The position numbers were made by a program, and so were the translations under genes. Of a DNA stretch of 64,000 nucleotides, positions 1 to 64,000 are shown in pieces (positions within the stretch are counted from its first letter, which is position 1; each line of letters opens with the position of its first letter). The stretch lies in assembly GCA_000381625.1 (NCBI GenBank), contig KB906767.1, positions 128,729 to 192,728 of the forward strand, in the 5' to 3' direction. The notes beneath the pieces are model-generated. The model was not told where the DNA came from, did no database searches, and worked only from the letters and a program-made list of their open reading frames with translations. Origin of the DNA: Bryobacterales bacterium KBS 96 (lineage in GTDB: Bacteria; Acidobacteriota; Terriglobia; Bryobacterales; Bryobacteraceae).

Positions 1-95
1 AACTGACCGATTTAGCCATTATGCCTTTACGCAGAATCAATAAGTTGAGCGCTCTCAACGCGCATAGGTAGACCGATTCCGTCCCTGGCCACCAC
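1..95. repeat. attL: left copy of 95-bp direct repeat
   Basis: Bases 1-95 are identical to 42720-42814; base 96 (c) differs from 42815 (a). The left limit is unknown because the window starts here. The repeat contains a perfect inverted repeat (GTTGAG cgct CTCAAC, near 44-59) that could be an integrase core-type site. Its last 20 bases, ending TCCCTGGCCACCA, look like a tRNA 3' end. The T-arm pairing is poor and no matching 5' half is visible, so a tRNA target is only suggested. Confidence 0.88.
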
Positions 96-118
96 CACAA
101 CCCGTTGATTCTATTAGA

Positions 119-1264
119 CTAATTCGGCATCCGAGGCTGTTGTCGAGGATTTGTAGAATCGATTTTGTGATCGTCCGACAGTTTTCGGGTGGCTTTGTCC
201 TTACGCATTTGCCACTCCTCCATCCATTTCCGGTAGTGCTTGCGCACGACGTTGACGCTATCGCCCAGCAGATCCGCCACTACCTCAATTGGCTCGCCTT
301 TCGCGAGCAGCTCGCTCGCAAAGGTATGACGGAACCGATGCGGATAGGCCCCCTTTACGCCGGATCTCGCAAAGACTGACCAAAGCAACCGCTCGGCGCC
401 TTTGACGAGACTGCGCAGATTGCCTTGACCGGCGAAGTACATCTTTGATTCCCTCGCGGCCGCTTTCGGATGCGGGAGGTTTTCGAGCGCCTGTAGGACA
501 ATCGTCGGCACTTCGATCCTCAGCAGCACATTGTTTTTGATGGCGCGCTTGACGATGTAGTTGCCTTGGATGTGATCGCGCGACAGCGTAACTACATCGG
601 AGATTCTCATGCCGGTGAAGCGCAGCAGCAAGACCATTGCGCGGGCCCTGAGGCGCTCATAACTGCACTTACCTACGCCATCACAAGCGGAGATGATTTT
701 CGCCACCTCCTGCCGCGTGTAGGGCACGACCTCCTCGCCTTCCTCGATCTCCGGCAACTCGATTTCGAGCGCCGGATTATCCTCGCACCACTTGCGCGCC
801 AACGCGAATTTGAAGAGCGAGCGCAACTGCTCGACGGTCTTATACCAGCCGGGCGTGGGCTTACGATGCAATTGCACGAAAGGATCGAGGGTTTCGACTG
901 TTACGGACGGAAGAGATTTAAGGCCGCGCCCTTCGCAGTAAGTCTCAAACGTCTTCAGGTTGCGCCTGTATTTGCGCAGAGTCTCGGAGGAGCGATTCGC
1001 CTTGTGATCGATAAACGCCCGGATCGCCTCGCTGACAGACTTCTTGGCGGCTGGCGCTGGCTGCTTCTCGGCGTTAATCTCGCCCAATTTCTTCAGGGCT
1101 TTCGCAAGATCGCGCATCCCCAGCGAATAGTAAGTGACCTTGCCGCTCTCGCATCCATAGACCCAAAGGGGGCATGGCCGTTTGCCGCGGCATTTCAGGA
1201 AATTCGGTCCTTTCTCGCGGTCGGGGCATTTCTTACCGTGGCGGCGCTGGATAGTCAGATCCAT
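119..1264 (-). CDS. int: Phage tyrosine recombinase (integrase)
   Basis: A 381-aa site-specific recombinase that would integrate and excise the prophage at the flanking 95-bp repeats. A SAM-like core-binding domain lies around residues 75-160. The catalytic domain shows Arg220 in TGMRISD, the HRFRH box near 309-313 and the LGDS...HY segment with the nucleophile Tyr near 344. A Cys-rich stretch at residues 13-38 (CPDRE, CRGKRPC, GCES) suggests an N-terminal zinc-binding arm-type DNA-binding module. It is the last gene of the leftward early block, lies against attL and is followed by the small excisionase-like gene, the usual integration cassette. Confidence 0.95.
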   Translation of the reverse strand: MDLTIQRRHGKKCPDREKGPNFLKCRGKRPCPLWVYGCESGKVTYYSLGMRDLAKALKKLGEINAEKQPAPAAKKSVSEAIRAFIDHKANRSSETLRKYRRNLKTFETYCEGRGLKSLPSVTVETLDPFVQLHRKPTPGWYKTVEQLRSLFKFALARKWCEDNPALEIELPEIEEGEEVVPYTRQEVAKIISACDGVGKCSYERLRARAMVLLLRFTGMRISDVVTLSRDHIQGNYIVKRAIKNNVLLRIEVPTIVLQALENLPHPKAAARESKMYFAGQGNLRSLVKGAERLLWSVFARSGVKGAYPHRFRHTFASELLAKGEPIEVVADLLGDSVNVVRKHYRKWMEEWQMRKDKATRKLSDDHKIDSTNPRQQPRMPN

Positions 1265-1275
1265 GGACTACGATT

Positions 1276-1488
1276 CTACTTTGTTCTTTCCATGTAGACC
1301 CGCTCTGCCACGCTGCGAGGTATCCGGATTTCGCATCGCGTGCGGGCGCCGTTACGCGGCTTCTTGGGCTGTAGCTTGAGGACGCCCGGTACATCCGAGA
1401 ACCAATCAAGGACGGTGCTCACGTCGAGACACCAGCACTCCGCCAGTGTGCGCGCGGTGTAGTGCGGCTCGGGAAGTGGGTTCGTCAT
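1276..1488 (-). CDS. Excisionase-like winged-helix protein
   Basis: A 70-aa protein with a helix-turn-helix reading YTARTLAECWCLDVSTVLDW followed by a basic stretch and an IRIPRSVAERVY ending. This resembles AlpA/Xis-type MerR-like winged helices, which bind arm sites and direct the integrase toward excision. It lies 11 bp upstream of int on the same strand and overlaps its own upstream neighbour by an ATGA. The family call rests on size, the helical pattern and position only. Confidence 0.6.
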   Translation of the reverse strand: MTNPLPEPHYTARTLAECWCLDVSTVLDWFSDVPGVLKLQPKKPRNGARTRCEIRIPRSVAERVYMERTK

Positions 1489-1700
1489 CCTGGGTACTCC
1501 TCGCTTCCCTTCATCCCGCTAATTAGCTCCATTTGCTCGCCTTCGACCGGCTTGCTTTCTTCCCACTCGTGCGATACGCGATGCACCGGGCAGTCCGCCT
1601 CGCAGTAAATCTTTCCATCGCAAATGTGCGCCCTGCGTTGGTACTCTCCGCAGATATGGCAGCATCCAGAGGCGCGGTCAGTAATGAGGCAGTCGGTCAT
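1485..1700 (-). CDS. Small cysteine-rich phage protein
   Basis: 71 aa, with a CCHICGEY...CDGKIYCEADCPVH pattern that could bind one or two zinc ions in the first 40 residues and an acidic second half. It overlaps both neighbours by 4 bp, so it is translationally coupled in the early operon. No function is recognised. Confidence 0.65.
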   Translation of the reverse strand: MTDCLITDRASGCCHICGEYQRRAHICDGKIYCEADCPVHRVSHEWEESKPVEGEQMELISGMKGSEEYPG

Positions 1701-2641
1701 TCCGTAACCCCGAACTTGGCGCGGATGGCATCGCGAATCATCCTTGCCGCTAATTCCCCGTGGCTCTTGTACCAGCGGCCCGCTTCCTTATCTGCAATCT
1801 CCGCGCACTCCCGCGCCACCTCGCGGCGGAGGTCGGCCAGCACGTCGGGGTATTGCAGGGCGGCAATAAGGTCTGTAATTATCAGTCGAAGATTCCGATG
1901 ATAGTCACATTCCGTATAAAAGAAGCCCGGTGTCGTCGCATCGCTGTTGGCATGCCGCTTCGCTGACTTACATTTCTCGCAGTCTTTCGGCATGTCTAGC
2001 GGCTTCTTAGCCGCCTCAACCGCCAGCGCCACCTTCGCCCGCTCGGAGGCAAGCTGCCGATCCAGATCAGCGTTGAGACTTGCGGATGCGTGAAGAGCCT
2101 TTCTCGCTTCCGCCAACTGGCGCTCCGCTCTAGTGGCTCGTATCTGCCATTCCTCAAGGCACTGGGATGCCTGCACATACTGGCAATCAAGCTTGACTTT
2201 CTCGACACCAACAGCGGCCAACTGGCGCTCAAGCTCGGCGACTCTCAACCGCAGCGTCCCGTTATCGTTGAATAATCCTTCTGCACGCCGGATCTCGCTG
2301 TCGGCCTCCGCCTTTTGCCAGCCTGACAACGGATATTTAGCAGATACCAGGAGAATGGAGTTTTCCCTTTCAGGTTCGGCGATGCGCTCCTTAAGACCTT
2401 TAATCGTTTCGTCGCGGCACGAGATTCCATCAGGGGCCCCCTCGGGAAAGGGGAGCTTGTTGCCGTCCAAATCATAGGCATGGTCGATTTCGAGACGACG
2501 CTCAAGCTCGGCGATGCGGGCTTGTAACGGGTTAATACAGTCGCTCCTGTGCCGGTGTCGCACACTGTCGCCCATGTAGGCAATGCCGCTGTCTCGGTGG
2601 ATCTCCAGCCCGCAGGCGTTGCACTTCGGTTTGTTACTCAT
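1697..2641 (-). CDS. Coiled-coil phage protein with N-terminal zinc finger
   Basis: 314 aa from the ATG at 2641, which has a GAGGAA ribosome site and an ATGA overlap with the preceding gene; longer upstream reading is probably not used. Residues 1-35 hold CNACG...HRHRSDC, a probable zinc knuckle. Residues 35-190 are mostly long heptad-rich helices (repeated xAELERRL/RQLAE segments). A second Cys cluster (CEKCKSAKRH...CDYH) comes near residue 230, and the C-terminal 80 residues are again helical. This layout is common among accessory phage proteins; function unknown. Confidence 0.75.
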   Translation of the reverse strand: MSNKPKCNACGLEIHRDSGIAYMGDSVRHRHRSDCINPLQARIAELERRLEIDHAYDLDGNKLPFPEGAPDGISCRDETIKGLKERIAEPERENSILLVSAKYPLSGWQKAEADSEIRRAEGLFNDNGTLRLRVAELERQLAAVGVEKVKLDCQYVQASQCLEEWQIRATRAERQLAEARKALHASASLNADLDRQLASERAKVALAVEAAKKPLDMPKDCEKCKSAKRHANSDATTPGFFYTECDYHRNLRLIITDLIAALQYPDVLADLRREVARECAEIADKEAGRWYKSHGELAARMIRDAIRAKFGVTE

Positions 2642-2811
2642 CGAGCTTTCCTCAGCGCGCTGCCGCTTACGATGGCAAGCGACTTGTCTTCGAACTCGAT
2701 CATTCGGCTGTTCAGCGCGCCTCGCGCAATGATCCGGCAGCGGCGCCCGAAATAGGGCGAGTCTCCGCCCCACAGCACGCGCAATCGCCAGATATAGATG
2801 AGCGGATACAT
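2638..2811 (-). CDS. Small basic phage protein
   Basis: A 57-aa frame that begins MYPLIYIWRLRVLWGG and ends SGSALRKAR. Its ATG overlaps the stop of the upstream gene (TAATG) and its TGA overlaps the next start (ATGA), so it fills the gap between two coupled genes exactly. No family is recognised; the overlaps on both sides are the main evidence that it is real. Confidence 0.6.
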   Translation of the reverse strand: MYPLIYIWRLRVLWGGDSPYFGRRCRIIARGALNSRMIEFEDKSLAIVSGSALRKAR

Positions 2812-3167
2812 TACGCCGCGCTCCCGTAAAACTTCCGCCTCAATCTCTCCACCTTAGTCGCCTTCCGCGCTTCGCCTTGCGCCTTTCGTTGCCGTCTGTA
2901 AAACGACAAATCCTCGCTCCGTTTCCGCTGCCGCGCGCGTTCCGCGGCCGTGCCGTTCTCGCGAAATTCGAGGATGCACATGATGGCTTGGTGGAATCGC
3001 TCGAACGAGGACGCCAAAAATACGTGCTTCGCGATTCCGTCGTCGTCGGTCGCCGTGAGCGCATACCCGAAGCGTTTTTCGCTTGCGTCAAATCGGGCGC
3101 CGCGCTCGATCGCGCGGGCGATGCGCATGCGGATGTGGTTCGGGAGAGCGGGAGTGGGGGAATTCAT
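2811..3167 (-). CDS. Hypothetical phage protein
   Basis: 118 aa, starting at MNSPTPALPNHI, where the ATG overlaps the upstream stop by ATGA. The N-terminal 75 residues look like a small alpha/beta fold (RFGYALTATDDDGIAKHVF); the C-terminal 40 are very basic (RQRKRSEDLSFYRRQRKAQ), suggesting nucleic-acid binding. Function not recognised. Confidence 0.65.
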   Translation of the reverse strand: MNSPTPALPNHIRMRIARAIERGARFDASEKRFGYALTATDDDGIAKHVFLASSFERFHQAIMCILEFRENGTAAERARQRKRSEDLSFYRRQRKAQGEARKATKVERLRRKFYGSAA

Positions 3168-3532
3168 GCGGTGACCTCGGATTGCTTGCAGGCCTCGGTC
3201 ACCTTGCGGCACATTTCCACATCGAACATGCCGATGTGGCAGTCCTTCGGGTCTATGCCGAGTTGATCTGCCAGCCAGCGATAAGCCTTGCGGCGGGCTG
3301 CTCCCTTTGGAAGTTGACCTCGCCATAGCGGATCAAACGCAGCATGTGCGGATATCTTGGCCCTTCGCAATTCCTCGTTTGCCATTCGACCGAGCGGCGT
3401 TGTCGTTCCTGGATGGCAACCAACCCATGCTTTGCACTGACGGCAAAGATAGATTGGCCCGTAAGACTTTCCGTGATAGACCTCGGCACTGTCGGTTAAA
3501 ATTGCGGAATTGCCGCAGTAGGGACAGTTCAC
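3164..3532 (-). CDS. Zinc-finger phage protein (DUF3268-like)
   Basis: 122 aa from a GTG at 3532 that overlaps the upstream stop (GTGA). The N-terminus VNCPYCGNSAILTDSAEVYH and the YLCRQCKAWVGCHPGT segment give two CxxC knuckles of a zinc ribbon. The tail AAFDPLWR...ARRKAYRWLADQLG is typical of the zinc-finger-containing DUF3268 phage family. The molecular role of that family is unknown; it sits in replication and early modules. Confidence 0.75.
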   Translation of the reverse strand: MNCPYCGNSAILTDSAEVYHGKSYGPIYLCRQCKAWVGCHPGTTTPLGRMANEELRRAKISAHAAFDPLWRGQLPKGAARRKAYRWLADQLGIDPKDCHIGMFDVEMCRKVTEACKQSEVTA

Positions 3533-3843
3533 TCCGCTCTCCCCTCTCTGCTCTCGCACCAATCCGCCAGCTCCTCCGGCGTCGCCTCGCGACCCTGGCT
3601 GCATTGAAACCACGCGCTCACGATAAACTTCGCCTCGTGCTTCTGAAGCCAGCCCGCCTCGATCGCTTCCGCCAAATTCACCGGCCCGGGGTATCCGATG
3701 CGCTTTGCCTGCGCGTGTTTGTTAGCGGGCCTGGCGGTGATGACGGCGTACGGAATGCCGACGATAACTTCCGGATGCCAGCCGTCCTTTGCGGCCATGC
3801 GGAGGCCCTGGGAGTCGACGCGGCGCTGTTGTTCGTGGGTCAT
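3529..3843 (-). CDS. Hypothetical phage protein
   Basis: 104 aa, coupled by 4-bp overlaps to the methyltransferase gene upstream and the zinc-finger gene downstream. The middle (GIPYAVITARPANKHAQAKRIGYPGP) suggests a small globular fold and the end is acidic and helical. No family recognised. Confidence 0.6.
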   Translation of the reverse strand: MTHEQQRRVDSQGLRMAAKDGWHPEVIVGIPYAVITARPANKHAQAKRIGYPGPVNLAEAIEAGWLQKHEAKFIVSAWFQCSQGREATPEELADWCESREGRAE

Positions 3844-4646
3844 GCGGAGAGTTCCTTACACGCCGGCAAATAGCACCGTGCGATATGCTGCGCGAGCGGA
3901 AACGGGATTTTGGCTATCTGGGCGGATGCGGCTTTACGTGCAGAATCATTTTTTCCAGCCCGGGCCGCTACCCAGGGAGGATTAAACGGACGTTCTATAC
4001 CGGCACGCTTTACAGAGGCGGACTGGAACGATCGTCCGGTCCCATCGAATCTGAACGCCGGAACCTTGTGGGCGTTAAACGCCTTCGGCATTAGGGCCGG
4101 TACATCTCCCCAGAGGTAGTAGCTGCCGTAATTCCACTGAGCGCGGCCCACCCATGGTTGAGCGCCGCGAACGTTCTCTACGATTAGCGGGATGTCCCTG
4201 TAAATCATCCCCTTCGAGTCGCAATATGCGCACTTTGGCGCGCTCATCATTCCATCGATGTACCCGCGCGAACATCGCAAGCATTCTCGACCGGTAGCCA
4301 TAATCGCTTCGCTCTGAATGCGAAAACACGCATCAAAAAGCGCAGTTAATTCGCGCTGCCGCGCCGGATCTTCCATGTACCATGCGGCCTTCTTCTTCAC
4401 GCGTTTCCATGGCATAGCCATGTAGCTGTATTCCTGGCACGGCGGACTCGCCACGATCAGCGCAGCATCGCGAAACTGCGAGCCGTGCAGGGTGAGCACG
4501 TCCTGAATCACGAGATGGCCCGGATAGCCACCGGTTCCGTAGTCGTGACGCTCGATGTCGAAACCGATGACTTCGTAGCCTTCAGCTAGAAAACCTTCGG
4601 CCCAGCCGCCTAATCCGCAAAACAAATCGATGGCGAGTGGCTTCAC
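3840..4646 (-). CDS. DNA (cytosine-5) methyltransferase
   Basis: 268 aa from a GTG at 4646 that overlaps the upstream stop. AdoMet-binding motif I is DLFCGLGGW (residues 7-15), the catalytic motif IV is SPPCQ with Cys70, and motif VI is VENVRG near 156-161. Between IV and VI is an insert with CLRCSRGYID...PKCAYC, a probable structural zinc site not found in most C5 enzymes. The target-recognition region is short. No cognate restriction enzyme lies beside it, so it probably protects phage DNA from host restriction. Confidence 0.88.
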   Translation of the reverse strand: MKPLAIDLFCGLGGWAEGFLAEGYEVIGFDIERHDYGTGGYPGHLVIQDVLTLHGSQFRDAALIVASPPCQEYSYMAMPWKRVKKKAAWYMEDPARQRELTALFDACFRIQSEAIMATGRECLRCSRGYIDGMMSAPKCAYCDSKGMIYRDIPLIVENVRGAQPWVGRAQWNYGSYYLWGDVPALMPKAFNAHKVPAFRFDGTGRSFQSASVKRAGIERPFNPPWVAARAGKNDSARKAASAQIAKIPFPLAQHIARCYLPACKELSA

Positions 4647-5479
4647 GCCGTCATCCCTTTCGCGCCTCTCTGGCACTCGCACGACACGTACAATTCGCCC
4701 TCCGGCAGCTCAACCCAGCCCGGTTTCTCGGTGACTCCCGGCCTCAAAACTCGCCCCGAATCTTGGCAGATCAGGCATGCCGGCTGGTGATATTCCCGCG
4801 ATTTCGGCGCGCCGTTTTTCAGAAATGCGGGTACGGTTTGCAGCCAAAGGCCCGGCGATTTCTGCACTCGGCGCTTGTACGTGGCTCGCACAGCGGCCGC
4901 AATCTCGGCATCGTCGGCAGTCGATTTCGCCCGCAAGGCCTCGAGCACGATGCGTTCGGCAATGATTTCATCGGCGTCCGGGAATGGCTCACGGACTGCG
5001 GCCAGCGTTTCGGGCCAGTTCCCCCCTTGACCCCCTTCCGGGGCAGATGCAGAAACAGAATCAGAAACAGACGCAGAAACAGATACAGAGGAGAAACCGT
5101 TGCGCGAAACGCTCACGTCCTGTTTCTCGAAACGCTCATCTGACTGTTTCGTGGAACGCTCTCGGAACCGTTTCACGCGTTCCGTTGACAGGTCGGTTTG
5201 GTATTGCCGCTTATCCCAACCATGGGGCACGAAACTGCTTTCGGACCGTTCCAAAAATTTCGCATCTTCGAGCTTTGAGAGCTGATCGATAACCTGCTGA
5301 TCATTCATCCGGAGCACCCATGCGATCTCGTCGACAGGCGGAAGCACCCCGCTATTGCCGCCAGCCAGGCAAAGGCAATTGATCCAAAATTTGAAAAGCG
5401 CCGGCTGCAACCGCTGGGCCTTCGGATCGTGCGGGACTTCCGTATAAAGACGAATCCAGGATCGTTTCACCAGGTTCAA
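4643..5479 (-). CDS. Phage replication initiator-like protein
   Basis: 278 aa. The N-terminal 95 residues (WIRLYTEVPHDPKAQRLQP...GVLPPVDEIAWVLRMNDQQVIDQLSKLEDAKFLE) form a winged helix-turn-helix like those of phage replisome organisers. The middle (residues 100-150) is a low-complexity Ser/Val linker whose DNA carries 12-bp and 24-bp tandem repeats. The C-terminus has CLICQDSGRV...YVSCECQRG, a probable zinc site. A repeat cluster inside the initiator gene mirrors phage lambda gene O, which contains its own origin. The VRR-NUC gene follows with a 4-bp overlap. Confidence 0.65.
   Translation of the reverse strand: MNLVKRSWIRLYTEVPHDPKAQRLQPALFKFWINCLCLAGGNSGVLPPVDEIAWVLRMNDQQVIDQLSKLEDAKFLERSESSFVPHGWDKRQYQTDLSTERVKRFRERSTKQSDERFEKQDVSVSRNGFSSVSVSASVSDSVSASAPEGGQGGNWPETLAAVREPFPDADEIIAERIVLEALRAKSTADDAEIAAAVRATYKRRVQKSPGLWLQTVPAFLKNGAPKSREYHQPACLICQDSGRVLRPGVTEKPGWVELPEGELYVSCECQRGAKGMTA
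5045..5190. repeat. Iteron-like repeats, candidate replication origin
   Basis: Two repeat families lie inside the initiator gene. Three 12-bp copies of GCAGAAACAGAN run from 5049 to 5084. Then near-palindromes of the form GTTTCnnGAAACGCTC recur every 24 bp, beginning at 5122, 5146 and 5170, with a weaker copy at 5099. Origins built of iterons within the initiator reading frame are known from lambdoid phages. That these bind the encoded protein is inference. Confidence 0.5.
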
Positions 5480-5892
5480 AACTCCTCTTCCAAGCCAAGC
5501 CGCGTTTGATGGGCGGCGGCCTTCGCAAACCGCCCTTCGTGCAGCCAGCCAAATCGCGTCTCGTACTCTGTTTGGAAAACGTCAATATCATTCACTTCGA
5601 GCACAACAGCGCCGCGTGCGATTTCGCGATCACGCCACTTCTGCTGCTGTTCGCTGAGCTTGCCGCGCTTAGCCCGCTTTAGCTCGATCCAGACCGCTAC
5701 GCACACGCCGGCATGATCGAGGTACTTGACGTACATCCGGTCGGGGATTCCCGGCTCGCCGGTCTGGAATGCCCCCGGAATGACCGTGCGCTGGAAGCGG
5801 ATGCAGCGCCAGCCGCGGAGCAGCATGAAGTCTTTGACCTGGCGGTCGACGGCCGCTTCTTTTAGGTCTTTGGCTGATTGAGTGCGCGGCAT
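5476..5892 (-). CDS. VRR-NUC domain nuclease
   Basis: 138 aa from the ATG at 5892. A single VRR-NUC (PD-(D/E)XK-type) domain fills the protein: an N-terminal helix with VDRQVKDFMLLRGW, the GEPGIPDRMYV strand carrying the catalytic Asp, WIELKRAKRGKLSEQQ with the E-x-K pair, and a C-terminal GAVVLEVNDID strand. Such stand-alone proteins are common in phage replication modules and may act as structure-specific or Holliday-junction nucleases. It overlaps the initiator gene by 4 bp. Confidence 0.88.
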   Translation of the reverse strand: MPRTQSAKDLKEAAVDRQVKDFMLLRGWRCIRFQRTVIPGAFQTGEPGIPDRMYVKYLDHAGVCVAVWIELKRAKRGKLSEQQQKWRDREIARGAVVLEVNDIDVFQTEYETRFGWLHEGRFAKAAAHQTRLGLEEEF

Positions 5893-5894
5893 TG

Positions 5895-6074
5895 TTAGTG
5901 AAGATTGAATAACTGAAGGAGCCCGAGGGCAAACAGAAACAGAGCCAGAAATGCGTAGAGCGTGAAGCTCACGTACACGAATCTGTGAGCCCCCCGCGCT
6001 GTCCGCAGGCAGTATGCGCAGCACGTCGCGGATCCAAGGAACGCAGACAGGCATGCGAAGTCGCTGTAACTCAT
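5895..6074 (-). CDS. Small membrane protein
   Basis: 59 aa beginning MSYSDFACLSAFLG, with its ATG overlapping the preceding stop (ATGA). There are two hydrophobic stretches, a weak one at residues 5-20 and a clear transmembrane helix YVSFTLYAFLALFLFALGLL near the C-terminus. Function unknown. Confidence 0.6.
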   Translation of the reverse strand: MSYSDFACLSAFLGSATCCAYCLRTARGAHRFVYVSFTLYAFLALFLFALGLLQLFNLH

Positions 6075-6364
6075 TGGCGGCCCTCCGCGTTGTCTATTAC
6101 CTTGCGAGCGTCCTCGTGCCACTGACGCATGCACAGATCCCCATCGCATCCGGAATCTTCAAGAGCTGCCTTTAATATCTTGAGAAGCTCCGGAGCGACG
6201 GCGATCAGGCGGGCGTTGGCCTTTTCCGTGTCCGTCCACTCTTCGGTGTACGGTCCAATTAGGCAAACGCCACCATCGTTGTCATCGAGGATCTGTAGAT
6301 CGGTTTCGTCCTTGAATTCGCCGCTAATAACCCACGGCCCCGGGGCGTGTTTCACTTCGCTCAT
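6071..6364 (-). CDS. Conserved phage protein, APGPW family
   Basis: 97 aa with the pattern HAPGPWVISGEF ... EKANARLIAVAPELLKILK, which recurs in hypothetical proteins of many tailed phages. It overlaps neighbouring genes by 4 bp on both sides. No role is established for the family. Confidence 0.75.
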   Translation of the reverse strand: MSEVKHAPGPWVISGEFKDETDLQILDDNDGGVCLIGPYTEEWTDTEKANARLIAVAPELLKILKAALEDSGCDGDLCMRQWHEDARKVIDNAEGRQ

Positions 6365-7029
6365 AGTGTCTTCATCTGCCTCGCGCTAGCCACTGCAGGC
6401 GTCCGGCTTGCCTTCATCGCGGCAACCGCCGTGGCGCTCGGATGCACGCACGGAATCACTTCGCCGTCTTCGTTCACGTGCGTCAAGCCGTTTTCGTCGC
6501 CGTACGGCATATCCGCGTCGCAGTGCGGGCACGCGAACAGCGGATCCTGCTTCTCGTCTTTCAGCACGGCCATCTCAACCCGCGTCCCCCCCTCGAATAG
6601 CTCGCCCTGGCGCGAGCGGACCGCCATCTCGAACGTGTCTTTCTTTACCGCGAAGAGAAACGCCAGCGCCTCCTGACTCTGCCCGGCCGGGATGTGCGCC
6701 CGCATCGTGATCTCAAATTGCGCGTCCTCGGTGCGGCTCAAGCGTAATTTGTGGATGATGTCGGGATAGTAAGTCGAGGACTGGCCCAAGTCCGTCGCCA
6801 TCGGCAGATGCAAGGTTACGTTTTGTAACTCGATGCTCAGCGGGATATTGTTACCGAGTCCCTCTCGAACGACCGTCCCGTTGAGGAGATAGTCAACGCC
6901 GAGTATCTCCGCGTGTTCGCGTGTCATGGGCGCAGAAAGCACCATCACACCCTTGATGTCATCACTCGTTGTCAGGTCGAGACCTTCGATGCGAGCGTCC
7001 TTAAATGCCAACAATCGTCGTAACTCCAC
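6361..7029 (-). CDS. Hypothetical phage protein downstream of the guide array
   Basis: 222 aa from a GTG at 7029, preceded by AAAGGA. An alpha/beta N-terminal region (ARIEGLDLTTSDDIKGVMVLSAP) is followed by a putative zinc knuckle (ACPHCDADM, with later CVHP). It is the first leftward gene after the 18-bp-periodic array, so array and gene are probably on one transcript. No family recognised. Confidence 0.6.
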   Translation of the reverse strand: MELRRLLAFKDARIEGLDLTTSDDIKGVMVLSAPMTREHAEILGVDYLLNGTVVREGLGNNIPLSIELQNVTLHLPMATDLGQSSTYYPDIIHKLRLSRTEDAQFEITMRAHIPAGQSQEALAFLFAVKKDTFEMAVRSRQGELFEGGTRVEMAVLKDEKQDPLFACPHCDADMPYGDENGLTHVNEDGEVIPCVHPSATAVAAMKASRTPAVASARQMKTL

Positions 7030-7065
7030 TTAGTCGTCCTTTCCGTTCAGTTTCCGTTCTTTCCC

Positions 7066-7291
7066 TGGGGCGCTCCAAGCCACTGGTTCTCTCCGGGCAA
7101 ATGGCTCGCTCTTGTAAGTTGGTTCCCTCACCTGGAGTGGCTCGCTCCTGTGTCCTGGTTCTTTCTAATGTCCTGGCTCGCTCTCATTCTTTGGGTCACT
7201 CTGAAACCTTGGCTCGCTCGAATCGAATGGTTCTCTCTGCTTTTATGGCTCGCTCTTCAAGCATGGTCCTCTCCCAACGCATGGCTAAACC
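7066..7291 (-). repeat. TIGR-type tandem interspaced guide array
   Basis: Twelve full units of exactly 18 bp start at 7066, 7084, 7102 and so on to 7264, plus a degenerate thirteenth at 7282. Written on the + strand, each is a 10-bp half-repeat plus 8 variable bases. Two half-repeats alternate: TGGCTCGCTC (identical at 7102, 7138, 7174, 7210 and 7246; degenerate at 7066) and TGGTTCTCTC (7084 and 7228 exact; others with 1-2 changes). The true period is therefore 36 bp with two spacers per period. Spacers after the first type: CAAGCCAC, TTGTAAGT, CTGTGTCC, TCATTCTT, GAATCGAA, TTCAAGCA; after the second: CGGGCAAA, ACCTGGAG, TAATGTCC, TGAAACCT, TGCTTTTA, CCAACGCA. A 36-nt dual-spacer unit beside a Nop/IS110-like gene is the described TIGR arrangement. 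Transcription leftward with that gene is inferred. Confidence 0.85.
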
Positions 7292-8091
7292 TTGTGGGCG
7301 TGGCCCAAAATCGCTATCGGATACGGCAGTGGCGGCTTCTCGCCGAAGTGATGCTCATACCAAAACTCGTGTAGATGACTCAAAAACAATTTCACGGCAT
7401 AGCGCTTCGCTCTCGCGTGGATATGGCCCGGCGGCAGCTTGCCCGATGAGTAACTCTTATAGGCTTCGGTTTCCTTTCCGATGCGCTTCTTAGTGATGGC
7501 CTCCGATGCTTGCGCGGCGTATTCGCCAGCCTCATTCTTCGCCTGCTCGTACCCCTTCCTCGCGAGATAGATCTTGCCGTAAACGTCATTCGGATTCCCC
7601 GAGACCTTCACGAACGATTCGCCGATTTTCCAGCAGAGTGTTTTGAGTGAGCCGTTGTGCGGGCGCTTCTGTCCTTTCCCCCAACTGAGAGTCGGATCTA
7701 AACCGGCAAAGCGCCAGATATGGCCCACGGTCGGGGCCTTCTCAATATCGATGTGCGCGAGCAGGCCCGCCGCGATTACTGGACCGATGCCCGTAATCGC
7801 CTTAAGCCACTTGCCTACTGGATGCTCGTCCGTCCAGCGATCAAGCGCACGCTTAACCTGCTGCTCTAGGACGTCATTTTGACTTCCGAGCCATACGAGA
7901 ACATCATGTGGCTCTCCGGACTCATTCAGTGCTCGCGTCTGATTGCCCGCCATGATGCGGTTGTGCTGCATCTGGTAATAGGCGTCTACGAGGAACCGTG
8001 CCTCGTCTTTCGAGAGTGAGCCGGAAGACTTCGCGATGTCCCGGCTGAGTCTCGCGACCGAATCAAGCGATATATTTCCCGCTGCTGCCAT
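7285..8091 (-). CDS. Tas-like protein (Nop/IS110 C-terminal fold), TasA type
   Basis: 268 aa; its TAG stop lies inside the first array unit. Residues 10-95 are helical and coiled-coil-like. Residues 96-135 (AITGIGPVIAAGLLAHI, then HIWRFAGLDP) carry the helix-hairpin-helix signature shared by the IS110/IS116/IS902 transposase C-terminal domain and the Nop domain of box C/D proteins. A basic helical region follows, then HARAKRYAVKLFLSHLHEFW at 225-244. The N-terminal DEDD/RuvC domain of IS110 enzymes is absent and there is no HNH motif. In TIGR-Tas systems such a protein binds 36-nt guide RNAs and targets DNA through two short spacers. Without a nuclease domain it could act as an RNA-guided DNA binder, for example a repressor. 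An automatic annotation would probably read transposase. Confidence 0.8.
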   Translation of the reverse strand: MAAAGNISLDSVARLSRDIAKSSGSLSKDEARFLVDAYYQMQHNRIMAGNQTRALNESGEPHDVLVWLGSQNDVLEQQVKRALDRWTDEHPVGKWLKAITGIGPVIAAGLLAHIDIEKAPTVGHIWRFAGLDPTLSWGKGQKRPHNGSLKTLCWKIGESFVKVSGNPNDVYGKIYLARKGYEQAKNEAGEYAAQASEAITKKRIGKETEAYKSYSSGKLPPGHIHARAKRYAVKLFLSHLHEFWYEHHFGEKPPLPYPIAILGHAHKV

Positions 8092-8121
8092 TTAGTTATT
8101 CATCTTTCCTTTCGATCACAA

Positions 8122-8210
8122 CCCTTGGCTTCGCCGACGTTAAGCCCGACCTGAGCGCAAGCCGGTGAAAGGAACGGCTATGAAGTAACCGCCGTCCGCG
8201 AAGCCAAGGG
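8122..8210. ncRNA. Possible structured RNA upstream of the Tas-like gene
   Basis: The 137-bp gap before the Tas-like gene holds perfect 13-bp arms (8122-8134 and 8198-8210), extended by four more pairs after one mismatch. They close a 63-nt loop that contains a further 5-bp hairpin (8160-8164 with 8175-8179). No T-run follows, so it is not a simple terminator. It could be a leader structure, a protein-binding site or a separate small RNA; strand is undecided. Confidence 0.4.
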
Positions 8211-8228
8211 AAGCGACCGAAGCTCCCA

Positions 8229-8420
8229 TCAATGCCTCCAAAGCAATGCGGCGGCTTCGAGGCCGGCCACAATTACCAGGCCCATCGCGATTCCGCCGCA
8301 CACAAGCGCCAGGCGGCGCCAGCGAGCCGTCTTATCCTCTTCGCGCTTGATGAGTCGCGAGGAATCGCTGAGCCCCTTCTCATAGCCAGAGATGCGCTCC
8401 TGCGGGCTCTCCTCGGCCAT
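8229..8420 (-). CDS. Small membrane-anchored protein
   Basis: 63 aa beginning MAEESPQERISGYEKGL. The ATG at 8420 overlaps the upstream stop (TAATG); an upstream ATG at 8483 would add 21 residues but overlap the neighbour by 64 bp. A charged N-terminal helix is followed by a transmembrane helix LALVCGGIAMGLVIVAGLEA at the C-terminus. Function unknown. Confidence 0.6.
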   Translation of the reverse strand: MAEESPQERISGYEKGLSDSSRLIKREEDKTARWRRLALVCGGIAMGLVIVAGLEAAALLWRH

Positions 8421-8665
8421 TACCGACTTAGTTGCTTCCACGATTCCCCTTTTCGCGATTTCCCGATCGCGTATTGCTGCCATAGAACTTCTTTCTCCGT
8501 CTCCCGCGTCATCGCGTAGTGCATCCGCGCATCTTCGAGCGCCACGGCCCGCGCGATCGCCCATGCGCCGAGACGTTTCAACGCTTTCGGGCTCGCCAAT
8601 ATCGCAATCAGAATGGGCGCGATCAGGCCGATCGCGACGAGTAATCCTTGCGTTTGTGCTGTCAT
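8420..8665 (-). CDS. Small membrane protein
   Basis: 81 aa from an ATG at 8665 overlapping the upstream stop. An N-terminal transmembrane helix (LLVAIGLIAPILIAILAS) is followed by a charged helical region. With the next gene it forms a pair of coupled small membrane proteins in the early operon. Function unknown. Confidence 0.6.
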   Translation of the reverse strand: MTAQTQGLLVAIGLIAPILIAILASPKALKRLGAWAIARAVALEDARMHYAMTRETEKEVLWQQYAIGKSRKGESWKQLSR

Positions 8666-9000
8666 CCCGGCCGCCTGACTGACCGGACGATGTATAGCTT
8701 CAGGTCGCTCGTCTTCGCTATCTCGCCCGCCTTGACGCGCTGCCCGATGATGGTTGAGATGGCGCGGCGGTCCGAACCCGGCACCAGCCGTTCTACGCGA
8801 TCCGCGACTTCGATGCTTGTGCGCGGCCGTTCGTTGATGGCCTGACGGATAGCCTCCGTCAACGCCAGCTCGGCGGATGTGGACCGTCCGCCGCCCTTGC
8901 GAGACTCCAGATCTTCCAGGCGAACACGCCATTTTTCGGCTTCGCGCCGCGCCTCGCTAATCATTTCGTCAAGCATGTTCTCCATCTGTCTTTTGGTCAC
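8662..9000 (-). CDS. Coiled-coil plus winged-helix-like protein
   Basis: 112 aa. Residues 1-38 form a charged coiled coil; residues 45-108 (LTEAIRQAINERPRTSIEVADRVERLVPGSDRRAISTIIGQRVKAGEIAKTS as a pattern) look like a winged helix with a terminal beta hairpin (LKLYIVRS). A DNA-binding accessory role is plausible but not shown. Confidence 0.6.
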   Translation of the reverse strand: MTKRQMENMLDEMISEARREAEKWRVRLEDLESRKGGGRSTSAELALTEAIRQAINERPRTSIEVADRVERLVPGSDRRAISTIIGQRVKAGEIAKTSDLKLYIVRSVRRPG

Positions 9001-9049
9001 CTATCAAGAGATTGGAGAGCGGACGGCGCCGCTCCCCGGATCGCTAAAG

Positions 9050-9982
9050 CTAAGCGGGAACTGGCTCCGAGACGTCATCAACACTCAAGCGTTCCTGCTC
9101 GGCAAGGAAGTCAGCCTCTTCGGCGATTGCTTTGTTGTCGGCATGTTGCGTTTCGCCGATTGCTTTGCGTTGTGCGGCCGTCAGCGCGCCCCAGAACTCC
9201 TGATAGGCGGCCACGCCACTCTCTGCAGCGAAACGTGCTCGCTTGCGCAGCGGTTCAGCAGGGTCGGATTGCTGACCGCCCTCGTTCCACTCACGGATAC
9301 GCTGACCGTGCTCCTTGCTCAGTAGTACCCCGGATGTTGGGAAAAAGCTGGACAGCATCGCAGGTACTTTGATTGGTGAAGATTGGTGCGTCTTCTCGTC
9401 AACCTGTAGCGATAGAAGCATTTCGAAAACGAAATTCTTCTCGGTTACCGGCTGTATGCCGACTTGGATAATCTCTTCTTTCCCGCCGACTTTTACGATC
9501 TTTACCTTGTCACGGGCGCGGAGGCAAAAAATCAAGTGCATGTTGGTCGAAAGAAGGTGATTTAGAAGCTTCTTGTGTTCTAGTTTTGCGAGCGCCCAGT
9601 TCGGCATTCCGCCCCGCTTCTTGGTCTCCGCAATCTCGGCGCATCCGCCTAACCCTTCCCACTCGTGAGTAAATGAGTCAATTACGCAAACCGAAACGTT
9701 GTCGCGCTCGACTTCCTTGATCTTTTCCAGATATCTAGCCGGGCTGTATGGAGCATCAAGGGGATAATGGCCGAACCCGTCGGGGAGCGCCTTAATCAGC
9801 AAAGGATCATCTGCGTAGAGGGTGCCCCGCATGTTCTCCGTGTCGATCATCGCCACGCGTCCACCGGGAGCCGCGAGGCCAGCGGCCATCAATAAGGCAC
9901 CCAGCGTCTTGCCGGAGCCAGACGGCCCTGCGATTGAAGTTATAAGCGGCACTGCTCTTCGAACTGCTTTCACGTATGCCAT
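9050..9982 (-). CDS. Phage AAA/RecA-like ATPase (AAA_24 type)
   Basis: 310 aa. Walker A is GPSGSGKT (residues 19-26), the AMIDTENMRG strand follows, and Walker B is VCVIDSFTHEWEG (about 98-110). The core resembles phage nucleotide-binding AAA_24 proteins and Sak4-type single-strand annealing RecA-like proteins. The last 90 residues are a helical extension. It sits next to a PD-(D/E)XK nuclease, the usual pairing of a phage recombination module in which exonuclease and strand-annealing factor act together. Confidence 0.8.
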   Translation of the reverse strand: MAYVKAVRRAVPLITSIAGPSGSGKTLGALLMAAGLAAPGGRVAMIDTENMRGTLYADDPLLIKALPDGFGHYPLDAPYSPARYLEKIKEVERDNVSVCVIDSFTHEWEGLGGCAEIAETKKRGGMPNWALAKLEHKKLLNHLLSTNMHLIFCLRARDKVKIVKVGGKEEIIQVGIQPVTEKNFVFEMLLSLQVDEKTHQSSPIKVPAMLSSFFPTSGVLLSKEHGQRIREWNEGGQQSDPAEPLRKRARFAAESGVAAYQEFWGALTAAQRKAIGETQHADNKAIAEEADFLAEQERLSVDDVSEPVPA

Positions 9983-9994
9983 AAATTTGCTCCG

Positions 9995-10981
9995 TCAGTA
10001 CGCAATTGCAGGAATCTCCTCATCCGCAAGGGCGTCAATACTCCGCGCTTCCCTCCAGGGCTTGTCTCCGAATTTCGCAACGCAATCGGCATATGTGTAA
10101 ATAAAGCCCTGGATCTCGATGCGCGCGCGCTCCCAGTACAGATTTGGGTTGCCATGCGCGGTCGGCTTCAACTCACGGATACGAACCTCGAATGGCGGTT
10201 CTGATTCCACGAACGGGAAGATAAACTTCGGCGGCTTCCTGCGCGATTCGGAAAGCGTTCGCAGGTGCGTATAGAAATACGATTGGCGATAATAGCCCTC
10301 GTAGTAGATGGCATCGGCCACCGATTTGTCGATGGACCTACCCCGCTTCTGCGTGAATGTCTTCAGGTCTAGCGTGTAGTCATCCGAGACCCAATCCATG
10401 CGGGCCTTTAGCGTTATGCCGGTTTCTGGATCTTGCGTGAATACTGAGACCTCCGCCGTGCCGCGCTGTAGTAACTCGGCAACGCGCGGCTCGTCATTCA
10501 CTAGTGCGTAAGTCGCCCCGCGCACGCGATCCCACTCGTCCCGGGTCAAGATAATGCGCCCCGCGTTTTGCGCCGCATGCCCGGCCTTGATCACGTCGAA
10601 AATTGGAGCGTTTGGATCATTCCCGAGTACGCGATCGACTAACTCTTGCTTTGTCCTGCCGGATACCGGCAGCGACTTGCACCTGAGCCACTCGCGAAGA
10701 TCGTCCGCCGTTCGCAGGCAGCCCTCGATGTCGTCAGCCGAAACCTCGCGGGCGTAACGGTTCGGAAATTCTTTTGGTTCGAGCACCGCACAATGCAGCG
10801 CCGTGCCGAACCGCATTTCCGGCGTTTCTTCCGGCGCTGGACGGTCCGGGTTGATGTGCAGATACCAGTAGCGGAGCGGCGAAATCGCCAGGTCCTTCAT
10901 TCCGGAGTGCGAAAGGCCTGAGGCCGCATGATAATCAGCAGCCGGTATCTGGCGGAGCGGCGTGTTGGAGACTGTAGCCAC
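9995..10981 (-). CDS. PD-(D/E)XK exonuclease with inserted SAP-like motif
   Basis: 328 aa from a GTG at 10981. The N-terminus (YHAASGLSHSGMKDLAISPLRYW) and the core RMDWVSDDYTLDLKTF with Asp196, Asp205 and Lys207 match the RecE/exodeoxyribonuclease VIII-like PDDEXK family (DUF3799 type). Between residues 94 and 119 is DLREWLRCKSLPVSGRTKQE and the following LVDRVLG, which reads as a SAP DNA-binding helix pair inserted ahead of the catalytic core. It likely degrades linear dsDNA to single strands for recombination together with the downstream ATPase. Confidence 0.82.
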   Translation of the reverse strand: MATVSNTPLRQIPAADYHAASGLSHSGMKDLAISPLRYWYLHINPDRPAPEETPEMRFGTALHCAVLEPKEFPNRYAREVSADDIEGCLRTADDLREWLRCKSLPVSGRTKQELVDRVLGNDPNAPIFDVIKAGHAAQNAGRIILTRDEWDRVRGATYALVNDEPRVAELLQRGTAEVSVFTQDPETGITLKARMDWVSDDYTLDLKTFTQKRGRSIDKSVADAIYYEGYYRQSYFYTHLRTLSESRRKPPKFIFPFVESEPPFEVRIRELKPTAHGNPNLYWERARIEIQGFIYTYADCVAKFGDKPWREARSIDALADEEIPAIAY

Positions 10982-11410
10982 TCAAAAAACCTCGACTTCG
11001 GCAGCCGCGGCTACGGGCGCGGAATCTTTCAGAAACGGTCTGCAGCGGTATTCGATAATTTCTTCGGTGTGCGCCGGCACTATCGTCTCCGGTATGCGAA
11101 CTTCCGGTATTTCGCGCGTGCCGACGACAACGCGTTCGCAAACTTTAGCTTTGTGGGCGACGACCTGAAGGCTCGGAAAGTTCGTCGGCCGGAACGAAAT
11201 AGTTCCCTCCATGTAGTTCGTCTTTTCGTCCCGCTTCTCGCCGGGGCCAAATGCCTTCACCGTAGCCGCGAACTGCGCCTGATCGCCGCAGAATAGAAGC
11301 TCGGTTCCGACCTGGAAATCGTAAAGTTGCGCAATATCCGGATTCGCCTCATAGATGTCGGCCAGCGCCCTGAGTTGCGCCGCCAGTTGGGAGTTGCTGA
11401 TCTTCTGCAT
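10982..11410 (-). CDS. Hypothetical phage protein
   Basis: 142 aa. The N-terminal half is helical (LAAQLRALADIYEANPDI); the middle VGTELLFCGDQAQFAATVKAF is alpha/beta; the end is beta-rich and Pro-containing (RIPETIVPAHTEEIIEYRCRPF). It sits directly before the recombination genes in the same operon. Family not recognised. Confidence 0.6.
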   Translation of the reverse strand: MQKISNSQLAAQLRALADIYEANPDIAQLYDFQVGTELLFCGDQAQFAATVKAFGPGEKRDEKTNYMEGTISFRPTNFPSLQVVAHKAKVCERVVVGTREIPEVRIPETIVPAHTEEIIEYRCRPFLKDSAPVAAAAEVEVF

Positions 11411-11430
11411 GCTTTCCTTTCAAAAATTCA

Positions 11431-11631
11431 CTACGCCGCCCGCGCCGCTTGCGGCAGATCGAAATACACCCGCACGCCTTCCGTGCGCACGTCGAGGTAA
11501 ATGTCGTCCGCGGCCGGAAAGCGTTTGATCAGCTCGCGCATGATCTCTTCGTATTCGCCTTCGCCGACACTGATCACGTGTGCCGGCGCGTTGCCTTGGC
11601 CGCGCGGATAAAATCCAACGGTGTAGATCAC
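11431..11631 (-). CDS. Small phage protein
   Basis: 66 aa from a GTG at 11631 that overlaps the upstream stop (GTGA). The sequence MIYTVGFYPRGQGNAPAHVI with alternating strands and a helix suggests a small alpha/beta domain. Function unknown. Confidence 0.6.
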   Translation of the reverse strand: MIYTVGFYPRGQGNAPAHVISVGEGEYEEIMRELIKRFPAADDIYLDVRTEGVRVYFDLPQAARAA

Positions 11632-11798
11632 GCGGCCTCTTTCCGTTTCGCGGCTTCGCGAGCATCCAGAGCCGCATCTGCAAACGCGTAGGCATCGCGA
11701 GTAACTTCGCGGAATTCGGCGCGGAGCGGAATATCTTCCGCCAGAAAACCACGGATGTATTCCATCGCCAGCGCATCCCTCAATGCGTCGCGGTCCAT
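11628..11798 (-). CDS. Small helical phage protein
   Basis: A 56-aa frame beginning MDRDALRDALAMEYIRGFLA and ending in an Ala/Lys-rich helix. Its ATG overlaps the upstream stop at 11798-11800 and its TGA overlaps the next GTG, so it is coupled on both sides. No family recognised. Confidence 0.6.
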   Translation of the reverse strand: MDRDALRDALAMEYIRGFLAEDIPLRAEFREVTRDAYAFADAALDAREAAKRKEAA

Positions 11799-12043
11799 TA
11801 CGCGGCCCCGCCTGCGGCTCGCGCGACGAGCATCAAATCCGCGATCAAGTACGCGTCCTTAACGAGCTGCTCGCGGCGATAGTGAGATTCGTACGCGTCC
11901 TTAACGAGCTGCTCGCGGCGATAGTGAGATTCGCCGGCAAGCGGACCCTGTAGAGCCGCCATTGCAAGCTGATCGCGTAGCGTCACCTTCTCCGCCGGTG
12001 GTTTTGGCGTCGTGGCTCTTGCGCGTTTCGGCTTCTCGGTCAC
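11798..12043 (-). CDS. Small phage protein with internal tandem duplication
   Basis: 81 aa from a GTG at 12043. A basic Pro-rich start is followed by ESHYRREQLVKDAY repeated twice in tandem. In DNA the repeat is a perfect 42-bp tandem duplication (11849-11890 and 11891-11932) that keeps the frame. Identity of the copies indicates a recent event. Function unknown. Confidence 0.6.
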   Translation of the reverse strand: MTEKPKRARATTPKPPAEKVTLRDQLAMAALQGPLAGESHYRREQLVKDAYESHYRREQLVKDAYLIADLMLVARAAGGAA

Positions 12044-12198
12044 GCGGCCTCCTTCATGTCGATCAGCGGGTCTGGCTCCGAGTCTGCCGTCGCTGGCGCG
12101 GAACACTTCGAGAGAAGCTCACCCATGAAACATCCGAATAAAAATGCGCCGGTGCACCATGCGCTGAGTCCGAGAAAAATCACAGCAAATGTCAGCAT
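12040..12198 (-). CDS. Small transmembrane protein
   Basis: 52 aa beginning MLTFAVIFLGLSAWCTGAFL, a transmembrane helix, followed by an acidic soluble tail. The ATG overlaps the upstream stop (TAATG) and the TGA overlaps the next GTG start. No function recognised. Confidence 0.6.
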   Translation of the reverse strand: MLTFAVIFLGLSAWCTGAFLFGCFMGELLSKCSAPATADSEPDPLIDMKEAA

Positions 12199-12392
12199 TA
12201 CTTTGCGCGCTCCCGTAAGTATCGTTTTTTGATCGGTCGAAATTGGTTGCCGCCCACTACAACCCAGTCAAGAAAGAATCCCGGCTTGCGTGTCTCTCGA
12301 CTTCCGCGTTGCAGCACCCGCGCGCCTCGCGGGCCACTCCCATGTCTGGCGATGAATTCCCGCCGAAGCGCCTTTACGCGCTTGCCTCTCAT
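12198..12392 (-). CDS. Small basic phage protein
   Basis: 64 aa, strongly basic (MRGKRVKALRREF...IKKRYLRERAK). It may bind nucleic acid. It is coupled by 4-bp and 1-bp overlaps to its neighbours; no family recognised. Confidence 0.55.
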   Translation of the reverse strand: MRGKRVKALRREFIARHGSGPRGARVLQRGSRETRKPGFFLDWVVVGGNQFRPIKKRYLRERAK

Positions 12393-12691
12393 TCGTAGTC
12401 CTCCGCGGCTTCAATCGCCGCCGCAATCTTGGTTTTCGTTTCCTTGCTCCACGGCACGCTCCCGAGGATTTGCTCGCTGTACTCGACGTGCGATTGCGCC
12501 GCTTTCAGCGCGTCGAGCATTTGCCATGAGGCCGTGAACAGCGCGGCATTCGCGAGTGTTTCCTCGCAGTGGTGCGGGGCTTCGCCGGCCGATTCCATCT
12601 GGTAGGCAACCCCGAGCGTTTCGCCGTTGGGGGCAATGATCTCGTTCGATTCGCGGGCGTAGGGACCAACGGTGCATGCGGCGCGGCTCAT
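12389..12691 (-). CDS. Conserved phage hypothetical protein
   Basis: 100 aa. The pattern KARESNEII-like start (YARESNEIIAPNGETLGVAY), then LANAALFTASWQMLDALKAA, is found in small proteins of many phages related to the APGPW type (compare the gene at 6071). Role unknown. Confidence 0.6.
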   Translation of the reverse strand: MSRAACTVGPYARESNEIIAPNGETLGVAYQMESAGEAPHHCEETLANAALFTASWQMLDALKAAQSHVEYSEQILGSVPWSKETKTKIAAAIEAAEDYE

Positions 12692-12981
12692 AGTGCGGCT
12701 TTCTCCCAGAACTCAGCGGCTCCGCATGCCGGAAAGATCACGCGACCGTCGACGGCATGGAAAACCAAGTTGTCGCCGCCGTTCGTAATGCGCACTTCGA
12801 GGCCCTGAGAGATTGCAGCCTCGGCGTCCTGCTTGGCGCTTTCAAGCGTGATTTCCTCGCCCGGATATTTGACCTTGCGGCGAAACCATTGACCGCCGCG
12901 ATGGTATCCGTCGCGACCGTATATGTACAGCTTCAAAGGTGCGCGCACATCCTCGTCGTGAATTAGCGTGTCGAGCCTCAC
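12688..12981 (-). CDS. Hypothetical phage protein
   Basis: 97 aa from a GTG at 12981 overlapping the upstream stop. Beta-rich, with KLYIYGRDGYHRGGQWFRRK and a C-terminal NLVFHAVDGRVIFPACG. No family recognised. Confidence 0.55.
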   Translation of the reverse strand: MRLDTLIHDEDVRAPLKLYIYGRDGYHRGGQWFRRKVKYPGEEITLESAKQDAEAAISQGLEVRITNGGDNLVFHAVDGRVIFPACGAAEFWEKAAL

Positions 12982-13109
12982 TTTGCCGCTCCCGTCGCCT
13001 GCGTAATCGCGCGCGAGAATTCGGAGACGAAGCCATTGCCGCCGGCGTAAATCTGCGAGTAATAGAAGATCGTCATCACCGCGATCACCAGATAAATCAG
13101 GCTTTTCAC
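12978..13109 (-). CDS. Very small membrane protein
   Basis: 43 aa from a GTG at 13109 (GTGA overlap). It is one N-terminal hydrophobic helix (LIYLVIAVMTIFYYSQIYA) plus a short tail. It is coupled on both sides. Function unknown. Confidence 0.55.
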   Translation of the reverse strand: MKSLIYLVIAVMTIFYYSQIYAGGNGFVSEFSRAITQATGAAK

Positions 13110-13390
13110 GCGACACCCGCCATTTCCGCGAGCGCAATGATTTGCAGTTGAGAGATCACGATGGTTGCTCGCGGGCCGTCGAGATCGTTGTCGTTCAGGT
13201 GTTCGTCGAGCCGGGCTTCCTCGCAGGAGCAGCACGCGACCTGGTCACCCGATTTGTCGAGGTAAATACCGTGAAACTCGCAAACGGTAAAGCCGCACAG
13301 TACGCACGTACCGATAGGACTCCCCTTGCAGCAGTGCGAATAGGTGTCGATTACTGGATCTACTTCGTAACGTTCGTAATGGGACGGCAT
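13106..13390 (-). CDS. Cysteine-rich zinc-binding-like protein
   Basis: 94 aa with CCKGSPIGTCVLCGFTVCEFH and ACCSCEE, eight or more Cys plus His, consistent with a zinc-binding fold. It is the first gene of the long leftward early run after the regulator. Function unknown. Confidence 0.6.
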   Translation of the reverse strand: MPSHYERYEVDPVIDTYSHCCKGSPIGTCVLCGFTVCEFHGIYLDKSGDQVACCSCEEARLDEHLNDNDLDGPRATIVISQLQIIALAEMAGVA

Positions 13391-13426
13391 CGCTTTTTAC
13401 GCAGGCTGAATGTGAGAAAAATTGAG

Positions 13427-13648
13427 TTACTGTGGGGAAGAAGGAGAGAGCTTAGACGCTTCTCGCTCGACATGTGAGCGCAGGGCCTCCTGCACTTCCG
13501 ACTGCAGGGACGTAATTTTTCGCGCCGCCAAGACTTTGAGATCTATTAGCAGTGGCTCCGGAATGGAAGTTGAGAGCTGGCGCGACCTCTCGGCAACCGG
13601 TTCCTTAACTTCCGTGGCTTCCGTAGTTCCTGTTAACATTTGTTCCAT
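13427..13648 (-). CDS. Ribbon-helix-helix regulator (leftward)
   Basis: 73 aa from the ATG at 13648, which has AGGTGA eight bases upstream; a GTG at 13678 would add ten residues but lacks a well-placed ribosome site. The segment RQLSTSIPEPLLIDLKVLAA followed by a second helix (SLQSEVQEALRSHVERE) fits a ribbon-helix-helix (Arc/CopG) DNA-binding fold. It is divergent from another RHH gene at 13730, so the two may control the early/lysogeny decision. No classical CI-type repressor is seen. Confidence 0.65.
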   Translation of the reverse strand: MEQMLTGTTEATEVKEPVAERSRQLSTSIPEPLLIDLKVLAARKITSLQSEVQEALRSHVEREASKLSPSSPQ

Positions 13649-13729
13649 GAGTTCATCACCTGGAACTAGTTTAGACACTTTCCTAGGAATTGCAAGAAGG
13701 TTCCAAAAGAAACTTCCTAACTAATTGAC
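13649..13729. promoter_or_regulatory. Divergent regulator intergenic region
   Basis: An AT-richer stretch lies between the two RHH genes. It contains GGAAC (13662-13666) and GGTTCC (13689-13694) in opposite orientation, TTCCTAGGAA (13680-13689, a perfect 10-bp palindrome) and TTCCTAAC near 13714. These are plausible operator half-sites. The rightward gene has no Shine-Dalgarno before its ATG, so it may be read from a leaderless transcript starting in this gap, as lambda cI is. Confidence 0.45.
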
Positions 13730-14041
13730 ATGGCTAAGAAAAAAATTGGAGTCACGCTAGAGAAAGCCCTCCATCAGGAGGTGAAAAGCCTGGCAGCAAA
13801 GAAGGGCATCACCATCGAGGAGGCGTACCAACAGGCGCTTGAGTCATGGCTGACCAAAGGGCAGGCGGTCAGTGCCCATGAGGGGCCCACTGACGAAGTG
13901 CTCACCTTCGTGATCGATTATTTAGCTCGACACGGGCCGGGCTCAGTGGCGCGCGGGGTCCTGCTGGCGCAGATCGGCTATCCGGATGCGAAGGCCTCCA
14001 AAATAAACTCAAATCGGAGCGTGGGAAAAAAAATGGGCTGA
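13730..14041 (+). CDS. Ribbon-helix-helix regulator (rightward)
   Basis: 103 aa. The N-terminal 45 residues (KKKIGVTLEKALHQEVKSLA, then a KKGITIEEAYQQALESWL helix) are an RHH DNA-binding domain. Residues 55-103 form a second alpha-helical domain (EVLTFVIDYLARHGPGSVAR). It is divergent from the RHH gene ending at 13427. It may be a repressor or its antagonist; the sequence does not say which. Confidence 0.65.
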   Translation: MAKKKIGVTLEKALHQEVKSLAAKKGITIEEAYQQALESWLTKGQAVSAHEGPTDEVLTFVIDYLARHGPGSVARGVLLAQIGYPDAKASKINSNRSVGKKMG

Positions 14042-14102
14042 CAATTTTGTGGCCGTCGTGACACAATTGCTCGTACCCCGTACTCGCACTCAGGAGTTTT
14101 AC

Positions 14103-14348
14103 GTGAGCAATGTCCATGGCAAAGCAATGATTTTTGCGATGCCCCAAACGGCTAGAATTACCCAATCTCGATTGAAAGAGCTAAGCTCGCTTCGAATGAG
14201 GCACAGGATAGCCGGCCAAATTATCGAGCGCGAGGCCCTTGCGATCGCGGAAATGCTGAGCCGGGGAGCCACGATTGAGCCGGGTCCCGTTCAATTTGAT
14301 CCAGATGGGCTAGAGGTGATTCCAGGAAACTGGAATTACGGCAAATAG
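14103..14348 (+). CDS. Hypothetical phage protein
   Basis: 81 aa from a GTG at 14103 with GGAG eight bases upstream. It is mostly helical (RLKELSSLRMRHRIAGQIIE) with a C-terminal tail VQFDPDGLEVIPGNWNYGK. It stands just before a strong terminator, closing the short rightward regulatory operon. No family recognised. Confidence 0.55.
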   Translation: MSNVHGKAMIFAMPQTARITQSRLKELSSLRMRHRIAGQIIEREALAIAEMLSRGATIEPGPVQFDPDGLEVIPGNWNYGK

Positions 14349-14440
14349 CCGATTGGTTTTCGGCGCCCCATCTTGCCTTTGATCGGCGCGCCGCGTGCCT
14401 CGGGGGTGGGGCGCGAATCGTAAACCGTACTACACACTGT

Positions 14441-14475
14441 GTACCGCCGTTTACTCGTGAACGGCGGTACTTTTT
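14441..14475 (+). terminator. Rho-independent terminator
   Basis: A perfect 11-bp stem (GTACCGCCGTT at 14441-14451 with AACGGCGGTAC at 14460-14470), an 8-nt loop and then TTTTTCT. It ends the short regulatory operon 13730-14348. The rest of the 14349-14559 gap shows nothing else clear. Confidence 0.9.
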
Positions 14476-14559
14476 CTCCTAAGTGACTGATTTTATGTGA
14501 ATCCAGCGAAATGGCGCTTAATTTGCAGCCCTCGAAGGCTACATCGGAGGATTTGCTCT

Positions 14560-15054
14560 TTGAAACTGACGCTGCTATTGCTGTGCTCGCTCGCCATGGC
14601 CGGGCATTTGGCGGCCGCGAGCAATTGGCGGCGCACTCAAGAGACGGATTCGCTCTCCGATCAAAAGATCATAGGCTTCGTCAATGCCGGCATCTCGCAA
14701 AGCGGCGAGAAGGCTAACCTGACGATCCTTTGCTCAGAGAAGAAAAACGCGGTTCTCGTCAACACCGAAATCTCGCTAGCGGACGACGAATACCGGTCGG
14801 GCGAATTCTCTCCCAGCCAGCTCGTGTTCGCCCGCTTCGACGACGAGAAACCATACAGCTCCGAGTGGCGGCTTCTCAGCGGATCCAAGGGACTCGTGCA
14901 GGCCGACGAGCAGACCGTCCGCACATTGCTATCAGGCGGTAAGGCAAAGCTCCGACTGAGACTTCACTCCTACTCGGAGAGCCAAACATACACGTTTTTG
15001 CTGCCGGGATTGGATCTGCGTGAAGTTCATTCTGCCTGCCCTGCCTTGAAGTAA
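14560..15054 (+). CDS. Secreted protein of unknown function
   Basis: 164 aa from a TTG at 14560 with GGAGG nine bases upstream. An N-terminal signal peptide (LKLTLLLLCSLAMAGHLAAA) is followed by a beta-rich domain of about 140 residues with TRTQ/SLSDQKIIGFVNAGI and a single internal Cys pair. It stands alone between a terminator and a promoter-like site, the layout of a moron gene expressed in the lysogen. An envelope-modifying or exclusion role is possible but unsupported. Confidence 0.6.
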   Translation: MKLTLLLLCSLAMAGHLAAASNWRRTQETDSLSDQKIIGFVNAGISQSGEKANLTILCSEKKNAVLVNTEISLADDEYRSGEFSPSQLVFARFDDEKPYSSEWRLLSGSKGLVQADEQTVRTLLSGGKAKLRLRLHSYSESQTYTFLLPGLDLREVHSACPALK

Positions 15055-15109
15055 CTTCCCGTTTTTCTCCCTCATTTGAGGCGCAAACCTCCGTCCCATT
15101 GCTCACTCC

Positions 15110-15128
15110 CACTTGGCGCTGATACGCT
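15110..15128 (+). promoter_or_regulatory. Candidate phage promoter, copy 1
   Basis: CACTTGGCGCTG followed by ATACGCT, giving a weak extended -10 (TGATACGCT). The same 12-mer occurs at 16940 and 41010, each shortly before a rightward gene group. Here it precedes the membrane protein and sigma-factor genes by 63 bp. Confidence 0.5.
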
Positions 15129-15172
15129 GCGCGCAAGTGCCGGACGAAGACGCCAGCAAAAACGGGTCGGTG

Positions 15173-15481
15173 ATGCTCAATAAGCAAACCTTGGGAGTAG
15201 GCTCGGTCGCGTGCCTGCTCGCATTCTTGTTAGGCCTCGCGTTCTCGTTTGGCGGCAAAAGCGCCAGCGTGGATCAGCTCAGCAGCGACGTGCGCGACAT
15301 GCGCAATGACATCAAGGTGTTGACTGTGACGATCAACAAGCAAAACGGCGAGAGTCACGACGCAATCACTGGCATGCAGTTCGCCATCCAGGCGTTGCAA
15401 AAAGAATGCGACGACCTGAAGACGAAGGAAGAATACTGGGAAGCCGCGACCCAGCCGATGAGCCCCCCGCACAAGCGATGA
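15173..15481 (+). CDS. Membrane-anchored coiled-coil protein
   Basis: 102 aa from the ATG at 15173. One transmembrane helix (VGSVACLLAFLLGLAFSFGG) is followed by a coiled coil (SVDQLSSDVRDMRNDIKVLT) facing the periplasm or cytoplasm. It overlaps the sigma-factor gene (ATGA). Membrane proteins paired with ECF sigma factors are often anti-sigma factors, but this one lacks a zinc-binding anti-sigma motif, so that role is only a thought. Confidence 0.55.
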   Translation: MLNKQTLGVGSVACLLAFLLGLAFSFGGKSASVDQLSSDVRDMRNDIKVLTVTINKQNGESHDAITGMQFAIQALQKECDDLKTKEEYWEAATQPMSPPHKR

Positions 15482-15954
15482 CGGATGAGGATTTCGCGGC
15501 AGCCTATTCCCGCGCGTTTCGAGTGACGGTCAAATTCCTATGTCACCGCGGCGTCTCTTACGATGCGGCAGTAGATGCGGCCCAGGATGGCTGGACCCGC
15601 GGATGGGAACGGCGTGAGCAGCTCCACGATCCCGAGCTGCTGCTGCCCTGGGTCAACTCGATCGCGCTCAATATCCACCGCACCTACTTGAGGAGCAAAG
15701 CCGCCGCGACGGTGGAGCTTCCCCGCTGGCTGCCCGGCCCGCGACTGGATACGACACCCATTGACGCGGCCAGCATCATGCGCGCGATCCCGGCGCCTGT
15801 TCGGCGCACCTTGCGACAGTTCTACTTGGAGCAGAATTCGCTCGCTGAATTGGCGGCCGCCTGGGGATGCACGCTGACTGCCGCGCGGATCAGAGTTTGT
15901 CGGGCGAGGCAATTGGCGCGAGGGAAAATCGGGGAATTGCCGCAGCGGCGCTAG
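15478..15954 (+). CDS. Sigma-70-like (ECF-type) factor
   Basis: 158 aa from the ATG at 15478. Residues 5-75 resemble sigma region 2 (YDAAVDAAQDGWTRGWERRE...PWVNSIALNIHRTYLR). Residues 100-150 resemble region 4 (IPAPVRRTLRQFYLEQNSLAELAAAWGCTLTAARIRVCRARQ as a pattern), ending in a helix-turn-helix. Phage-encoded sigma-like proteins can redirect host RNA polymerase to late genes. A promoter motif occurring three times in the prophage, one copy upstream of this gene, could be its target; that link is inference. Confidence 0.75.
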   Translation: MTDEDFAAAYSRAFRVTVKFLCHRGVSYDAAVDAAQDGWTRGWERREQLHDPELLLPWVNSIALNIHRTYLRSKAAATVELPRWLPGPRLDTTPIDAASIMRAIPAPVRRTLRQFYLEQNSLAELAAAWGCTLTAARIRVCRARQLARGKIGELPQRR

Positions 15955-16115
15955 GGCTGGTCAGCCTTTTCGCGCTGCCGCTTCCACTGCTGCCACGCCT
16001 CGCGGCGTTCCTGATGCAGGATCGGCCTGCGCGGAGACTTGATAGTCGAGAGGACATCAACGCGACATAGTTCGTTTATTTTCGCGTTGCAGCGCGGACA
16101 GGCAACCGACGCCAT
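15951..16115 (-). CDS. Small zinc-ribbon phage protein
   Basis: 54 aa from the ATG at 16115 with GGGAG nine bases upstream. SVACPRCNAKINELCRV followed by LHQERREAW matches the short zinc-finger phage proteins with a CPxC...C...H-x-x-R layout. It runs against the sigma gene, overlapping its last 4 bp. Function unknown. Confidence 0.65.
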   Translation of the reverse strand: MASVACPRCNAKINELCRVDVLSTIKSPRRPILHQERREAWQQWKRQREKADQP

Positions 16116-16137
16116 AATGCGCCGCTCCCGGGTGCCG

Positions 16138-16332
16138 CTAGCTACGCGCGCCCTCACATCGCGGCACATGCGCTCGCAGCTCGCGAGCGCCGAGCATCGA
16201 TCCGCACTTCGGGCATGGGCGCAACACCTTCGCGCGGCGCGGGCTATTCGCTCCCCGACGACGCGCCGCCTCGGAGTGGAATTCAGTGTCCGGGATTGTG
16301 CGGAGATCCCAGGCGGGCTTATAGCTGGTCAT
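16138..16332 (-). CDS. Small zinc-ribbon protein
   Basis: 64 aa with RPCPKCGSMLGARELRAHVPRC near the end, a CxxC...H...C zinc knuckle, after a basic helical segment. Its ATG overlaps the upstream stop (TAATG). Function unknown. Confidence 0.6.
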   Translation of the reverse strand: MTSYKPAWDLRTIPDTEFHSEAARRRGANSPRRAKVLRPCPKCGSMLGARELRAHVPRCEGARS

Positions 16333-16544
16333 TAGACCGCCAAAACACGGGCTTTCTCAATCACGTCCTCCGGGGGAGTCGGCCAGCATCCATCGGCCTC
16401 GATAGGGCATTGGTCGTCGTCCCCGTCAAAGCTGTACGATGCCGTCTGCACATCATATACAGCGGCCGCATCTCCACACTCTGCGACCACAATGGGATCG
16501 CCGTTTATTCCGATTTCCGCCCGGTATGTAATTTCGTTCGTCAT
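16332..16544 (-). CDS. Hypothetical phage protein
   Basis: 70 aa from the ATG at 16544, preceded by AAGGAAGGAA. Acidic beta-rich protein (MTNEITYRAEIGINGDPIVV). Part of a four-gene leftward group expressed from the 16820-16985 region. Confidence 0.6.
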   Translation of the reverse strand: MTNEITYRAEIGINGDPIVVAECGDAAAVYDVQTASYSFDGDDDQCPIEADGCWPTPPEDVIEKARVLAV

Positions 16545-16573
16545 TCGCGTTCCTTCCTTCTTTGGGTTCCTAG

Positions 16574-16819
16574 CTAGCCGCCATAATTCGCGATGCGGCA
16601 GTCCGTGCAGTAATAATTCCCATTCGATGCGCATCCGCAATGCCGGCATGTCGCATAGTGCGGCTTCTTTGCCCTCACCGCTTCATGGTTGACGAGCCAT
16701 TGGGCCTCGGCAGCCATCTTGTCATCCACCATCCAGACCTTGCGATCAGCGTCCCAGCGGCCACCCATGGCCTTAATCTGATCTTTTACCGGGTACGTAT
16801 TGCCTGTGATCGCTGTCAT
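16574..16819 (-). CDS. DUF5710-like domain plus zinc ribbon
   Basis: 81 aa. The N-terminal half (NTYPVKDQIKAMGGRWDADRKVW) is the short DUF5710-type motif found in plasmid and phage proteins. The C-terminal half has CRHCGCASNGNYYCTDC, a zinc ribbon. It is the first gene leftward from a palindromic operator candidate. Function of the domain is unclear. Confidence 0.7.
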   Translation of the reverse strand: MTAITGNTYPVKDQIKAMGGRWDADRKVWMVDDKMAAEAQWLVNHEAVRAKKPHYATCRHCGCASNGNYYCTDCRIANYGG

Positions 16820-16867
16820 TTCGGTTTCCTCTTTCTGCTCGCCTCGTCGGCTTGCATCTATAGATTA

Positions 16868-16887
16868 GCACATTGCGCGTAATGTGC
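16868..16887. promoter_or_regulatory. Palindromic operator candidate
   Basis: GCACATT gcgcgt AATGTGC, perfect 7-bp arms, lies between divergent genes (leftward start at 16819, rightward start at 16986). Its size and place suit a dimeric repressor site. Confidence 0.5.
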
Positions 16888-16939
16888 AAGAGAAAAACGC
16901 AGCTCGCGCAAATTATTTTTGCGGGCATTTGTCCTGTGA

Positions 16940-16958
16940 CACTTGGCGCTGCTATCAT
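16940..16958 (+). promoter_or_regulatory. Candidate phage promoter, copy 2
   Basis: CACTTGGCGCTG followed by CTATCAT. It reads TGCTATCAT, a good extended -10 box (TG-n-TATnAT). It lies 46 bp before the gene at 16986, and so ahead of the HNH-terminase-head operon. This is the best-formed of the three copies. Confidence 0.6.
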
Positions 16959-16985
16959 GCGCCCAAACCCGCGCCCCACGGGCAA

Positions 16986-17309
16986 ATGGTGGTAATCGGC
17001 TTCGGGCGGCCATACGCCCGCAATCCATACGTGTCCCCAAATCAATCTGAATTGCATCGGATACTCCGCGCCCCGGAGCATCCCGAAGTCAAGCTTTTGC
17101 TCGACGGCAAGATAGTCAGGATCACCGCGGGCCAAGCATTGCGCCTCACGCTCGGTAGCGAATATGAGTGGTGCGGGTCCAAGCGTCGCGTGCGCGCGAT
17201 TCGGCTAATGAGCAGGCCCCCCGCCTGGCAAGCCTGTCATCGCACAACCAGCGCGGCATCGCTGCCACCGAGCATTGAGTGGTGCCGTAGCCGGCTGAGC
17301 AGTTCGTGA
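16986..17309 (+). CDS. Hypothetical phage protein before HNH
   Basis: 107 aa from the ATG at 16986. The first 75 residues look like a small beta domain (HPEVKLLLDGKIVRITAGQA, SEYEWCGSKRRVRAIRL); the rest is Ser-rich. The stop overlaps the HNH start (TGATG). It is first in the late operon. Family not recognised. Confidence 0.5.
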   Translation: MVVIGFGRPYARNPYVSPNQSELHRILRAPEHPEVKLLLDGKIVRITAGQALRLTLGSEYEWCGSKRRVRAIRLMSRPPAWQACHRTTSAASLPPSIEWCRSRLSSS

Positions 17310-17596
17310 TGCCGCAGCTCCCCAACAGACACAGGATCACGCCGGCGGCGCAAGCCAGGCGGAAGACGGCAGAGCGCGGATATGATGCGACCTGGCGCAA
17401 GCTGCGACTGCTCAAGCTCGCTACAGATCCGCTGTGCGCGGAGTGCGAGCGCAAGGGCGACGTCACGGCAGCGGCCGAGGTCGATCACATCGTGCCCATG
17501 TCCCGCGGCGGCGAGCGATTGGATTGGGCAAACCTGCAAAGTCTTTGCAAACAGTGCCATAGCCGCAAAACGATGCGCGAACAGGGGCGATGTTAA
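17309..17596 (+). CDS. HNH endonuclease
   Basis: 95 aa. The HNH fold is clear: CAECERKG knuckle, EVDHIVPMSRGG with the catalytic His-Asp/His, NLQSLCKQCHSRK with the second CxxC and His. HNH genes immediately 5' of terminase are typical of HK97-like phages, where the nuclease works with the terminase in cos cleavage and packaging. The 103-bp gap after it (17597-17699) would be the expected cos region, though no clear site is seen. Confidence 0.93.
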   Translation: MPQLPNRHRITPAAQARRKTAERGYDATWRKLRLLKLATDPLCAECERKGDVTAAAEVDHIVPMSRGGERLDWANLQSLCKQCHSRKTMREQGRC

Positions 17597-17699
17597 CGCG
17601 ACGTTACGAGGCGGGGAGGGCGGGTCAAATCTCTGGAGCCCTGTTGTCCGTGACCGTTGCGCACCCTAACTTTAAAATCGGCGAAATTAATTCAAAATC

Positions 17700-18227
17700 A
17701 TGAGGGGCCGAAAGCCAAAACCGACCAAGCGACAGATTAGCGAGGGCGATCCGCGCCAGCGCGGCAAACGAAAGATCGCCGCGAAGCTCGACGCCGAGCC
17801 GCAAGCCGCCCGTGGCCTGCCAGCCTGTCCTCGCCATCTCCGCGGCCGTGCGCGAGCGTGCTGGAACTTTTGGACTCGCGAACTCGAGCTGATGGATCTG
17901 GATTCACGCCCCGACGCCCAGATGCTCGAGGGCGCTTGCGTCGGCTACGCCCGCGCGGTCCAGGCGGATCTGCTCATCGAGAAACAGGGCCTCGTCATCG
18001 AGGAATGCAAGATCGTCAAGGACGTGATTGTCGTGCTGAAGCGCCGAGTCCATCCTGCGGTCGCGATTAGCCGCGCCGCCTGGCGCCAGGTGCAAGCCTT
18101 TTGCTCCGAGTTCGGGCTTTCGCCGGTCAGCCGGACGCGCCTGGCGATCGAGAAGCCCGAGGGCGGGGAATCGGACCTGATGACGCTTTTGACAGCTCCG
18201 CGCGCACCGCGCCCCACCGTAAACTGA
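17700..18227 (+). CDS. Terminase small subunit (P27 family)
   Basis: 175 aa. The N-terminus RGRKPKPTKRQISEGDPRQR and the central CPRHLRGRARACWNFWTRE...AYARAV layout are those of P27-family small terminase subunits (TerS). It recognises the packaging start on concatemeric phage DNA and hands it to TerL. One base separates its stop from the TerL start. Confidence 0.9.
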   Translation: MRGRKPKPTKRQISEGDPRQRGKRKIAAKLDAEPQAARGLPACPRHLRGRARACWNFWTRELELMDLDSRPDAQMLEGACVGYARAVQADLLIEKQGLVIEECKIVKDVIVVLKRRVHPAVAISRAAWRQVQAFCSEFGLSPVSRTRLAIEKPEGGESDLMTLLTAPRAPRPTVN

Positions 18228-18228
18228 T

Positions 18229-19851
18229 GTGCCGTTTTCGCAGCAACACGCCGACGCCGCATGCAACTTCTTCGAACTGATCCTGAAGCATACGGTCGAC
18301 GAATGGTACGGCAAGCCGTTCATTCTCGCGCCCTGGGAAGAAGAAGCAACTTCGCAGATCTTCGGCCAACTCACCGAGTCGGGAAGCCGGCTGATCGAGA
18401 CCGTTTACGAGGAAGTTCCGAAAAAATCGGGGAAGACGGAATGGGCCGCCGGCCTAGCGCTGCTCGTACTGATGTTCGCGAAGGATCGCGGCTGCCAGGT
18501 GTACGGCGCCGCAGCGGCCACACGGCAGGCGATGAACGTTTACCGCGCGGCGTGCGCAATGGTCTCACAAAGCAAGATCCTTTCGAAGCGTCTGAAGATC
18601 ATGCGGGGAACGAACCGCATCGCAAAGCGCGGCGATCCAGACTCCTTCTACGCGGCGATCGCGGCGGACGGAGACATGGGCGACGGCGTCAATCCGGCCT
18701 GCGTCATTGCGGACGAAGTTCACCGGTGGAAGACGCGCAAGCAGCTCGAGAACTGGGACGTGCTCACTAATGGCGGCATCACGCGGCGGCAGACGTTGAC
18801 AATCGCGATCACAACCGCCGGCGTGCAGAACGAATCGCCGATCGCCTGGCGCTTGCATGAGAAGACGCGCAAGATCCAGGAAGGCATCATTTCGGATCCG
18901 AAATTCTACGGGCGGATTTACGGCGCCGCGGTCGAAGACGATCCGCACGATGAGAAGACCTGGATCAAGGCGAACCCGAGCCTGAAAGAGAACGGCGGCT
19001 TCCTCGATATCGAAAAGATCCGCGAGAAGTACACGTCGCTATCGGCCGAGGGCGATCTGACCTCGTTCAAGCGCTACTTCCTCAATATGTGGGATCAGAA
19101 GGAAGGCCGCTCGATCGACATGGCGAAGTGGGATGCCTGCCGGAGCGAATGGAGCGCCGCGGGTTTGCTGCCAAAACCTCCCGAAGATGCTGTGCGGCCG
19201 CTGCCTCACGACGTCATCGCGCATTTCATCGAGCGGCAATGCTGGGTGGGCGTCGATCTCTCGATGAGCACGGATCTTTCGGCGATCTCCTTTGTCTTCC
19301 CGCGCGACGACGGCTTCGACGTGTTGCCATTCTTCTGGACGCCGGCGGCCGGCCTGCGCGCGAGAGAACTGAAAGACGGCATGCCGTACCGTCAGTGGGC
19401 GGAGCAGGGCTTTCTGGAATTATGCGAGGGCGATGTGATCGACTATCGCGACATGCGCGCACGCCTGGAGTGGGGAGCGCGACTTTTCGACCTCGAAGAG
19501 ATTTGTTTTGATCCCTGGAACTCGCGTGAGATGTCCGTATCGATGGTCGAAGACGGTTACCGGTGCGTCGAGATCCGGCAAGGCTTCGCGACGCTCAGCG
19601 AGCCATCGAAAAAGATTCTGTCGCTGGTCGCATCCGGGCAACTCGGCCATGGCGGCCATCCCGTTTTGCGCTGGAACGCGAGCTGCCTCACCGCGAAAGA
19701 AGCGAACGACAATCTCATGTTTGTGAAGCCGGAGAGGGCGCGCAATTCTTCGCGGATTGACGGCATTTCGGCCACGACGAACGCTCTGGCGCGCGCGCTG
19801 ATTGCGGAGAGCAATACCGTGTCCTACTCCGGACTCAGGAGCGTCGGTTAG
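18229..19851 (+). CDS. Terminase large subunit
   Basis: 540 aa from a GTG at 18229. The ATPase domain has VPKKSGKTEW (residues 63-72; Lys69-Thr70) as Walker A and VIADEVHRW as Walker B. The RNase H-like nuclease domain begins at WVGVDLSMSTDLSAIS with the first catalytic Asp, and later has ICFDPWN. Length and motifs fit the TerL that pumps and cuts DNA in cos/HK97-type phages. It overlaps the portal start. Confidence 0.95.
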   Translation: MPFSQQHADAACNFFELILKHTVDEWYGKPFILAPWEEEATSQIFGQLTESGSRLIETVYEEVPKKSGKTEWAAGLALLVLMFAKDRGCQVYGAAAATRQAMNVYRAACAMVSQSKILSKRLKIMRGTNRIAKRGDPDSFYAAIAADGDMGDGVNPACVIADEVHRWKTRKQLENWDVLTNGGITRRQTLTIAITTAGVQNESPIAWRLHEKTRKIQEGIISDPKFYGRIYGAAVEDDPHDEKTWIKANPSLKENGGFLDIEKIREKYTSLSAEGDLTSFKRYFLNMWDQKEGRSIDMAKWDACRSEWSAAGLLPKPPEDAVRPLPHDVIAHFIERQCWVGVDLSMSTDLSAISFVFPRDDGFDVLPFFWTPAAGLRARELKDGMPYRQWAEQGFLELCEGDVIDYRDMRARLEWGARLFDLEEICFDPWNSREMSVSMVEDGYRCVEIRQGFATLSEPSKKILSLVASGQLGHGGHPVLRWNASCLTAKEANDNLMFVKPERARNSSRIDGISATTNALARALIAESNTVSYSGLRSVG

Positions 19852-21209
19852 TGCTTTTCCCCGAACTCCGATCGGCCGTGAAGGGCTTCTTCAGCGGCTT
19901 CGACTCCGAGCCTGTTTCGCTTGGACGCGAACTGAAGGCAGCCGGCGGCGTTTCGTTCGACGCCGTTAACGCCGGCTGGTATGCGCGCAACGGTTACCCC
20001 GGCATCTACTCGATCATGTCGGGTGGTTTTCCGGCCTGGTCGGGAGAGCCAGTCTCGACGGAGACGGCGCTCAATCACAGCGTCGTATGGGCCTGTAACC
20101 GGATTATCAGCGAATCCGTGGGCTTCATCCCAGCGGTGTTCATGCAGGAAAAGAACGGCGCGAAGCGGGAAGCTACCGAACATCCGATGTACTCGGCGCT
20201 CAAAAATGCGCCCAACGATGAGACGACCGCGCAGAGCTTCACAGAGACAGAAACCGGCCACTGCGTCTTGCAGGGCAACGCGTTCGCTCATATCATCAGG
20301 CGATCCGGCACCGGCACCGCGATCGAGCTTCGCGGCATCCAGCCCCAACTCGTATTTCCCGACCGCGAAAAAAGCGAGCAGAAGCGGCTCATCTACGTCA
20401 TCAAGCAGATCGGGCAGGCTGATAAGACCTACACGGTCCAGCCCGGCAAGCCGCACGACATTCTGCATCTCCGCGGCCTCGGCTGGGACGGCATTCGCGG
20501 CTACTCGGTCATTACGATGGCTCGCCAGTCTATCGGGACCGCGATCGCGATGGAGCGCAATGTCGCGCGGTTCTATGCAAACGGCGGGCGGATTCCCTAT
20601 CTGCTCGAAATGGCGCAGAAGTTTAAAACTGACGCAGATTTCGACAAATTCCGCGCCGATTGGGAGAAAACATATTCGGAGCCACACCGGGCGCCGATCC
20701 TGGAAAACGGCACGACGTATAAGCAGATCGGCCTTAATGCGCACGATGCGCAGCTCGTTGAATCGCGCCAGTACACGATTCCGGAGATCTGCCGTTGGTT
20801 CTCGGTTTCTCCGCACCTGGTGGGCGATCTCAGCCGCGCAACATTCAGCAATATCGAGCAACTTGCTCTGGAGTTTGTGCAGCGGACGCTGATGGCATGG
20901 CTGACCCGTTGGGAGCAAGAGCTTTGGCGATGCGTGCTGACGCCAGAGGAGAAAGCCGCCGGCTATTTCTTCAAGCACAACGTGAACGCGCTCTTGAGGG
21001 GTGATTTCCAATCTCGCATGACGGGCTACGCAACAATGCTCCAGAATGGCGTGTCGAGCATCAACGAAGTCCGCAATCTTGAGGATCAAAACCCGATCGA
21101 AAGCGGCGACGATCACTATATTCAACTCAACCTGCGCGATGTGACCCAGCCCGCGCAGACGGCCCGCGTGAAGGTGGGCGGCAATCAGCAGGAGGCAGCG
21201 GCGGCATGA
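19851..21209 (+). CDS. Portal protein (HK97 type)
   Basis: 452 aa from a GTG. It has the HK97-family portal pattern: VVWACNRIISESVGFIPAVF near the N-terminus, a central LHLRGLGWDGIRGYSVI, the stem region YTIPEICRWFSVSPHLVGDL, and NIEQLALEFVQRTLMAWL. Twelve copies would form the DNA channel at the special capsid vertex. Followed by the protease gene with a 4-bp overlap. Confidence 0.95.
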   Translation: MLFPELRSAVKGFFSGFDSEPVSLGRELKAAGGVSFDAVNAGWYARNGYPGIYSIMSGGFPAWSGEPVSTETALNHSVVWACNRIISESVGFIPAVFMQEKNGAKREATEHPMYSALKNAPNDETTAQSFTETETGHCVLQGNAFAHIIRRSGTGTAIELRGIQPQLVFPDREKSEQKRLIYVIKQIGQADKTYTVQPGKPHDILHLRGLGWDGIRGYSVITMARQSIGTAIAMERNVARFYANGGRIPYLLEMAQKFKTDADFDKFRADWEKTYSEPHRAPILENGTTYKQIGLNAHDAQLVESRQYTIPEICRWFSVSPHLVGDLSRATFSNIEQLALEFVQRTLMAWLTRWEQELWRCVLTPEEKAAGYFFKHNVNALLRGDFQSRMTGYATMLQNGVSSINEVRNLEDQNPIESGDDHYIQLNLRDVTQPAQTARVKVGGNQQEAAAA

Positions 21210-22114
21210 AGACGAAACGAATGAGACTCGAAATCAAAGAGATTTCGGAGGCTGGCAGCTTCGAGGGCCTGCTCTCGCCCTACGGCAACGTCGATCTCGG
21301 GCGCGATGTCGTCGAGCCTGGCGCATTCACGAAGACGCTAAAAGAACGCGGGAATGTAATTCCGATGCTCTGGCAGCATGACGCGGAAGAGCCGATTGGC
21401 AGCCTCACGCTCGAAGATCGGCCGGAAGGACTCTTCGCAAAGGGACAACTCCTGATGGAGCTTCCGACCGCGCAGAAAGCGTATTCGCTGCTCAAGGCCC
21501 GCATCGTGAAAGGACTCTCGATAGGCTATGAGGCGGTCAAGGATGCCGTCGTATCGGGAGTCCGCCATCTCAAGGAAATTAAGCTCTACGAGGGTTCCGT
21601 CGTCACGTTCCCAATGAACGAAATGGCGCTCATCACGAGCGTAAAGGGCGCTCGCGGCATCAAGGGTGATTTCAATGAGGAGCTGACGGAGAACCAACTG
21701 CAGGATGCCGGCTACCAGATGCGTTGCGCCTTGTCGCAGGCTCTCTGCTCGGTGATCTGGTCGGAGGCGACGCGCGAAGAAATGATGAGCGCGAGCGAAA
21801 CGATCATCCAGCAATTTTCCGACGCTTACATGGCGTATCTTCCGCAATACCTCGACATGCTTGCCGAATTGTACGGCATGGACACGAAGGAATGGAAGGC
21901 GCAGCGTGAGGCAAAAGCAGGCCGGCGGCATAGCGCCGCGGACCGCGCAGCCGTTGAAGGCGTCATCAACACCCTGTCCGCACTTATCACCGAGGAAGCC
22001 GGCGAAGACGCCACTCCCGAAGGGAAAGCCGCGGGCGATAAGTCTGAGCCGGATTTCCACTCAGCAGCCAGCCAGCTTGAGGCTTTTATCAAGTCGCAAT
22101 TTCAGGCGGCGTAA
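21206..22114 (+). CDS. Prohead protease (HK97 family)
   Basis: 302 aa. The S78-type protease core covers about residues 1-160: FEGLLSPYGNVDLGRDVVEP, the catalytic His in MLWQHDAEEPIG and the catalytic Ser in IVKGLSIGYE. The C-terminal 140 residues are helical and may act as scaffold. It would trim the delta domain of the capsid protein encoded next. Confidence 0.93.
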   Translation: MKTKRMRLEIKEISEAGSFEGLLSPYGNVDLGRDVVEPGAFTKTLKERGNVIPMLWQHDAEEPIGSLTLEDRPEGLFAKGQLLMELPTAQKAYSLLKARIVKGLSIGYEAVKDAVVSGVRHLKEIKLYEGSVVTFPMNEMALITSVKGARGIKGDFNEELTENQLQDAGYQMRCALSQALCSVIWSEATREEMMSASETIIQQFSDAYMAYLPQYLDMLAELYGMDTKEWKAQREAKAGRRHSAADRAAVEGVINTLSALITEEAGEDATPEGKAAGDKSEPDFHSAASQLEAFIKSQFQAA

Positions 22115-22147
22115 CGAGCCTGGAAATTCAACCCAAAAGGTAAACCA

Positions 22148-23332
22148 ATGGACGAACTATTGAAGCAGCTTGCGGCTTTGCAAGCGCAGATCAAAGCGTC
22201 GCAGGAAAAGGCTGCCGAGGAAACGAAGAAATACGGCACCATGCTCGAAGAGACAAAAAATTCTCTTACGGGCCTGCAAACGCAAGTCGACGCGATCGAC
22301 AAGAAGATGGCCGAGCGCCACTCGGGAGACGGCGATCAGCCGAGTCTCATTGAGACGCTGAAGGCGAACGACTCGATCGCCCGAATGGTCAAAGATGGAA
22401 GCGGCCGAGCCTCCATCCAACTGAAGGGCGCGGAAGTGGCCCGGCTTTTCGAGCGCAAAACGACGATTACGAGCGCCGCTGTCGGAACGGCCACAACCGG
22501 CGTCCTCCAGATCGATCGCATTCCGGGGATCACGCAGGAAGCGCGGCAGGCCCTCACGGTACGCGACCTATTAGCGGCGCGGCCCACGGCCATGCAGGTA
22601 GTTGACTTCGTGAAAGTCAACGCAGCGCCAAAGATCGCCTCCCCGCAGGTGGAAGCAAGCGACAAGGCAGAAAACGCCGTCACGTTCACCAGCGCATCGG
22701 AGAAGGTCCGGACCATTGCAACCTGGATCCCAGCCACAAAGCAGATCCTGGCGGATTTCGGCGAGCTGGCGGGCTATCTCAACAGCGCTCTGCCGTATTA
22801 CGTGAACCTCGAAGAAGAGCTGCAGCTTCTCTCTGGCGACAGCACTGGCGAGAATCTGAATGGTCTGATCACCCAGTCGAGTGACTTCTCGGGCTCTCTG
22901 CTCTCGCCGGCGGCCGGCTGGACCAAGCTCGATGTGATCGGGCGCGCAATTCAGCAGATCACTGTAGCGAAGGAAATCGCCCCGACTTTCGTGATCCTGA
23001 ACCCCAATGACTACTGGGACATCCGCCTGACCAAAGATGGCTTCGGCCGCTATATCCTCGGTGATCCGCAGATCCCCGTTACGCGTCCGCAAATCTTCGG
23101 TCTGGATCTTGTGCCGACAACCTCTATCGCGAGCGGTTCATTCCTGGTTGGCTCCGGCAATGCCGTGGCTGCCGAGATCCGCGATCGCATGGAGATGACG
23201 GTTGAAATCTCGACTGAGCACAGCGACTATTTCGTCAAGAACATGGTCGCGGTTCGGGCCGAGAAGCGCCTCGCCTTGATCGTCAAACGTGCTGCCAGCT
23301 TCGTCAACGGCACGTTCACGACGTCGCCCTAG
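22148..23332 (+). CDS. Major capsid protein (HK97 fold)
   Basis: 394 aa. Residues 1-60 form the coiled-coil delta/scaffold domain (LKQLAALQAQIKASQEKAAE). The HK97-fold shell begins around residue 100, with the AVGTATTGVLQIDRIPGI and RTIATWIPATKQILADF segments (N-arm and E-loop) and FVILNPNDYWDIRLTKDGFG. It has a good ribosome site (AAAGGT). Protease-capsid order and length fit the family. Confidence 0.95.
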   Translation: MDELLKQLAALQAQIKASQEKAAEETKKYGTMLEETKNSLTGLQTQVDAIDKKMAERHSGDGDQPSLIETLKANDSIARMVKDGSGRASIQLKGAEVARLFERKTTITSAAVGTATTGVLQIDRIPGITQEARQALTVRDLLAARPTAMQVVDFVKVNAAPKIASPQVEASDKAENAVTFTSASEKVRTIATWIPATKQILADFGELAGYLNSALPYYVNLEEELQLLSGDSTGENLNGLITQSSDFSGSLLSPAAGWTKLDVIGRAIQQITVAKEIAPTFVILNPNDYWDIRLTKDGFGRYILGDPQIPVTRPQIFGLDLVPTTSIASGSFLVGSGNAVAAEIRDRMEMTVEISTEHSDYFVKNMVAVRAEKRLALIVKRAASFVNGTFTTSP

Positions 23333-23349
23333 TCTGGTTGGCCATTTAT

Positions 23350-23382
23350 GAGGGGTGGACATCCGTTCGCCCCTCCCCTTTT
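23350..23382 (+). terminator. Terminator-like hairpin after capsid gene
   Basis: GAGGGG (23350-23355) pairs with CCCCTC (23370-23375) across a 14-nt loop, followed by CCCTTTTCTTCT. Six G-C-rich pairs and a broken T-run suggest partial termination, which would keep capsid expression above that of the following genes. Confidence 0.45.
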
Positions 23383-23390
23383 CTTCTCTC

Positions 23391-23732
23391 ATGAAACTCA
23401 TCGCTAATCGCCAACTGCGCGGCGTATACGGCTTGGCAGCGCCCGGTCAGACGTTCGACTGTCCCGACGACGTCGCCGGGGAATTGCTCAGAAAACAGGT
23501 GGCGCGGATCGCCGCGTCGCCACGCGTCGCCTACGAAACCAAGGTAATCGTTCCCGAGGCTCCCGAGGTAAGCGCGCGGCAACCGTTTCGCGACGTGCCT
23601 GTGCTTGACGCGGAATCGCCGACAGTGGCTCCCCAAAGCCGTCGAGTGTTTTCAACAACAAACCTACCGCCGCTCCGAGATGCTGATCCTCGCGGACGGG
23701 GAGGACGTAAGGGATTTGGTTCCAAGCCATGA
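23391..23732 (+). CDS. Small head-associated protein
   Basis: 113 aa from the ATG at 23391. The first 50 residues (MKLIANRQLRGVYGLAAPGQ, then FDCPDDVAGELLRKQVARI) resemble short proteins often encoded just after capsid genes. The C-terminal 45 residues are low-complexity and overlap the next gene in another frame for 128 bp, so the natural end may differ. Confidence 0.55.
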   Translation: MKLIANRQLRGVYGLAAPGQTFDCPDDVAGELLRKQVARIAASPRVAYETKVIVPEAPEVSARQPFRDVPVLDAESPTVAPQSRRVFSTTNLPPLRDADPRGRGGRKGFGSKP

Positions 23733-24186
23733 ACGAATCCGGCTCATTCATCTTGCGGAATCACGCCCCGTCGGAGAGAAGCGCAACTTCGGTTGCGAGC
23801 GCGCCGCCGGCGAAATCATCTGCCATTGGGACGATGACGACTGGTCCGGACCCGAACGACTGGCGCGCCAAATCGAAACGCTTTGCGGAAACGGTAATCA
23901 AGCCGTGGCTGGATTCCACAGCATGCGGTTCACTGACGGATCGCGATGGTGGAAATATAACGGAACCCGAAATTACGCCCTCGGAACTTCGCTTTGTTAC
24001 CGGCGGGAATGGTGGCAAGTGAATCGATTCCCGGCGCTGCAGGTGGGCGAGGATAACGCATTTGTGGAGAATGCCGCGCGGCGGCGCCAGCTCGTCACGG
24101 AAGACGCCGGCGAGCTGATGTATGCCACGATTCATCCGGGCAATACGAGTCCGAGAAACAAGGGAACTAACTGGAAGGCGCTATGA
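23605..24186 (+). CDS. GT2-type glycosyltransferase, N-terminus unclear
   Basis: 193 aa from a TTG at 23605. It matches family 2 glycosyltransferases of the type TCLCLTRNRRQWLPKAVECF...ILADGEDVRDLVP, with the DDD metal-binding motif in CHWDDDDWSGPERL and GEDNAFV. The conserved TCLCL strand is encoded upstream of the TTG in the same frame, which opens at a TAA at 23569 without any ATG or GTG. The enzyme therefore starts at a rare codon, is made by frameshifting from the gene before it, or is N-terminally damaged. It would transfer a sugar to a phage or host surface target. Confidence 0.75.
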   Translation: MTRNRRQWLPKAVECFQQQTYRRSEMLILADGEDVRDLVPSHERIRLIHLAESRPVGEKRNFGCERAAGEIICHWDDDDWSGPERLARQIETLCGNGNQAVAGFHSMRFTDGSRWWKYNGTRNYALGTSLCYRREWWQVNRFPALQVGEDNAFVENAARRRQLVTEDAGELMYATIHPGNTSPRNKGTNWKAL

Positions 24187-24458
24187 GCCACAGACCAACA
24201 GCATCGGTCGGAAACCCAGTCGTCAAACAGCTCCTGGATGACGGCATAATCCCGCAAATGTGCATCGGATTCACTCTCGAATGCCGAGTGGATGACGCGG
24301 TAACGATGACCTCCGAGGTCTATGTCACGCAGGAGCAGTTCCAAAAGATAGCGGATGCGCTTTCCTCGAATCCAGAGGAAGCGAAGCGAATCGCGCGAAG
24401 GATCATCTTCAAGTCAATGGACGACTCCGGCCAAGCGCCGATATCGGTCGACCTATGA
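24183..24458 (+). CDS. Hypothetical cargo protein
   Basis: 91 aa, coupled by 4-bp overlaps to the glycosyltransferase genes on both sides. It has a beta-strand region (GIIPQMCIGFTLECRVDDAV) and a C-terminal helix. Its place inside the sugar-modifying cluster suggests an accessory role; family not recognised. Confidence 0.6.
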   Translation: MSHRPTASVGNPVVKQLLDDGIIPQMCIGFTLECRVDDAVTMTSEVYVTQEQFQKIADALSSNPEEAKRIARRIIFKSMDDSGQAPISVDL

Positions 24459-25144
24459 GCGTTTGGTTTGCCATCCCTTCCGCGCGGCCAGCTTCCGAGG
24501 CCGAACCCGTCATCGCCAAATGGCGCGAGATGGGCTATAAGATCGCTCTTTTGCGCCAGGGCGAGCCAATCGAGGCAGATATTCACATTCCGACGCCGAT
24601 CTATTTTGGCTGGGCCCAATCGATTAACATGCTGGCGGGGCTGGTGCTTCAGCAGGATCCCGAGGCCGGCTGGATCGTTTCCGGAGGAGACGACACACTG
24701 CCCGATCTCGCAAATTCGGCTGATATTATCAGCGCCCAATGCAAAGAGCATTTCGGCGGCACGTTCGGCGTGATGCAGCCGACCGGTGACCGCTGGGCGG
24801 ATGGGTCGATTGATCGCATTTGTGGCTCCCCCTGGCTCGGCCGCGAATTCCGCACGCGGATGTATCAGGGCAGGGGGCCGATGTTCGACGGCTACGCTCA
24901 CATGTTCGGCGACGAGGAATTGCAGCAAGTCGCAGTCAAACTCGGCGTCCTCTGGCAGCGCCGAGATCTGATCCATCTGCACAAGCACTATTTCCGCACG
25001 CAGAACGACGGCGTGAATCACGGCGCGGCGGTCCCACCGCACATGCAGGAGTGGAACAGCCGCAAGCATTGGATTGAGTCGCAGGCGCTCTTCAATCAGC
25101 GCCGAGTCTTTGGGTTCCCGGGCCACGAGCCCTTATCCGCATGA
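24455..25144 (+). CDS. Glycosyltransferase-like cargo protein
   Basis: 229 aa. A Rossmann-like start (VWFAIPSARPASEAEPVIAK) is followed by GWIVSGGDDTLPDLAN, where GDD occupies the place of a GT-A DxD motif. Later FDGYAHMFGDEELQQVAVKL resembles the acceptor-side GDE segment of family 2 enzymes. Recognition is by pattern only. It is coupled to an FkbM methyltransferase by a 4-bp overlap. Confidence 0.6.
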   Translation: MSVWFAIPSARPASEAEPVIAKWREMGYKIALLRQGEPIEADIHIPTPIYFGWAQSINMLAGLVLQQDPEAGWIVSGGDDTLPDLANSADIISAQCKEHFGGTFGVMQPTGDRWADGSIDRICGSPWLGREFRTRMYQGRGPMFDGYAHMFGDEELQQVAVKLGVLWQRRDLIHLHKHYFRTQNDGVNHGAAVPPHMQEWNSRKHWIESQALFNQRRVFGFPGHEPLSA

Positions 25145-25770
25145 AAACCGAACGCGAATACGCAACCGAGATCATCGCGAACGCCCCGGGCCCGCGCGTT
25201 ACCGTGCTCGAGCTCGGGGCGCATCACGGCAATGACACCGTTTTGCTCTATGACGCGGCCACGAAGCCGATCACGCTTGTCGCGGTCGAAGCCGACCCGC
25301 GAAATGTGCCAATCCTGGAGCGACGCGTCGGGCGGCGGCAGGTGAACATCCTGTATGCCGCCGTGTGGAACCGGGCCAGTAAAGTGATCCTGCATTTGGC
25401 GGAAGGGCGCGGCGACGGATCCAGCAGCGTTCGAAAGCCGCTCAAGCATCTGGAGCATTTTCCCGATATTTCCTTCACCGGCGCGGTCGAAGTCGCCGCA
25501 ATGACGCTCGACGGGATCGCGGAGCGCTACGGAATCGAGCAGGTCGATCTGATCTGGTGCGACATTCAGGGTGCCGAACGAAACATGATCGCGGGCGGAG
25601 CGAAGACTCTGGCGCGAACGCGATGGCTGCTGACTGAATGCGACCGAATCGAGATGTACGAGGGCCAGGCGACACGCGACGAGCTGCTGGAGCTACTGCC
25701 TGACTGGGAACTGATCGCAGAGTGGCCCGAGAACGCGAATTTGCTGCTACGGAATCGGGGGCTCGCGTGA
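25141..25770 (+). CDS. FkbM-family methyltransferase
   Basis: 209 aa. The AdoMet-binding region VTVLELGAHHGNDTVLLYDA and VAVEADPRNVPILERR, the SSSVRKP segment, and VDLIWCDIQGAERNMIAGG are the FkbM signature. FkbM enzymes O-methylate sugars or glycans. With three glycosyltransferase-like neighbours it would cap or decorate a glycan on virions or the host surface. Confidence 0.9.
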   Translation: MKTEREYATEIIANAPGPRVTVLELGAHHGNDTVLLYDAATKPITLVAVEADPRNVPILERRVGRRQVNILYAAVWNRASKVILHLAEGRGDGSSSVRKPLKHLEHFPDISFTGAVEVAAMTLDGIAERYGIEQVDLIWCDIQGAERNMIAGGAKTLARTRWLLTECDRIEMYEGQATRDELLELLPDWELIAEWPENANLLLRNRGLA

Positions 25771-26657
25771 AGCTGATAGCTTTAATGCCGGTCCGTAACG
25801 AGGACTGGGTTCTCGGCCTCTCGGCACGCGTGGCGCTCCAGTGGTGCGATGAGCTGGTGATGCTGTGCCACGCCAGCTCAGATAAGAGCGCGTCGATCAT
25901 GCGCGAGATAAGCGATGAGCATCCCGGCCGAGTTCACCTTGCGTTGAATGAAGACTCCGAATGGCGCGAAATGCAGCACCGTGGCTATCTTCTGAGGATC
26001 GCTCGGGCCGCCCAGGCTACACACATTGCCATCGTCGACGCGGATGAGATTCTGACCGGCAATCTCGTAGTGCGCATGCGCGGATTGGTCGAATCAATGC
26101 CGCGCGGATCCATTTTGCAACTCCCCGGTTACAACCTGCGCGGCGATCTCCGCCGCTATCACGCGAACGGCATTTGGGGGAATCGCTGGTTTTCGGTCGT
26201 CTTTGCCGACGATCCGCGCCTCGGATGGTGCGGAGACCGCTTCCATCATCGCGAGCCCATGGGACCGGCGCTCAACGAATGGCGACCCGTCCCGCAGGGC
26301 TACGGTGGCGTGATGCATCTGTGGGGGCTGAACGAGCGGCGGCTGATTGCGAAGCACGCGGCCTACAAGATGGTCGAAACGCTGCGCTGGCCGAATAAGC
26401 CACGCGCGGAAATCGATCGCATGTATTCGCAGGCTTTCAACCCGGCTGCCAATCCGCGATTCGACCAAGTTTGGCGATACGCGACGGCGCCGGAATCGTG
26501 GTGGGAGCCATACCAAGACTTACTTGGACGCTTGAAATCGGACGCGGAGCCCTGGCAAGAGCAAATGTGCCGCGAACTTTACGCGCAGCACGGGGTGGCG
26601 CGGTTTAAGGGGCTGGATCTGTTCGGAGTTTGCGAGGCGAAAGGGGCGGTCGCATGA
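25767..26657 (+). CDS. Family 2 glycosyltransferase
   Basis: 296 aa from a GTG at 25767 overlapping the preceding stop. It has a GT-A start VKLIALMPVRNEDWVLGLSA, the DxD-type metal site in IAIVDADEILTGN, and WFSVVFADDPRLGWCGDRFH downstream. The last 100 residues are Trp/Arg-rich and helical. Similar single-domain enzymes occur in surface-glycan clusters. Its place in the head gene run makes the virion a plausible substrate. Confidence 0.85.
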   Translation: MKLIALMPVRNEDWVLGLSARVALQWCDELVMLCHASSDKSASIMREISDEHPGRVHLALNEDSEWREMQHRGYLLRIARAAQATHIAIVDADEILTGNLVVRMRGLVESMPRGSILQLPGYNLRGDLRRYHANGIWGNRWFSVVFADDPRLGWCGDRFHHREPMGPALNEWRPVPQGYGGVMHLWGLNERRLIAKHAAYKMVETLRWPNKPRAEIDRMYSQAFNPAANPRFDQVWRYATAPESWWEPYQDLLGRLKSDAEPWQEQMCRELYAQHGVARFKGLDLFGVCEAKGAVA

Positions 26658-26887
26658 AGGCTCAATCTCTCACCAGGCGCGGCTTCATCGGGGCTATCGC
26701 CGCCGCCGCGCTCCTCAAAAAGAAGTCTTTCGCATGCGGCGGGGTGGTTCATTTAAGGGATCCGTATATCGTCGGCAGTAATGCCGATATTTGCTTTGTG
26801 GAATCTCGAAAACTCACGAACGAAGAAATCGCGCAGATATTTAACGTGCCGGTGCACATGGTTACCTGGCCGGAGGATTGGCGGTGA
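26654..26887 (+). CDS. Small protein with Tat-like signal and portal-like segment
   Basis: 77 aa beginning MKAQSLTRRGFIGAIAAAAL, which has a twin-arginine motif and hydrophobic core of a Tat signal, followed by Lys-rich residues and FACGG. The C-terminal part ICFVESRKLTNEEIAQIFNV PVHM resembles the portal segment in which the clip helix ends in IxxxFxVPxHL. It may be a short duplicated portal fragment with a new N-terminus or a small exported protein. It is coupled on both sides by 4-bp overlaps. Confidence 0.5.
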   Translation: MKAQSLTRRGFIGAIAAAALLKKKSFACGGVVHLRDPYIVGSNADICFVESRKLTNEEIAQIFNVPVHMVTWPEDWR

Positions 26888-27588
26888 GTAGCTGGTTTCC
26901 TTACGGCGGGGTTGGGCCTTATGGCACCTACGGCAATCTCGGCCTTTATGGCGCGCTTGTCGTTTATGGATCGCTCAACCCCACCGAGTCTTCGCCCGCG
27001 CAATCCTTCACTGAGCCGTTGACGCTCAGCGAAATGAAGAGCTACCTCAAAGTGCCGGAGCGTTCGCCGGCGGATAGCGACGAAGACAACGAAATCATGT
27101 CGCTCATCATTGGCGCTCGCGTGCAGGCCGAGATCCTCCAGGGCCGCGACCTGGTCGTCAAGCAATGGGATCTACATCATGACTACTGGCCGTCATATCG
27201 CGTGGAGCTGCGCGGGCCGCTGAACAGTGTGGATCTCGTCCAATACAAAGATTCGAATGGCGCCATCACGACGATGACGGAAAATACGGATTACATCGTC
27301 GACGGCTTCAAGGGGCCCGGCGTTCTCGCGCCGCCATACAACAAAACGTGGCCAACGTTCACTCCGTGGCCATCGTCCTCGATCCTGGTTCGCTTCACGT
27401 CCGGTTACGCCGCTGATTCCGCGTTCTGGTCCGGCGACGGGCATTTGATCAAAAACGGCATGAAATTGCTGATTTCGGCCTGGTACAACGGCCGGATTCC
27501 GTTTGAGGTTGGCAGAGCGGTGGCATTCGAATATCCGTTCTCCGTGACAAGCTGCTTATCGCAAGGCTCGCTCGTGAGGGCGCGTTGA
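26884..27588 (+). CDS. Head-tail connector protein (gp6-like)
   Basis: 234 aa from a GTG at 26884. Residues 1-35 are Gly/Tyr-rich (PYGGVGPYGTYGNLGLYG). From residue 45, LTLSEMKSYLKVPERSPADS and IMSLIIGARVQAEILQGRDL are the helical connector domain of the HK97 gp6 / phage_gp6 family, here followed by a beta insertion (VELRGPLNSVDLVQYKDSNG) typical of the longer members. It would form the ring beneath the portal. Confidence 0.85.
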   Translation: MSSWFPYGGVGPYGTYGNLGLYGALVVYGSLNPTESSPAQSFTEPLTLSEMKSYLKVPERSPADSDEDNEIMSLIIGARVQAEILQGRDLVVKQWDLHHDYWPSYRVELRGPLNSVDLVQYKDSNGAITTMTENTDYIVDGFKGPGVLAPPYNKTWPTFTPWPSSSILVRFTSGYAADSAFWSGDGHLIKNGMKLLISAWYNGRIPFEVGRAVAFEYPFSVTSCLSQGSLVRAR

Positions 27589-27926
27589 CGCCTTGGCCGT
27601 CCATTGACCCGGGCCGGATGGTCCACCGGGTTACGTTGCTTCAGCAGACGGCTGGAACGGATGCGTCGGGCGCCATTGTCACGTGGACGCCGTTCGTCAC
27701 GACGTGGGCGGCGATCGATCCGGTGCGCGGCACGGATGTGATCAGGGCCGGGCAGGACACGACGCAGCTTTATTTGACGATTACGATTCGATGGCAGACC
27801 GGGATTCTGCCGAGCATGCGGGTGCAGGGCAATAACGGAACGTACATCATCCAGGCGATCGAGAATCCGGGCGAACGCAACATCTTGCTAGTCCTGAATT
27901 GCGTCGCCCTCAGCGCGAATCAATGA
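27585..27926 (+). CDS. Head closure / head-tail joining protein
   Basis: 113 aa from a TTG at 27585 overlapping the connector stop. Beta-barrel pattern DPGRMVHRVTLLQQTAGTDA, WTPFVTTWAAIDPVRGTDV and THTIRWQTGI-like strands are those of phage head-tail joining (SPP1 gp16/HK97 stopper) proteins. Confidence 0.85.
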   Translation: MTPWPSIDPGRMVHRVTLLQQTAGTDASGAIVTWTPFVTTWAAIDPVRGTDVIRAGQDTTQLYLTITIRWQTGILPSMRVQGNNGTYIIQAIENPGERNILLVLNCVALSANQ

Positions 27927-28315
27927 TCGAGTCCGGACTTACTTTGCTCGTGAACGCTGACAGCGCGGTCAAAGCGATCGCGCCCATCGGCGGCTTTCTC
28001 GCGGAGCTGCCGAAGGATCAGGCGCTGCCGTCCTGGTCGTATCTGTGGGCCTCGGACACGCCGCGCTACGCGTTCGAGGGGCTCCGGCCAGTCAATCAGC
28101 GTCGGCTGCAAATCGACTGCTACGGTGGCGCGGCGGAAGTGATTAACCTCGCTCAAGCGATCGACAACGTACTGAGCGGCTTCAAGGGCACGCTCGCGGA
28201 TGTGGACGCGACGATGGTCGCGGGCTGCTTCCGCTCGAATGTAATTGACTTTTTTGATGACGCGCCGCGCACTTACCGGCGGACTCTCGAATACGTGATC
28301 TGGTTTTACCAGTAG
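27923..28315 (+). CDS. Tail completion / terminator protein (DUF3168-like)
   Basis: 130 aa from the ATG at 27923. It has LTLLVNADSAVKAIAPIGGF, QIDCYGGAAEVINLAQAIDN and a final RRTLEYVIWFYQ strand, in keeping with DUF3168 tail terminators that cap the tail tube at the head interface. Coupled by ATGA to the stopper gene. Confidence 0.8.
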   Translation: MIESGLTLLVNADSAVKAIAPIGGFLAELPKDQALPSWSYLWASDTPRYAFEGLRPVNQRRLQIDCYGGAAEVINLAQAIDNVLSGFKGTLADVDATMVAGCFRSNVIDFFDDAPRTYRRTLEYVIWFYQ

Positions 28316-28360
28316 ATCCGGCCCTCCGGCCTAAATTCCAAACACAACTAGGAGCAAATC

Positions 28361-28816
28361 ATGCCTTACGACGGCACACAGGCCGGCATCGGCCTTGGCA
28401 CTGTATTATCCATCGGCGACACCGCGAGCCCCATCGGCTACACGGCAGTCGGCGAACTTTCCGGCCTCAATGAATCCGGTCGTCAAGCCGGAACGGACGA
28501 TGCGACGAACTTCGAGAGCGGCGCTCGCGAGTTCCTCCCCACTCTGATTGATTCAGGCAATTGGGCGTTCACTGGTAACCGCATCGGCAGCGACGCCGGC
28601 CAAGTGGAAATGGAGACGGCGTTTGCCGCTCTCGAAATACGCCCATTTAAGGTCGAACTGCCAAAAACCTCGGCGCAAACCGTCTCTGGCGACGTCGCCA
28701 CCTTCAAGGCGTTGATAGAGCAGTGGAACGTGACCCCGATTGAAGTTGACAAGATCGTCAAGATCCAGGGGCAACTGAAAGTCTCTGGAGTTATTACCTG
28801 GACGCCGGGGAGCTAA
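28361..28816 (+). CDS. Major tail tube protein
   Basis: 151 aa with its own ribosome site (AGGAGC). The beta-rich sequence (VLSIGDTASPIGYTAVGELS, SGNWAFTGNRIG, GQLKVSGVITWTPGS) and place after the tail terminator and before the chaperone pair fit the siphophage tail tube subunit (phage_TTP-like), which stacks as hexamers. Confidence 0.85.
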   Translation: MPYDGTQAGIGLGTVLSIGDTASPIGYTAVGELSGLNESGRQAGTDDATNFESGAREFLPTLIDSGNWAFTGNRIGSDAGQVEMETAFAALEIRPFKVELPKTSAQTVSGDVATFKALIEQWNVTPIEVDKIVKIQGQLKVSGVITWTPGS

Positions 28817-28819
28817 TAA

Positions 28820-29197
28820 ATGCCGGTTCCGACTGACACGGTAGCCGGAACGCCGGCTGATCCCACCGTCCGCTATGTGCCGCTCACATTGGGCGGCACA
28901 ACTTATCAGCTCGCCTTCGATTTCGACGCGATCGCAAAAGCGGAAGAGATGACCGGCATGAGCCTGCTCTTCGGAGTGGACTGGTCGCACGTGGGCGTTA
29001 CGCGCATGCGGGCGATGCTCGTCGCGTGCATGCTCAAGGCGCATCCGGACATAAAGCCGGAAAAGCTGACCCGATTCATCACACACAAAAACACGGCGAA
29101 GATTCAGGGCGCGCTGATCGATGCCTGGGTCAATTCGACGCCGGAGGCGGACGACGAAAACCCTCCGGAGCCGGAGCCGAGCCCGGCGAACGGCTGA
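28820..29197 (+). CDS. Tail assembly chaperone G
   Basis: 125 aa. RYVPLTLGGTTYQLAFDFDA and IAKAEEMTGMSLL are usual for gpG-type tail chaperones; the end is acidic and Pro-rich. A slippery AAACCCT at 29158 near its end leads into a -1 frame that continues as the T domain, so a G-T fusion is expected at low level. These chaperones coat the tape measure protein during tail assembly. Confidence 0.88.
   Translation: MPVPTDTVAGTPADPTVRYVPLTLGGTTYQLAFDFDAIAKAEEMTGMSLLFGVDWSHVGVTRMRAMLVACMLKAHPDIKPEKLTRFITHKNTAKIQGALIDAWVNSTPEADDENPPEPEPSPANG
29158..29164 (+). promoter_or_regulatory. -1 ribosomal frameshift slippery site
   Basis: A AAC CCT in the G frame matches the X XXY YYZ form (AAACCCT). A -1 slip puts the ribosome on ...AAA CCC TCC..., in frame with the T domain to 29532. 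Only the first two positions of each codon re-pair, so efficiency is probably low, as required for G:GT ratios. Confidence 0.7.
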
Positions 29198-29532
29198 CCA
29201 ACGCTCAGATGTGGGACCGCTGCTGGAGTACGGCGGTGGTCCGGCTCGGCCTTACCTCTGAACAGTTTTTTCGGCTCACCCCTAGGCAGCTTCGCGTGTT
29301 GGCTGACAGGGACTCGGAATTTATCGAGCGGCAGCGGGAGCACGCCGAGCTTCTCGCGGGTATCATCGCGGCGAGCGTCGTGAATTATAGCTTTTGCCAC
29401 CCGAAGCAGGCGAAAGCGCCGGCGGATTTCATGCCGTCCTATCATCGGCGCAAGGCTAATCCGCCGAAGGACCTGGTCGCGCAAAATATCCGCTGTTTCC
29501 TGATGGCGCAGACCAAGTTAAGAAACCGATAG
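29158..29532 (+). CDS. Tail assembly chaperone T domain (GT fusion)
   Basis: Read in the -1 frame after the slippery site, giving about 124 residues added to G. After a linker (GAGAEPGERLTNAQ) comes MWDRCWSTAVVRLGLTSEQF, then FRLTPRQLRVLADRDSEFIE, which is the T-type domain that links the chaperone to tail tube subunits. An internal ATG at 29209 could start it alone. Its 3' end overlaps the reverse-strand gene by 15 bp. Confidence 0.78.
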   Translation, partial: KPSGAGAEPGERLTNAQMWDRCWSTAVVRLGLTSEQFFRLTPRQLRVLADRDSEFIERQREHAELLAGIIAASVVNYSFCHPKQAKAPADFMPSYHRRKANPPKDLVAQNIRCFLMAQTKLRNR

Positions 29533-29730
29533 GTCGAGAGGAGCGGAAGCGGCCGGTTCGTCTCCGGGCCGGGGTGCCTCCATGAATTCAATCGATATCT
29601 TATTGCCAAACGTCGAAACCCATACCAGATGCCCTTTCAGCTCGATCTTGCTTCCGTTAGCGTTAAGAACGGTGAGCCTGTCGGCCCCGAATTTTGGGGG
29701 CTCTTGCATGTCGAGAATCAGTTCGGCCAT
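29518..29730 (-). CDS. Reverse-strand small protein (PilZ-like)
   Basis: 70 aa from the ATG at 29730. MAELILDMQEPPKFGADRLT followed by GSKIELKGHLVWVSTFGNKI suggests a small beta-barrel resembling PilZ-type domains. It is the only leftward gene within the 17-41 kb structural region, lying between chaperone and tail genes, as expected of a moron. No promoter or terminator was identified for it. Confidence 0.55.
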   Translation of the reverse strand: MAELILDMQEPPKFGADRLTVLNANGSKIELKGHLVWVSTFGNKISIEFMEAPRPGDEPAASAPLDLSVS

Positions 29731-29763
29731 ACAAACATGATATGGCCCTTGAAGGCGTAATCG

Positions 29764-30201
29764 ATGCCAGCAGTAACAACCGAAATCACGGGCCTTCGCG
29801 AGTTGAAGGCGAGCCTCGAACGGCTCGGGCCGGCCATCGCCAAAGGCATCATGACGGAGGGCCTCGAAGCTGGCGGCAAGGTGCTCATGGAAGCTATCGG
29901 CGAACGCACGCCAGTTCATCGCGGCGTGCTGAAGGAGCACATAGTCATGGTGACCGAAGTAGCTCCGAGCGGCACTTCCGGCCGGGTCAAAGTCGGCTTT
30001 GGCAGCGAAGGCTATAAGGCGAAATGGGTCGAGTTAGGCCATCGCCAGGTATCGCATGGCCCGACCAGCGAGCGGAAAGAGATCGGGCACGTCGCGGCGC
30101 ATCCGTTCATGCGTCCCGGCTTCGATGCGTCGAAGGAAGCCGCGCGTGATGCGGTGATTGAAGTGATCCGAGCACAAGTCGCGGAAAAGGCGGGGAAGTA
30201 G
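29764..30201 (+). CDS. HK97 gp10-like tail/neck protein
   Basis: 145 aa. TEITGLRELKASLERLGPAI, TPVHRGVLKEHIVM and YKAKWVELGHRQVSHGP...HPFMRPGFDASKE form the HK97 gp10 family pattern, a head-tail joining or tail-terminator-type protein. In most phages it lies between stopper and tail terminator; here it is displaced to just before the tape measure. Confidence 0.85.
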   Translation: MPAVTTEITGLRELKASLERLGPAIAKGIMTEGLEAGGKVLMEAIGERTPVHRGVLKEHIVMVTEVAPSGTSGRVKVGFGSEGYKAKWVELGHRQVSHGPTSERKEIGHVAAHPFMRPGFDASKEAARDAVIEVIRAQVAEKAGK

Positions 30202-33200
30202 ATGGACCAAAAAGTCGGCGGCGCTTACGTCGAGCTCGGCGTGGACATGTCCGGGTTCACACAAGAACTGCTACAAGCGGAGCAGAAAGCGTCAGGCTCG
30301 GCCACTAGGATCAAAGACCGCTTGCTCAGCATCGGAACCTCCCTGAACGATCTCCGCACACAGGCGAAGATGGTCAAAGAGTCGCTCGCGGGAGCGGCTG
30401 ATTTCCGCGTTCGTGGCGATAGCGGCCTCGACAAATTACACGAGCAACTCGCGAAGGTGCGTGCAACCGGGCAAATCACGGATGGCACGCTCGACAAACT
30501 CTCGCTCGCCTTTCAGGAAAACGCTCGCGGCGCCCACACGTACACGCAGGCGCTCGACAAGATCGCGGCGAACAAAAACGCTTCGGACAGCGTTCGCCAG
30601 TTAGCAACGCAGCTTTCGAATGAGGCGAAAGAAGCGAATTACGACGTCGCGGCGCTGGAGAAGCGGCAGCGCGTGCTGGATCGGATGATCGGGGTCCAGA
30701 GCCGGAGGTTTGCGAGTCTCAGCAGACAGGCCACGCAAGGCGAATCGGCGGGCGGATCGTCCGGCACGCATGGCGTGCCGATGCAGACGGCTGCCAGTGG
30801 CGCGGTTCGATTGGCGGAGGGTCAGCTCTCCATCAGGGCTAGCGAGCGATTCCTAACCGGCACGCTTGGGCTCGGCGGCGCGCTGCAATCGATATTCCCG
30901 TTGATCGGCGCGGCGGCCACTATCGGGGCGCTTGGAGAACTTGTCAGTCGAGCCGCTAACCTCTACGAAGAATTCAAGAAGCTTCAGGAAGCTCCGGCGC
31001 GGATCAATCAGGAGTTTGGCGGGCTGAATCAGACCCTGCAAATGGGCAACGATCAGCTTCGTGTTTCGAACGACAGGCTCGAAAACGAGATCGCGACGCT
31101 TGAGGGGAAGCCGCAAAATGGCCTGAAGCTCGCACTAGACGAGGCGACGCAAGCCGCGGATTCGCTCGCGCAGTCGCTCGGACGCGATATCGATCAACTG
31201 CAGAAGCTACTGGAGCAGGAGCAGGTCGGCTCGCTCAAGGGCTTCTTTACGCTGACGGCCCCCACGACGGCAACCGTCGAGGCGAACAAAAAACTTCAAA
31301 ACGATCTGGTCAATATCGACATTGAGACCGCGCAGAAATCCCGGGCAACGGAAGATCCGGCGGCGCGAGAGGCGATTTCGAGAGCGGGCACTGAGCAGCG
31401 GCGGGCGCGCATCGAACAGGAGATTAAAGACGCACAGAAGGCCCTCGACGACGCGAAGGCGCGACAGGCTGCGATAGGGGAGCCGCGCGGTCCGACAGTA
31501 GCGGTCATTGCAGGCGTCCCAATCCAGGCGAACGCGCGTGGGCTACAGGAAAGCGAAACAAATAACGTCACGCAGCTTGAGCGGCGTCTCGATGCGCTTC
31601 TCCAGATCGAGCCGCGATTCGGACTCACCCAAACGAATCAGGATCTGACACAGAAGAAAGCAAAACTCGACGCGAGTAAATCCGCCGCGGATCTTACCCG
31701 CCCCTTCGCCGACAAGATGCATGAGCTTTCGGCGCAGATCGAAGCCGTCAATTCCTCGCTCGCTGCCGTCGGCAAAACCGACACAGCCGAAACCCTGGCG
31801 AAATCCTGGGGCGCGGCGCAAGAAGCGATCGCTAAGCTCAATAACGATCTCGCAAAACATCATCAGTCGCTCACGCTCGGGCAGCAGCTCGACGTGCTCG
31901 CAGCCGAGGATACTCTCGCGCTCTCGAAGGCTGACCTCGAATGGAAAACGAAGCTCGATCAGACAACCACGAGCATAGAAAACCGCGTGGCAGCGCTTAA
32001 GATTCAGACCGCCGCCATCGGCAAAGGAGCAGCAGCGCAGCGCGAGGCATTCATCCAAACCAAGCTGATGGAGACGCTTGGTAGCAAGTTCAACGATGAG
32101 GAATTCAAGAAGACCCATCAGCCGGATATCAAGAAGCTCGAAACGGGATTCGGCGAAGACTTCGACAAGCAGAAGGCAAGTCAACTCACCCAGAATCTAC
32201 TAAAAATCCACGATCAGATCGACCTCGAAAAAAGTCTGGCGGCCGTCCAAAGATTGGGCGCGGATGCAATTAATACCGTCACGCTCGCATATCGTCTACG
32301 GGCGCTCGCCGCGCAGGGTGCGACTACTGCGGAGATCAAGGCGGAAATTGATCTCTTCAACGCAAAGAAAGCGAATCAATCCTCCGCTAGTCTCGCGAAC
32401 ATAAATCAGCAGATCGACGCCACGCGCCGGCTGAGCGCCGCGCAGCTCCAGGGCGCGGAAGAATACCGGCAAGCGCAGCTTGATCTCAAATACCAGCAGA
32501 TGCAGCGCGAGGGCGCGAGCCCGCAGGAGATCGGGCAGACCCGAAACCTGGACGCCCTCCAGCATCAACAGCAGGTCACCGCCGACGCTCTTCGGACCGC
32601 GATGAGTTATCGCGATCAGCTCGAAGCCGTCAATGAGCAGATAGCCGCAGTCGATCAGCTTCGGGCGAAGTTCGGCGACACTCGCGACCTTGAGATCTCA
32701 CTGAAGGCTCTCGAAGAGCAGCGCACCCAGATCCTCAGCCAGCAGGCCCTCGCCGTCGGCTCCGCCAAAGACGGCATGGTCGCTTTCTTCCGAGAGATGG
32801 CGACGCAATCGGAATCTGCCGCGCAGCAGGTTCACGATGCGTTCAGGTCCGCATTCGGCGGCATCAATGATGAGCTGAGCAAGCTCATGACCGGGCAAAA
32901 AACGAACTGGGCGAGCTTCCTGCAATCGCTCGGAGCGCAGATCTCGAAGATGGGTCTGCAAGGGCTTGAGCACACGATCGCGGCAAAGATCCAAGGGACG
33001 CTCGGAGCGGCGGGGCAAAACGCCCCAGGCTCACCGCAAGCGCAGGCAAAGGGAGCGGGAGGCGTGATCGCGACTCTCGGCAAAATCTTCGGCGCTGGCG
33101 ATAACACGTTGAAGCGCGACGGCAACACGCCGGCGACCGCGCTATTTGTGACGTTGGCCGGAGCGAATGGCATCCCGCAGTGGAGCGTAGCGTCCAGCTC

Positions 33201-34158
33201 CGGAGCGCAGGACACTTCGGATTTCGGGATCACCAGCTCGGATCTCTCGCAGTTAGAAAACGGCGGCGATAGCGACGTAGGGCCCTCCCCGGCCAAATCA
33301 ACCGCGGCATTGACCACGCTCCGGAACGGCGCGGCGAAACTACCCGGCATTGGCGGAGAGATTGCCAGCGCTGGCCTGAAGCTGCTGGAGGCGCTCCTCA
33401 GCGGTCACTCAAGTAAGTCTGATTCGTCGGGCGGATCTGCAAGTTCCAGCAGCGGTTCGTCGACCGGCACAACCTCCCCCTCTTCGGGCGCCAGTGGCGC
33501 CCCGGGCGCGCAGTCTGGCGACGTACTCACGCGCGATCCATCCGGTCTAATCATCCGCACTCCAGCGCCAAAGCCGAGCGATCAGCCATCCATGACCACG
33601 CTCTATAACGGCGCGCGGCCAAAGCCGAGCGTTTGGGGCGAGATTGGCGAGGCCGGTCTAAAACTATTCACCGCATTCCTTGCCAATTCGATGAGTGGAG
33701 GAGGCTCGGGAGGCAGCGGAGACGATGGCGGCGGCGAAGAAGTTGACAGCACGATCAGCTACGATGGGCCAGCATTCGCGAAAGGCGGCAGGCCTCCCGT
33801 CGGCAAAGTCAGTCTCGTAGGCGAAAAGGGGCCGGAGCTATTCATCCCTGACCGGCCCGGCACGATCATCCCGAATCACAAGCTCAGCTTTCGCGCCTCC
33901 GGCGGCAATGTCGATCCCGGAATGGCGTACGTTGTGGGCGAGCGCGGGGCGGAAGCCTTCGCGTCGTTTGCGAGCGCTCCGGACAAGAGCAGCCGGCAAC
34001 CAATGCAAATCGTCAATTACACGATCGACGCACGCGGAACAGACGCGGCTCTCGTCGAGCAGCGCACGCGGGCCGCTCTCGCCTCGGTCCATCAGTCCGC
34101 GATCATCACTTCAGTTCAGACCTCAGCGGAGCGCACAAGGCGGCAGCCGCAGCGGTAA
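30202..34158 (+). CDS. Tail tape measure protein
   Basis: 1318 aa, the largest phage gene. Residues 1-200 have an alpha-helical, partly structured start (YVELGVDMSGFTQELLQAEQ). A hydrophobic segment lies near 220-250 (GTLGLGGALQSIFPLIGAAA), followed by long coiled coils to about residue 900. The C-terminal 250 residues are Ser/Gly-rich and end in KVSLVGEKGPELFIPDRPGT and YVVGERGAEAFASF, the repeated motif common at tape-measure C-termini. Its length sets tail length; about 1300 residues suggests a tail near 190-200 nm by the usual 0.15 nm per residue. Confidence 0.93.
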   Translation: MDQKVGGAYVELGVDMSGFTQELLQAEQKASGSATRIKDRLLSIGTSLNDLRTQAKMVKESLAGAADFRVRGDSGLDKLHEQLAKVRATGQITDGTLDKLSLAFQENARGAHTYTQALDKIAANKNASDSVRQLATQLSNEAKEANYDVAALEKRQRVLDRMIGVQSRRFASLSRQATQGESAGGSSGTHGVPMQTAASGAVRLAEGQLSIRASERFLTGTLGLGGALQSIFPLIGAAATIGALGELVSRAANLYEEFKKLQEAPARINQEFGGLNQTLQMGNDQLRVSNDRLENEIATLEGKPQNGLKLALDEATQAADSLAQSLGRDIDQLQKLLEQEQVGSLKGFFTLTAPTTATVEANKKLQNDLVNIDIETAQKSRATEDPAAREAISRAGTEQRRARIEQEIKDAQKALDDAKARQAAIGEPRGPTVAVIAGVPIQANARGLQESETNNVTQLERRLDALLQIEPRFGLTQTNQDLTQKKAKLDASKSAADLTRPFADKMHELSAQIEAVNSSLAAVGKTDTAETLAKSWGAAQEAIAKLNNDLAKHHQSLTLGQQLDVLAAEDTLALSKADLEWKTKLDQTTTSIENRVAALKIQTAAIGKGAAAQREAFIQTKLMETLGSKFNDEEFKKTHQPDIKKLETGFGEDFDKQKASQLTQNLLKIHDQIDLEKSLAAVQRLGADAINTVTLAYRLRALAAQGATTAEIKAEIDLFNAKKANQSSASLANINQQIDATRRLSAAQLQGAEEYRQAQLDLKYQQMQREGASPQEIGQTRNLDALQHQQQVTADALRTAMSYRDQLEAVNEQIAAVDQLRAKFGDTRDLEISLKALEEQRTQILSQQALAVGSAKDGMVAFFREMATQSESAAQQVHDAFRSAFGGINDELSKLMTGQKTNWASFLQSLGAQISKMGLQGLEHTIAAKIQGTLGAAGQNAPGSPQAQAKGAGGVIATLGKIFGAGDNTLKRDGNTPATALFVTLAGANGIPQWSVASSSGAQDTSDFGITSSDLSQLENGGDSDVGPSPAKSTAALTTLRNGAAKLPGIGGEIASAGLKLLEALLSGHSSKSDSSGGSASSSSGSSTGTTSPSSGASGAPGAQSGDVLTRDPSGLIIRTPAPKPSDQPSMTTLYNGARPKPSVWGEIGEAGLKLFTAFLANSMSGGGSGGSGDDGGGEEVDSTISYDGPAFAKGGRPPVGKVSLVGEKGPELFIPDRPGTIIPNHKLSFRASGGNVDPGMAYVVGERGAEAFASFASAPDKSSRQPMQIVNYTIDARGTDAALVEQRTRAALASVHQSAIITSVQTSAERTRRQPQR

Positions 34159-34161
34159 ATC

Positions 34162-34551
34162 ATGGCGACTTATTTAGGTTGGACCATCGTTACGATGCCG
34201 AGTTCGCCGGCGCCCAAATCGGTTGAATTTACGTCCAATAGCATTGTCGGGGCTGTCATGAGCCCGTTCACCGGGCAACAGCAGATCCAGGACTGGCAGG
34301 CATCGTATATGGAGGCGTCGGTAACCCTCCCGCCGATGAGCGCTACGGACGCGGCAGATTGGGTCGCGTTCTTTCTTGCGTGCAAGGGGCAAGCTTGCGT
34401 GTTTGTGCTTGCGAATACGACCTTCGCGGGCTTGGTTCCGAGCGGCCAAGTCGCAGGAACTTACTGGCGCCTGAAAAATAATGCGTCGAAATGGTCCATC
34501 ACTGATGGGATTCGGTACGGGTTTCAGTTTGAGATTCGGGAAGCGATCTAA
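34162..34551 (+). CDS. Minor tail protein, distal-tail position
   Basis: 129 aa, beta-rich (VEFTSNSIVGAVMSPFTGQQ, YWRLKNNASKWSITDGIRYG). It lies directly after the tape measure where distal tail proteins are coded. It is shorter than a classical Dit and no family is firmly recognised. The next gene overlaps by 1 bp. Confidence 0.6.
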   Translation: MATYLGWTIVTMPSSPAPKSVEFTSNSIVGAVMSPFTGQQQIQDWQASYMEASVTLPPMSATDAADWVAFFLACKGQACVFVLANTTFAGLVPSGQVAGTYWRLKNNASKWSITDGIRYGFQFEIREAI

Positions 34552-35135
34552 TGCCACGTTCTGACGCCACTTCCGCATTCATCGCCGCCATCGAGAGCGG
34601 CATGATTCGCCCGGCCTTCCTGGTCGAGGCGAACTTCACATCGGGCCCGCTGAACGTTTGGAGCGGCAAGGGTGATCTGACGTGGAACGGCATCACCTGG
34701 ACGGGTGTGGGCACGCTCGGCTCCGTCTCAACAGTCGAAGAGGGATCAACTGTCGAAGCGCGCGGCATCACGCTCTCGATGAGCGGCATCAATCTCGATC
34801 TGCTCACCGGCATTATGACGGAGTTTCAGGTCGGGCTAGCCGCGACCGTTTGGCTGGCGCTGTTTGACGCTTCGCTCGCAATCATCGCGAATCCGGTGAT
34901 TGCCTTCCGGGGCCGCATGGATCAGCCAACGATTGACGTCGGCGGCGATACGGCCACGATCTCAATCGCCTGCGAGAGCCGGCTGCTCGACATGAATACG
35001 TCAGTGGAGCGAAGGTACACGGCGGAAGATCAGAAGCGCGATTATCCGCTGGATCGCGGGTTTGATTTTGTGAATGGAATTCAGGAAGTGACCGTGTATT
35101 GGGGGAGAACACCTTCCAGCCAAAACAACCTTTAA
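34551..35135 (+). CDS. Tail hub protein (DUF2163-like)
   Basis: 194 aa. FIAAIESGMIRPAFLVEANF, GDLTWNGITWTGVGTLGSVS and IAFRGRMDQPTIDVGG match the N-terminal part of DUF2163 baseplate proteins, as found in gene transfer agents and related siphophages. The usual C-terminal phage_BR0599 domain is absent or replaced. It would join the tail tube to the tip. Confidence 0.75.
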   Translation: MPRSDATSAFIAAIESGMIRPAFLVEANFTSGPLNVWSGKGDLTWNGITWTGVGTLGSVSTVEEGSTVEARGITLSMSGINLDLLTGIMTEFQVGLAATVWLALFDASLAIIANPVIAFRGRMDQPTIDVGGDTATISIACESRLLDMNTSVERRYTAEDQKRDYPLDRGFDFVNGIQEVTVYWGRTPSSQNNL

Positions 35136-35593
35136 ACAGGCAATTTGCTCTTTTCGTCAAGTTCGTGCTCTACCGCAAACCCAACTGGCAGACCGAACTG
35201 CACCGCTTCCTCGAATCTCGCCGCTTCACCAAATTCTCGTATGGCTCTTCCGACTGCTGCCTCTTCGCCTGCGATGCGGTTGAGGCCATCACCGGTACCG
35301 ATATTGCGGAGCCATTTCGCGGTCAGTACAGCACGCGCAGCGAAGCGTACCGCGCGATTGAGGAATATGCCGGGCGGGCATCCGTTGAAGCCGTGACGGA
35401 GCGCATCACCGAAGAAAACGGCATGCCTGAGGTTATTCCGCTCCGGGCCCGGCGCGGCGACCTGATTCTCTTGCGGCGCCCTCGCGATTTCTCGCTCGCG
35501 ATTGTCGGACTGCGCGGCGAAATCCTCGCCGCATCAAAGCGCGGGTTTGAGGTAGCTCCAATCGCCCTCGCCGTTCGCGCCTGGCGCGTTTGA
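35099..35593 (+). CDS. DUF6950/NlpC-P60-like tail protein
   Basis: Up to 164 aa; no ATG is available and the start could be TTG 35099 or GTG 35165. The core FTKFSYGSSDCCLFACDAVE, then TGTDIAEPFRGQYSTRSEAY and RRGDLILLRRP, is the DUF6950 pattern, a papain-like fold with Cys in DCCLFACDAV. In tails this gene occupies the place of the NlpC/P60 peptidase (lambda K-like), suggesting local cell-wall cleavage during DNA entry. Confidence 0.75.
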   Translation: MGENTFQPKQPLNRQFALFVKFVLYRKPNWQTELHRFLESRRFTKFSYGSSDCCLFACDAVEAITGTDIAEPFRGQYSTRSEAYRAIEEYAGRASVEAVTERITEENGMPEVIPLRARRGDLILLRRPRDFSLAIVGLRGEILAASKRGFEVAPIALAVRAWRV

Positions 35594-35596
35594 TCC

Positions 35597-38500
35597 ATGT
35601 CTAAATACGTACCCATCATTCTCGGCGCGGCTGAGATCGCAGGCGGCATTCTGATCGACATCGGGACACTCGGCGGCGGAGCGCTCCTTGGCAATGCGCT
35701 GATCGCGGCAGGCGTGGGCACGGTGATCGGCGGCGTCGGCACGCTACTGGGCCAGCCGCAGCAGGGACTCGCCACCGCCTCCCGCAATCCCATCGCGCCC
35801 CGAGTTGTTTGCTACGGACGCTGCAAAGTCGGCGGCACGATCGTCTACATCAACGAATCGGGAGACAGCGACAAATACCTCGACCTGATCTTCGTGCTCG
35901 CGACCCATCCCTGCGAGAGCGTTGACGCGGTCCTTTTCGATAACCAGCGCGTGCTCATCGGGGCGAATGGCAACAGCTTCAGCCCGACGCAGCAAACGGT
36001 AAATATCTCGGAGATCATCCGAAGCAACGGCGTCGTAACCGTCACGATGTCGTCGCCCTTCATCGACATAGCGGATGGTGATCTGGTCCAGATCCAAAAC
36101 GTTGCGGGCGACGAGTCGCTGAACGGCAAATACTACATCGGGCTCGTCAACAGCACGACATTCACCTACAATTGCGGCGGCCTCGATGCCGATGTGACAA
36201 GTTCCGGCCAAGTCGTGACCACCTTCCCGGACTACCGCGGCAAGGTCCACATGGAGAGCCTGCTCGGCAATCAGACCGCAACCTTCCCCGGCATGATAGA
36301 CGGGACGCCCTATGACGACAGCGACAGCGATACCGTCACGGTCGACAATAACCCTTGGACCTCGGATTGTCTGCTGAACGGCTGCACGGCGGTCTTCCTC
36401 CGGCTGCATTACAACGATGAGGTTTTCGCTGCCGGTCTTCCCCAGATCAGCTTCCGGCTGCACGGCAAAAACGATATTGCGGACCCGCGCGACAGCAGCA
36501 CCGGCTACACAGAGAATTCGGCGCTCTGCATTGCGGATTATTTGAAAAATCAGAAGTGGGGCTTCCGCGCCTCCGATGACGAAGTGCCGGACGCCAAGCT
36601 CATCACCGCCGCGAACATCTGCGATGAGGATGTGGATCTTGCGGCGGGCTCGACCGAAAAACGCTATACGCTCAACGGCAGTTTCCCGCTCTCGATGAAG
36701 CGCGGCGAAGTGCTGCAAAATATGCTGACTTCGTGCGGCGGACGCATCACCTACTCCTCCGGAGAATTTGTCATTCATCCGGCGGCGTGGGGAAGCGTTT
36801 CGGGCGGAGGGCCTTCGCTTGCGATCGGGAAGTCGATCACGTCGGGAACCATGAGCGTCGTCACCACCCACATTCCCGGTACTGGATATGCGGCGGCGGC
36901 GGAGGTCACGGTCGGCGACCCGAACAGCATCTGGGACGGAGCGACCATCGTGCTTGATTCCTCCGCATGGACATCGCGAACGGATACGGCTACTCTCGTG
37001 GGGCCGCCGGCCTCTCTGACCGTCAGCTTCGCACTCGACGGAAGCCTCCTCGGCGATGCCGACCCGGCGGACGAACTTCGCGTCTATGACTGCTATTTCG
37101 ACGCCACCTATGCGGACGGTACAACCGCTCGGCTTCGCCCCACGCGGGCCGAAGCCATATCAAGTTCCACTGGCACGGTCGACAACCCAAATAACGCTCT
37201 CGGCGGCGACCTCGACACGTTTGCCACGATCACGCGACATCATTTTTCTTCGCTCGGCAATTCTCCCGTTTTGCGGATCTCAAATTTCCTGGTAGGTGAT
37301 TCCGGGTCCAGCACTCCCGACACGAGCGATACGGGAATTGCCGATAGTCTGCCGGCCCTCTCGCAAATGATCGGTCCGTTCCGGTGGCGTCAGAAGGTCT
37401 CGATTCGCGATCTCTATAACGGCGTGAAGGGAACCTACATCAGCCCGACGAACGATTGGCAGATCAGCGATTTCCCGCCTTACGCCCAGGACACCTTACA
37501 CGGCTACGGGGCGGGTGCCTCACCAGCGAATCCAGAAGGTGACGCGAATATGGCGGCGGATGGTGGAGATCGGCGCTGGTACGACATTCAGCTTCCATTT
37601 ACAATTTCGTCACCAACCGCGCAACGCCTCGCGAAAATAGAATTGCTGCGCAGGCGCCAGCAGGGAACCGGGACGTTCACCTTCAACATGTCGCCCTACT
37701 GGGGGACAGCGCTGGACGTCGTGACGATGACGCTGCCGCTGCTCGGCTGGACTAGCAAGCTCCTCGAAGTCGCGAGTCATCGACTCGCCGTGAATTCGGT
37801 CCAGGATGGCGGCAGGACCCTGACGGTCCTCGGCTGTGAGGTCGATGTGCAAGAGACCGACCCATCGGTCTACGAATGGGATGTCACCGAAGAGCTGACC
37901 CCGCAAGGATTTCAGCAGTCGGGCCTGCCAAGCACCGCGAATCCCAAACCGCCAACGTCCGTTACGCTTACGAGCGACGATACAACCTCGATTATTGGGG
38001 CGGATGGCATCGCGCGGAGTCGCATTCTCGTTCAGTGGGTTGCGCCGGCGGACGGCTATGTGCTCCAGGGCGGTCACATCGAAATCCAGTACCATCTCAC
38101 GTCTTCTCCTTTGTCGCCGTGGATCAGCGCCCCGAATGTCGATCCGACCGTCACTCAGGCTTATATCGATGGCGTGACGGACGGCACGGAGTACACGGTG
38201 CAGATCCGCTCCGTCAATGCGGCGGGCGTTCCTTCGGTTTGGGTCGATGCCGGATCTATCACCGTCAGCGGCGCATCCTCCGCGATCGATCCCTCGATCA
38301 TCAATCGGGACGGAGCGACAACCGGACAGGGACTCATTTGGAATGGCTCCGAGTGGGCTCCCGGCACTGCGACCGCGATAGAACTACAAACGGACGGCAC
38401 TGATAACGGCTCGCAGAGCAAGCTGAATCTAGCCGCTGGCGACGATATTACGCTCACCGATGGGGGGACCGGAACGGTCACGATCGCGTTAGGCGACCAG

Positions 38501-38845
38501 CCTTTCTTAGTGCTGAGCTATCTCGTTGGCAAGCCCGATGCTTCCGCCGTTGTTCTCAAGCTCGAAATCCCTTCGAATCTAAGCACTGTTTCATTCCCGG
38601 CTAACTTCAGCGGCTCCGTCATGGATTGCGGGACGAATCCCACCGCGAGCGCCACCTACGACATCGCGCAAAACGGCACAAGCATCGGAAGTCTCGTTAT
38701 TTCTACATCCGGCGTTGCGACCTTCACGACTACGAGCGGAACGGCCAAGGCATTCTCGGCCTCCGACGTCCTAACAATCACAGCTCCAAGCTCACAAGAT
38801 TCGACGCTTTCGGACGTGACGATCACACTGGCGGGAACGCGATAA
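35597..38845 (+). CDS. Tail tip / central fibre protein with FN3 domain
   Basis: 1082 aa. It has an N-terminal hydrophobic segment (GAAEIAGGILIDIGTLGGGA) seen in lambda I/J-type tips and a tail-hub-like middle (DLIFVLATHPCESVDAVLFD). A fibronectin type III domain lies near 790-885 (PTSVTLTSDDTTSI, SVNAAGVPSVWVD). The C-terminal region ends in beta repeats (SVMDCGTNPTASATYDIAQN). This is the expected host-specificity protein at the tail end. Confidence 0.85.
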   Translation: MSKYVPIILGAAEIAGGILIDIGTLGGGALLGNALIAAGVGTVIGGVGTLLGQPQQGLATASRNPIAPRVVCYGRCKVGGTIVYINESGDSDKYLDLIFVLATHPCESVDAVLFDNQRVLIGANGNSFSPTQQTVNISEIIRSNGVVTVTMSSPFIDIADGDLVQIQNVAGDESLNGKYYIGLVNSTTFTYNCGGLDADVTSSGQVVTTFPDYRGKVHMESLLGNQTATFPGMIDGTPYDDSDSDTVTVDNNPWTSDCLLNGCTAVFLRLHYNDEVFAAGLPQISFRLHGKNDIADPRDSSTGYTENSALCIADYLKNQKWGFRASDDEVPDAKLITAANICDEDVDLAAGSTEKRYTLNGSFPLSMKRGEVLQNMLTSCGGRITYSSGEFVIHPAAWGSVSGGGPSLAIGKSITSGTMSVVTTHIPGTGYAAAAEVTVGDPNSIWDGATIVLDSSAWTSRTDTATLVGPPASLTVSFALDGSLLGDADPADELRVYDCYFDATYADGTTARLRPTRAEAISSSTGTVDNPNNALGGDLDTFATITRHHFSSLGNSPVLRISNFLVGDSGSSTPDTSDTGIADSLPALSQMIGPFRWRQKVSIRDLYNGVKGTYISPTNDWQISDFPPYAQDTLHGYGAGASPANPEGDANMAADGGDRRWYDIQLPFTISSPTAQRLAKIELLRRRQQGTGTFTFNMSPYWGTALDVVTMTLPLLGWTSKLLEVASHRLAVNSVQDGGRTLTVLGCEVDVQETDPSVYEWDVTEELTPQGFQQSGLPSTANPKPPTSVTLTSDDTTSIIGADGIARSRILVQWVAPADGYVLQGGHIEIQYHLTSSPLSPWISAPNVDPTVTQAYIDGVTDGTEYTVQIRSVNAAGVPSVWVDAGSITVSGASSAIDPSIINRDGATTGQGLIWNGSEWAPGTATAIELQTDGTDNGSQSKLNLAAGDDITLTDGGTGTVTIALGDQPFLVLSYLVGKPDASAVVLKLEIPSNLSTVSFPANFSGSVMDCGTNPTASATYDIAQNGTSIGSLVISTSGVATFTTTSGTAKAFSASDVLTITAPSSQDSTLSDVTITLAGTR

Positions 38846-39913
38846 ATGGGGAGCGCCGCAATTGTCGCACAGGACACGACGACCCAAGGAAGCTGGGTCG
38901 GCGTCTACGGCTCAGATGGCTACTATGTCGTGGGCGACACCAGCAGCATTCCCAGTTACGCCAGCTACACCCTCGGGACGTGGGGCGGCCCCTTCGGAAG
39001 CACGTCGACGGACACCCGGGCTCTCCAGGAAGCCTCTAATCACTCCGTGCGCACCGCGGCGCTTCTCTTCTCAAGCGCAGGCTCAAGCATTGATATCACG
39101 ATCACGGGCGGCACGAAGCAGGTCAGCCTGTACATGTGGGCCGGCGATTCCGAGAACAACCAGAGCGTGCAGGTCCTGGATATGGACAATGGCGGGGCGG
39201 TCCTTTCGAGCTTCGATGTGCTCAATTATTTTTCGGCGCCACGATGGCTCGTATTCAACGTCTCCGGCCACGTTCAGTTCAAATTTCTACCTATTTCTGG
39301 ATCTAACCCTTGCCGCTTCAACGGATTTTTCTTCGATCCGGCCGGGACGCCGATTACTGCCGGCGGGTCAGCAAGCTTTGTGCTTTCTGACGATACGACG
39401 CAGGGTGATTGGGTAGGCGCTTACGGCGCGGATGGATATAACGTGGTCACGGATGATCTGTCAGCGAATCCGGCGTCCTATCCGACCTATGTGACCGTCA
39501 CGCCTTCGGGCGAAGCGGAATTCACGTTTGATCCCGCTTCGACAGATGCCCGGGCGCTCCAACTGCCCAGCAACCACGCGAGCAGAGTGAATGCTGTATG
39601 GTTCGGGGATCTGACCCTCGATTTAGTCTTCACCGGCGGCTCCCATGCCTTCTCGATCTATTTTTGGGACGGCAGCAATGGAGGCAGGGCCGAGACGGTT
39701 ACGGTCGCGGACGGAGCCACCAATCTTATCTATGACAGCAGGAGCGTGAGCGGCTTTTATGCGACGCCAGTGTATCTTGTGTGGTCATGCTCGGGGCATA
39801 TCACAGTGCATCTCACATTGACCGCCGGAGCGAATGCGGTTCTGAACGGACTGTTCTTTGACGGAGGAGGGGCGGCCTCGGTTGCGCAGCCCGTCTGCTT
39901 CATCATCACGTGA
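38846..39913 (+). CDS. Receptor-binding fibre with two repeated domains
   Basis: 355 aa formed of two homologous domains of about 165 residues. The first begins DTTTQGSWVGVYGSDGYYVV, the second DDTTQGDWVGAYGADGYNVV; both end in a FNGFFFDP/LNGLFFDGG strand. The TQGxWxGxYGxDGY signature is frequent in surface and secreted sugar-active proteins of Acidobacteriota and Planctomycetota, so it likely binds a host glycan. It follows the tail tip and converges with the acyltransferase gene (8-bp overlap). Confidence 0.75.
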   Translation: MGSAAIVAQDTTTQGSWVGVYGSDGYYVVGDTSSIPSYASYTLGTWGGPFGSTSTDTRALQEASNHSVRTAALLFSSAGSSIDITITGGTKQVSLYMWAGDSENNQSVQVLDMDNGGAVLSSFDVLNYFSAPRWLVFNVSGHVQFKFLPISGSNPCRFNGFFFDPAGTPITAGGSASFVLSDDTTQGDWVGAYGADGYNVVTDDLSANPASYPTYVTVTPSGEAEFTFDPASTDARALQLPSNHASRVNAVWFGDLTLDLVFTGGSHAFSIYFWDGSNGGRAETVTVADGATNLIYDSRSVSGFYATPVYLVWSCSGHITVHLTLTAGANAVLNGLFFDGGGAASVAQPVCFIIT

Positions 39914-40970
39914 ATTGGCTGGCGATTCGTCGCCCGCGCCGGATCCCCGGCTCTTCGATGAGCCTGTAGGAGATTACCGGAACAGCGACGAGCAGGAAAA
40001 CGAAAAGGGCGCAGCGGATCGGGAGAGCTACAGCACCGGGAATCGCCCGGAAGCACAGCCACATGAGCAGAATGTGGCCGAGGTAGATTCCGTAAGAGTA
40101 TTTGGCGATTCGGTTGAAGACCGCCGCCGCAAACGGATTCCGTAGTTCCTTGAAGAGCGGCAGCGCTAGTCCAACCGCCGTGCAGGATATCCAGTAGGTA
40201 TCGGCCTTGAACCGCCACATGTTTGCCATCGTGAATACAACAATGAGCGCAATGAGAAGGCCGACCGGAAGAACGCGCGGCATTCGGCGGAACAGAATGA
40301 ACGCCATCACGCCCGCCAAAAAGCAGGGGACCGGCCACAGAACGATCTCCATAAGCGGGCATCGGAACATCGCGGCCAAGGCAAAAATCAAAAGCGCCGC
40401 GGCAATCGACAGCGCGGCTATCTTCGCCAAAGGCCGATGCCTTTTTGCGACGATGTAGACGAATGGCAGCGACAAATACATTTGGACTTCGAACGGAAGG
40501 CTCCAGAGGGGCGCGCTCATCGACGGCGAGCCGGTGAGATTCTGAATAAGCAACGCATTCGAAGCGACCCAGGCCCAACCATGCCACTCGAACGAGAGAT
40601 GGCCCATCAATGGTTGCGCCGGGATGCGAAGCATAAGGCAGGCCACGATTGTCGCGAGGCACAGAGGATAAATCCGGAAGAATCTCTGGATGTAGAACTG
40701 CCAGGCGGTATTGCGGCGACGCTCCAAGGACAGCATGAGCACCAAGGCGGTGTGGATGAAGAAGAGCAACACGCCCGACCTGCCGACAATCCCAAACGTC
40801 GCGATTCCAAAGAGCCGAAATGAGTGATCAAACAGGACTTCCAGAACGGCAAACGACCGCAGCAGATCGAGGTTGCGCGATTTCCCGCCCAATGGACAGT
40901 CAACTCCCGTTGACACCTTGCATTCAGGCGTAGACAGTATTCCGGCTGCCGAAGCCTCCGATGCGGCCAT
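39906..40970 (-). CDS. O-acyltransferase, acyltransferase-3 family
   Basis: 354 aa with about ten transmembrane helices. The start of the domain, NLDLLRSFAVLEVLFDHSFR, carries the Arg and His characteristic of the OafA/acyltransferase-3 family. FFIHTALVLMLSLERR and RFFRIYPLCLATIVA are further family segments. It acetylates surface polysaccharide from the inner membrane. Reverse orientation, after the fibre gene, is the standard place for a serotype-conversion moron: modifying the receptor glycan would block superinfection. Confidence 0.88.
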   Translation of the reverse strand: MAASEASAAGILSTPECKVSTGVDCPLGGKSRNLDLLRSFAVLEVLFDHSFRLFGIATFGIVGRSGVLLFFIHTALVLMLSLERRRNTAWQFYIQRFFRIYPLCLATIVACLMLRIPAQPLMGHLSFEWHGWAWVASNALLIQNLTGSPSMSAPLWSLPFEVQMYLSLPFVYIVAKRHRPLAKIAALSIAAALLIFALAAMFRCPLMEIVLWPVPCFLAGVMAFILFRRMPRVLPVGLLIALIVVFTMANMWRFKADTYWISCTAVGLALPLFKELRNPFAAAVFNRIAKYSYGIYLGHILLMWLCFRAIPGAVALPIRCALFVFLLVAVPVISYRLIEEPGIRRGRRIASQFT

Positions 40971-41009
40971 GCCGGAATTGTAAGCACGTTTCTAACCCTT
41001 CCACAAATA

Positions 41010-41028
41010 CACTTGGCGCTGCTATGCT
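41010..41028 (+). promoter_or_regulatory. Candidate phage promoter, copy 3
   Basis: CACTTGGCGCTG followed by CTATGCT, reading TGCTATGCT as an extended -10. It is 42 bp before the lipoprotein gene at 41052 and would drive the lysis group separately from the structural operon. Confidence 0.6.
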
Positions 41029-41051
41029 CTGGCGAACAGAGGAGACACAAA

Positions 41052-41456
41052 ATGTTTCAACGAGCTTCCATCGGCTTCCTGATCGCGACTATTCTCGCGC
41101 TTTCGGCCTGCGTCCATAACCCGGCAACAATCACTCCGACTCAGCCGGCGACGGTGGAGCAGCAAGTCTACGCCGATCTCTTCACCGCGCAGACGGCGCT
41201 CGAAGGAATCAAGGCGCAATCGGCCCAATTTCCCCAGGTCTCGGTCAAAACGCAAATTAATCAGGCCATCGCGGCATACAACGCCGCAGAGGAAGCCTTC
41301 TCAACGTTTGAGTCGGCCAAAGGCCAGAACCTATCGGACCCGACGACCATCGTGCAGATTCAGGCGATGATTGCGGACCTCGAAAACCAGATCGTCAAAC
41401 TCGCGCAGGCGTTCTCTACCAGCTCCCAGCCCGCGCCGATGCAGGGGGTGAAATAA
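41052..41456 (+). CDS. Phage lipoprotein
   Basis: 134 aa from the ATG at 41052 with GGAG upstream. A type II signal peptide with lipobox LSAC (Cys near residue 20) is followed by a long helix-rich region (VEQQVYADLFTAQTALEGIK). It is placed in the lysis group, so it might be an outer-membrane spanin-like part, but it is longer than most o-spanins. Confidence 0.7.
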   Translation: MFQRASIGFLIATILALSACVHNPATITPTQPATVEQQVYADLFTAQTALEGIKAQSAQFPQVSVKTQINQAIAAYNAAEEAFSTFESAKGQNLSDPTTIVQIQAMIADLENQIVKLAQAFSTSSQPAPMQGVK

Positions 41457-41457
41457 C

Positions 41458-41703
41458 ATGCCGACTCCGATCACACCAACGGGCAACACCGCGCTCGATA
41501 ATATCCTCGCGATCATCCAGGAAGGCTCGATCATCGCGGGGCTCGTTGCGCCCCTCACCGGCCCTCTGGCGCCCGATGTGGCGGCGGGAGCACAGATCGC
41601 CCTGGCTCTCGAAACGATCGTCCAGGCGGCCGCCATGGCTCACCAGCAGGCATTAGGCGCGCCGATGGACCTGAGCAAGCTCCATCAGATCGCTCCGCTG
41701 TAG
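41458..41703 (+). CDS. Small hydrophobic lysis-region protein
   Basis: 81 aa with one moderately hydrophobic stretch (SIIAGLVAPLTGPLAPDVAA) and Ala-rich helices. It lies between the lipoprotein gene and a membrane protein. It might help lysis; family not recognised. Confidence 0.6.
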   Translation: MPTPITPTGNTALDNILAIIQEGSIIAGLVAPLTGPLAPDVAAGAQIALALETIVQAAAMAHQQALGAPMDLSKLHQIAPL

Positions 41704-41712
41704 AGGACGACA

Positions 41713-41925
41713 GTGACTCTCTTCGGCCATTCGATTGGCGCGTCGGAATTGATCGTCATGAGCGCTGGCGCCGGATGGACGTTTTCCGCTCTGAGCTACG
41801 CCATGCCCGCGCCTGCATCTGACAGCGGGCGAGTCTATCAATTCGTCTATCGGCTCGTTCATTTCGTCGCGGCGAACCTCGACCGCGTGGGGAAGGGGAA
41901 TCATGGACCGGACCCGGAAGTTTGA
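41713..41925 (+). CDS. Small membrane protein, holin candidate
   Basis: 70 aa from a GTG at 41713. An N-terminal hydrophobic helix (ASELIVMSAGAGWTFSALSY) and an amphipathic C-terminal segment with VYQFVYRLVHFVAANLDRV, as in small phage proteins near endolysins. A holin role is possible given its position three genes before the hydrolase. Confidence 0.6.
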   Translation: MTLFGHSIGASELIVMSAGAGWTFSALSYAMPAPASDSGRVYQFVYRLVHFVAANLDRVGKGNHGPDPEV

Positions 41926-42121
41926 GGAGATCGCCGGGCGTCTGATTGGACAGCCCGGCATTCGCGCGATCCGCTGGACGGACAAAGAGGCCGGCCACGT
42001 GGTGACGATTGACTTCACCGGCGCCACCGAAGCGCAAAAGCGAGCGATCCAGGCGGAAGCCAAAACCATCGTCGAGACTCACTCGACGCATTTGTTCTCA
42101 ATCACAATGGCGGGCGAATGA
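41903..42121 (+). CDS. Hypothetical lysis-region protein
   Basis: 72 aa. A compact alpha/beta pattern, RKFEEIAGRLIGQPGIRAIR, then VVTIDFTGATEAQKRAIQAE. It overlaps the preceding gene by 23 bp and the hydrolase by 4 bp. Function unknown. Confidence 0.6.
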   Translation: MDRTRKFEEIAGRLIGQPGIRAIRWTDKEAGHVVTIDFTGATEAQKRAIQAEAKTIVETHSTHLFSITMAGE

Positions 42122-42573
42122 TCACCGTCAAAAGCACTCCACTGCCGGATCCTCGGCTGCCATTCCACATTCAGGCTCCGCCGGTTCTGCTCGCGATGTG
42201 CATCTTCGGCGAGGCACGCGGCGAGATCCCCGACGCTCAGTATGCCGTTGGGTGTGTCGTCAAAAATCGCGTCGAGAGCGGGCGGTATGGAACCGGATGG
42301 ACCGGCGTGATCCTGCGGCCCTGGCAGTTCAGTTCGTTCAACGCAGACGATCCGAACCGGGCGAAGTTGATGGAGCCGACCAAGCACGAAGCGCCAGAGG
42401 TCTGGTGGCGCTGTTATGTGGCGGCCGATATGGTCATGCGGCACTTCGACGGCGACCCGACGAAGGGCGCTTTGTTCTATTTCAGCCGTCCGCTGACTGA
42501 GCCGCCGGCCGCCTGGGGCCCGGTGATTGAGACGGCCACCATCGGGCATCTGCATTTCTGCAGGCCCGTATGA
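42118..42573 (+). CDS. Cell wall hydrolase (SleB/Hydrolase_2), endolysin
   Basis: 151 aa. MCIFGEARGEIPDAQYAVGC contains the catalytic Glu of the SleB/CwlJ hydrolase fold, and VVKNRVESGRYGTGWTGVIL, then WQFSSFNADDPNR are further family blocks. It has no signal peptide, so it would need a holin to reach the peptidoglycan. It likely cleaves the glycan strand (lytic transglycosylase type) to release progeny. Confidence 0.9.
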   Translation: MITVKSTPLPDPRLPFHIQAPPVLLAMCIFGEARGEIPDAQYAVGCVVKNRVESGRYGTGWTGVILRPWQFSSFNADDPNRAKLMEPTKHEAPEVWWRCYVAADMVMRHFDGDPTKGALFYFSRPLTEPPAAWGPVIETATIGHLHFCRPV

Positions 42574-42725
42574 AGCTCCGCTGCCGGCTGTTCGGTTGCG
42601 TCCCGAGAGCGGACGTGTGCTTCTGGGAGTGCGCCCGATGCGGAGGGAATTGGTGGCGGCGCGGGTTTGTCCGACCTCTCCGAGAGTTTTTGTCGAAGAT
42701 TTGTAGAAAGACCACCCCAAACTGA
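42570..42725 (+). CDS. Small Cys/Trp-rich protein ending inside attR
   Basis: 51 aa from an ATG overlapping the hydrolase stop. MKLRCRLFGCVPRADVCFWE followed by CARCGGNWWRRG gives a CxxxxxxxC...CxxC zinc-knuckle-like pattern. Its TGA (42723-42725) lies within the right att repeat. Function unknown. Confidence 0.55.
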   Translation: MKLRCRLFGCVPRADVCFWECARCGGNWWRRGFVRPLREFLSKICRKTTPN

Positions 42726-42814
42726 CCGATTTAGCCATTATGCCTTTACGCAGAATCAATAAGTTGAGCGCTCTCAACGCGCATAGGTAGACCGATTCCG
42801 TCCCTGGCCACCAC
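42720..42814. repeat. attR: right copy of 95-bp direct repeat
   Basis: Identical to 1-95. Bases past 42814 differ from those past 95, so this is the right prophage limit as seen here. The next 150 bp to the HicA gene (42815-42965) hold nothing recognisable. Confidence 0.9.
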
Positions 42815-42965
42815 ATTCTAAAGGCTCTTGAAGGGCGCGCTAAAGGTTAGCTGTATAGATTGCCGATGGCCTGCGGGCACTTGCGCGAACATCGCTTTCA
42901 GAACATCATCATCGCAGTCTGGATTGGGATATCACAAATTGTGATCTCCAACCATTCAGCAGCTT

Positions 42966-43193
42966 TTATAAGAGCTTGAGAAATTCCTCGACAGAAAGGC
43001 CAGCCTGGCGGATGATACTCCTGAGCGTTTTGATCGGCAGGTCTTTGTTGTGAATAGGAATGGTTACGCGCAAATCGCTTCTGCTCCGATGAAAAAGCCT
43101 GGCGTGACTTCCAGACTGATGATGAATATAAAAACCGCCGCGCTCGAGCGCCCGCAGAACTTCCTTAGAGGTCAGGGTTGGAAGACGTGGCAT
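42966..43193 (-). CDS. hicA: HicA-type mRNA interferase toxin
   Basis: 75 aa. The small dsRBD-like fold is clear: LTSKEVLRALERGGFYIHHQ, SGSHARLFH with the catalytic His of HicA (G-S-H), then VTIPIHNKDLPIKTLRSIIR and a final helix. HicA cleaves mRNA when not held by HicB. The gene follows hicB by 6 bp on the same strand. Confidence 0.92.
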   Translation of the reverse strand: MPRLPTLTSKEVLRALERGGFYIHHQSGSHARLFHRSRSDLRVTIPIHNKDLPIKTLRSIIRQAGLSVEEFLKLL

Positions 43194-43199
43194 TAAGCG

Positions 43200-43430
43200 C
43201 TAGACGAGAGTGACCGCTAAAGTTTCGCGGGCGGGTTGAACATCGGGCGGAATTTGTTCGTGATCTTCCTGCATGCTTTCAAGCACACATTTGATCGCAT
43301 CGGCGGCCATCTCGCGGGCTTCTTCGAGGGTTTCGCCAAAGGTGCAGATCTCCGGCAGGGCGGGAACGGTCACGTGATACCCACCTTCCGGCACAGGTTC
43401 AAAAAGCACCGTGTAGCGGTATTCAGCCAT
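43200..43430 (-). CDS. hicB: HicB-type antitoxin
   Basis: 76 aa from the ATG at 43430 with AAGGAGG upstream. YRYTVLFEPVPEGGYHVTVP, then ALPEICTFGETLEEAREMAA is the RNase H-like HicB domain. There is no C-terminal DNA-binding domain (short form). Antitoxin-first order is the opposite of the common hicA-hicB order. It is on the host side of attR. Confidence 0.9.
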   Translation of the reverse strand: MAEYRYTVLFEPVPEGGYHVTVPALPEICTFGETLEEAREMAADAIKCVLESMQEDHEQIPPDVQPARETLAVTLV

Positions 43431-43507
43431 CGGTTCCTCCTTGTTTGATTGTATCTTTCGGAAGTGCATTGGATTCGTTTGAGTACGTGTGAACTTTACT
43501 CCCCTCA

Positions 43508-43941
43508 CCGAATCCGTCAAGCTCCTCCCCTCGCCGTCCACATGCTTCGCCGCGCTCAGCCGGCTAGGGGAAGATCTCCGCTTTCGTCCGATCAGAGGCG
43601 TCTCATGTGACGTATAAGAGCCCATTGATCCCGTTGCCGGACTGTGCGTCATGCGCCGGAACTGGTCGCCTCCGTCGCGCACGCCGGGAAAGACCCATGT
43701 GTGTAAGCCCATCCGTTGTGCTGAGGGGATCGCCCTTGAGGAGTGAGGAACGGAGCCGAGGCTCTTCCGTATCAATTTAAGCACTTGCCGGCGTTTCTGC
43801 AACCACTCTCGGTAAGAGAACGCGAGGCGACGGTCTATTACTTCCACCGAATTCGTTAAGCTCTACTGTCGTCCGATTGATTACTGGCGTCTCATGTCAC
43901 GAATGAGAGGCCGGTGATCCCGCGTGCCGGCCAAGCGTCAT
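43508..43941. repeat. Intergenic imperfect direct repeat
   Basis: The 587-bp gap 43431-44017 holds no gene. Sequence at 43508-43652 (ACCGAATCCGTCAAGCTC ... CGTCTCATGTGACG ... TGATCCCG ... GCGTCAT) recurs at 43847-43941 with about 80% identity, the first copy carrying an insertion of about 60 bp. Each copy has a small hairpin (TCTCAT gtcacga ATGAGA in the second). It could be a decayed repeat element; nothing else is seen in the gap. Confidence 0.5.
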
Positions 43942-44017
43942 GGTATCGGCAATAGTCCTTCCGTCATACGGGAGAGGAGCCTCATGCGTTTGCAAGGCTT
44001 CGCCGCGTGTGCACAAA

Positions 44018-44571
44018 TCAAGATTTACGCACAGTGGCCGACGCCACTTGCGTCGGGTCGGGCCTATGCCCGGCTATTTTTTTAGACGTGAAGTGCGGCT
44101 CAGGCAGTGAGTACTCGCCTTCTGTTTGGGTTTCTGTTGCAACGTCGGGATTACCCGAACTCTTAAAAGTGCCTTTGCCTTTCAGTCCTTTGAGCTTGCC
44201 GGTACCGCCTGTGAAGAACCACGTACCTTCAGCAGACAAGCCCGTTTTTCATTTACGTTGCCTGTGTCTTGGAAACGGATGTATGCCTTATGGCCGTTCT
44301 CCATCGTTAATACACCGTAGCCCCGCGCCTGAAACTTCGTGCCCATCACATCAGCGGCATCGGCGCCGGTATAGCTTGTCGATTTCAGCCCAGCTAAGGG
44401 GCCCGTTCCGGTGGACACAGTATAGGAGCCCTTCTCAATGACCAACATGTGGCCGGCGTGGTCGCCAACCTCGATGGACTGCGAGGTGTCCGGTTTGCCG
44501 CACTTGAGGACACTAGACGTGTGATTTTGGGCGAATGCCGATGCGGCGAAGGCCGCTAATAGAACAGTCAA
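44018..44571 (-). pseudogene. Secreted protein gene, frameshifted
   Basis: Two consecutive frames make one protein. The first (44571 to about 44250) has a signal peptide (LTVLLAAFAASAFAQ) and a beta-rich domain ending AYIRFQDTGNVNEKR. The second continues SAEGTWFFTGGTGKLKGLKG to GEYSLPEP. The break is at an A-run near 44250 (gAAAAAcggg). The first frame also lacks a normal start: only TTG is available. Either real decay or a base-call error in the homopolymer. Confidence 0.65.
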
Positions 44572-45004
44572 ACTGAGTGATTTGTATTTTATCGTCTTTC
44601 CTTTCAGAGGTCCCGCAAAAGGCGTCCCTCACGGATGTAGTGCTCATATTTGCGGATTTTGTCATTGAAGCGCCTGCTGCCTGACCGTTCCTTCTCTTGA
44701 GCATTGTCGAGCGGTCAGCTTCGAGAAGGAAGCTACGGGTATTCTTTTCTTCCGGCCGCAAGGTGTGCCGGAGCGTAAAGAACGCATCGGGCTGAATTGA
44801 GACCCTCCGTTGCGATGGCAATGATCAACCGCGACTCGAAAGCATCGGAAAAGATCGAAGCATTCAACAATATCGAAAGATGAGGGCGGCAAACAAGGTC
44901 GTAAACTTTGCGGATCATCACTCCGGAGTCGCGGTGCATAGTGATACGTATCGTCAGTTCCTGGCCAGCGTACAATCAACCGAAGTGAGAGGAGTTTCTT
45001 CAAA
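44572..45004. other. Intergenic stretch without recognisable gene
   Basis: 433 bp between divergent frameshifted genes. Open frames here have no family features and poor starts. A GAGAGGAG ribosome site for the next rightward gene lies at its end. I see nothing else. Confidence 0.5.
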
Positions 45005-45365
45005 TTGATCGGACTCAACGAGGTTCGAGCCATTGCGATGACCCTGCCGGAGGTGGAGGAAGGGCCGCCAGTACAGGCAGCACGCCGAATGGCCGCCTTC
45101 AAGGTGGCGGGAAAAAGCTTCCTCGGCGTGGAAAGGGGTGGCGCGACTATAACGGTTAGCCTCGCCGAAAAAGGAGGCAAAAGCTATAGCCGCTGAACGC
45201 CCCGATGCTTACGAGGAGATTTGGCGCAATGGGACGATATTCATGGGTCTGCGCGTAGATCTATCCAAGATTTCTTCCCGTGGACTGCGTGAATTGATCG
45301 AAAAATCGTGGCGCCATAGCGCGCCCAAACGCATCGCGGCGGCGTATAACAACCGTATCTTGTAG
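45005..45365 (+). pseudogene. MmcQ/YjbR-like gene, frameshifted
   Basis: A TTG at 45005 follows a strong GAGAGGAG. The first frame reads LNEVRAIAMTLPEVEEGPPV ... AGKSFLGVERGGATITVSLAEKGGK and stops at 45196. The remainder (AIAAERPDAYEEIWRNGTIF ... RGLRELIEKSWRHSAPKRIA) follows in another frame to 45365. Together they form a complete 119-aa MmcQ/YjbR (CyaY-like fold) protein. The shift lies at an AAAA run near 45180, so either a one-base insertion or a sequencing error. Confidence 0.72.
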
Positions 45366-45598
45366 TCCAGTTAGTTAGTCGGCAGTGGATGATGCATTCT
45401 TATGTCGCAACGCCGAGCGCATGTGCGTCGGAGGTCATGCGGCGCGGCTTTTCGATTTCGCTGCCGTAGCGGTGTGCTTCACGTGCCGGCAGTTCGAGAC
45501 CCACTCCGCTAAGAGGCGCTAGATGCCGAATAGATTCTGGCGTGCGGCGGCTCTCTCTTTCGAAAACTCCAGAATCGCACGGGCCGCGGCATCGCCGG

Positions 45599-45648
45599 CC
45601 CCTACACGAATTCGTTGTTTGTTGTAGGGGTCGAGGTATGCCTCGACC
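45599..45648. repeat. Paired intergenic stem-loops
   Basis: The 628-bp gap 45366-45993 has no convincing gene. Inside it, CCCCTACA (45599-45606) pairs with TGTAGGGG (45623-45630), directly followed by GGTCGAGG (45629-45636) pairing with CCTCGACC (45641-45648). Stem-loops of this sort occur as dispersed intergenic elements in GC-rich genomes. Strand and function unknown. Confidence 0.45.
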
Positions 45649-45993
45649 GCCGAGTTCAATTTTCATCACCTTCGGGCATGCGATCCGTTCATTTGCTACG
45701 GTTCGGCTTACCTTGACACGGAGCCGCATTGTGTAAGGATTTGTGAAAAGATCCAGAAGTCCGCTCCGTAGCCGTCGCGGCTCAGTTAGCAATATTTGAT
45801 ATTTGCAGCGCATTACCGAGCAGGAGCGCCAGCGAGTGGTTGCGCTTAAACGGTCTTTTCACGGCCAGTAAGCAGGCGCATTGTTCGCACGTGTGGCCCA
45901 CACCGGCGTGACAGGCCGAATTTACAAATTCTTTACAAGCCGGTTGTCACGGATGCCCTCGCCCCTTCTCAGTACGAGGCGAAGGAGAGATAC

Positions 45994-47352
45994 ATGTCAA
46001 AGCGACCAATGGCACTCACGCTAGGCGCCATCGCGCTCGGATGCTGCATTGTTGCGATACAGCCGGGCCGCGCCGTCCATGCCGATGACGATTTCGATCG
46101 GGACAGTCATCAGGGCGCAGCCTCGCCGGCGAAGCACGCCGAAAGGATGATCGCGGAAGGACGACAGACATTTCGCTTCGATACCTTCGGGGACGAGGAC
46201 TTTTGGGGAGGCACGCTAGAACTCCACAAGGCTGTCGAAGGAGCGAAACTGGGCGGTGTCGGTCCGGGCTTGAGCCCCCTGGCTGCTTTGACGGCTGGCC
46301 TCAAGGTGGATGTGGATGCGCTGCCACGCGGCGTTCGCGAACAGATCGAAGCAGGGCAAGTGAATCTAAACGACCCTGCGGTGACGTTGGCGTTGCTGCG
46401 TTTTCGTTCTGTAGTCGGACTCACTGGATTCTTCAATGAGTCGGGCGGCCTTCGCTCGATTGGAATTCAATGCGCGTTGTGCCATTCAACAGTCGATAAT
46501 TCGTTGGCGCCGGGGATCGGGCGCCGGCTCGACGGTTGGGCAAATCGCGATCTCAACGTAGGCGCCGTCGTTGCGCTTGCTCCCAACTTGAAGCCGGTTG
46601 CGAATTTATTGCACGTTGACGTCCCTACGCTAAAGAAGGTGCTGCTTGCGTGGGGTCCCGGTAAATTCGATGCCGAAGTATTCCTGGACGGCAAGGGATT
46701 TCGCCCAGACGGCAAATCAGCGGCGACTCTGATTCCTCCCGCTTTCGGACTGGCGGGCGTCAACCTGCATACCTGGACCGGTTGGGGTTCCATCCCGTAT
46801 TGGAACGCGTTCGTCGCCAATCTGGAAATGCATGGGAAGGGCCGGTTCTTCGACCCGCGGCTGAACAATCGCGACCAGTTCCCGATCGCGGCTGAGAACG
46901 GACTCGGAGACCTCCCACATATCAGCCCCGATGAAGATCGAATTACAAAGAAACTTCCGGCCCTGCACCTGTATCAGCTTTCGTTGAAAGCGCCGAAGCC
47001 CAAAGCGGGGAAAGATTTCGATGCGGAAGCGGCCGAGCGTGGCGACGCGCTCTTCAGCGGCAAAGCAAAATGCAATAATTGCCATGTCGAGCCGGCCTGG
47101 ACGGAACCAGGGTGGAACATGCATACGCCCCAGGATGTGTGCGTCGACTCTTTCCAGGCGGATCGCGCTCCGGATCATCAATACCGCACTGCTCCGCTGG
47201 GCGGTCTGTTTACGCATCAGAAGGGCGGCTTCTACCACGACGGGCGCTTCCCCACGCTCGGAGATGTCGTGAATCATTACGATAGTTGCTTCAGCCTTGG
47301 ATTGACTCCCTACGAAAAAAGCGACCTGGTTCAGTACCTGCTGTCGCTGTAA
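45994..47352 (+). CDS. Exported di-haem c-type cytochrome
   Basis: 452 aa. A signal peptide (LTLGAIALGCCIVAIQPGRA) precedes two haem c motifs: QCALCHSTVD near residue 162 and KCNNCHVEP near 358. The latter starts a cytochrome c domain with GGLFTHQKGGFYHDGRFPTL and ends DLVQYLLSL. The N-terminal 300 residues are longer than a plain cytochrome and resemble parts of di-haem cytochrome c peroxidase-like proteins. It acts in the periplasm; the electron partner is unknown. It has AAGGAGAG before the ATG and stands alone. Confidence 0.82.
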   Translation: MSKRPMALTLGAIALGCCIVAIQPGRAVHADDDFDRDSHQGAASPAKHAERMIAEGRQTFRFDTFGDEDFWGGTLELHKAVEGAKLGGVGPGLSPLAALTAGLKVDVDALPRGVREQIEAGQVNLNDPAVTLALLRFRSVVGLTGFFNESGGLRSIGIQCALCHSTVDNSLAPGIGRRLDGWANRDLNVGAVVALAPNLKPVANLLHVDVPTLKKVLLAWGPGKFDAEVFLDGKGFRPDGKSAATLIPPAFGLAGVNLHTWTGWGSIPYWNAFVANLEMHGKGRFFDPRLNNRDQFPIAAENGLGDLPHISPDEDRITKKLPALHLYQLSLKAPKPKAGKDFDAEAAERGDALFSGKAKCNNCHVEPAWTEPGWNMHTPQDVCVDSFQADRAPDHQYRTAPLGGLFTHQKGGFYHDGRFPTLGDVVNHYDSCFSLGLTPYEKSDLVQYLLSL

Positions 47353-47701
47353 GCGCGGCATTAAGCCCGCATCGAAAAAACCTCGCTTGCTACGTGAGGC
47401 TGCTGTAAGTGAAGGCAAACTCCAAACGGAGCTGCCGCACGTCAGTCCGCGGGTTGCATGATTGTCCGAACCCGCTCACGTAAGGTGGCTCCGTGTCGAG
47501 GTAATCCATGCTCGGAGCCTCCGTACGTCATGCTCAGAGTCATCGAGAAGTTGAACTACTTCGGCGGGAGGCGTTGATCGCTCGGGTACGCTGGCTGCGA
47601 GATCGCCATTCCGTTTCCGAGAGAGGCAGGTTGCCCAGCTATAGCGACGATGCCCTTATCATCCTCGTCTGTATCATGTTTTATAGAATGACGGATTACA
47701 A
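47353..47701. other. Intergenic stretch without recognisable gene
   Basis: 349 bp. A short frame (47508-47732) lacks family features and a ribosome site. An imperfect hairpin CCTC...GAGG near 47382-47400 could end the cytochrome transcript but has no T-run. Nothing else is seen. Confidence 0.45.
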
Positions 47702-48796
47702 GTGGACCATGCCATTACTACGAAGGGGTTAAATCGAGCCCTGCTGGCCCGGCAGATGTTGCTTGCGCGGGAAAAACGGCCGGCGCTTGGTGTGGTGGAA
47801 CGGCTGGTGGGCTTGCAGGCGCAGCAGGCACGGCCGCCGTTTGTCGGGTTGTGGTCCCGGCTCGACGCTTTCCGGCGTGAGGAACTGCTGAAACTGCTTA
47901 CTTCCCGGAAAGTCGTTCGCGCGACGCTGATGCGAGCTACGCTCCACCTGATGAGCGCGAAAGACTACGTTGCGTTCCGTCCGGCGCTACAACCGATGCT
48001 CAGTCTTGGGACGACGTCCGTGCTGCGGGATCGCGCCAAGGACTTGGATCTCGATGCGATTGTTGCGGCGGCCCGCGAAACGTTGGCTCGCCGCCCCGGC
48101 GCCTTCGCCGAAATTCGCCGTAGTCTGGTGGAGTCGTTTCCAAATGGCGATGAGCGGGCCATGGGTTATGCCGTCCGCACATCTCTGCCGCTGGTGACGA
48201 TACCGGACGATTCGACGTGGGGCTTCCGAGCCGATTCCAGTTTTGGGTTGGCCGAATCGTGGATTGGCAAGCCTTTATCCAATCGAGAGCAGACGGAATC
48301 GCTTGTGCTCCGGTATCTCGAAGCGTTCGGACCGGCGACAGCGGCGGATGTGAAAACCTGGTCCGGATTGCAAGGCGCGCAGCCGGTACTGGACTCGCTA
48401 CGTCCAAAGCTGCTGGTCTTGCGTGACGAACGCAAGCGTGAACTATTCGACCTGCCGCAGGCTCGGCGTCCAGAGGAAGATACACCGGCGCCGCCGCGAT
48501 TTATTGCGGCCTTCGATAACCTGATTCTTTCCCACACAGACCGCTCCCGCATCGTTCCGGCGGAGCATCGGCCGCGGATTGTGACCAAAAATTTGCAGGT
48601 GCTCCCGACGTTTCTGGTAGATGGCTTTGTCGCAGGCACGTGGGGATCGAAGATCTCCAGGAATATCGCCACGCTGACGATCTCGCCGTTTGCGCGTCTT
48701 GCAAAGCCGGTAAAAGCGGACCTTTCCGGCGAAGCGGAAAAGCTGATTCGTTTTATGGAGCCAGAGGCAAAGAAGTTTGAAGTCGAGTTCGCGTAG
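47702..48796 (+). CDS. Winged-helix DNA-binding protein (HTH_42/AlkZ-like)
   Basis: 364 aa from a GTG at 47702. RALLARQMLLAREKRPALGV, then VERLVGLQAQQARPPFVGLW with its QAQ motif is the start of the HTH_42 family, which includes AlkZ/YcaQ DNA glycosylases. Later LVLRYLEAFGPATAADVKTW and FIAAFDNLILSHTDRSRIVP, FLVDGFVAGTWG are family segments. AlkZ enzymes unhook interstrand crosslinks with the QxQ residues. Members of this wider family are often annotated only as wHTH proteins, so activity is likely but unproven. Confidence 0.82.
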   Translation: MDHAITTKGLNRALLARQMLLAREKRPALGVVERLVGLQAQQARPPFVGLWSRLDAFRREELLKLLTSRKVVRATLMRATLHLMSAKDYVAFRPALQPMLSLGTTSVLRDRAKDLDLDAIVAAARETLARRPGAFAEIRRSLVESFPNGDERAMGYAVRTSLPLVTIPDDSTWGFRADSSFGLAESWIGKPLSNREQTESLVLRYLEAFGPATAADVKTWSGLQGAQPVLDSLRPKLLVLRDERKRELFDLPQARRPEEDTPAPPRFIAAFDNLILSHTDRSRIVPAEHRPRIVTKNLQVLPTFLVDGFVAGTWGSKISRNIATLTISPFARLAKPVKADLSGEAEKLIRFMEPEAKKFEVEFA

Positions 48797-48922
48797 ACGA
48801 TAAAGTTCTCGCTTGCCGCACGAATTGGCGAATCATTGTTAGGGAATGTGCCTCGTGTTAACAACGGGCCACCACCCCGCGAAATAGAGAGCCGCAAAAT
48901 CTGTCTAACCAACAGAGGTCTT

Positions 48923-49111
48923 ATGGGCTGGCTCACCGTTGCGATTATTTCGCTGTTGATCGCGATCGCGGTGTTGCCGGTGTGGCCTTACAGCCACGGC
49001 TGGACTCTTTATCCCAGTGCAATCTTCGCTTTCTTCGCGTTCCTTTGCTTTATCGTGAGTATCTTTGGCCGGCGCGGTGGGCCGCTCTGGAAAGACCGCG
49101 GTCAGGGATAG
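48923..49111 (+). CDS. Small membrane protein (DUF3309-like)
   Basis: 62 aa from the ATG at 48923 with AGAGG upstream. Two transmembrane helices flank VLPVWPYSHGWTLYPSAIFA, the WPYSxxWGYxPSG-type signature of DUF3309 proteins. Function unknown; often near stress genes. Confidence 0.7.
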   Translation: MGWLTVAIISLLIAIAVLPVWPYSHGWTLYPSAIFAFFAFLCFIVSIFGRRGGPLWKDRGQG

Positions 49112-49228
49112 CTCACGTGCCGCCGGCCATCTCTGCCGAAATTGCCACCGCAGGAGTGTTCGAACTAAAAAAACGGCGCATCTCTTCCGATACGTCTTGT
49201 GAGCCGCAACGGCGGCCGCGAGGCATCC

Positions 49229-49750
49229 ATGACATCGATTTTGCGCTCAGGAAGCGCCACTCTGATCTTTATTTGCGCCAGTTTTGTGCTGACCGCGCAA
49301 ACCGCAGTCCAGTCCGGAGGCGCAGCGGTTACGTCCGCTATCCGGCCAGTTCTTGCGAAGGACCGCAACTTGTTGCTCCCCGCGGACGGCGCCTCTATGA
49401 GTCCGCTAAATAAAATCACAATTGCTCAAGTGTCCGAAAGAACGGATCGCAAAGCGAAGCTCTTCTGGAGAATCAGCATCGCAGCTCTCGTCACGGCGTC
49501 AACGATGGATGCAGTCACATCGATGGGGAAATACGAAAGCAATGGCCTGCTGCGCGGATCGGACGGCAAGTTTGGCACGAGGGGAATTGCGCTAAAAGCG
49601 GGGATCACCGGAATTACGCTGCTTCCTCAGCTGTTGCTGCGAAGCCACGAGAACTTGCGGAAACCGTTTACGATCGCCAATTTCGCGCAGGCGGGCATGT
49701 ATTCGGGAATCGCCATTCATAATGCCGGCATCGCAAAGCCTCGGGACTGA
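49229..49750 (+). CDS. Hypothetical membrane/exported protein
   Basis: 173 aa from the ATG at 49229. An N-terminal signal-like helix (SATLIFICASFVLTAQTAVQ), then a middle TM-like segment ISIAALVTASTMDAVTSMG and YESNGLLRGSDGKFGTRGIA with two weak hydrophobic regions. The STMDAxTS...NGLLRG pattern recurs in hypothetical acidobacterial membrane proteins. Function unknown. Confidence 0.6.
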   Translation: MTSILRSGSATLIFICASFVLTAQTAVQSGGAAVTSAIRPVLAKDRNLLLPADGASMSPLNKITIAQVSERTDRKAKLFWRISIAALVTASTMDAVTSMGKYESNGLLRGSDGKFGTRGIALKAGITGITLLPQLLLRSHENLRKPFTIANFAQAGMYSGIAIHNAGIAKPRD

Positions 49751-49797
49751 CGGCGCTCGGATTAGCCGCGCGGCTGCCGTGTCAACATTGGGAGAAG

Positions 49798-50277
49798 CTA
49801 ACGAGCGAATTTCACATCGCCAACTTGTGGCGTCTGCCGCCGACCGAGACTTTGATCGACCGACCAAGCGCCGGCTCCACGCAGCATCAGCACCACGGTG
49901 ATCGCGAGGACAAGCAGATGGTACTCAATCCCTTCGCCCTTCTGTGCGCCGGACCAATTCATAAACAGACCGTTTGGAGAATGCACCATCAGAACTGCCA
50001 CAATCATGTTGACGAATACACCGAAAGCGGCAACACGCGTGAGGATGCCGAATATCAGCCCGAGGCCGCCGAGGAATTCCGCCATAATCGCGAGAAAGGC
50101 AAGCGGGGCGGGAATGTGCATTCCCTGGGTGAAGAAGCCCATTGTGCCTGTAAACCCGGCTCCTCCGAACCATCCGAACACTTTTTGTGCGCCATGAGCG
50201 AAGAAGATCACGCCCAACACGAGCCGCAGGATTGTCAAATACGCTTCGTTCCTGGTTCCGATTAGCTTATGAAACAC
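49798..50277 (-). CDS. DoxX-family membrane protein
   Basis: 159 aa with four transmembrane helices. LTILRLVLGVIFFAHGAQKV, then FGWFGGAGFTGTM and EFLGGLGLIFGILTRVAAFG and the acidic GEGIEYHLLVLAI are the DoxX pattern. Members act as quinol oxidase parts or redox-stress partners in the inner membrane. A single gene on its strand here. Confidence 0.9.
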   Translation of the reverse strand: MFHKLIGTRNEAYLTILRLVLGVIFFAHGAQKVFGWFGGAGFTGTMGFFTQGMHIPAPLAFLAIMAEFLGGLGLIFGILTRVAAFGVFVNMIVAVLMVHSPNGLFMNWSGAQKGEGIEYHLLVLAITVVLMLRGAGAWSVDQSLGRRQTPQVGDVKFAR

Positions 50278-50367
50278 AAATAGCTCCTGGACTGACGCTT
50301 ATCAACAACGATGCTTTACGTCAACGTTAGGATTCGGACGAGAAAGCGATCCGGGATTTGAGCCGAA

Positions 50368-51909
50368 TTAAAGCACTGGGCCAATTTTCCACGGTACGAA
50401 TTCATGGTGGCCCAGTCGTTCCGCGCAAGTGCGTTCGCCGGAGGCGATGCGCAGCAACGCTTCGAACATCTCACGGCCCACTTGTTCAACAGTGGCTTCG
50501 CCGTCGGTGATGCGTCCGGCGTTGATGTCCATGTTGTCGCGCATACGGCGGTACGTATTGGAGTTGCTCGCGATCTTTAGAACAGGAATGGTCGGGAAGC
50601 CGATCGCGCTGCCGCGTCCCGTCGTGAAGGCGATGAGATTTACCCCGCCTGCCGCCAATCCAGCTAGCGACGCGGGATCATAACCGGGAGTGTTCATGAA
50701 TACGAAACCATTCGAGGAAATTCGCTCGGCGTACTCAAACACATCTTCCAACGGCGTGGTTCCGGCTTTCGCCACCGCCCCCAGCGATTTCTCGAGAATA
50801 TTTGTCAAGCCGCCTTCTTTGTTGCCAGGTGAAGGATTGTCATTAAAGCTGCCGCCGAACTGGCGCAAATAAGCCTTATATCCGTCCACGCAGCCGATCA
50901 ACTTGGCAGCCACCTGTTCGTTTCGCGCGCGGCGCAGTAGTAGATGCTCGGCGCCGAAAATTTCGGTTGTCTCCGCCAGTACGACGGTTGCGCCTTGATC
51001 GACGAGCAGGTCGCAGCAATATCCTAGGGCGGGATTGGCTGTAATGCCCGAGAAGGAGTCCGAGCCGCCGCAATTCAGGCCGAGCGTAATTGCGGACGCG
51101 GGCTGTTCTGTCCGCCGTTCCGACGCGGCACGGTCGATGAAACTCTTGATGTGAGCGCGGGCCGCTTCCACCGCGGAACGAGTTCCACCCGATTCCTGCA
51201 AGGTCAAACCCGCGAGTCCTTCGGGCGGAATGTATCCCTCTTCGGCCCGGCCTAAATAGTGGCTGATCTGATTTACTTCACAGCCGAGGCCGAGGATAAC
51301 GGCTGCGGATACATTTGGGTGAGCGAGCACTCCCTCGAGGGTGCGCTGCAGTTGTTGGGAATCCGGGCCAATCGCCATGCCGCAGCCTTCGCCATGCGGA
51401 AAGGCCACGATTCCATCCACGTTAGGGGGCAGGCTCTGCTTATCGAAGCTTTGCGCAATTAAGTCGGAGGTGTACGCGGCGCAGTTGCTTGCCGCCACGA
51501 CCGCGATGTAGTTCCGTGTTCCGATGCGGCCATCTTTGCGGAGATAACCGTGGAAGCTTTCGGTCGAGTTCAGTACGCTGCGGGACGCCATCGGTTCCGG
51601 CCGCGCATTGTGACAATCGATTTCGGAAAACGCGAGGTTGTGCGTGTGGACGTGATCGCCTGGGGAAATCGGCGCCGTAGCGAAGCCGATCACTTCACCG
51701 TAACGATGGACAGGCTCTCCCGCGGCGACGCTCCGAATAGCTACCTTGTGCCCCGCGGGCACGGACTGATTAACCGTGAATGTTTGAGACTCAACTTCGA
51801 ACACCTGACCGGGAGCAAGTGGCATGCGCGCAATTGCCACGGCATCGCGCGGGTTCAAAAGAATGACTGCATTAGCGGCGGTCGGAGTGGCCTGTATGTC
51901 GTAGAGCAT
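50368..51909 (-). CDS. Altronate/galactarate dehydratase family (UxaA-like)
   Basis: 513 aa from the ATG at 51909. The N-terminal SAF domain (residues 1-95, with HKVAIRSVAAGEPVHRYGEV and GDHVHTHNL) and the long UxaA C-terminal domain (GYLRKDGRIGTRNYIAVVAA, VDGIVAFPHGEGCGM, TLGLNCGGSDSFSGITANPA, FTTGRGSAIGFPTIPVLKIA) are both present. These iron enzymes dehydrate altronate or galactarate in hexuronate or hexarate breakdown. No other uronate gene is adjacent, so the exact substrate is undecided. Confidence 0.9.
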   Translation of the reverse strand: MLYDIQATPTAANAVILLNPRDAVAIARMPLAPGQVFEVESQTFTVNQSVPAGHKVAIRSVAAGEPVHRYGEVIGFATAPISPGDHVHTHNLAFSEIDCHNARPEPMASRSVLNSTESFHGYLRKDGRIGTRNYIAVVAASNCAAYTSDLIAQSFDKQSLPPNVDGIVAFPHGEGCGMAIGPDSQQLQRTLEGVLAHPNVSAAVILGLGCEVNQISHYLGRAEEGYIPPEGLAGLTLQESGGTRSAVEAARAHIKSFIDRAASERRTEQPASAITLGLNCGGSDSFSGITANPALGYCCDLLVDQGATVVLAETTEIFGAEHLLLRRARNEQVAAKLIGCVDGYKAYLRQFGGSFNDNPSPGNKEGGLTNILEKSLGAVAKAGTTPLEDVFEYAERISSNGFVFMNTPGYDPASLAGLAAGGVNLIAFTTGRGSAIGFPTIPVLKIASNSNTYRRMRDNMDINAGRITDGEATVEQVGREMFEALLRIASGERTCAERLGHHEFVPWKIGPVL

Positions 51910-51988
51910 CCTGTGATTCTCACCTTCACTGTAGCGCCGCGCAACCCGCGCAGTAACGTGCGGCTCGGATCGCGCGTTTCCGAGCGAA

Positions 51989-53218
51989 TCAGTGTGCGGC
52001 TTGTTTCCCAGCGGCAATCAATTCCCGGTACAGTTGAATTGTCTGGTCGGCGATCGACGTCCAACTGAATTTTTCTTCCGCCCTCTTCCGGCCCGCCTCG
52101 CCAAACTGCTTGCATTTATCAGGGTCGGCCAGTAGCTCCGAAATCCGGGCGGCCAAGGCGCGCGCGAAGTCGTCCGGGTGTGTCGGAAATCCGGTCACCG
52201 GATGCTGCTCGTAAGGCACGAGATATCCGGTTTCTGCATTCACCACAACTTCCTTGATTCCGCCGGTGGCGCTTGCCACGACGGGGGCTCCGCACGCCAT
52301 TGCTTCCAGATTGATAATGCCGAACGGCTCGTAGACCGACGGGCAGCAGAATACGCGCGAATGGCTGTAAAGCTGGATCGTTTCCGCTCTCGTCACCATC
52401 TTCTCGATCCACACTACACGCTCGTTCAATTCGCGCGCCTTTTGAACCTTCTCCCGCATTTCCGCTGCAATCTCCGGTGTGTCCGGTGCGCCCGCGCACA
52501 GAACCACCTGAGTGTCGCGCGGCATGTAACGGATCGCGTCGACAAGGTGCGTCACGCCCTTCTGTCGCGTGATGCGGCCGACAAATAATACATACGGAAT
52601 CGATGGGTCCACGCCATACGCTTTCAGCGCGCTGGTGTCTTCCGTGTACCGGTATTCGGTGACGTCAATGCCGTTATAGATGACGTGTACCCGTTCGGGC
52701 GGCAGCGGATAAACGCGCAGGATGTCTTGCCTGGTTCCTTCGGATACCGCAATTACGCCGTCGGCGTCGAGAATGGCCGTCCGCTCCATCCAGGAGCTCA
52801 TGGCATACCCGCTACCAAGCTGTTCCGATTTCCAGGCGCGCAACGGCTCCAAGCTGTGCGTGGTGAGGACGAACGGAACGCCATACAACTTCTTGGCGAG
52901 ATAACCCGCCATCGACACGTACCACGTATGCGTGTGGACAATGTTGACGCCGGTGAGCGCCTTTATCTGTGTCAAATTCAGACTGAACGCTTCAAGCGCG
53001 CCTTTGAATTTCTCCTGCGTGCCGTTCGTGATTTCGCTCCAGGGCTCGGCGCCGCGCACGTGAAGGTTTCCGTTATCGGAGTGCTGATCGCCCCAGCAGT
53101 GTACTTCTACCTCGATCTTCTTCGCGAGTTCGCGGCTCAAATAGTCGACATGAACGCCTGCGCCGCCGTATATATTCGGCGGGTACTCACGTGTAAATAG
53201 CGCTGTTCGCAAAGGCAA
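51989..53218 (-). CDS. glgA: Glycogen synthase-type GT4 glycosyltransferase
   Basis: 409 aa. FTREYPPNIYGGAGVHVDYL at the start, VNIVHTHTWYVSMAGYLAKK and LTTHSLEPLRAWKSEQL in the first Rossmann fold, then PYVLFVGRITRQKGVTHLVD and VYEPFGIINLEAMACGAPVV in the second. This is the actinobacterial (Corynebacterium-type) glycogen synthase branch, which uses ADP- or UDP-glucose to make glycogen or maltose-1-phosphate (GlgM). Cytosolic. Direct choice between those products cannot be made from sequence. Confidence 0.88.
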   Translation of the reverse strand: MPLRTALFTREYPPNIYGGAGVHVDYLSRELAKKIEVEVHCWGDQHSDNGNLHVRGAEPWSEITNGTQEKFKGALEAFSLNLTQIKALTGVNIVHTHTWYVSMAGYLAKKLYGVPFVLTTHSLEPLRAWKSEQLGSGYAMSSWMERTAILDADGVIAVSEGTRQDILRVYPLPPERVHVIYNGIDVTEYRYTEDTSALKAYGVDPSIPYVLFVGRITRQKGVTHLVDAIRYMPRDTQVVLCAGAPDTPEIAAEMREKVQKARELNERVVWIEKMVTRAETIQLYSHSRVFCCPSVYEPFGIINLEAMACGAPVVASATGGIKEVVVNAETGYLVPYEQHPVTGFPTHPDDFARALAARISELLADPDKCKQFGEAGRKRAEEKFSWTSIADQTIQLYRELIAAGKQAAH

Positions 53219-53266
53219 TCCTCCCCATTCGAATAGAAATCAATTTTAAAGATGCTGGAAGCCAGT

Positions 53267-54142
53267 CTACAATCCGGCGTTGCGGGCAGCGACTTTCGCA
53301 ACGCTGGACCAATCCGCTTCCTCCTGGCCGTGCGCGACGGCGGAAAGGAACTGATCGCGAAGCAGGCTGGCGATCGGCATCGGAGCAGCGCATTCCTCCG
53401 CGGCCTGCAGCGTCAGCCGGATATCTTTCAATCCCAGCTTTAAGCCGAAAGAAGCCGGCTGAAAGTTTTCGTTTGCGATTATGGCGCTGTAATTCGCGTA
53501 AACCGGAGAGCCGAACAGCGCATTTATCACTTCCAAAAAGAAGTGCGGATCGACATTCGACTTCCGCAGCAAGGCAAAGGCCTCGCCAAACGTTTCCATC
53601 ATGCTCGCGATCATAAAATTACCGCATAGCTTGACGGCGTTGGCCTGCCACGGCTCCGTTCCTGCAACAAAGCTTGCGCGGCTTATTGCGTCAAACAGCG
53701 GGCGGCATCGGTCAAGGGCCTGAGGGTCGCCCGCGCTTACGACGAGCAGTTTCTTTGCTTCGGCTGCTTCGGGCCGCCCAAACACAGGGGCGCTTAGATA
53801 AGCTTGGCCTCGCTGGCGATGCTCGCTTGCAAGCATCCGGGCGAACGCCGTGCTGATTGTGCTGCTCGACATGTGGACAGCATTCGATTCAAGACCCGCC
53901 GCGATGCCGCTGTCGCCGAAGACCATCTCCTCAACGGCACGATCGTCGGCGAGCATAGAGATCGCAGCTTCCGCGTCCCGGCATGCGGCTGCCGGAGAAT
54001 CCGCTACATGGGCGCCTTCTTTCGCCAGAGCTTCGGATTTCTGCCGTGTGCGGTTGTACACCGTAACCTGATGGCCCGCGCGCAGCAGATTGCGCGCCAT
54101 GCCGGACCCCATTCTGCCGAGCCCAATGAAAGCGATCTTCAT
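53267..54142 (-). CDS. Beta-hydroxyacid dehydrogenase (NAD-binding)
   Basis: 291 aa. IAFIGLGRMGSGMARNLLRA is the GxGxxG nucleotide-binding start of the 3-hydroxyisobutyrate dehydrogenase family. YLSAPVFGRPEAAEAKKLLV is the substrate-binding motif in a variant form; the catalytic Lys is in WQANAVKLCGNFM. The PVFGRP variant groups with glyoxylate/succinic-semialdehyde reductase-like members. Substrate unknown. Confidence 0.88.
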   Translation of the reverse strand: MKIAFIGLGRMGSGMARNLLRAGHQVTVYNRTRQKSEALAKEGAHVADSPAAACRDAEAAISMLADDRAVEEMVFGDSGIAAGLESNAVHMSSSTISTAFARMLASEHRQRGQAYLSAPVFGRPEAAEAKKLLVVSAGDPQALDRCRPLFDAISRASFVAGTEPWQANAVKLCGNFMIASMMETFGEAFALLRKSNVDPHFFLEVINALFGSPVYANYSAIIANENFQPASFGLKLGLKDIRLTLQAAEECAAPMPIASLLRDQFLSAVAHGQEEADWSSVAKVAARNAGL

Positions 54143-54206
54143 AACTGCCAGCTTACTGCTGCAATTTTCAGAGCCGTTTCATTCAGCATCTATACGGACG
54201 TGCTTG

Positions 54207-54887
54207 CTATGGCAACGAGTGTAGCCACTGCGCTGTGGCTGCCATATCCTCGGATTGGAACGCCAGTGAGCCAGGAACAATCACGGCGGCGCCGGCACGG
54301 CGCAGCAACGGTACTGTATGTATCCGAATCGCGCCGTCCGCAACCAGGCGAACGCGCCCACCATGTTCCTGAATCGCTTCCGACGCCTCCGTCAATCGCG
54401 CGCATGCATTTGGATGCAGATCGCGTCCCTTTACACCAACTTCGGTTCCAAGCAGCAGAAGCGCCTCGATCGATGCGAGATAACGAACGCTTGCGCTCAC
54501 TGGAGTGTCGAGCCGGAGAGCGATGCCCGCCGCGATGCCAGCCCGGCGAATCGTCTCGATAGCCGCTCCCGCTTTCTCCTCGTCCAGCTCAGCGTGAATT
54601 GTAATCAAGTCCGCGCCGGCATCGACAAAATCGGGAATCAGTTCCGCCGGATTTTCTGCCATTAAATGAACGTGGAACGGCTTATTCGTATGGGGCCGAA
54701 GAGCGCGCACCAAGTCCGGGAAAAACAGCAGACCCCGGATGAAGTGTGCATCCGCGACGTCGAGGTGAAATGAATCGGCGAGCGCCGAGACGCGCGCCAT
54801 CTCCGCCTGGAGGTTCGCCAAGTCCGCCGACCACAGCGAAACATCCGCAAGTAGCCGGTTGCGGGGAAGATCGCTCCAGAGTCTCAT
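54207..54887 (-). CDS. Ribulose-phosphate 3-epimerase family protein
   Basis: 226 aa TIM barrel. LADVSLWSADLANLQAEMAR, FHLDVADAHFIRGLLFFPDL with the HxDVxD/H metal site, FHVHLMAENPAELI and a final LVADGAIRIHTVPLLRRAGA phosphate-binding strand. The usual (S)/MVxPG segment is altered (LLLGTEVGVKGRDLHPNA), so the sugar phosphate may differ from ribulose 5-phosphate, e.g. allulose 6-phosphate. Overlaps the hydrolase gene by 4 bp. Confidence 0.82.
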   Translation of the reverse strand: MRLWSDLPRNRLLADVSLWSADLANLQAEMARVSALADSFHLDVADAHFIRGLLFFPDLVRALRPHTNKPFHVHLMAENPAELIPDFVDAGADLITIHAELDEEKAGAAIETIRRAGIAAGIALRLDTPVSASVRYLASIEALLLLGTEVGVKGRDLHPNACARLTEASEAIQEHGGRVRLVADGAIRIHTVPLLRRAGAAVIVPGSLAFQSEDMAATAQWLHSLP

Positions 54888-55534
54888 GCGGAAAGCGTAT
54901 CGCGGAACGGCTGTACAATGACTCCGGACACGTCGAATTTGCCGTGCAGCAGATCATGTCCGGATTCGATGGTTACGATTCGCGTTGCCGCCGGGATCAG
55001 TTCGAGAGCCGCCGAGAGTTCCTCGATGGAGCCGAACGGATCTCGTGTGCCGTGTGCGAATAGCGCAGGCGTGCGAAGGGCGGCGAAGTGCGCTGTCCGT
55101 AGATTTGCGGGTTTCTTCGGAGGGTGCAATGGGTAGGAGAGCAACAATAACGCATCGGCAAGATCCGGTTCTTCCGAGGCAAGTATGCTCGCCTGCCTTC
55201 CGCCGTAAGAGTGGCCGCCCATAAATACGCGGCCGGGAGTGATTGCCCGAATTTCGTGTATGGCGGCACGGAGCCCTCGACGGTCTTCCTCCGCATTTGC
55301 GGGTGATGGCGGGCCAAATGGCCTCTTCTGCCGGAAAGGCAGATTGCACCGTAGGACCTGGATTCCGGATTCCGCGAATGCGGCCGCTACCGCTCTGAGC
55401 AGCGGCGAGTCGGCATTTGCGCCAGCTCCGTGTGTGAGTACAAGCCCATCGCCGGTCGGACGCTCGGGTCGATGCAGGTAGCCGCGAACCAGCGCCGTTT
55501 CGATAGCTGTAATTTCAGCATCACGCTGCGTCAA
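54884..55534 (-). CDS. Alpha/beta hydrolase (dienelactone hydrolase-like)
   Basis: 216 aa, most likely from a TTG at 55534 overlapping the upstream stop by 14 bp; no ATG or GTG fits. GLVLTHGAGANADSPLLRAV holds the oxyanion loop, VFMGGHSYGGRQASILASEE the nucleophile Ser, and ALFAHGTRDPFGS plus IESGHDLL the Asp and His. This KANL3/Tex30-like hydrolase type has no well-known substrate. Coupled to the epimerase gene. Confidence 0.8.
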   Translation of the reverse strand: MTQRDAEITAIETALVRGYLHRPERPTGDGLVLTHGAGANADSPLLRAVAAAFAESGIQVLRCNLPFRQKRPFGPPSPANAEEDRRGLRAAIHEIRAITPGRVFMGGHSYGGRQASILASEEPDLADALLLLSYPLHPPKKPANLRTAHFAALRTPALFAHGTRDPFGSIEELSAALELIPAATRIVTIESGHDLLHGKFDVSGVIVQPFRDTLSA

Positions 55535-56924
55535 TTGCCTTCGCCACCCTGTTTGCGGAACGAGTGGCGGCCTCCTGTCCCCAGTTGAGGTTGTCGCAAT
55601 ACGCCCCGGCAAAATGGACTCTGCCTTCCGGCTCAATCAGGGCCGGCCAGAAGCGCGCCAGATCACCCGGTTTGTAGTTCGTCGTTTCGCACGCCATGCG
55701 CCATGGATCGCGCGACCAATCGACGATTCTCGCCTGCTCGATTGTGTCCCCCTTGCCGGAGTAGTGTGACCGGAATGTATCGAGGGCCTTCCCGGCCGAC
55801 ACGCCGGGCTGCGCCGTCCCGACAATCAGACCGTGTTTCGTATCTACGTCGTCGGCCATCGACCAGACGTGTTCGAGTGTGGGTTGATAGAACTCCGCGT
55901 TGATGCTCACGCCCTGATCGCGCCAAAATTTCGTTCGCGATTGTAGAATGGGGCGGGTCGCGGAGTAATACGGGACATTGGCGACCGCCCACGTTTTCCG
56001 TTCGCTGAATGCAGGCGTGATGGGGAGTTGTCTCAGCATGACGGCTGACATGCAGCAGACCAGGTAATCGCCGGAGATCTCCCGCTTTTGCCCGAACTCA
56101 GTGTAGTCGACGGTGACGGCGGACGGACTATGCCGGATACCCGTAACAGGGCACCCCAGCTTCACGCGATCGCCCAATCGCTTGGCAAAGGTTTCCGGTA
56201 GAAGACTATTGCCGCCCTTCAGACGGTAGACCTGTGTAGGCCACAGCGGCACGCCGCGCTTGCGCAGAATACCCATGTGCCAGACATCGTGCAGAGCAGA
56301 CCCGGAGCCGCCGGCGAACCGCAGGCAAGCGCCGGATGCGCCCTCGCGCTGCAGCAACTGACGCGTGCTGATAGTGTCCAGATCGTTCAATCCCGCGTCA
56401 AACGGTTTGTATTCGTCACGAAAGCGCTCGGCGTATTTGTCCAGGTATAGGTGAGGCAGTTCCCACCACGCATGCTGCTTCAGATAATCCACTTCTTTCT
56501 GATTAAATCCGAAGCCGCTCAGTATTCGCGGAGTCGCCAGTTCCTCCTCCGAATACATGCGATTGCCGATCCAGCGCATCATGTGCTCGCGCCGCAGGTC
56601 GTGAATATGAGGCAAATCGAATTCGCGAACGTAGCCCCAGTACAACTCATATCCGGGCTTCGTGAACTGCTCGGCGCCGGCGTCTACGTACAAACCGTCG
56701 GGAAGATCGTCGCGAACCGTTCTCACGTGTCCGCCTACCCGTCCAGATGCCTCGAGAACGGTTACGTTGTGACCGCGGCGTGTCAATTCATAAGCGCAGC
56801 ACATTCCTGCGATGCCGCCGCCCGCAATCACCACCGTCTTTGAGTTCCCGCGCTGAGCCGCCGCTGCATTCAGAGCCAAACCGGCGCCAGCCGCGCTTTG
56901 CAGCACTTGCCTGCGAGTGAGCAT
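55521..56924 (-). CDS. Tat-exported FAD amine oxidase/protoporphyrinogen oxidase-like
   Basis: 467 aa. A twin-arginine signal (LTRRQVLQSAAGAGLALNAA) is followed by VVIAGGGIAGMCCAYELTRR, the FAD-binding GxGxxG, and VLEASGRVGGHVRTV. The C-terminus has GRVHFAGAYCDNLNWGQEAA, the second FAD contact. It belongs to the flavin monoamine oxidase superfamily. Export suggests a periplasmic substrate, which is not identifiable. Confidence 0.88.
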   Translation of the reverse strand: MLTRRQVLQSAAGAGLALNAAAAQRGNSKTVVIAGGGIAGMCCAYELTRRGHNVTVLEASGRVGGHVRTVRDDLPDGLYVDAGAEQFTKPGYELYWGYVREFDLPHIHDLRREHMMRWIGNRMYSEEELATPRILSGFGFNQKEVDYLKQHAWWELPHLYLDKYAERFRDEYKPFDAGLNDLDTISTRQLLQREGASGACLRFAGGSGSALHDVWHMGILRKRGVPLWPTQVYRLKGGNSLLPETFAKRLGDRVKLGCPVTGIRHSPSAVTVDYTEFGQKREISGDYLVCCMSAVMLRQLPITPAFSERKTWAVANVPYYSATRPILQSRTKFWRDQGVSINAEFYQPTLEHVWSMADDVDTKHGLIVGTAQPGVSAGKALDTFRSHYSGKGDTIEQARIVDWSRDPWRMACETTNYKPGDLARFWPALIEPEGRVHFAGAYCDNLNWGQEAATRSANRVAKAIDAA

Positions 56925-57028
56925 GTCAACACCCCCTGTTCCGATAAAGTCTACAACACTGGCGTATGCTCTATAAAGTCGCTTCTTTTCGGAAGACGAT
57001 CACGGTTACGAACGAGAAAGGTGTCTGA

Positions 57029-57964
57029 ATGACGTATTCAAGAAGAGATTTCGGCAAATTGGCTCTCGCGGCCTTGCCTGTTTCGGCGGCTCTCGGGAAA
57101 GCAATCAATTCGAAAGTGGACGGCGTGCAGCTAGGCGTACAGTCCTACAGTTTTCGCGACCTTCCACTCGACGAAGCGATCAAAGCCATGGTGGCCGATG
57201 GTCTTGGCGATTGCGAGCTGTTTTCTCCGCACATCGAAGCGGGCGGGATAAAAGCGGGCGGTCAGGCGTTCCGTCGGCCCAAAGGCGTTCGTCCGAGTCC
57301 CGAGCAGCGGAAGGCCGCCGCCGCGGCCCGTGAGGAAGAGTTGCGTAAGTGGCGTTTGTCTGTGCCGCTCGATTATTTTAAAGACGTTCGCAAGAAATTC
57401 AACGATAACGGCATCAATCTCTATGCGTACAATTTCAGCTTCAACGAGCATTTTACCGATGAGGAAATCGACCGTGGTTTCTTGATGGCGAAGGCGCTCG
57501 GCGTGGGCATTATCACGGCATCCACTACTCTTCCGGTGGCGCAGCGAGTTGTGCCGTTCGCCGAGAAGCACAAAATGATTGTCGCCATGCACGGCCACTC
57601 CAACCTGACGGATCCGAATCAGTTCGCGACTCCGGAGAGCTTTGCGAAAGCTCTGGCGATGTCAAAATATTACAGAGTTAACCTGGACATCGGCCATTTC
57701 ACTGCCGCCAACTTCGACGCGGTCGATTATATAAAGAAAAACCATCAGCATATTGTTCTCCTGCACCTGAAGGATCGGAAGAAGAATGAGGGCCCGAATG
57801 TCCCATGGGGCGAAGGAGACACACCGATCAAGCAGGTGCTTATGCTCTTAAAAGAAACGAAATATCCGATACCGGCCTTCATTGAGTATGAGTACAAGGG
57901 AGAGGGCACTTCGCAAGAGGAAGTTCTTAAGTGCTACCAATACTGCAAGAAGGCTGTCGCCTGA
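57029..57964 (+). CDS. Tat-exported sugar phosphate isomerase/epimerase-like protein
   Basis: 311 aa with a GAGAAAGGTG region before the ATG. A Tat signal ([20 protein letters not shown]) precedes a xylose isomerase-like TIM barrel: [60 protein letters not shown] and [14 protein letters not shown] with the metal-binding Glu/His/Asp set. Acidobacteria and Planctomycetes have many such exported members, probably acting on sugars in the periplasm. Convergent with the NHL-type gene. Confidence 0.87.
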
Positions 57965-57993
57965 GCGCCGTTCATCAAGAGCGGCGTTGATCG

Positions 57994-59031
57994 TTACACC
58001 CGCCGCAGCTTTGTGACGCGTCCTACTTCCACCCACTCAACCACGAAAATGTTGCCGCGATGGTCGAAGCATGCTCCGTGCGGGCAAACGAATTTGCCGG
58101 GACGGAAGTGATCGCGCGACATTATCCGCAACTTATTCCAATCGTTTGCCTCGGAATCGTCGCCCAAATGCTCGATAACTTGATTATTGCGGTCGAGAAG
58201 AGTGACGCGGGCGCCCAGATCAGGCACCACCGTCATATCGCCTTTTCGATTGAACCAGAAATAGCACGGCAGGTTGGTTCCTCCAATGAAGCTCAGGTGC
58301 TTACCATCGAGCGAAAAGGTTTGAATTCGATGATTCGTGCGGTCCGCGATCATCAGGATAGGCTCGGTCCCGCGCGTGTCGCAAATAATACCGTGCGGGC
58401 AATTTAACTGGCCTGGTTCGCTCCCCAGACCGCCGAAGGTGCGCAGATATTTGCCGTCCTTGTTGTAGTGATTGATGTAGCTCGATCCATATCCGTCGCC
58501 GACGTAAATATCTCCGTTCGGCGCAACCGCCAGGTTTGTCGGAATATATTTCTTCTTTTTGCCGTCCGAGTCAGGCTGGTAAGCGGGCGACTCGTTCGGA
58601 TATCCGATCTTCCAGACGTGCTCGCCGGTCAGCGTTGTCTTCACAACGCGATCGTTTTTGATATCGCAGAGATACAGGAATTGCTGGCTGCCTTCTTTGC
58701 GAATCAGCAGTCCGTGGGCGCCGCCCTTGTACTCTTTGCCCCAGCTCCGGACAAATTTGCCTTTGTGATCGAAGACCACCATCGTGTCGTCCGACTGGCT
58801 CGCGGCGTTAACAGTGTGATGCACATAAATATGTCCCTCGGCGTCTTCACAAACACCATGAGTGTTGCCGTACTTAATCTCTGGTGGCAGTACGCCCCAG
58901 TCGTGAATACACTCGTATTGATGCTCACCGGAGCCGAGGATCGGGTTGGCCGATCCCGATTTGTTGGTCATCCCCAGCAATATGGGAGCGCTGCCGCCCA
59001 CCGCCGCCAGAAAGCCACGACGCGTTTTCAT
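57994..59031 (-). CDS. Exported NHL/six-bladed beta-propeller protein
   Basis: 345 aa with a Tat-like start (MKTRRGFLAAVGGSAPILLG). Repeated propeller blades appear as LAVAPNGDIYVGDGYGSSYI, YLRTFGGLGSEPGQLNCPHG, LMIADRTNHRIQTFSLDGKH and CPHGACFDHRGNIFVVEW. It resembles the peptidylglycine alpha-amidating lyase-like/NHL family. Likely periplasmic; ligand unknown. Convergent with the isomerase-like gene. Confidence 0.85.
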   Translation of the reverse strand: MKTRRGFLAAVGGSAPILLGMTNKSGSANPILGSGEHQYECIHDWGVLPPEIKYGNTHGVCEDAEGHIYVHHTVNAASQSDDTMVVFDHKGKFVRSWGKEYKGGAHGLLIRKEGSQQFLYLCDIKNDRVVKTTLTGEHVWKIGYPNESPAYQPDSDGKKKKYIPTNLAVAPNGDIYVGDGYGSSYINHYNKDGKYLRTFGGLGSEPGQLNCPHGIICDTRGTEPILMIADRTNHRIQTFSLDGKHLSFIGGTNLPCYFWFNRKGDMTVVPDLGARVTLLDRNNQVIEHLGDDSEANDWNKLRIMSRDHFRPGKFVCPHGACFDHRGNIFVVEWVEVGRVTKLRRV

Positions 59032-59126
59032 GAAGGTTGGAATCCTCTCTCCGAGAGTCTATCCTAACGGCGGGACAGTGGCGGCGGCGCATTCCGCTCG
59101 GTAATTGGGGCGTCCCTACAGTTGGC

Positions 59127-59339
59127 TTACTGATTGTCCTTCCACTCCTCGTACCAAGCCATTTGGATCGCTTCGAGTTTGCCTTCAGTGGACGCATTCG
59201 CATCGTCGCCAAAATTAGCCAGTTCCGTGATCCATTTGTGCATATCGGTAAAGCGGACCGCCAGTGGGTCGAGGTCGGGATGATTCTCGTAGAGGCTGAG
59301 GGCGATATCTTCGATGTGGTCCCATGTGAGTCCCGGCAT
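59127..59339 (-). CDS. iscX: IscX Fe-S assembly adaptor
   Basis: 70 aa. LTWDHIEDIALSLYENHPDL, DPLAVRFTDMHKWITELANF and a final YEEWKDNQ are the full IscX (YfhJ) pattern. IscX binds IscS and iron and modulates sulphur transfer. It is the last gene of the leftward isc operon, 31 bp after hscA. Confidence 0.93.
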   Translation of the reverse strand: MPGLTWDHIEDIALSLYENHPDLDPLAVRFTDMHKWITELANFGDDANASTEGKLEAIQMAWYEEWKDNQ

Positions 59340-59370
59340 GTGTCTGCTCCTGTTGGTCGGATTCCGGCAA

Positions 59371-61224
59371 TCAGTCGATTTTCGTGCCGCGCAGCGCGCC
59401 GCGGACGGCAGTATTCATCATAGTCTCGGCGAGTTTCATCGTGACTTGATTCAATGCTTCGATCTTCTGGCGGATTAGGTCATGATCGCCGGAGTGATAG
59501 ATGTTTTGAATGTCGCGGATGGCGTTATCCACTGCCGCGCATTCTTCGGCGCTCAATTCCCGCCATGCCGGATTCCGTTTAGCCTTTTCCGTCGCCGCGA
59601 GGATGTGATCCGCGTCCACGCGCGCCTCGCGCACCTGGCGCTCCCGCATGTCCTGCTCGGCTTTGTCGAACGACTCGCGAATCATCGCTTCCACCTGATC
59701 GTCCGTCAAGCCATAGGACGGTTTCACTTCGACGCTATGCTCCTTGCCCGTCCGGGCGTCGCGCGCCGCCACCTGCAGAATACCATTCGCGTCAATTAGA
59801 AAGCGAACTTCAATACGGGCCAGCCCCGCCGGCAGTGGATCGATATCTTTCAGATCGAAACGCGCCAGGCTCCGGTTGTCCTTTACAAGTTCGCGTTCGC
59901 CCTGCAACACGTGAATGAGTACGTTGCGCTGTCCGTCCACGGCAGTGGTGAAACTCTCGGTCGCGCTCGCGGGTATTGTCGAATTCCGGTGAATCAATTT
60001 CGAGACTACGCCCCCCATGGTTTCGATGCCCAATGACAACGGTGTTACGTCCAGGAGGAGCTTATCTTCAACGTCGCCCGCCAGAATGCCTGCTTGTACC
60101 GCGGCGCCCAGAGCCACGACTTCATCGGGATTCAATTCGGTGTGCGGCTTGGATTTGAACAGCCGCTCTACCGCGGCACGAACCAGCGGGATGCGGGTCG
60201 AACCGCCAACCATTACGACTTCATCGATCTGCTCTGGCATCATGCCGGCGTCCTTCAGAGACGCGCGGCACGGTTCGAGCGTGCGTTCGATGATAGGGCC
60301 GATCAACCGGTCGAACACTACGCGGTCGAGCACGCGCTGGTAGCTCTTGCTTTTGTAGTGCAATTCGATGGTGGCTCGCGCGACATACGAAAGCTCTTCT
60401 TTCGCTTTGATCACCGCGCGCCGCAGCCGCTGAACGCCTTCCGAATCGGTCGAGAGATCGTCGCTCCACTCGGTAGTGATATCTTCCAGCGCGACCTTCA
60501 GCAACAGATTGTCAATATCGTCGCCGCCGAGGTGTGTATCGCCGTTCGTCGCCAGCACTTCAAAAATGCCATCGTGAAGACGCAAAATGGAAATATCGAA
60601 CGTGCCGCCGCCCAAATCATAAACCGCAATTACGCCGTCTTTCCGTTTATCCAGGCCATAGGCGAGCGAAGCGGCGGTCGGTTCATTCACGAGCCTCAGC
60701 ACTTCCAATCCCGCCAACCGCCCGGCGTCTTTCGTTGCTTGCCGTTGGGCGTCGTTAAAATAAGCGGGAACGGTGATCACCGCTTGGGTGACCTGTTCGC
60801 CCAAGGCGATCTCCGCGTTTTCCTTCAACTGCCGCAGCACCGCAGCGGAGATTTCCGGCGCCGTGAAGGTTCGCTCGCCCAGTTTGAGCCGGATCAGCGA
60901 TTCACTGTTTTCGTCGACGCGGAACGGGAATAGTTTTAGCTCGTCCCGGACATCAGCAAGACCTCTGCCCATTAGCCGCTTCACCGAATACACGGTTTGT
61001 TCCGGATGCGTGATCAGCATCTCGCGAGCCGTCTCGCCGGCAACTAGCCCGCCGCTTTCATCGAGCGACACGATGCTGGGCACAATTTTGCGGCCCTGCG
61101 CATCCTCGACGATCGTTGGATGGGTTAAATCCATATGGGCGATCAAGCTATTAGTCGTGCCTAAATCGATACCGACGACTCTCGTTTTGCGGCGCTCTCC
61201 GAAATCAATTTGGAAAGTGGACAT
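59371..61224 (-). CDS. hscA: Fe-S assembly Hsp70 chaperone HscA
   Basis: 617 aa. VVGIDLGTTNSLIAHMDLTH, the DnaK-type ATPase phosphate loop, KDAGRLAGLEVLRLVNEPTA, IAVYDLGGGTFDISILRLHD and the EEVVMVGGSTRIPLVRAAVE segment form the nucleotide-binding domain. DVTPLSLGIETMGGVVSKLI begins the substrate-binding domain. HscA with HscB releases Fe-S clusters from IscU. Length is normal; the gene is 11 bp after hscB. Confidence 0.95.
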   Translation of the reverse strand: MSTFQIDFGERRKTRVVGIDLGTTNSLIAHMDLTHPTIVEDAQGRKIVPSIVSLDESGGLVAGETAREMLITHPEQTVYSVKRLMGRGLADVRDELKLFPFRVDENSESLIRLKLGERTFTAPEISAAVLRQLKENAEIALGEQVTQAVITVPAYFNDAQRQATKDAGRLAGLEVLRLVNEPTAASLAYGLDKRKDGVIAVYDLGGGTFDISILRLHDGIFEVLATNGDTHLGGDDIDNLLLKVALEDITTEWSDDLSTDSEGVQRLRRAVIKAKEELSYVARATIELHYKSKSYQRVLDRVVFDRLIGPIIERTLEPCRASLKDAGMMPEQIDEVVMVGGSTRIPLVRAAVERLFKSKPHTELNPDEVVALGAAVQAGILAGDVEDKLLLDVTPLSLGIETMGGVVSKLIHRNSTIPASATESFTTAVDGQRNVLIHVLQGERELVKDNRSLARFDLKDIDPLPAGLARIEVRFLIDANGILQVAARDARTGKEHSVEVKPSYGLTDDQVEAMIRESFDKAEQDMRERQVREARVDADHILAATEKAKRNPAWRELSAEECAAVDNAIRDIQNIYHSGDHDLIRQKIEALNQVTMKLAETMMNTAVRGALRGTKID

Positions 61225-61235
61225 GTCTTCGATTT

Positions 61236-61823
61236 CTATAGTTCGCGTTGCTCCGGCTTCAACTCCGCATTGAGCGCGCGATCCACGTCGCGGACCAGAT
61301 TCTCGATATAGCGCCGCTTGTTGAGCGCGTTGCGGATTTCCTGAAGCGCCTGTTTGGCCGATTCGCTTTCCGGAGCAGCGGCGTCGTAGCGTTGAAACAA
61401 GCCTTCGAGATGTCCATCAATTTCGGCCCGCATCTCTAGAAAATGTTTGCCGGCACTCTCGAGTTCGTGCCGCTGCGATTCGTCTCCAGAGCGAATTTCC
61501 TCAAGCATCATGTTCAGCTCAAATACTTCTTCGAGCAGTTCGGGCGGCACATTCTTAGATCGCTGCTCTCCAATCGGAAAGCCTTCCTGTGCCAGTACGT
61601 ACATTGCGCGTTTCATCGGATCGCGCAGGGTTCGGTAACCGTCGTTGAGAACAGACGTCGCCTCCAGTGCTTCGTTCTGCTCCTCAACGGGCCGCCTGCC
61701 GAAGCGGTCGGGGTGCCACTGGCGGCTTAGCTCGTAGAAGCGGCGCTGCAGCACTTCCGCATCCACGACAAGCCGGCGTTGCAATCCGAAAAATTCGAAA
61801 TAGTCTTTGGACGGCGAGGGCAT
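61236..61823 (-). CDS. hscB: J-domain co-chaperone HscB
   Basis: 195 aa from the ATG at 61823; an upstream ATG at 61859 would add 12 residues. DYFEFFGLQRRLVVDAEVLQ and WHPDRFG with the HPD motif make the J-domain; MKRAMYVLAQEG and the C-terminal three-helix bundle (LRSGDESQRHELES-like) bind IscU. It stimulates HscA. The gap to iscA contains a large inverted repeat. Confidence 0.93.
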   Translation of the reverse strand: MPSPSKDYFEFFGLQRRLVVDAEVLQRRFYELSRQWHPDRFGRRPVEEQNEALEATSVLNDGYRTLRDPMKRAMYVLAQEGFPIGEQRSKNVPPELLEEVFELNMMLEEIRSGDESQRHELESAGKHFLEMRAEIDGHLEGLFQRYDAAAPESESAKQALQEIRNALNKRRYIENLVRDVDRALNAELKPEQREL

Positions 61824-61879
61824 GGCTGGACAGGATTCAATGGGGGCTTCGTGAACCAATTCGATTTATGCAAATACCG

Positions 61880-61982
61880 AAACTGAGCCGGGAGCATAAG
61901 CTATCTACGGCGAAGCTCGAACGGATTGAAGCGAACCGCGCTGCGGTTCGCCTTGGGGTCGCTTACGCTCCCGGCTCAGTTT
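61880..61982. repeat. Large cruciform-forming inverted repeat
   Basis: Outer arms 61880-61895 and 61967-61982 are perfect 16-bp complements (AAACTGAGCCGGGAGC), extended by 5 of 6 further pairs. Inside is a second perfect 9-bp hairpin (61931-61939 with 61943-61951). It fills the iscA-hscB gap. It could be an insertion of a palindromic mobile element, an mRNA-stabilising structure or an attenuator that lowers hscB-hscA expression. Confidence 0.8.
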
Positions 61983-61997
61983 GGAAGGTTCCAGATC

Positions 61998-62375
61998 TCA
62001 GACGGAAAAAGATGTCCCGCAGCCGCAACTCTTTTTCGCGTTCGGATTCTCAAACACGAAGCCAGATTGGATGATGGAGTCTTTCCAGTCCAAGGTCATC
62101 CCATCCAGGAACAGGATACTTTTCGGGTCTACGAATACCTTCACGGCGTCGAATTCGAAGACAAGATCGGTCGGGCGTTGCTTCGCGTCGAATTTGAATT
62201 GATAGCTCAATCCGGAACACCCGCCGCCCAGCACACCAAGCCGTAAGCCCCCGGAAGCACCTTCTTTTACGAATGCCTCTCGGATCTTCTCGACAGCTTT
62301 CGGTGTCACGTAAATCTGCTTCGGCGTTTCCTGGACAGTCTGTCCCGTTCCGCCGAGTTGTTGTAATTCGGCCAT
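61998..62375 (-). CDS. iscA: A-type Fe-S carrier IscA/ErpA
   Basis: 125 aa from the ATG at 62375. IYVTPKAVEKIREAFVKEGA, then LRLGVLGGGCSGLSYQFKFD with the first ligand Cys and KKSCGCGTSFSV with the C-G-C pair are the A-type carrier motif. It has a longer N-terminal tail (about 20 residues) than E. coli IscA. It receives and delivers Fe-S clusters. Eleven bp after iscU. Confidence 0.93.
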   Translation of the reverse strand: MAELQQLGGTGQTVQETPKQIYVTPKAVEKIREAFVKEGASGGLRLGVLGGGCSGLSYQFKFDAKQRPTDLVFEFDAVKVFVDPKSILFLDGMTLDWKDSIIQSGFVFENPNAKKSCGCGTSFSV

Positions 62376-62385
62376 TATTACCTCA

Positions 62386-62802
62386 CTAAACAGCGGCTGC
62401 AGTTTCGGCGGTTTTGCCGGCCCCCGTTTTCCCTTTGTAATCGGAGATTGCCGCCTTGATTGCATCTTCCGCCAGTACCGAGCAGTGAATCTTCACGGGC
62501 GGCAGGCTCAATTCGTTCACAATATCCGTATTCTTGATCTGTAGTGCCTCATCGACAGTTTTGCCGCGCAGCCACTCGGTCGCAAGAGAAGAACTGGCAA
62601 TGGCGCTACCGCAGCCGAACGTCTTAAATTTGGCGTCTTCAATGACGCCTGTTTCGGGATTCACCTTCACCTGCAGTTTCATGACGTCGCCGCACTCCGG
62701 CGCGCCCACCATTCCGGTGCCGACGTTGGGATCGCTCTTGTCCATGGAACCGACGTTGCGAGGGTGATTGTAGTGGTCGAGAACCTTATCCGAATAAGCC
62801 AT
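62386..62802 (-). CDS. iscU: Fe-S scaffold IscU
   Basis: 138 aa. SDKVLDHYNHPRNVGSMDKS, MVGAPECGDVMKLQ with the first ligand Cys and Asp, TFGCGSAIASSSLATEW with the second, and LPPVKIHCSVLAEDAIKAAI with the third and the LPPVK HscA-binding motif. The last 12 residues are an Ala/Gly/Thr-rich tail. Scaffold for Fe-S cluster building with IscS. Confidence 0.96.
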   Translation of the reverse strand: MAYSDKVLDHYNHPRNVGSMDKSDPNVGTGMVGAPECGDVMKLQVKVNPETGVIEDAKFKTFGCGSAIASSSLATEWLRGKTVDEALQIKNTDIVNELSLPPVKIHCSVLAEDAIKAAISDYKGKTGAGKTAETAAAV

Positions 62803-62849
62803 GCATTTCTCCCTGTTTTATTTCCTGTTCATTCCCGGCCGCACACTCT

Positions 62850-64000
62850 TTAGTGGGCCGTCCACTGCATCTTCGATAGGTCCACGCCCTCTTTCGCCAT
62901 CTCATACAGTGGAGACAGTTCGCGGAGCTTTCTGACGACATCGATCACTTTACCTGCAACATAATCCACTTCTTCTTCCGTGTTGAACCGGCCCAATCCG
63001 AAGCGAATCGACGAGTGCGCCAGATCGTCACCCGCGCCAAGAGCCTTCAGGACATAACTTGGCTCCAGAGTCGCCGACGTACAGGCCGAGCCGCTCGATA
63101 CCGCGATATCGTTGATACCCATGAGAAGGCTTTCGCCTTCGACATACGCGAAGCTCAGATTCAGGCTATGAGGCAGATGGCGTTCCATCGTGCCATTGAC
63201 ATAAACCTCATCCAGGCTATTGACAATCTTGTCCTGCAGTTTGTCGCGCAAATGCCGCAATCGCTTCGACTCTTCGGCCATTTCTTCTTTCGCGATGGCT
63301 GCTGCCGCGCCGAGGCCGACGATGCCGGGCACATTCAGCGTTCCGGATCGCATGCCCCGCTCATGGCCGCCGCCGTCTATCTGGGCCGTTACCTGGACAC
63401 GCGGATTCCGACGCCTGACATAAAGCGCTCCGACACCTTTCGGTCCATAAAATTTGTGGCCGCTCAGCGACAACAGGTCGATGCCATCGTGAATCACATT
63501 GACCGGAATCTTGCCAACGGCCTGCACGCCGTCGGTGTGGAATAGAACGCCGCGCTCTTTCGCGACTTTTCCAATTTCCTCAACCGGCTGTACGATGCCA
63601 ATTTCGTTATTGGCGTACATGATGCTGATCAGTATCGTCTTATCCGTAATCGCATCCCGCAGTTGATCGAGATCGATCAGGCCGTCCTTTTTGACGGGCA
63701 GATAGGTAACGCGAACGCCTTCTTTTTCGAGATGCTTGCATGTGTCGAGCACTGCCTTGTGCTCTGTTACTTGCGTGATGATGTGGTTGCCCTTTTCGGC
63801 ATACATCTGGGCAACGCCTTTGATCGCAAGGTTATTCGATTCGGTAGCGCCGCTCGTGAATACGATCTCTTTCGTCGTTGCGCCGATAAGGTCGGCAACT
63901 TGCTTGCGCGCTTTTTCTACCGCTTCTTCGGCCTCCCAGCCGAAACGGTGATTGCGGGAGGCGGCGTTGCCATAGATGTCCAGGAAATAGGGCTTCATCG
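62850..64000 (-). CDS. iscS: Cysteine desulfurase IscS (start beyond window)
   Basis: At least 383 residues; the Met at 63998 corresponds to an internal position ([14 protein letters not shown] follows the usual YLDNNATTP start), so about 20 residues lie past the window end. [20 protein letters not shown], the PLP Lys in [36 protein letters not shown], and the active Cys loop [20 protein letters not shown] are all present. It provides sulphur from cysteine for IscU. First visible gene of the isc operon. Confidence 0.96.

What the first reader, a model, noticed from the sequence alone, without database searches (positions are those of the whole stretch)
7066..8091. TIGR-Tas-like guide array and Nop/IS110-like protein in a prophage
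Seen directly: 12 units of exactly 18 bp with two alternating 10-bp half-repeats (36-bp true period) and 8-nt non-repeating spacers, starting at the stop codon of a 268-aa gene. Known: TIGR-Tas systems (tandem interspaced guide RNA arrays plus Nop-domain Tas proteins related to IS110 and box C/D proteins) occur in phages and make 36-nt dual-spacer guides. The protein has the GIGPVIAAGLLAHI helix-hairpin-helix of that fold but no RuvC/DEDD or HNH domain, so it is TasA-like. Inference: an RNA-guided DNA-binding system, perhaps for gene silencing or inter-phage competition, here in a likely acidobacterial prophage.
Basis: partly seen in the sequence, partly recalled or inferred. Interest (0 to 1): 0.97.

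Follow-up and report, generated by a model that had tools for sequence, protein, structure and literature searches.

The report
TIGR-TasA phage system with candidate target
A dormant virus in a bacterial genome carries a small RNA-guided DNA-binding system of the recently discovered TIGR-Tas type, and one of its six guides matches perfectly a gene in a different integrated, virus-like element of the same bacterium, which makes it a rare candidate for the natural target and purpose of such a system.

Summary
An 18/36-nt dual-repeat array (7066-7291, minus strand) follows a 268-aa gene (7285-8091). The protein's predicted fold (pLDDT 88) best matches TasH (Z 18.4) and TasR (Z 17.0), ahead of IS110-type recombinases (Z 13), and lacks their nuclease domains: it is TasA. 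About 90 relatives, mostly on viral contigs, nearly all carry the same kind of array. In those arrays the edge-repeat halves pair BETWEEN successive edges (91-95% Watson-Crick) better than within one repeat (71-74%), so sequence alone shows the 36-nt unit cut in mid-edge. It is a TIGR-TasA system: a new member of a known kind. New here: of six guides, guide 2 has an exact, gapless dual-spacer match in the host genome (0.02 expected by chance). It lies in an excisionase-like gene of a separate 10.2-kb satellite-like element at tRNA-Glu. Guides 5 (14/16) and 6 (13/16) also match that element, in its replication gene; wrong spacer order, strand or phase matches worse, and the phage's own early region is not matched. 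Most likely mechanism: RNA-guided, non-cutting repression of a rival element's excision/replication module. A second host gave no example, and nothing was tested at the bench.

The parts
7285..8091 (-). tasA: 268-aa TIGR-associated Nop-fold protein without nuclease domain
   Evidence: phmmer to TasR/TasH, AF2 model pLDDT 87.8, Foldseek/VIA best matches TasH and TasR, Pfam Transposase_20 only at 96-134, phrog_4285 E 1e-54
7066..7291 (-). TIGR dual-repeat array: 13 ten-nt repeats, 12 eight-nt spacers, 6 guide units; truncated edge repeat at both ends
   Evidence: same architecture beside nearly all relatives
7251..7286 (-). predicted tigRNA 1: AGCCA-TGCGTTGG-GAGAGGACCA-TGCTTGAA-GAGCG; target TGCGTTGGTTCAAGCA = start codons (MRWFKH) of some phage replication genes
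   Evidence: for the unit; IMG/VR hits L298 and L332; chance-level count in 399 class genomes
7215..7250 (-). predicted tigRNA 2: spacers TAAAAGCA / TTCGATTC; exact dual-spacer match in host genome G000:C1:6329962-6329977 (L193:13962-13977, minus strand)
   Evidence: chance expectation 0.004 for this guide at gap 0, 0.02 for all six
7179..7214 (-). predicted tigRNA 3: spacers AGGTTTCA / AAGAATGA; no exact target in the host
7143..7178 (-). predicted tigRNA 4: spacers GGACATTA / GGACACAG; no exact target in the host
7107..7142 (-). predicted tigRNA 5: spacers CTCCAGGT / ACTTACAA; 14/16 match (mismatches at the two outermost spacer-A positions) in the replication gene of the same element (L193:13052-13067)
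   Evidence: no exact target
7071..7106 (-). predicted tigRNA 6: spacers TTTGCCCG / GTGGCTTG; 13/16 match in the same replication gene (L193:13237-13252)
   Evidence: no exact target
6361..7029 (-). 222-aa gene after the array, same strand, no PHROG match
4643..5479 (-). the phage's own replication-initiation gene, relative of the targeted element's replication gene; not matched by its own guides
   Evidence: phrog_3926 E 1e-12; 58% identity over 123 aa; no match with 3 or fewer mismatches listed in it
119..1264 (-). prophage integrase
   Evidence: phrog_1 E 6e-38
18229..38845 (+). prophage structural module (large terminase, portal, major head protein, tail fibre J)

Best explanation
The locus is a phage-borne TIGR-TasA system. 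Shown by comparison: array and protein have the anatomy of TIGR-Tas, and natural variation shows that the functional RNA runs from the middle of one edge repeat to the middle of the next (36 nt, two 8-nt spacers). Inferred from the family's biochemistry (PMC12045711): a TasA dimer holds one tigRNA, spacer A pairs with one DNA strand and spacer B with the other over about 16 bp, and since there is no nuclease the complex binds and bends DNA without cutting. Inferred from the target match: it is aimed at rival mobile elements in the same cell. Guide 2 would seat the complex 27-42 nt into an excisionase-like HTH gene of a 10.2-kb satellite-like element, and guides 5 and 6 in the replication gene next to it, blocking transcription or replication of that module when the phage's early genes are on.
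For: Identity. Guide unit: pos8 of edge i pairs with pos3 of edge i+1 in 91% (cis 71%, other offsets 72-76%), pos7-pos4 95% against 74%; in repeats deviating from their array's consensus 76-80% against 12-25%. Edges had been chosen by cis pairing, so the bias ran the other way. Target: guide 2 exact, gap 0, expected 0.02 for all six guides at gap 0 and 0.06 over gaps 0-2. The hit lies in a separate integrated element (tRNA-Glu att repeats, integrase, HTH repressor, two HTH_17 genes, O-like replication gene, TerS, capsid, protease) whose capsid is 68% identical to this phage's. The other five guides match that element better than shuffled spacers (P 0.010) but not the phage's own early region (P 0.77). 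Reversed order, same-strand or wrong-phase pairings score 22-27 mismatches against 18 (the wrong phase has only five pairs).
Against: Only one guide of six has an exact host target; no exact one was found for guides 1, 3, 4, 5 and 6. The module-level P (<0.0005) is post hoc. No second example: no Halomonas guide matched that host's nine HTH_17 loci with 3 or fewer mismatches, and a Propionivibrio guide pair had no exact target in its genome. Guides of the whole family are not enriched for targets in tas-flanking phage DNA and do not converge on shared sites. Guide-1 hits in 399 class genomes are at chance (4 against 1 control), and IMG/VR hits for guides 1, 2, 5 and 6 look like background except the two start-codon cases. 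No expression or binding data exist. The paper saw no block of phage infection by TasR in E. coli (PMC12045711).
Confidence: 0.6

Rival explanations
1. It is a TIGR-TasA system, but the guide-2 match is coincidence; the real targets are other phages or plasmids absent from this genome, so the target class stays unknown.
For: One exact hit at an expectation of 0.02-0.06 is not impossible; no second example in other hosts; no family-wide enrichment; chance-level hits elsewhere.
Against: The hit falls in a capsid-bearing integrated element rather than in host genes, next to a replication gene that guides 5 and 6 also match; five remaining guides P 0.010 on that element; the order and phase predicted by the published mechanism do best.
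Confidence: 0.3
2. TasA regulates the phage's own genes, or helps its integrase by bending DNA at the attachment site, as the discoverers suggested for TasA in general.
For: TasR bends target DNA by about 180 degrees (PMC12045711); tasA lies in the early region with the integrase at its end.
Against: No guide matches the window with 1 or fewer mismatches in any tested order, and 2-3 mismatch hits are at or near shuffled levels; the own early region is not matched above shuffled guides (P 0.77).
Confidence: 0.07
3. The protein is a decayed IS110-type transposase and the repeats are incidental.
For: Pfam Transposase_20 and PHROG 'transposase' labels.
Against: No DEDD domain; TasH and TasR are the best fold matches; intact, about 60% identical proteins with the same repeats recur in dozens of phages; edge pairing is conserved by compensatory change.
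Confidence: 0.01

Closest known systems
TIGR-TasA, dual-repeat type (for example FpTasA; Faure et al. 2025, PMC12045711)
   Same: Solo Nop-fold protein; adjacent array of two alternating 10-nt repeats; box C CCA in edge and loop repeats; edge-only extra pair; truncated edge repeats at the array ends; located in a prophage.
   Different: 8-nt spacers instead of 9; repeats begin with GA rather than the UG of TasR arrays; no terminator found by consensus scan; only 6 guides; a candidate natural target in the same cell.
SpTasH of Salicola phage CGphi29 (PDB 21kl, 9w04 and others)
   Same: Closest solved fold (Z 18.4); 16 nt of spacer per guide as here.
   Different: TasH has an N-terminal HNH nuclease (about residues 1-64) that this protein lacks.
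IS110-family bridge-RNA recombinases (IS621, ISCro4)
   Same: Shared RNA-binding fold (Z 13) and the logic of two guide segments pairing with opposite strands.
   Different: No DEDD domain, no single bridge RNA; many guides in an array.
Phage ICP1 CRISPR-Cas and Odn against the PLE satellite (PMC8263062)
   Same: A phage using a sequence-specific system against a satellite, including against its replication module (functional analogy to the proposed role).
   Different: Those cut DNA and are experimentally shown; CRISPR acquires spacers with dedicated machinery. Here no nuclease, no acquisition genes and no experiment.

Membership tests
TIGR-Tas, dual-repeat type | Array of two alternating 8-12-nt repeats with 8-12-nt spacers beside the tas gene | tested here: met
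   10-nt repeats, 8-nt spacers, 36-nt period, directly 3' of the gene; conserved beside nearly all relatives
TIGR-Tas, dual-repeat type | Nop-fold Tas protein | tested here: met
   Foldseek E 2e-7 to 6e-6 to TasH/TasR; Z 16-18; phmmer E 2e-13 and 3e-10
TIGR-Tas, dual-repeat type | Box C (CCA) at the repeat ends, matched between edge and loop repeats, with an additional base pair only in the edge repeat | tested here: met
   CCA in both repeat types; 3-8 pair in both, 4-7 pair in edges; covariation strongest between successive edges. The opening motif is GA, not the UG of TasR arrays
TIGR-Tas, dual-repeat type | Array starts and ends with truncated edge repeats | tested here: met
   GGTTTAGCCA first and GAGCGCCCCA last; all six units keep both trans pairs
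TIGR-Tas, dual-repeat type | Rho-independent terminator after the array (typical, not universal) | tested here: inconclusive
   None found by a simple consensus scan
TIGR-Tas, dual-repeat type | Processing to 36-nt tigRNAs bound by Tas, and RNA-guided dsDNA binding | not testable with these tools
   Needs small-RNA sequencing and binding assays; trans covariation is indirect support
TasA subtype | No HNH or RuvC domain | tested here: met
   Model aligns to TasH 65-301 and TasR 112-302 only; no other Pfam domain
IS110 transposase | N-terminal DEDD catalytic domain | tested here: not met
   Absent; IS621 aligned only from residue 125 on
CRISPR-Cas | Single 25-36-nt repeat and cas genes | tested here: not met
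   10-nt alternating repeats; no PADLOC hit for the protein or the six neighbours scanned, except a methyltransferase
Capsid-forming PICI (the targeted element, L193:5953-16131) | Integrase and regulators at a tRNA att site, with capsid, protease and small terminase | tested here: met
Capsid-forming PICI (the targeted element, L193:5953-16131) | Portal, large terminase and HNH genes (definition in PMC10690885) | tested here: not met
   Not found among the reading frames scanned, so it is called satellite-like or a decayed prophage, not filed as a cf-PICI

The most novel reading that the evidence does not exclude
A temperate phage uses a nuclease-free RNA-guided system to silence the excision and replication genes of a satellite-like element in the same cell, and spares its own related replication gene: an RNA-guided anti-satellite repressor, and a first natural target for a TasA system.
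Probability: 0.45. Interest if true: 0.88.

Novelty: new member of a known kind. Interest (0 to 1): 0.72.

Why it matters
TIGR-Tas was described in 2025, and the discoverers wrote that genuine spacer targets and the role of nuclease-free TasA are unknown, largely because most loci sit on metagenome fragments (PMC12045711). Here system and candidate target lie in one genome of two contigs, so the question can be tested directly. The edge-to-edge covariation gives a sequence-only way to define guide units and orientation in any array of this family, which is needed before targets can be searched elsewhere.

Tried and rejected
Self-targeting: no guide matches the window with 1 or fewer mismatches. 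Targets in tas-flanking DNA of about 90 relatives: no excess over swapped or shuffled spacers. Convergence of guides between unrelated arrays: none beyond two near-identical pairs. Codon-like 3-nt spacing of differences between near-duplicate guides: none. IMG/VR scans with guides 1, 2, 4, 5 and 6: scattered hits, most consistent with chance and sequence redundancy. Guide 1 in 399 class genomes: 4 hits against 1 control; the gapless one lies in a gene that reads as a valyl-tRNA synthetase. Relatives of the element's HTH or replication gene in IMG/VR: none found; in class genomes the only strong second match was this phage's own gene. Second host example: Halomonas sp. NO4 and Propionivibrio, none found. 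Plasmids: no relative of TasA. The genome was not available as a file, so host searches were exact patterns only.

Full report
Observation. On the minus strand, starting inside the stop codon of a 268-aa gene (7285-8091) and running to 7066, thirteen 10-nt repeats recur every 18 nt, alternating GAGCGAGCCA and GAGAGAACCA-like, with twelve non-repeating 8-nt spacers. Lag-36 identity is 0.60 against at most 0.41 elsewhere in the window.

The protein. Pfam recognises only the Transposase_20 segment; PHROGs has a family labelled transposase (phrog_4285, E 1e-54). By sequence the nearest solved proteins are TasR (9mty, E 2e-13) and TasH (21kl, E 3e-10), with IS621 far weaker. An AlphaFold2 model from 62 aligned sequences has mean pLDDT 87.8. 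Its best structural matches are TasH (Z 18.4 over 218 residues) and TasR (Z 17.0), then IS621 and ISCro4 (Z 13). The aligned ranges leave out the nuclease domains of TasH and TasR: this is TasA.

The family. IMG/VR gave 80 related loci and the genome collection 12; TasA was found in only 2 of 399 genomes of the host's class, this one included. Nearly all relatives carry a 36-nt-period array beside the gene and on its strand. The edge repeat varies as GAGCGAGCCA, GAACGAGTCA, GATCGAGACA, GAGTGAACCA, that is, with compensatory changes at positions 3-8 and 4-7; the loop repeat keeps 3-8 and lacks 4-7.

What unit is functional. Position 8 of one edge pairs with position 3 of the NEXT edge in 91% of cases, against 71% within the same repeat and 72-76% at other offsets; for 7-4 the figures are 95% and 74%. 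Among repeats that deviate from their array's consensus, the next-edge pairing holds in 76-80%, the within-repeat pairing in 12-25%. Loop repeats show no such pattern. Selection therefore acts on an RNA that begins in the middle of one edge and ends in the middle of the next, which is the experimentally known tigRNA (PMC12045711). The assignment of edges used within-repeat pairing and so worked against this result. In the window all six units keep both trans pairs although the terminal repeats are truncated.

Targets. With cuts 5' of the nucleotide pairing with the fifth base after box C and 8-nt 3' overhangs (PMC12045711), I derive the target strand as spacer A followed by the reverse complement of spacer B, with 0-2 bp between. 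No guide matches the prophage itself with 1 or fewer mismatches. Five guides have no exact target in the 6.69-Mb host genome. Guide 2 has one, gapless: TAAAAGCAGAATCGAA at 6329962-6329977. A third-order Markov estimate gives 0.02 expected gapless hits for all six guides and 0.06 over the three gaps.

Where it lies. The site is 27-42 nt into an 86-aa HTH_17 gene (excisionase/regulator, phrog_66) in a 10.2-kb element bounded by repeats of the tRNA-Glu 3' end. The element has an integrase, a divergent HTH repressor, a second HTH_17 gene, an O-like replication gene, a small terminase, a major head protein, a head protease and an F5/8C-domain protein. Its head protein is 68% identical to that of the TIGR-bearing phage, and part of its replication protein 58%. 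No portal or large terminase was found, so it is satellite-like or a decayed prophage, not a complete capsid-forming PICI as defined in PMC10690885.

Do other guides agree? Guide 5 matches 14 of 16 bases inside the replication gene, its two mismatches at the outer end of spacer A, where the paper found single mismatches tolerated though double edge mutations impaired activity; guide 6 matches 13 of 16 in the same gene. For the element as a whole the five remaining guides fit better than shuffled spacers (P 0.010); for the 1-kb HTH-plus-replication module P is below 0.0005, but that choice was post hoc; for the phage's own early region P is 0.77. Reversed order and same-strand pairings give summed best mismatches of 26-27 against 18, and the wrong phase 22 over only five pairs.

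Guide 1. Its target TGCGTTGGTTCAAGCA equals bases 2-17 of ATG-CGT-TGG-TTC-AAG-CA, the MRWFKH start of some phage replication-initiation proteins. Two of the IMG/VR hits sit exactly there: L298 (relative of the element's replication protein) and L332, which lies just downstream of an HTH gene as in the host element. The element's own gene starts VRWLKH and has 4 mismatches. In 399 class genomes guide 1 hits at chance, so I count this as suggestive only.

Reading. Identity as TIGR-TasA is close to certain (about 0.97). That guide 2 marks a real target is likely but not proven, and the non-cutting repression mechanism is inferred from the lack of a nuclease and from TasR biochemistry. Together I put the full explanation at 0.6. 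The arrangement would parallel phage ICP1, which uses CRISPR-Cas or an origin-directed nuclease against the PLE satellite (PMC8263062), but by binding rather than cutting. A second natural example was sought and not found with the searches available.

Noticed in passing
L193:3228-5979 (G000:C1, about 6319228-6321979): A second copy of the tRNA-Glu att repeat and a 90%-identical integrase end lie beside the targeted element, as if another element had been inserted in tandem and lost or decayed.
   Followed up: no
L028, L033, L035, L037, L039, L041, L048 (arrays): Near-identical phages carry homologous guides that differ by 1-5 nt, often with one spacer unchanged; over all groups 91 within-group pairs at 4 or fewer differences against 0.6 expected. 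Arrays appear to diversify by duplication and point change.
   Followed up: partly
L009:2326-4009: Very long TIGR array (94 repeats) beside a TasA of the same family.
   Followed up: no
window 11849-11933: Perfect two-copy 42-bp direct tandem repeat in an early-region reading frame.
   Followed up: no
window 39906-40970: O-acetyltransferase gene (phrog_3333) at the end of the prophage, a likely lysogenic conversion gene.
   Followed up: no
L332:1441-1736: HTH excisionase-like gene followed at once by an MRWFKH replication-initiation gene, the same order as in the targeted host element; guide 1 matches its start codon exactly.
   Followed up: partly
window 7143-7178: Guide 4 has two spacers that begin alike (GGACATTA, GGACACAG), so its predicted target is nearly palindromic; it had only 3 IMG/VR hits against 43-94 for the other four guides scanned.
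   Followed up: no

What the first reader, a model, noticed from the sequence alone, without database searches (positions are those of the whole stretch)
7066..7291. Two half-repeats evolve at different rates; spacer set available for target search
One half-repeat (TGGCTCGCTC) is identical in five successive copies, while its partner (TGGTTCTCTC) varies in four of six copies (TTCCCTC, TTCTTTC, GTCACTC, TCCTCTC). This suggests one is the protein-bound or processing element and the other a loop. The outermost units (7066 and 7282) are degenerate, as in old array ends. Each 36-bp unit carries an A and a B 8-mer that should be tested as a pair.
Basis: partly seen in the sequence, partly recalled or inferred. 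Interest (0 to 1): 0.7.

Follow-up and report, generated by a model that had tools for sequence, protein, structure and literature searches.

The report
Prophage RNA-guide array targeting a co-resident satellite
A virus dormant in a soil acidobacterium carries six tiny two-part guide RNAs of the recently discovered TIGR-Tas system, and one of them matches perfectly, with two more matching nearly, the replication-control genes of a second mobile element in the same genome, which would be the first natural target known for such a system.

Summary
The array is real and is a TIGR (tandem interspaced guide RNA) array. Read on the minus strand it holds six 36-nt tigRNAs and starts in the stop codon of a 268-aa Nop-domain TasA gene. 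TGGCTCGCTC is the edge (processing) repeat, TGGTTCTCTC the loop repeat; the 'degenerate' end units are the truncated edge repeats that TIGR arrays carry. Of 80 viral loci with tas relatives, 77 have such an array. Across them the loop is the more variable half (32 arrays against 8). Edge bases pair only between consecutive edge repeats (z 14 and 16), loop bases within one loop. Spacers A and B are inherited as a pair (85%, against 43% across an edge). Paired-spacer search: nothing above chance in related phages, IMG/VR or family genomes. In the host's own genome tigRNA2 has a perfect 16/16 match in a 10.2-kb element integrated at tRNA-Glu; tigRNA5 (14/16) and tigRNA6 (13/16) fall within 930 bp of it, all gapless, in the element's HTH-replication operon. 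The element's Rep shares a 58%-identical domain with the prophage's own. Most likely TasA is an RNA-guided silencer of a competing satellite-like element. The system is known; the natural target is new and not yet replicated.

The parts
7285..8091 (-). tasA: 268-aa solo Nop-domain protein (TIGR-associated protein without nuclease domain)
   Evidence: phmmer to TasR 9mty E 2e-13 and TasH 21kl E 3e-10; AlphaFold2 pLDDT 89; Foldseek best hits TasH 9w04 E 5e-8 and TasR 9mty E 2e-7; VIA Z 19.1 to TasH over 211 residues, 17.4 to TasR over 188, 13 to IS110-type recombinases
7066..7291 (-). TIGR array: six 36-nt tigRNA units, 10-nt repeats and 8-nt spacers
   Evidence: same array type beside or near tas in 77 of 80 viral loci
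7282..7286 (-). 5' truncated edge repeat AGCCA, overlapping the tasA stop codon (TAG, 7285-7287)
   Evidence: sequence; truncated edge as described in PMC12045711
7251..7286 (-). tigRNA1 (A TGCGTTGG, B TGCTTGAA)
   Evidence: unit boundaries from edge-half pairing and published processing in mid-edge
7215..7250 (-). tigRNA2 (A TAAAAGCA, B TTCGATTC); perfect 16/16 target TAAAAGCAGAATCGAA at G000:C1:6329962-6329977
7179..7214 (-). tigRNA3 (A AGGTTTCA, B AAGAATGA)
7143..7178 (-). tigRNA4 (A GGACATTA, B GGACACAG)
7107..7142 (-). tigRNA5 (A CTCCAGGT, B ACTTACAA); 14/16 target in the rep gene of the co-resident element
7071..7106 (-). tigRNA6 (A TTTGCCCG, B GTGGCTTG); 13/16 target in the same rep gene
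7246..7255 (-). edge repeat GAGCGAGCCA (also 7210-7219, 7174-7183, 7138-7147, 7102-7111)
   Evidence: invariant in five copies
7264..7273 (-). loop repeat, consensus GAGAGAACCA (also 7228-7237, 7192-7201, 7156-7165, 7120-7129, 7084-7093)
   Evidence: four of six copies vary
7071..7075 (-). 3' truncated edge repeat GAGCG
   Evidence: sequence
4643..5479 (-). prophage replication-initiation gene; its C-terminal domain is 58% identical over 124 residues to Rep of the targeted element
119..1264 (-). tyrosine integrase of the prophage
   Evidence: PHROG integrase E 6e-38

Best explanation
This is a TIGR-TasA system of a temperate tailed phage. The array is the 3' end of the tasA transcript and would be cut in the middle of each edge repeat into six 36-nt tigRNAs. 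Each folds on a TasA dimer, with the two edge halves and the loop presenting 8-nt spacers A and B, which pair with opposite strands of one contiguous 16-bp target, A followed by the reverse complement of B. TasA has no nuclease, so I infer that it holds and bends the DNA and thereby blocks transcription or replication. Its natural target here is the early operon (HTH regulator and replication gene) of a 10.2-kb satellite-like element integrated at tRNA-Glu in the same host: a phage silencing a competing or parasitic element. Shown here: gene, predicted fold, array anatomy, unit phase by covariation, paired inheritance, the perfect match and the two imperfect ones. Known from PMC12045711 for other members: processing and tandem-spacer DNA targeting. 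Inferred: expression here, binding at the site, silencing.
For: Protein. Array anatomy. Unit phase: positions 3 and 4 of edge k+1 pair with 8 and 7 of edge k in 89.6% and 96.1% of cases (z 14.3 and 16.3 against within-array permutation), not within one edge (z -1.2, -2.4) and hardly in the reverse direction (z 2.8, 2.9); loop 3-8 pairs within the loop (z 6.6). Paired inheritance 85% against 43%. Target: tigRNA2 16/16 in the own genome, chance about 0.003 for one tigRNA, 0.02 for six without gap, 0.06 with gaps 0-2; tigRNA5 14/16 at 6329052, one of only three sites with 2 or fewer mismatches in 6.69 Mb; tigRNA6 13/16 at 6329237. On the 1.29-kb operon the 6 x 6 table of A and B gives hits at (2,2), (5,5), (6,6) and one other 3-mismatch hit (A2 with B1). 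965 tigRNAs of other phages give per six an expectation of 0, 0, 0.019 and 0.47 hits at 0-3 mismatches on the element, against 1, 0, 1, 1 observed; P(two or more hits with 2 or fewer mismatches) = 1.3e-4, no perfect hit in 200,000 draws. Wrong spacer orders give at most one 3-mismatch hit. Element: 26-nt att repeats and tRNA-Glu, integrase, HTH repressor, excisionase-like HTH, HK97 capsid and protease. Its Rep domain occurs in 237 family genomes only there and in this prophage. Three of the five mismatches of tigRNA5/6 are synonymous third-position changes (codons).
Against: One host, one perfect match. The same test in hosts of other TasA loci (mostly drafts, integrase-adjacent regions only) gave no perfect match and only chance-like near matches. 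No excess of paired matches among related phages overall, and no homologous target in IMG/VR. tigRNA6, with a mismatch at position 3 of spacer B, may not act on this copy. tigRNAs 1, 3 and 4 have no good target in the element. The spacer order was deduced from the published 8-nt 3' overhang, and one sentence of the paper describes the cut side differently from its 'C - 5 rule'. Silencing by TasA has not been shown for any member.
Confidence: 0.7

Rival explanations
1. It is a TIGR-TasA system, but the matches in the co-resident element are coincidence; the true targets are unknown elements not in the databases.
For: Only one host shows it; broad paired searches are at chance.
Against: A unique perfect match that falls in another element's early operon, two further hits within 930 bp, correct pairing on the operon, and the shared Rep domain.
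Confidence: 0.25
2. TIGR-TasA serves the prophage itself, for example as an RNA-guided aid to its integrase or regulator of its own genes.
For: Suggested for TasA in PMC12045711; expected DNA bending.
Against: No paired match with 1 or fewer mismatches in the prophage window; self-hits in the phage flanks are at chance (18 real against 21.7 shuffled at 2 mismatches).
Confidence: 0.04
3. A CRISPR-like or unrelated repeat array, or a coding repeat (18-bp period, open frame 7005-7493).
For: The 18-bp half-period keeps a plus-strand frame open over the array.
Against: Covariation between consecutive edge repeats, spacer turnover in whole units, tasA adjacent and conserved.
Confidence: 0.01

Closest known systems
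TIGR-TasA (Flavonifractor plautii FpTIGR; Faure et al. 2025, PMC12045711)
   Same: Solo Nop-domain protein, dual alternating repeats, truncated edges at both ends, 36-nt unit
   Different: 8-nt instead of 9-nt spacers (16 nt in all, as in SpTIGR); repeats begin GA and end CCA rather than UG...CCA as in TasR arrays; six units; a candidate natural target is identified
TIGR-TasR / TIGR-TasH (PDB 9mty, 21kl, 9w04)
   Same: Nop fold (Z 17-19), RNA architecture, tandem-spacer rule
   Different: No RuvC or HNH nuclease domain here
IS110-family recombinases with bridge RNA (IS621, ISCro4)
   Same: Same Nop-like RNA-binding domain (Z 13); two-part guide
   Different: No DEDD catalytic domain; array instead of a single bridge RNA
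Nuclease-free, MGE-borne CRISPR effectors (type IV, V-M, as compared in PMC12045711)
   Same: Expected to act by binding and silencing another element
   Different: Unrelated protein, two split spacers, no adaptation genes

Membership tests
TIGR-Tas | Nop-domain Tas protein next to the array | tested here: met
TIGR-Tas | Two distinct alternating 8-12-nt repeats with about 9-nt spacers (exceptions known) | tested here: met
   10-nt repeats, 8-nt spacers; published description (16 nt in all for SpTIGR)
TIGR-Tas | Array begins and ends with truncated edge repeats | tested here: met
   AGCCA at 7282-7286, GAGCG at 7071-7075
TIGR-Tas | 36-nt unit from mid-edge to mid-edge, edge halves paired | tested here: met
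   length and phase by covariation across 44 arrays
TIGR-Tas | Rho-independent terminator after the array | tested here: inconclusive
   none found by a simple consensus scan
TIGR-Tas | Expression and processing to 36-nt RNAs bound by Tas | not testable with these tools
   needs small-RNA sequencing of a pull-down
TIGR-Tas | Tandem-spacer DNA targeting | tested here: inconclusive
   perfect and near matches in the predicted geometry in one element; no binding data
TasA subtype | Nop domain only, no RuvC or HNH | tested here: met
   268 aa; residues 25-268 align to the Nop part of TasH and TasR, leaving no room for a nuclease domain
IS110 recombinase | N-terminal DEDD catalytic domain | tested here: not met
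   the chain aligns from IS621 residue 125 onward with only about 25 residues before it
CRISPR array | Single repeat of 25-36 nt with spacers of similar size | tested here: not met
   two alternating 10-nt repeats, 8-nt spacers
Capsid-forming PICI / satellite (for the targeted element) | Small integrated element with integrase, regulators, replication gene and own capsid genes but no full virion set | tested here: inconclusive
   10.2 kb, att repeats, HK97 capsid and protease present; portal and terminase not seen but not searched exhaustively; a decayed prophage is possible

The most novel reading that the evidence does not exclude
First natural target of a TIGR system: a temperate phage's nuclease-free TasA, guided by tandem 8+8-nt spacers, silences the regulator/replication operon of a satellite-like element resident in the same host whose Rep shares a domain with the phage's own. 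TIGR-TasA would then be an RNA-guided weapon in competition between phages and satellites.
Probability: 0.65. Interest if true: 0.9.

Novelty: new member of a known kind. Interest (0 to 1): 0.74.

Why it matters
The discovery paper states that the natural targets, biological role and array evolution of TIGR systems are unknown. Here one host genome offers a named, testable guide-target pair in a second mobile element, and the comparison of related arrays gives sequence-only evidence for the tigRNA unit (pairing between consecutive edge repeats) and for array evolution by whole tigRNA units with breakpoints at edge repeats. If the target is real, TasA becomes an RNA-guided repressor used by phages against rival elements.

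Tried and rejected
(1) Paired-spacer matches of about 900-1100 tigRNAs in about 0.9 Mb of related phage sequence: not above shuffled pairs (with 60 shuffles, order A+rc(B), gap 0: 22 against 17.3 +/- 3.9). (2) Self-targeting in the own phage flanks: at chance. (3) Six own tigRNAs in 100-140 family genomes: five matches outside the own genome, five for the reversed control. (4) Targets of tigRNA2, 5 and 6 in IMG/VR: 33, 14 and 13 stretches, none in a homologue of the targeted genes. (5) Other hosts with TasA loci (three family MAGs, Halomonas, Propionivibrio, Pyrinomonadaceae, Chloroflexi): no perfect match in integrase-adjacent regions; a 15/16 hit in G132 lies in what looks like a chromosomal gene; three 14/16 hits in Propionivibrio were not pursued. 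(6) Relatives of the element's Rep: none in viral contigs; only the prophage copy in 237 family genomes. (7) The tigRNA3 13/16 hit at 6332330 lies outside the att-bounded element and was dropped.

Full report
WHAT IS THERE. Read on the minus strand, the strand of the flanking gene, it is: truncated edge AGCCA, then six units of spacer A (8 nt), loop repeat (consensus GAGAGAACCA), spacer B (8 nt), edge repeat (GAGCGAGCCA), the last edge being cut to GAGCG. All twelve gaps are 8 nt. The AGCCA overlaps the TAG stop codon (7285-7287) of the 268-aa gene at 7285-8091, so the array would be the 3' end of that transcript. The lag-36 score (48.6 against at most 14.6 in shuffles) and the chain score (187 against at most 31) exclude chance.

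THE PROTEIN. Pfam reports only a partial IS110-type C-terminal domain. By sequence the nearest solved structures are TasR (E 2e-13) and TasH (E 3e-10). The AlphaFold2 model (27 sequences, pLDDT 89) finds TasH and TasR first in Foldseek and in VIA-align (Z 19.1, rmsd 3.1, 211 residues; 17.4, rmsd 2.6, 188 residues), with IS110-type recombinases at Z 13. The chain aligns from residue 25 to 268 and has no room for a nuclease domain: it is a TasA.

RELATIVES. A scan of IMG/VR gave 80 loci with relatives (L002 is this prophage). By the chain search 77 of them, this prophage included, have arrays with score above 100, nearly all beside tas. Further relatives lie in Halomonas, Propionivibrio, Pyrinomonadaceae, Chloroflexi, Gemmatimonadetes and others. 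Among 257 genomes of the order only five, the own one included, have a close relative.

THE TWO HALF-REPEATS. Across 43 regular, distinct arrays the loop is more variable in 32, the edge in 8 (Wilcoxon p = 5e-4). The sharper result is covariation: bases 3 and 4 of edge repeat k+1 pair with bases 8 and 7 of edge repeat k (89.6% and 96.1% Watson-Crick, z = 14.3 and 16.3 against within-array permutation), whereas the same bases within one edge repeat do not covary (z = -1.2, -2.4) and pairing in the opposite direction reaches only z = 2.8-2.9. Loop bases 3 and 8 pair within the loop (z = 6.6). This is the tigRNA known from the TasR structure, here derived from sequence alone for TasA: each guide runs from the 3' half of one edge repeat to the 5' half of the next.

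ARRAY EVOLUTION. In families of related phages spacers are gained and lost as whole units. If A is conserved, the B across the loop is conserved in 85% of cases; if B is conserved, the next A across the edge only in 43% (counts from related phages are not independent). So the A/B pair is the unit of inheritance and breakpoints fall mostly at edge repeats. Point drift within spacers is also seen.

TARGET SEARCH. The published 8-nt 3' overhang implies a target of A followed by the reverse complement of B, with gaps of 0-2 bp tolerated by TasR. Searches in related phages, in self sequence, in IMG/VR and in family genomes are at chance (see Tried and rejected). In the own genome, however, tigRNA2 has a single perfect 16/16 gapless match at C1:6329962-6329977. 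It lies in codons 9-14 of an 86-aa HTH protein (PHROG 'excisionase and transcriptional regulator') of an element bounded by a 26-nt repeat of the tRNA-Glu 3' end (6321951 and 6332104). The element carries a tyrosine integrase, HTH repressor, excisionase-like protein, Rep, HK97 capsid and prohead protease. TigRNA5 matches 14/16 (spacer B 8/8, spacer A 6/8) and tigRNA6 13/16, both gapless, in the rep gene next to it.

IS IT CHANCE? A perfect gapless match in this genome is expected 0.003 times per tigRNA (0.02 for six; 0.06 with gaps 0-2). TigRNA5 has only three sites with 2 or fewer mismatches in the genome, one of them 910 bp from the tigRNA2 site. On the 1.29-kb operon the 6 x 6 table of all A and B combinations gives hits at (2,2) with 0, (5,5) with 2 and (6,6) with 3 mismatches, and one other 3-mismatch hit sharing A2. 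Sets of six tigRNAs of other phages reach two hits with 2 or fewer mismatches on the element in 1.3e-4 of draws and a perfect hit in none of 200,000. The operon was noticed through the perfect match, so the fair figure is the extra hits given that one: for sets of six, two or more hits with 3 or fewer mismatches on the operon occur in 0.12% of draws. Three of the five mismatches of tigRNA5 and tigRNA6 are synonymous third-position changes (codons), as if the guides fitted a relative of this rep gene.

THE RIVALRY. The C-terminal domain of the element's Rep is 58% identical over 124 residues to that of the prophage's own Rep (4643-5479; [quoted passage not shown] The guides spare the prophage's own gene (4-5 mismatches at best). 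A phage and a small capsid-bearing element that share a replication module in one host are natural rivals, and a nuclease-free, DNA-bending RNP at the element's early operon would silence it.

STATUS. Membership in TIGR-Tas, subtype TasA: firm by sequence, fold and array anatomy. Processing and DNA binding: known for other members, not shown here. Natural target: well supported in one host, not replicated elsewhere. Silencing: inference.

Noticed in passing
G000:C1:6321951-6332130 (L093, L094): 10.2-kb element at tRNA-Glu with integrase, repressor, two HTH excisionase-like genes, Rep, HK97 capsid, protease and a cold-shock-type gene; looks like a capsid-bearing satellite or short prophage. A further 27-nt att copy at 6319361 suggests a second remnant.
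   Followed up: partly
window 4643-5479 and G000:C1:6328960-6329733: A replication-protein C-terminal domain (58% identical) found in 237 family genomes only in these two mobile elements.
   Followed up: yes
L006-L009, L021; L010, L012, L015, L018; L035, L037, L039, L041: Related phages whose TIGR arrays share, drop and gain whole tigRNA units, with point drift in spacers: material for a study of array dynamics.
   Followed up: partly
L225 (Propionivibrio), L230: tigRNAs duplicated within one array, one pair differing by a single base in spacer A (GAAATAAC/GAAGTAAC with the same B).
   Followed up: no
window 11849-11933: Perfect tandem duplication of 42 bp inside a coding region.
   Followed up: no
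L060, L077: TasA loci with a 34-bp period and an apparently shorter 8-nt loop repeat (GAACATCA): a variant array geometry.
   Followed up: no
L226 and L228: Spacer ATGGGCGC occurs in the tas-proximal tigRNA of two different host genomes, as A in one and as B in the other.
   Followed up: no
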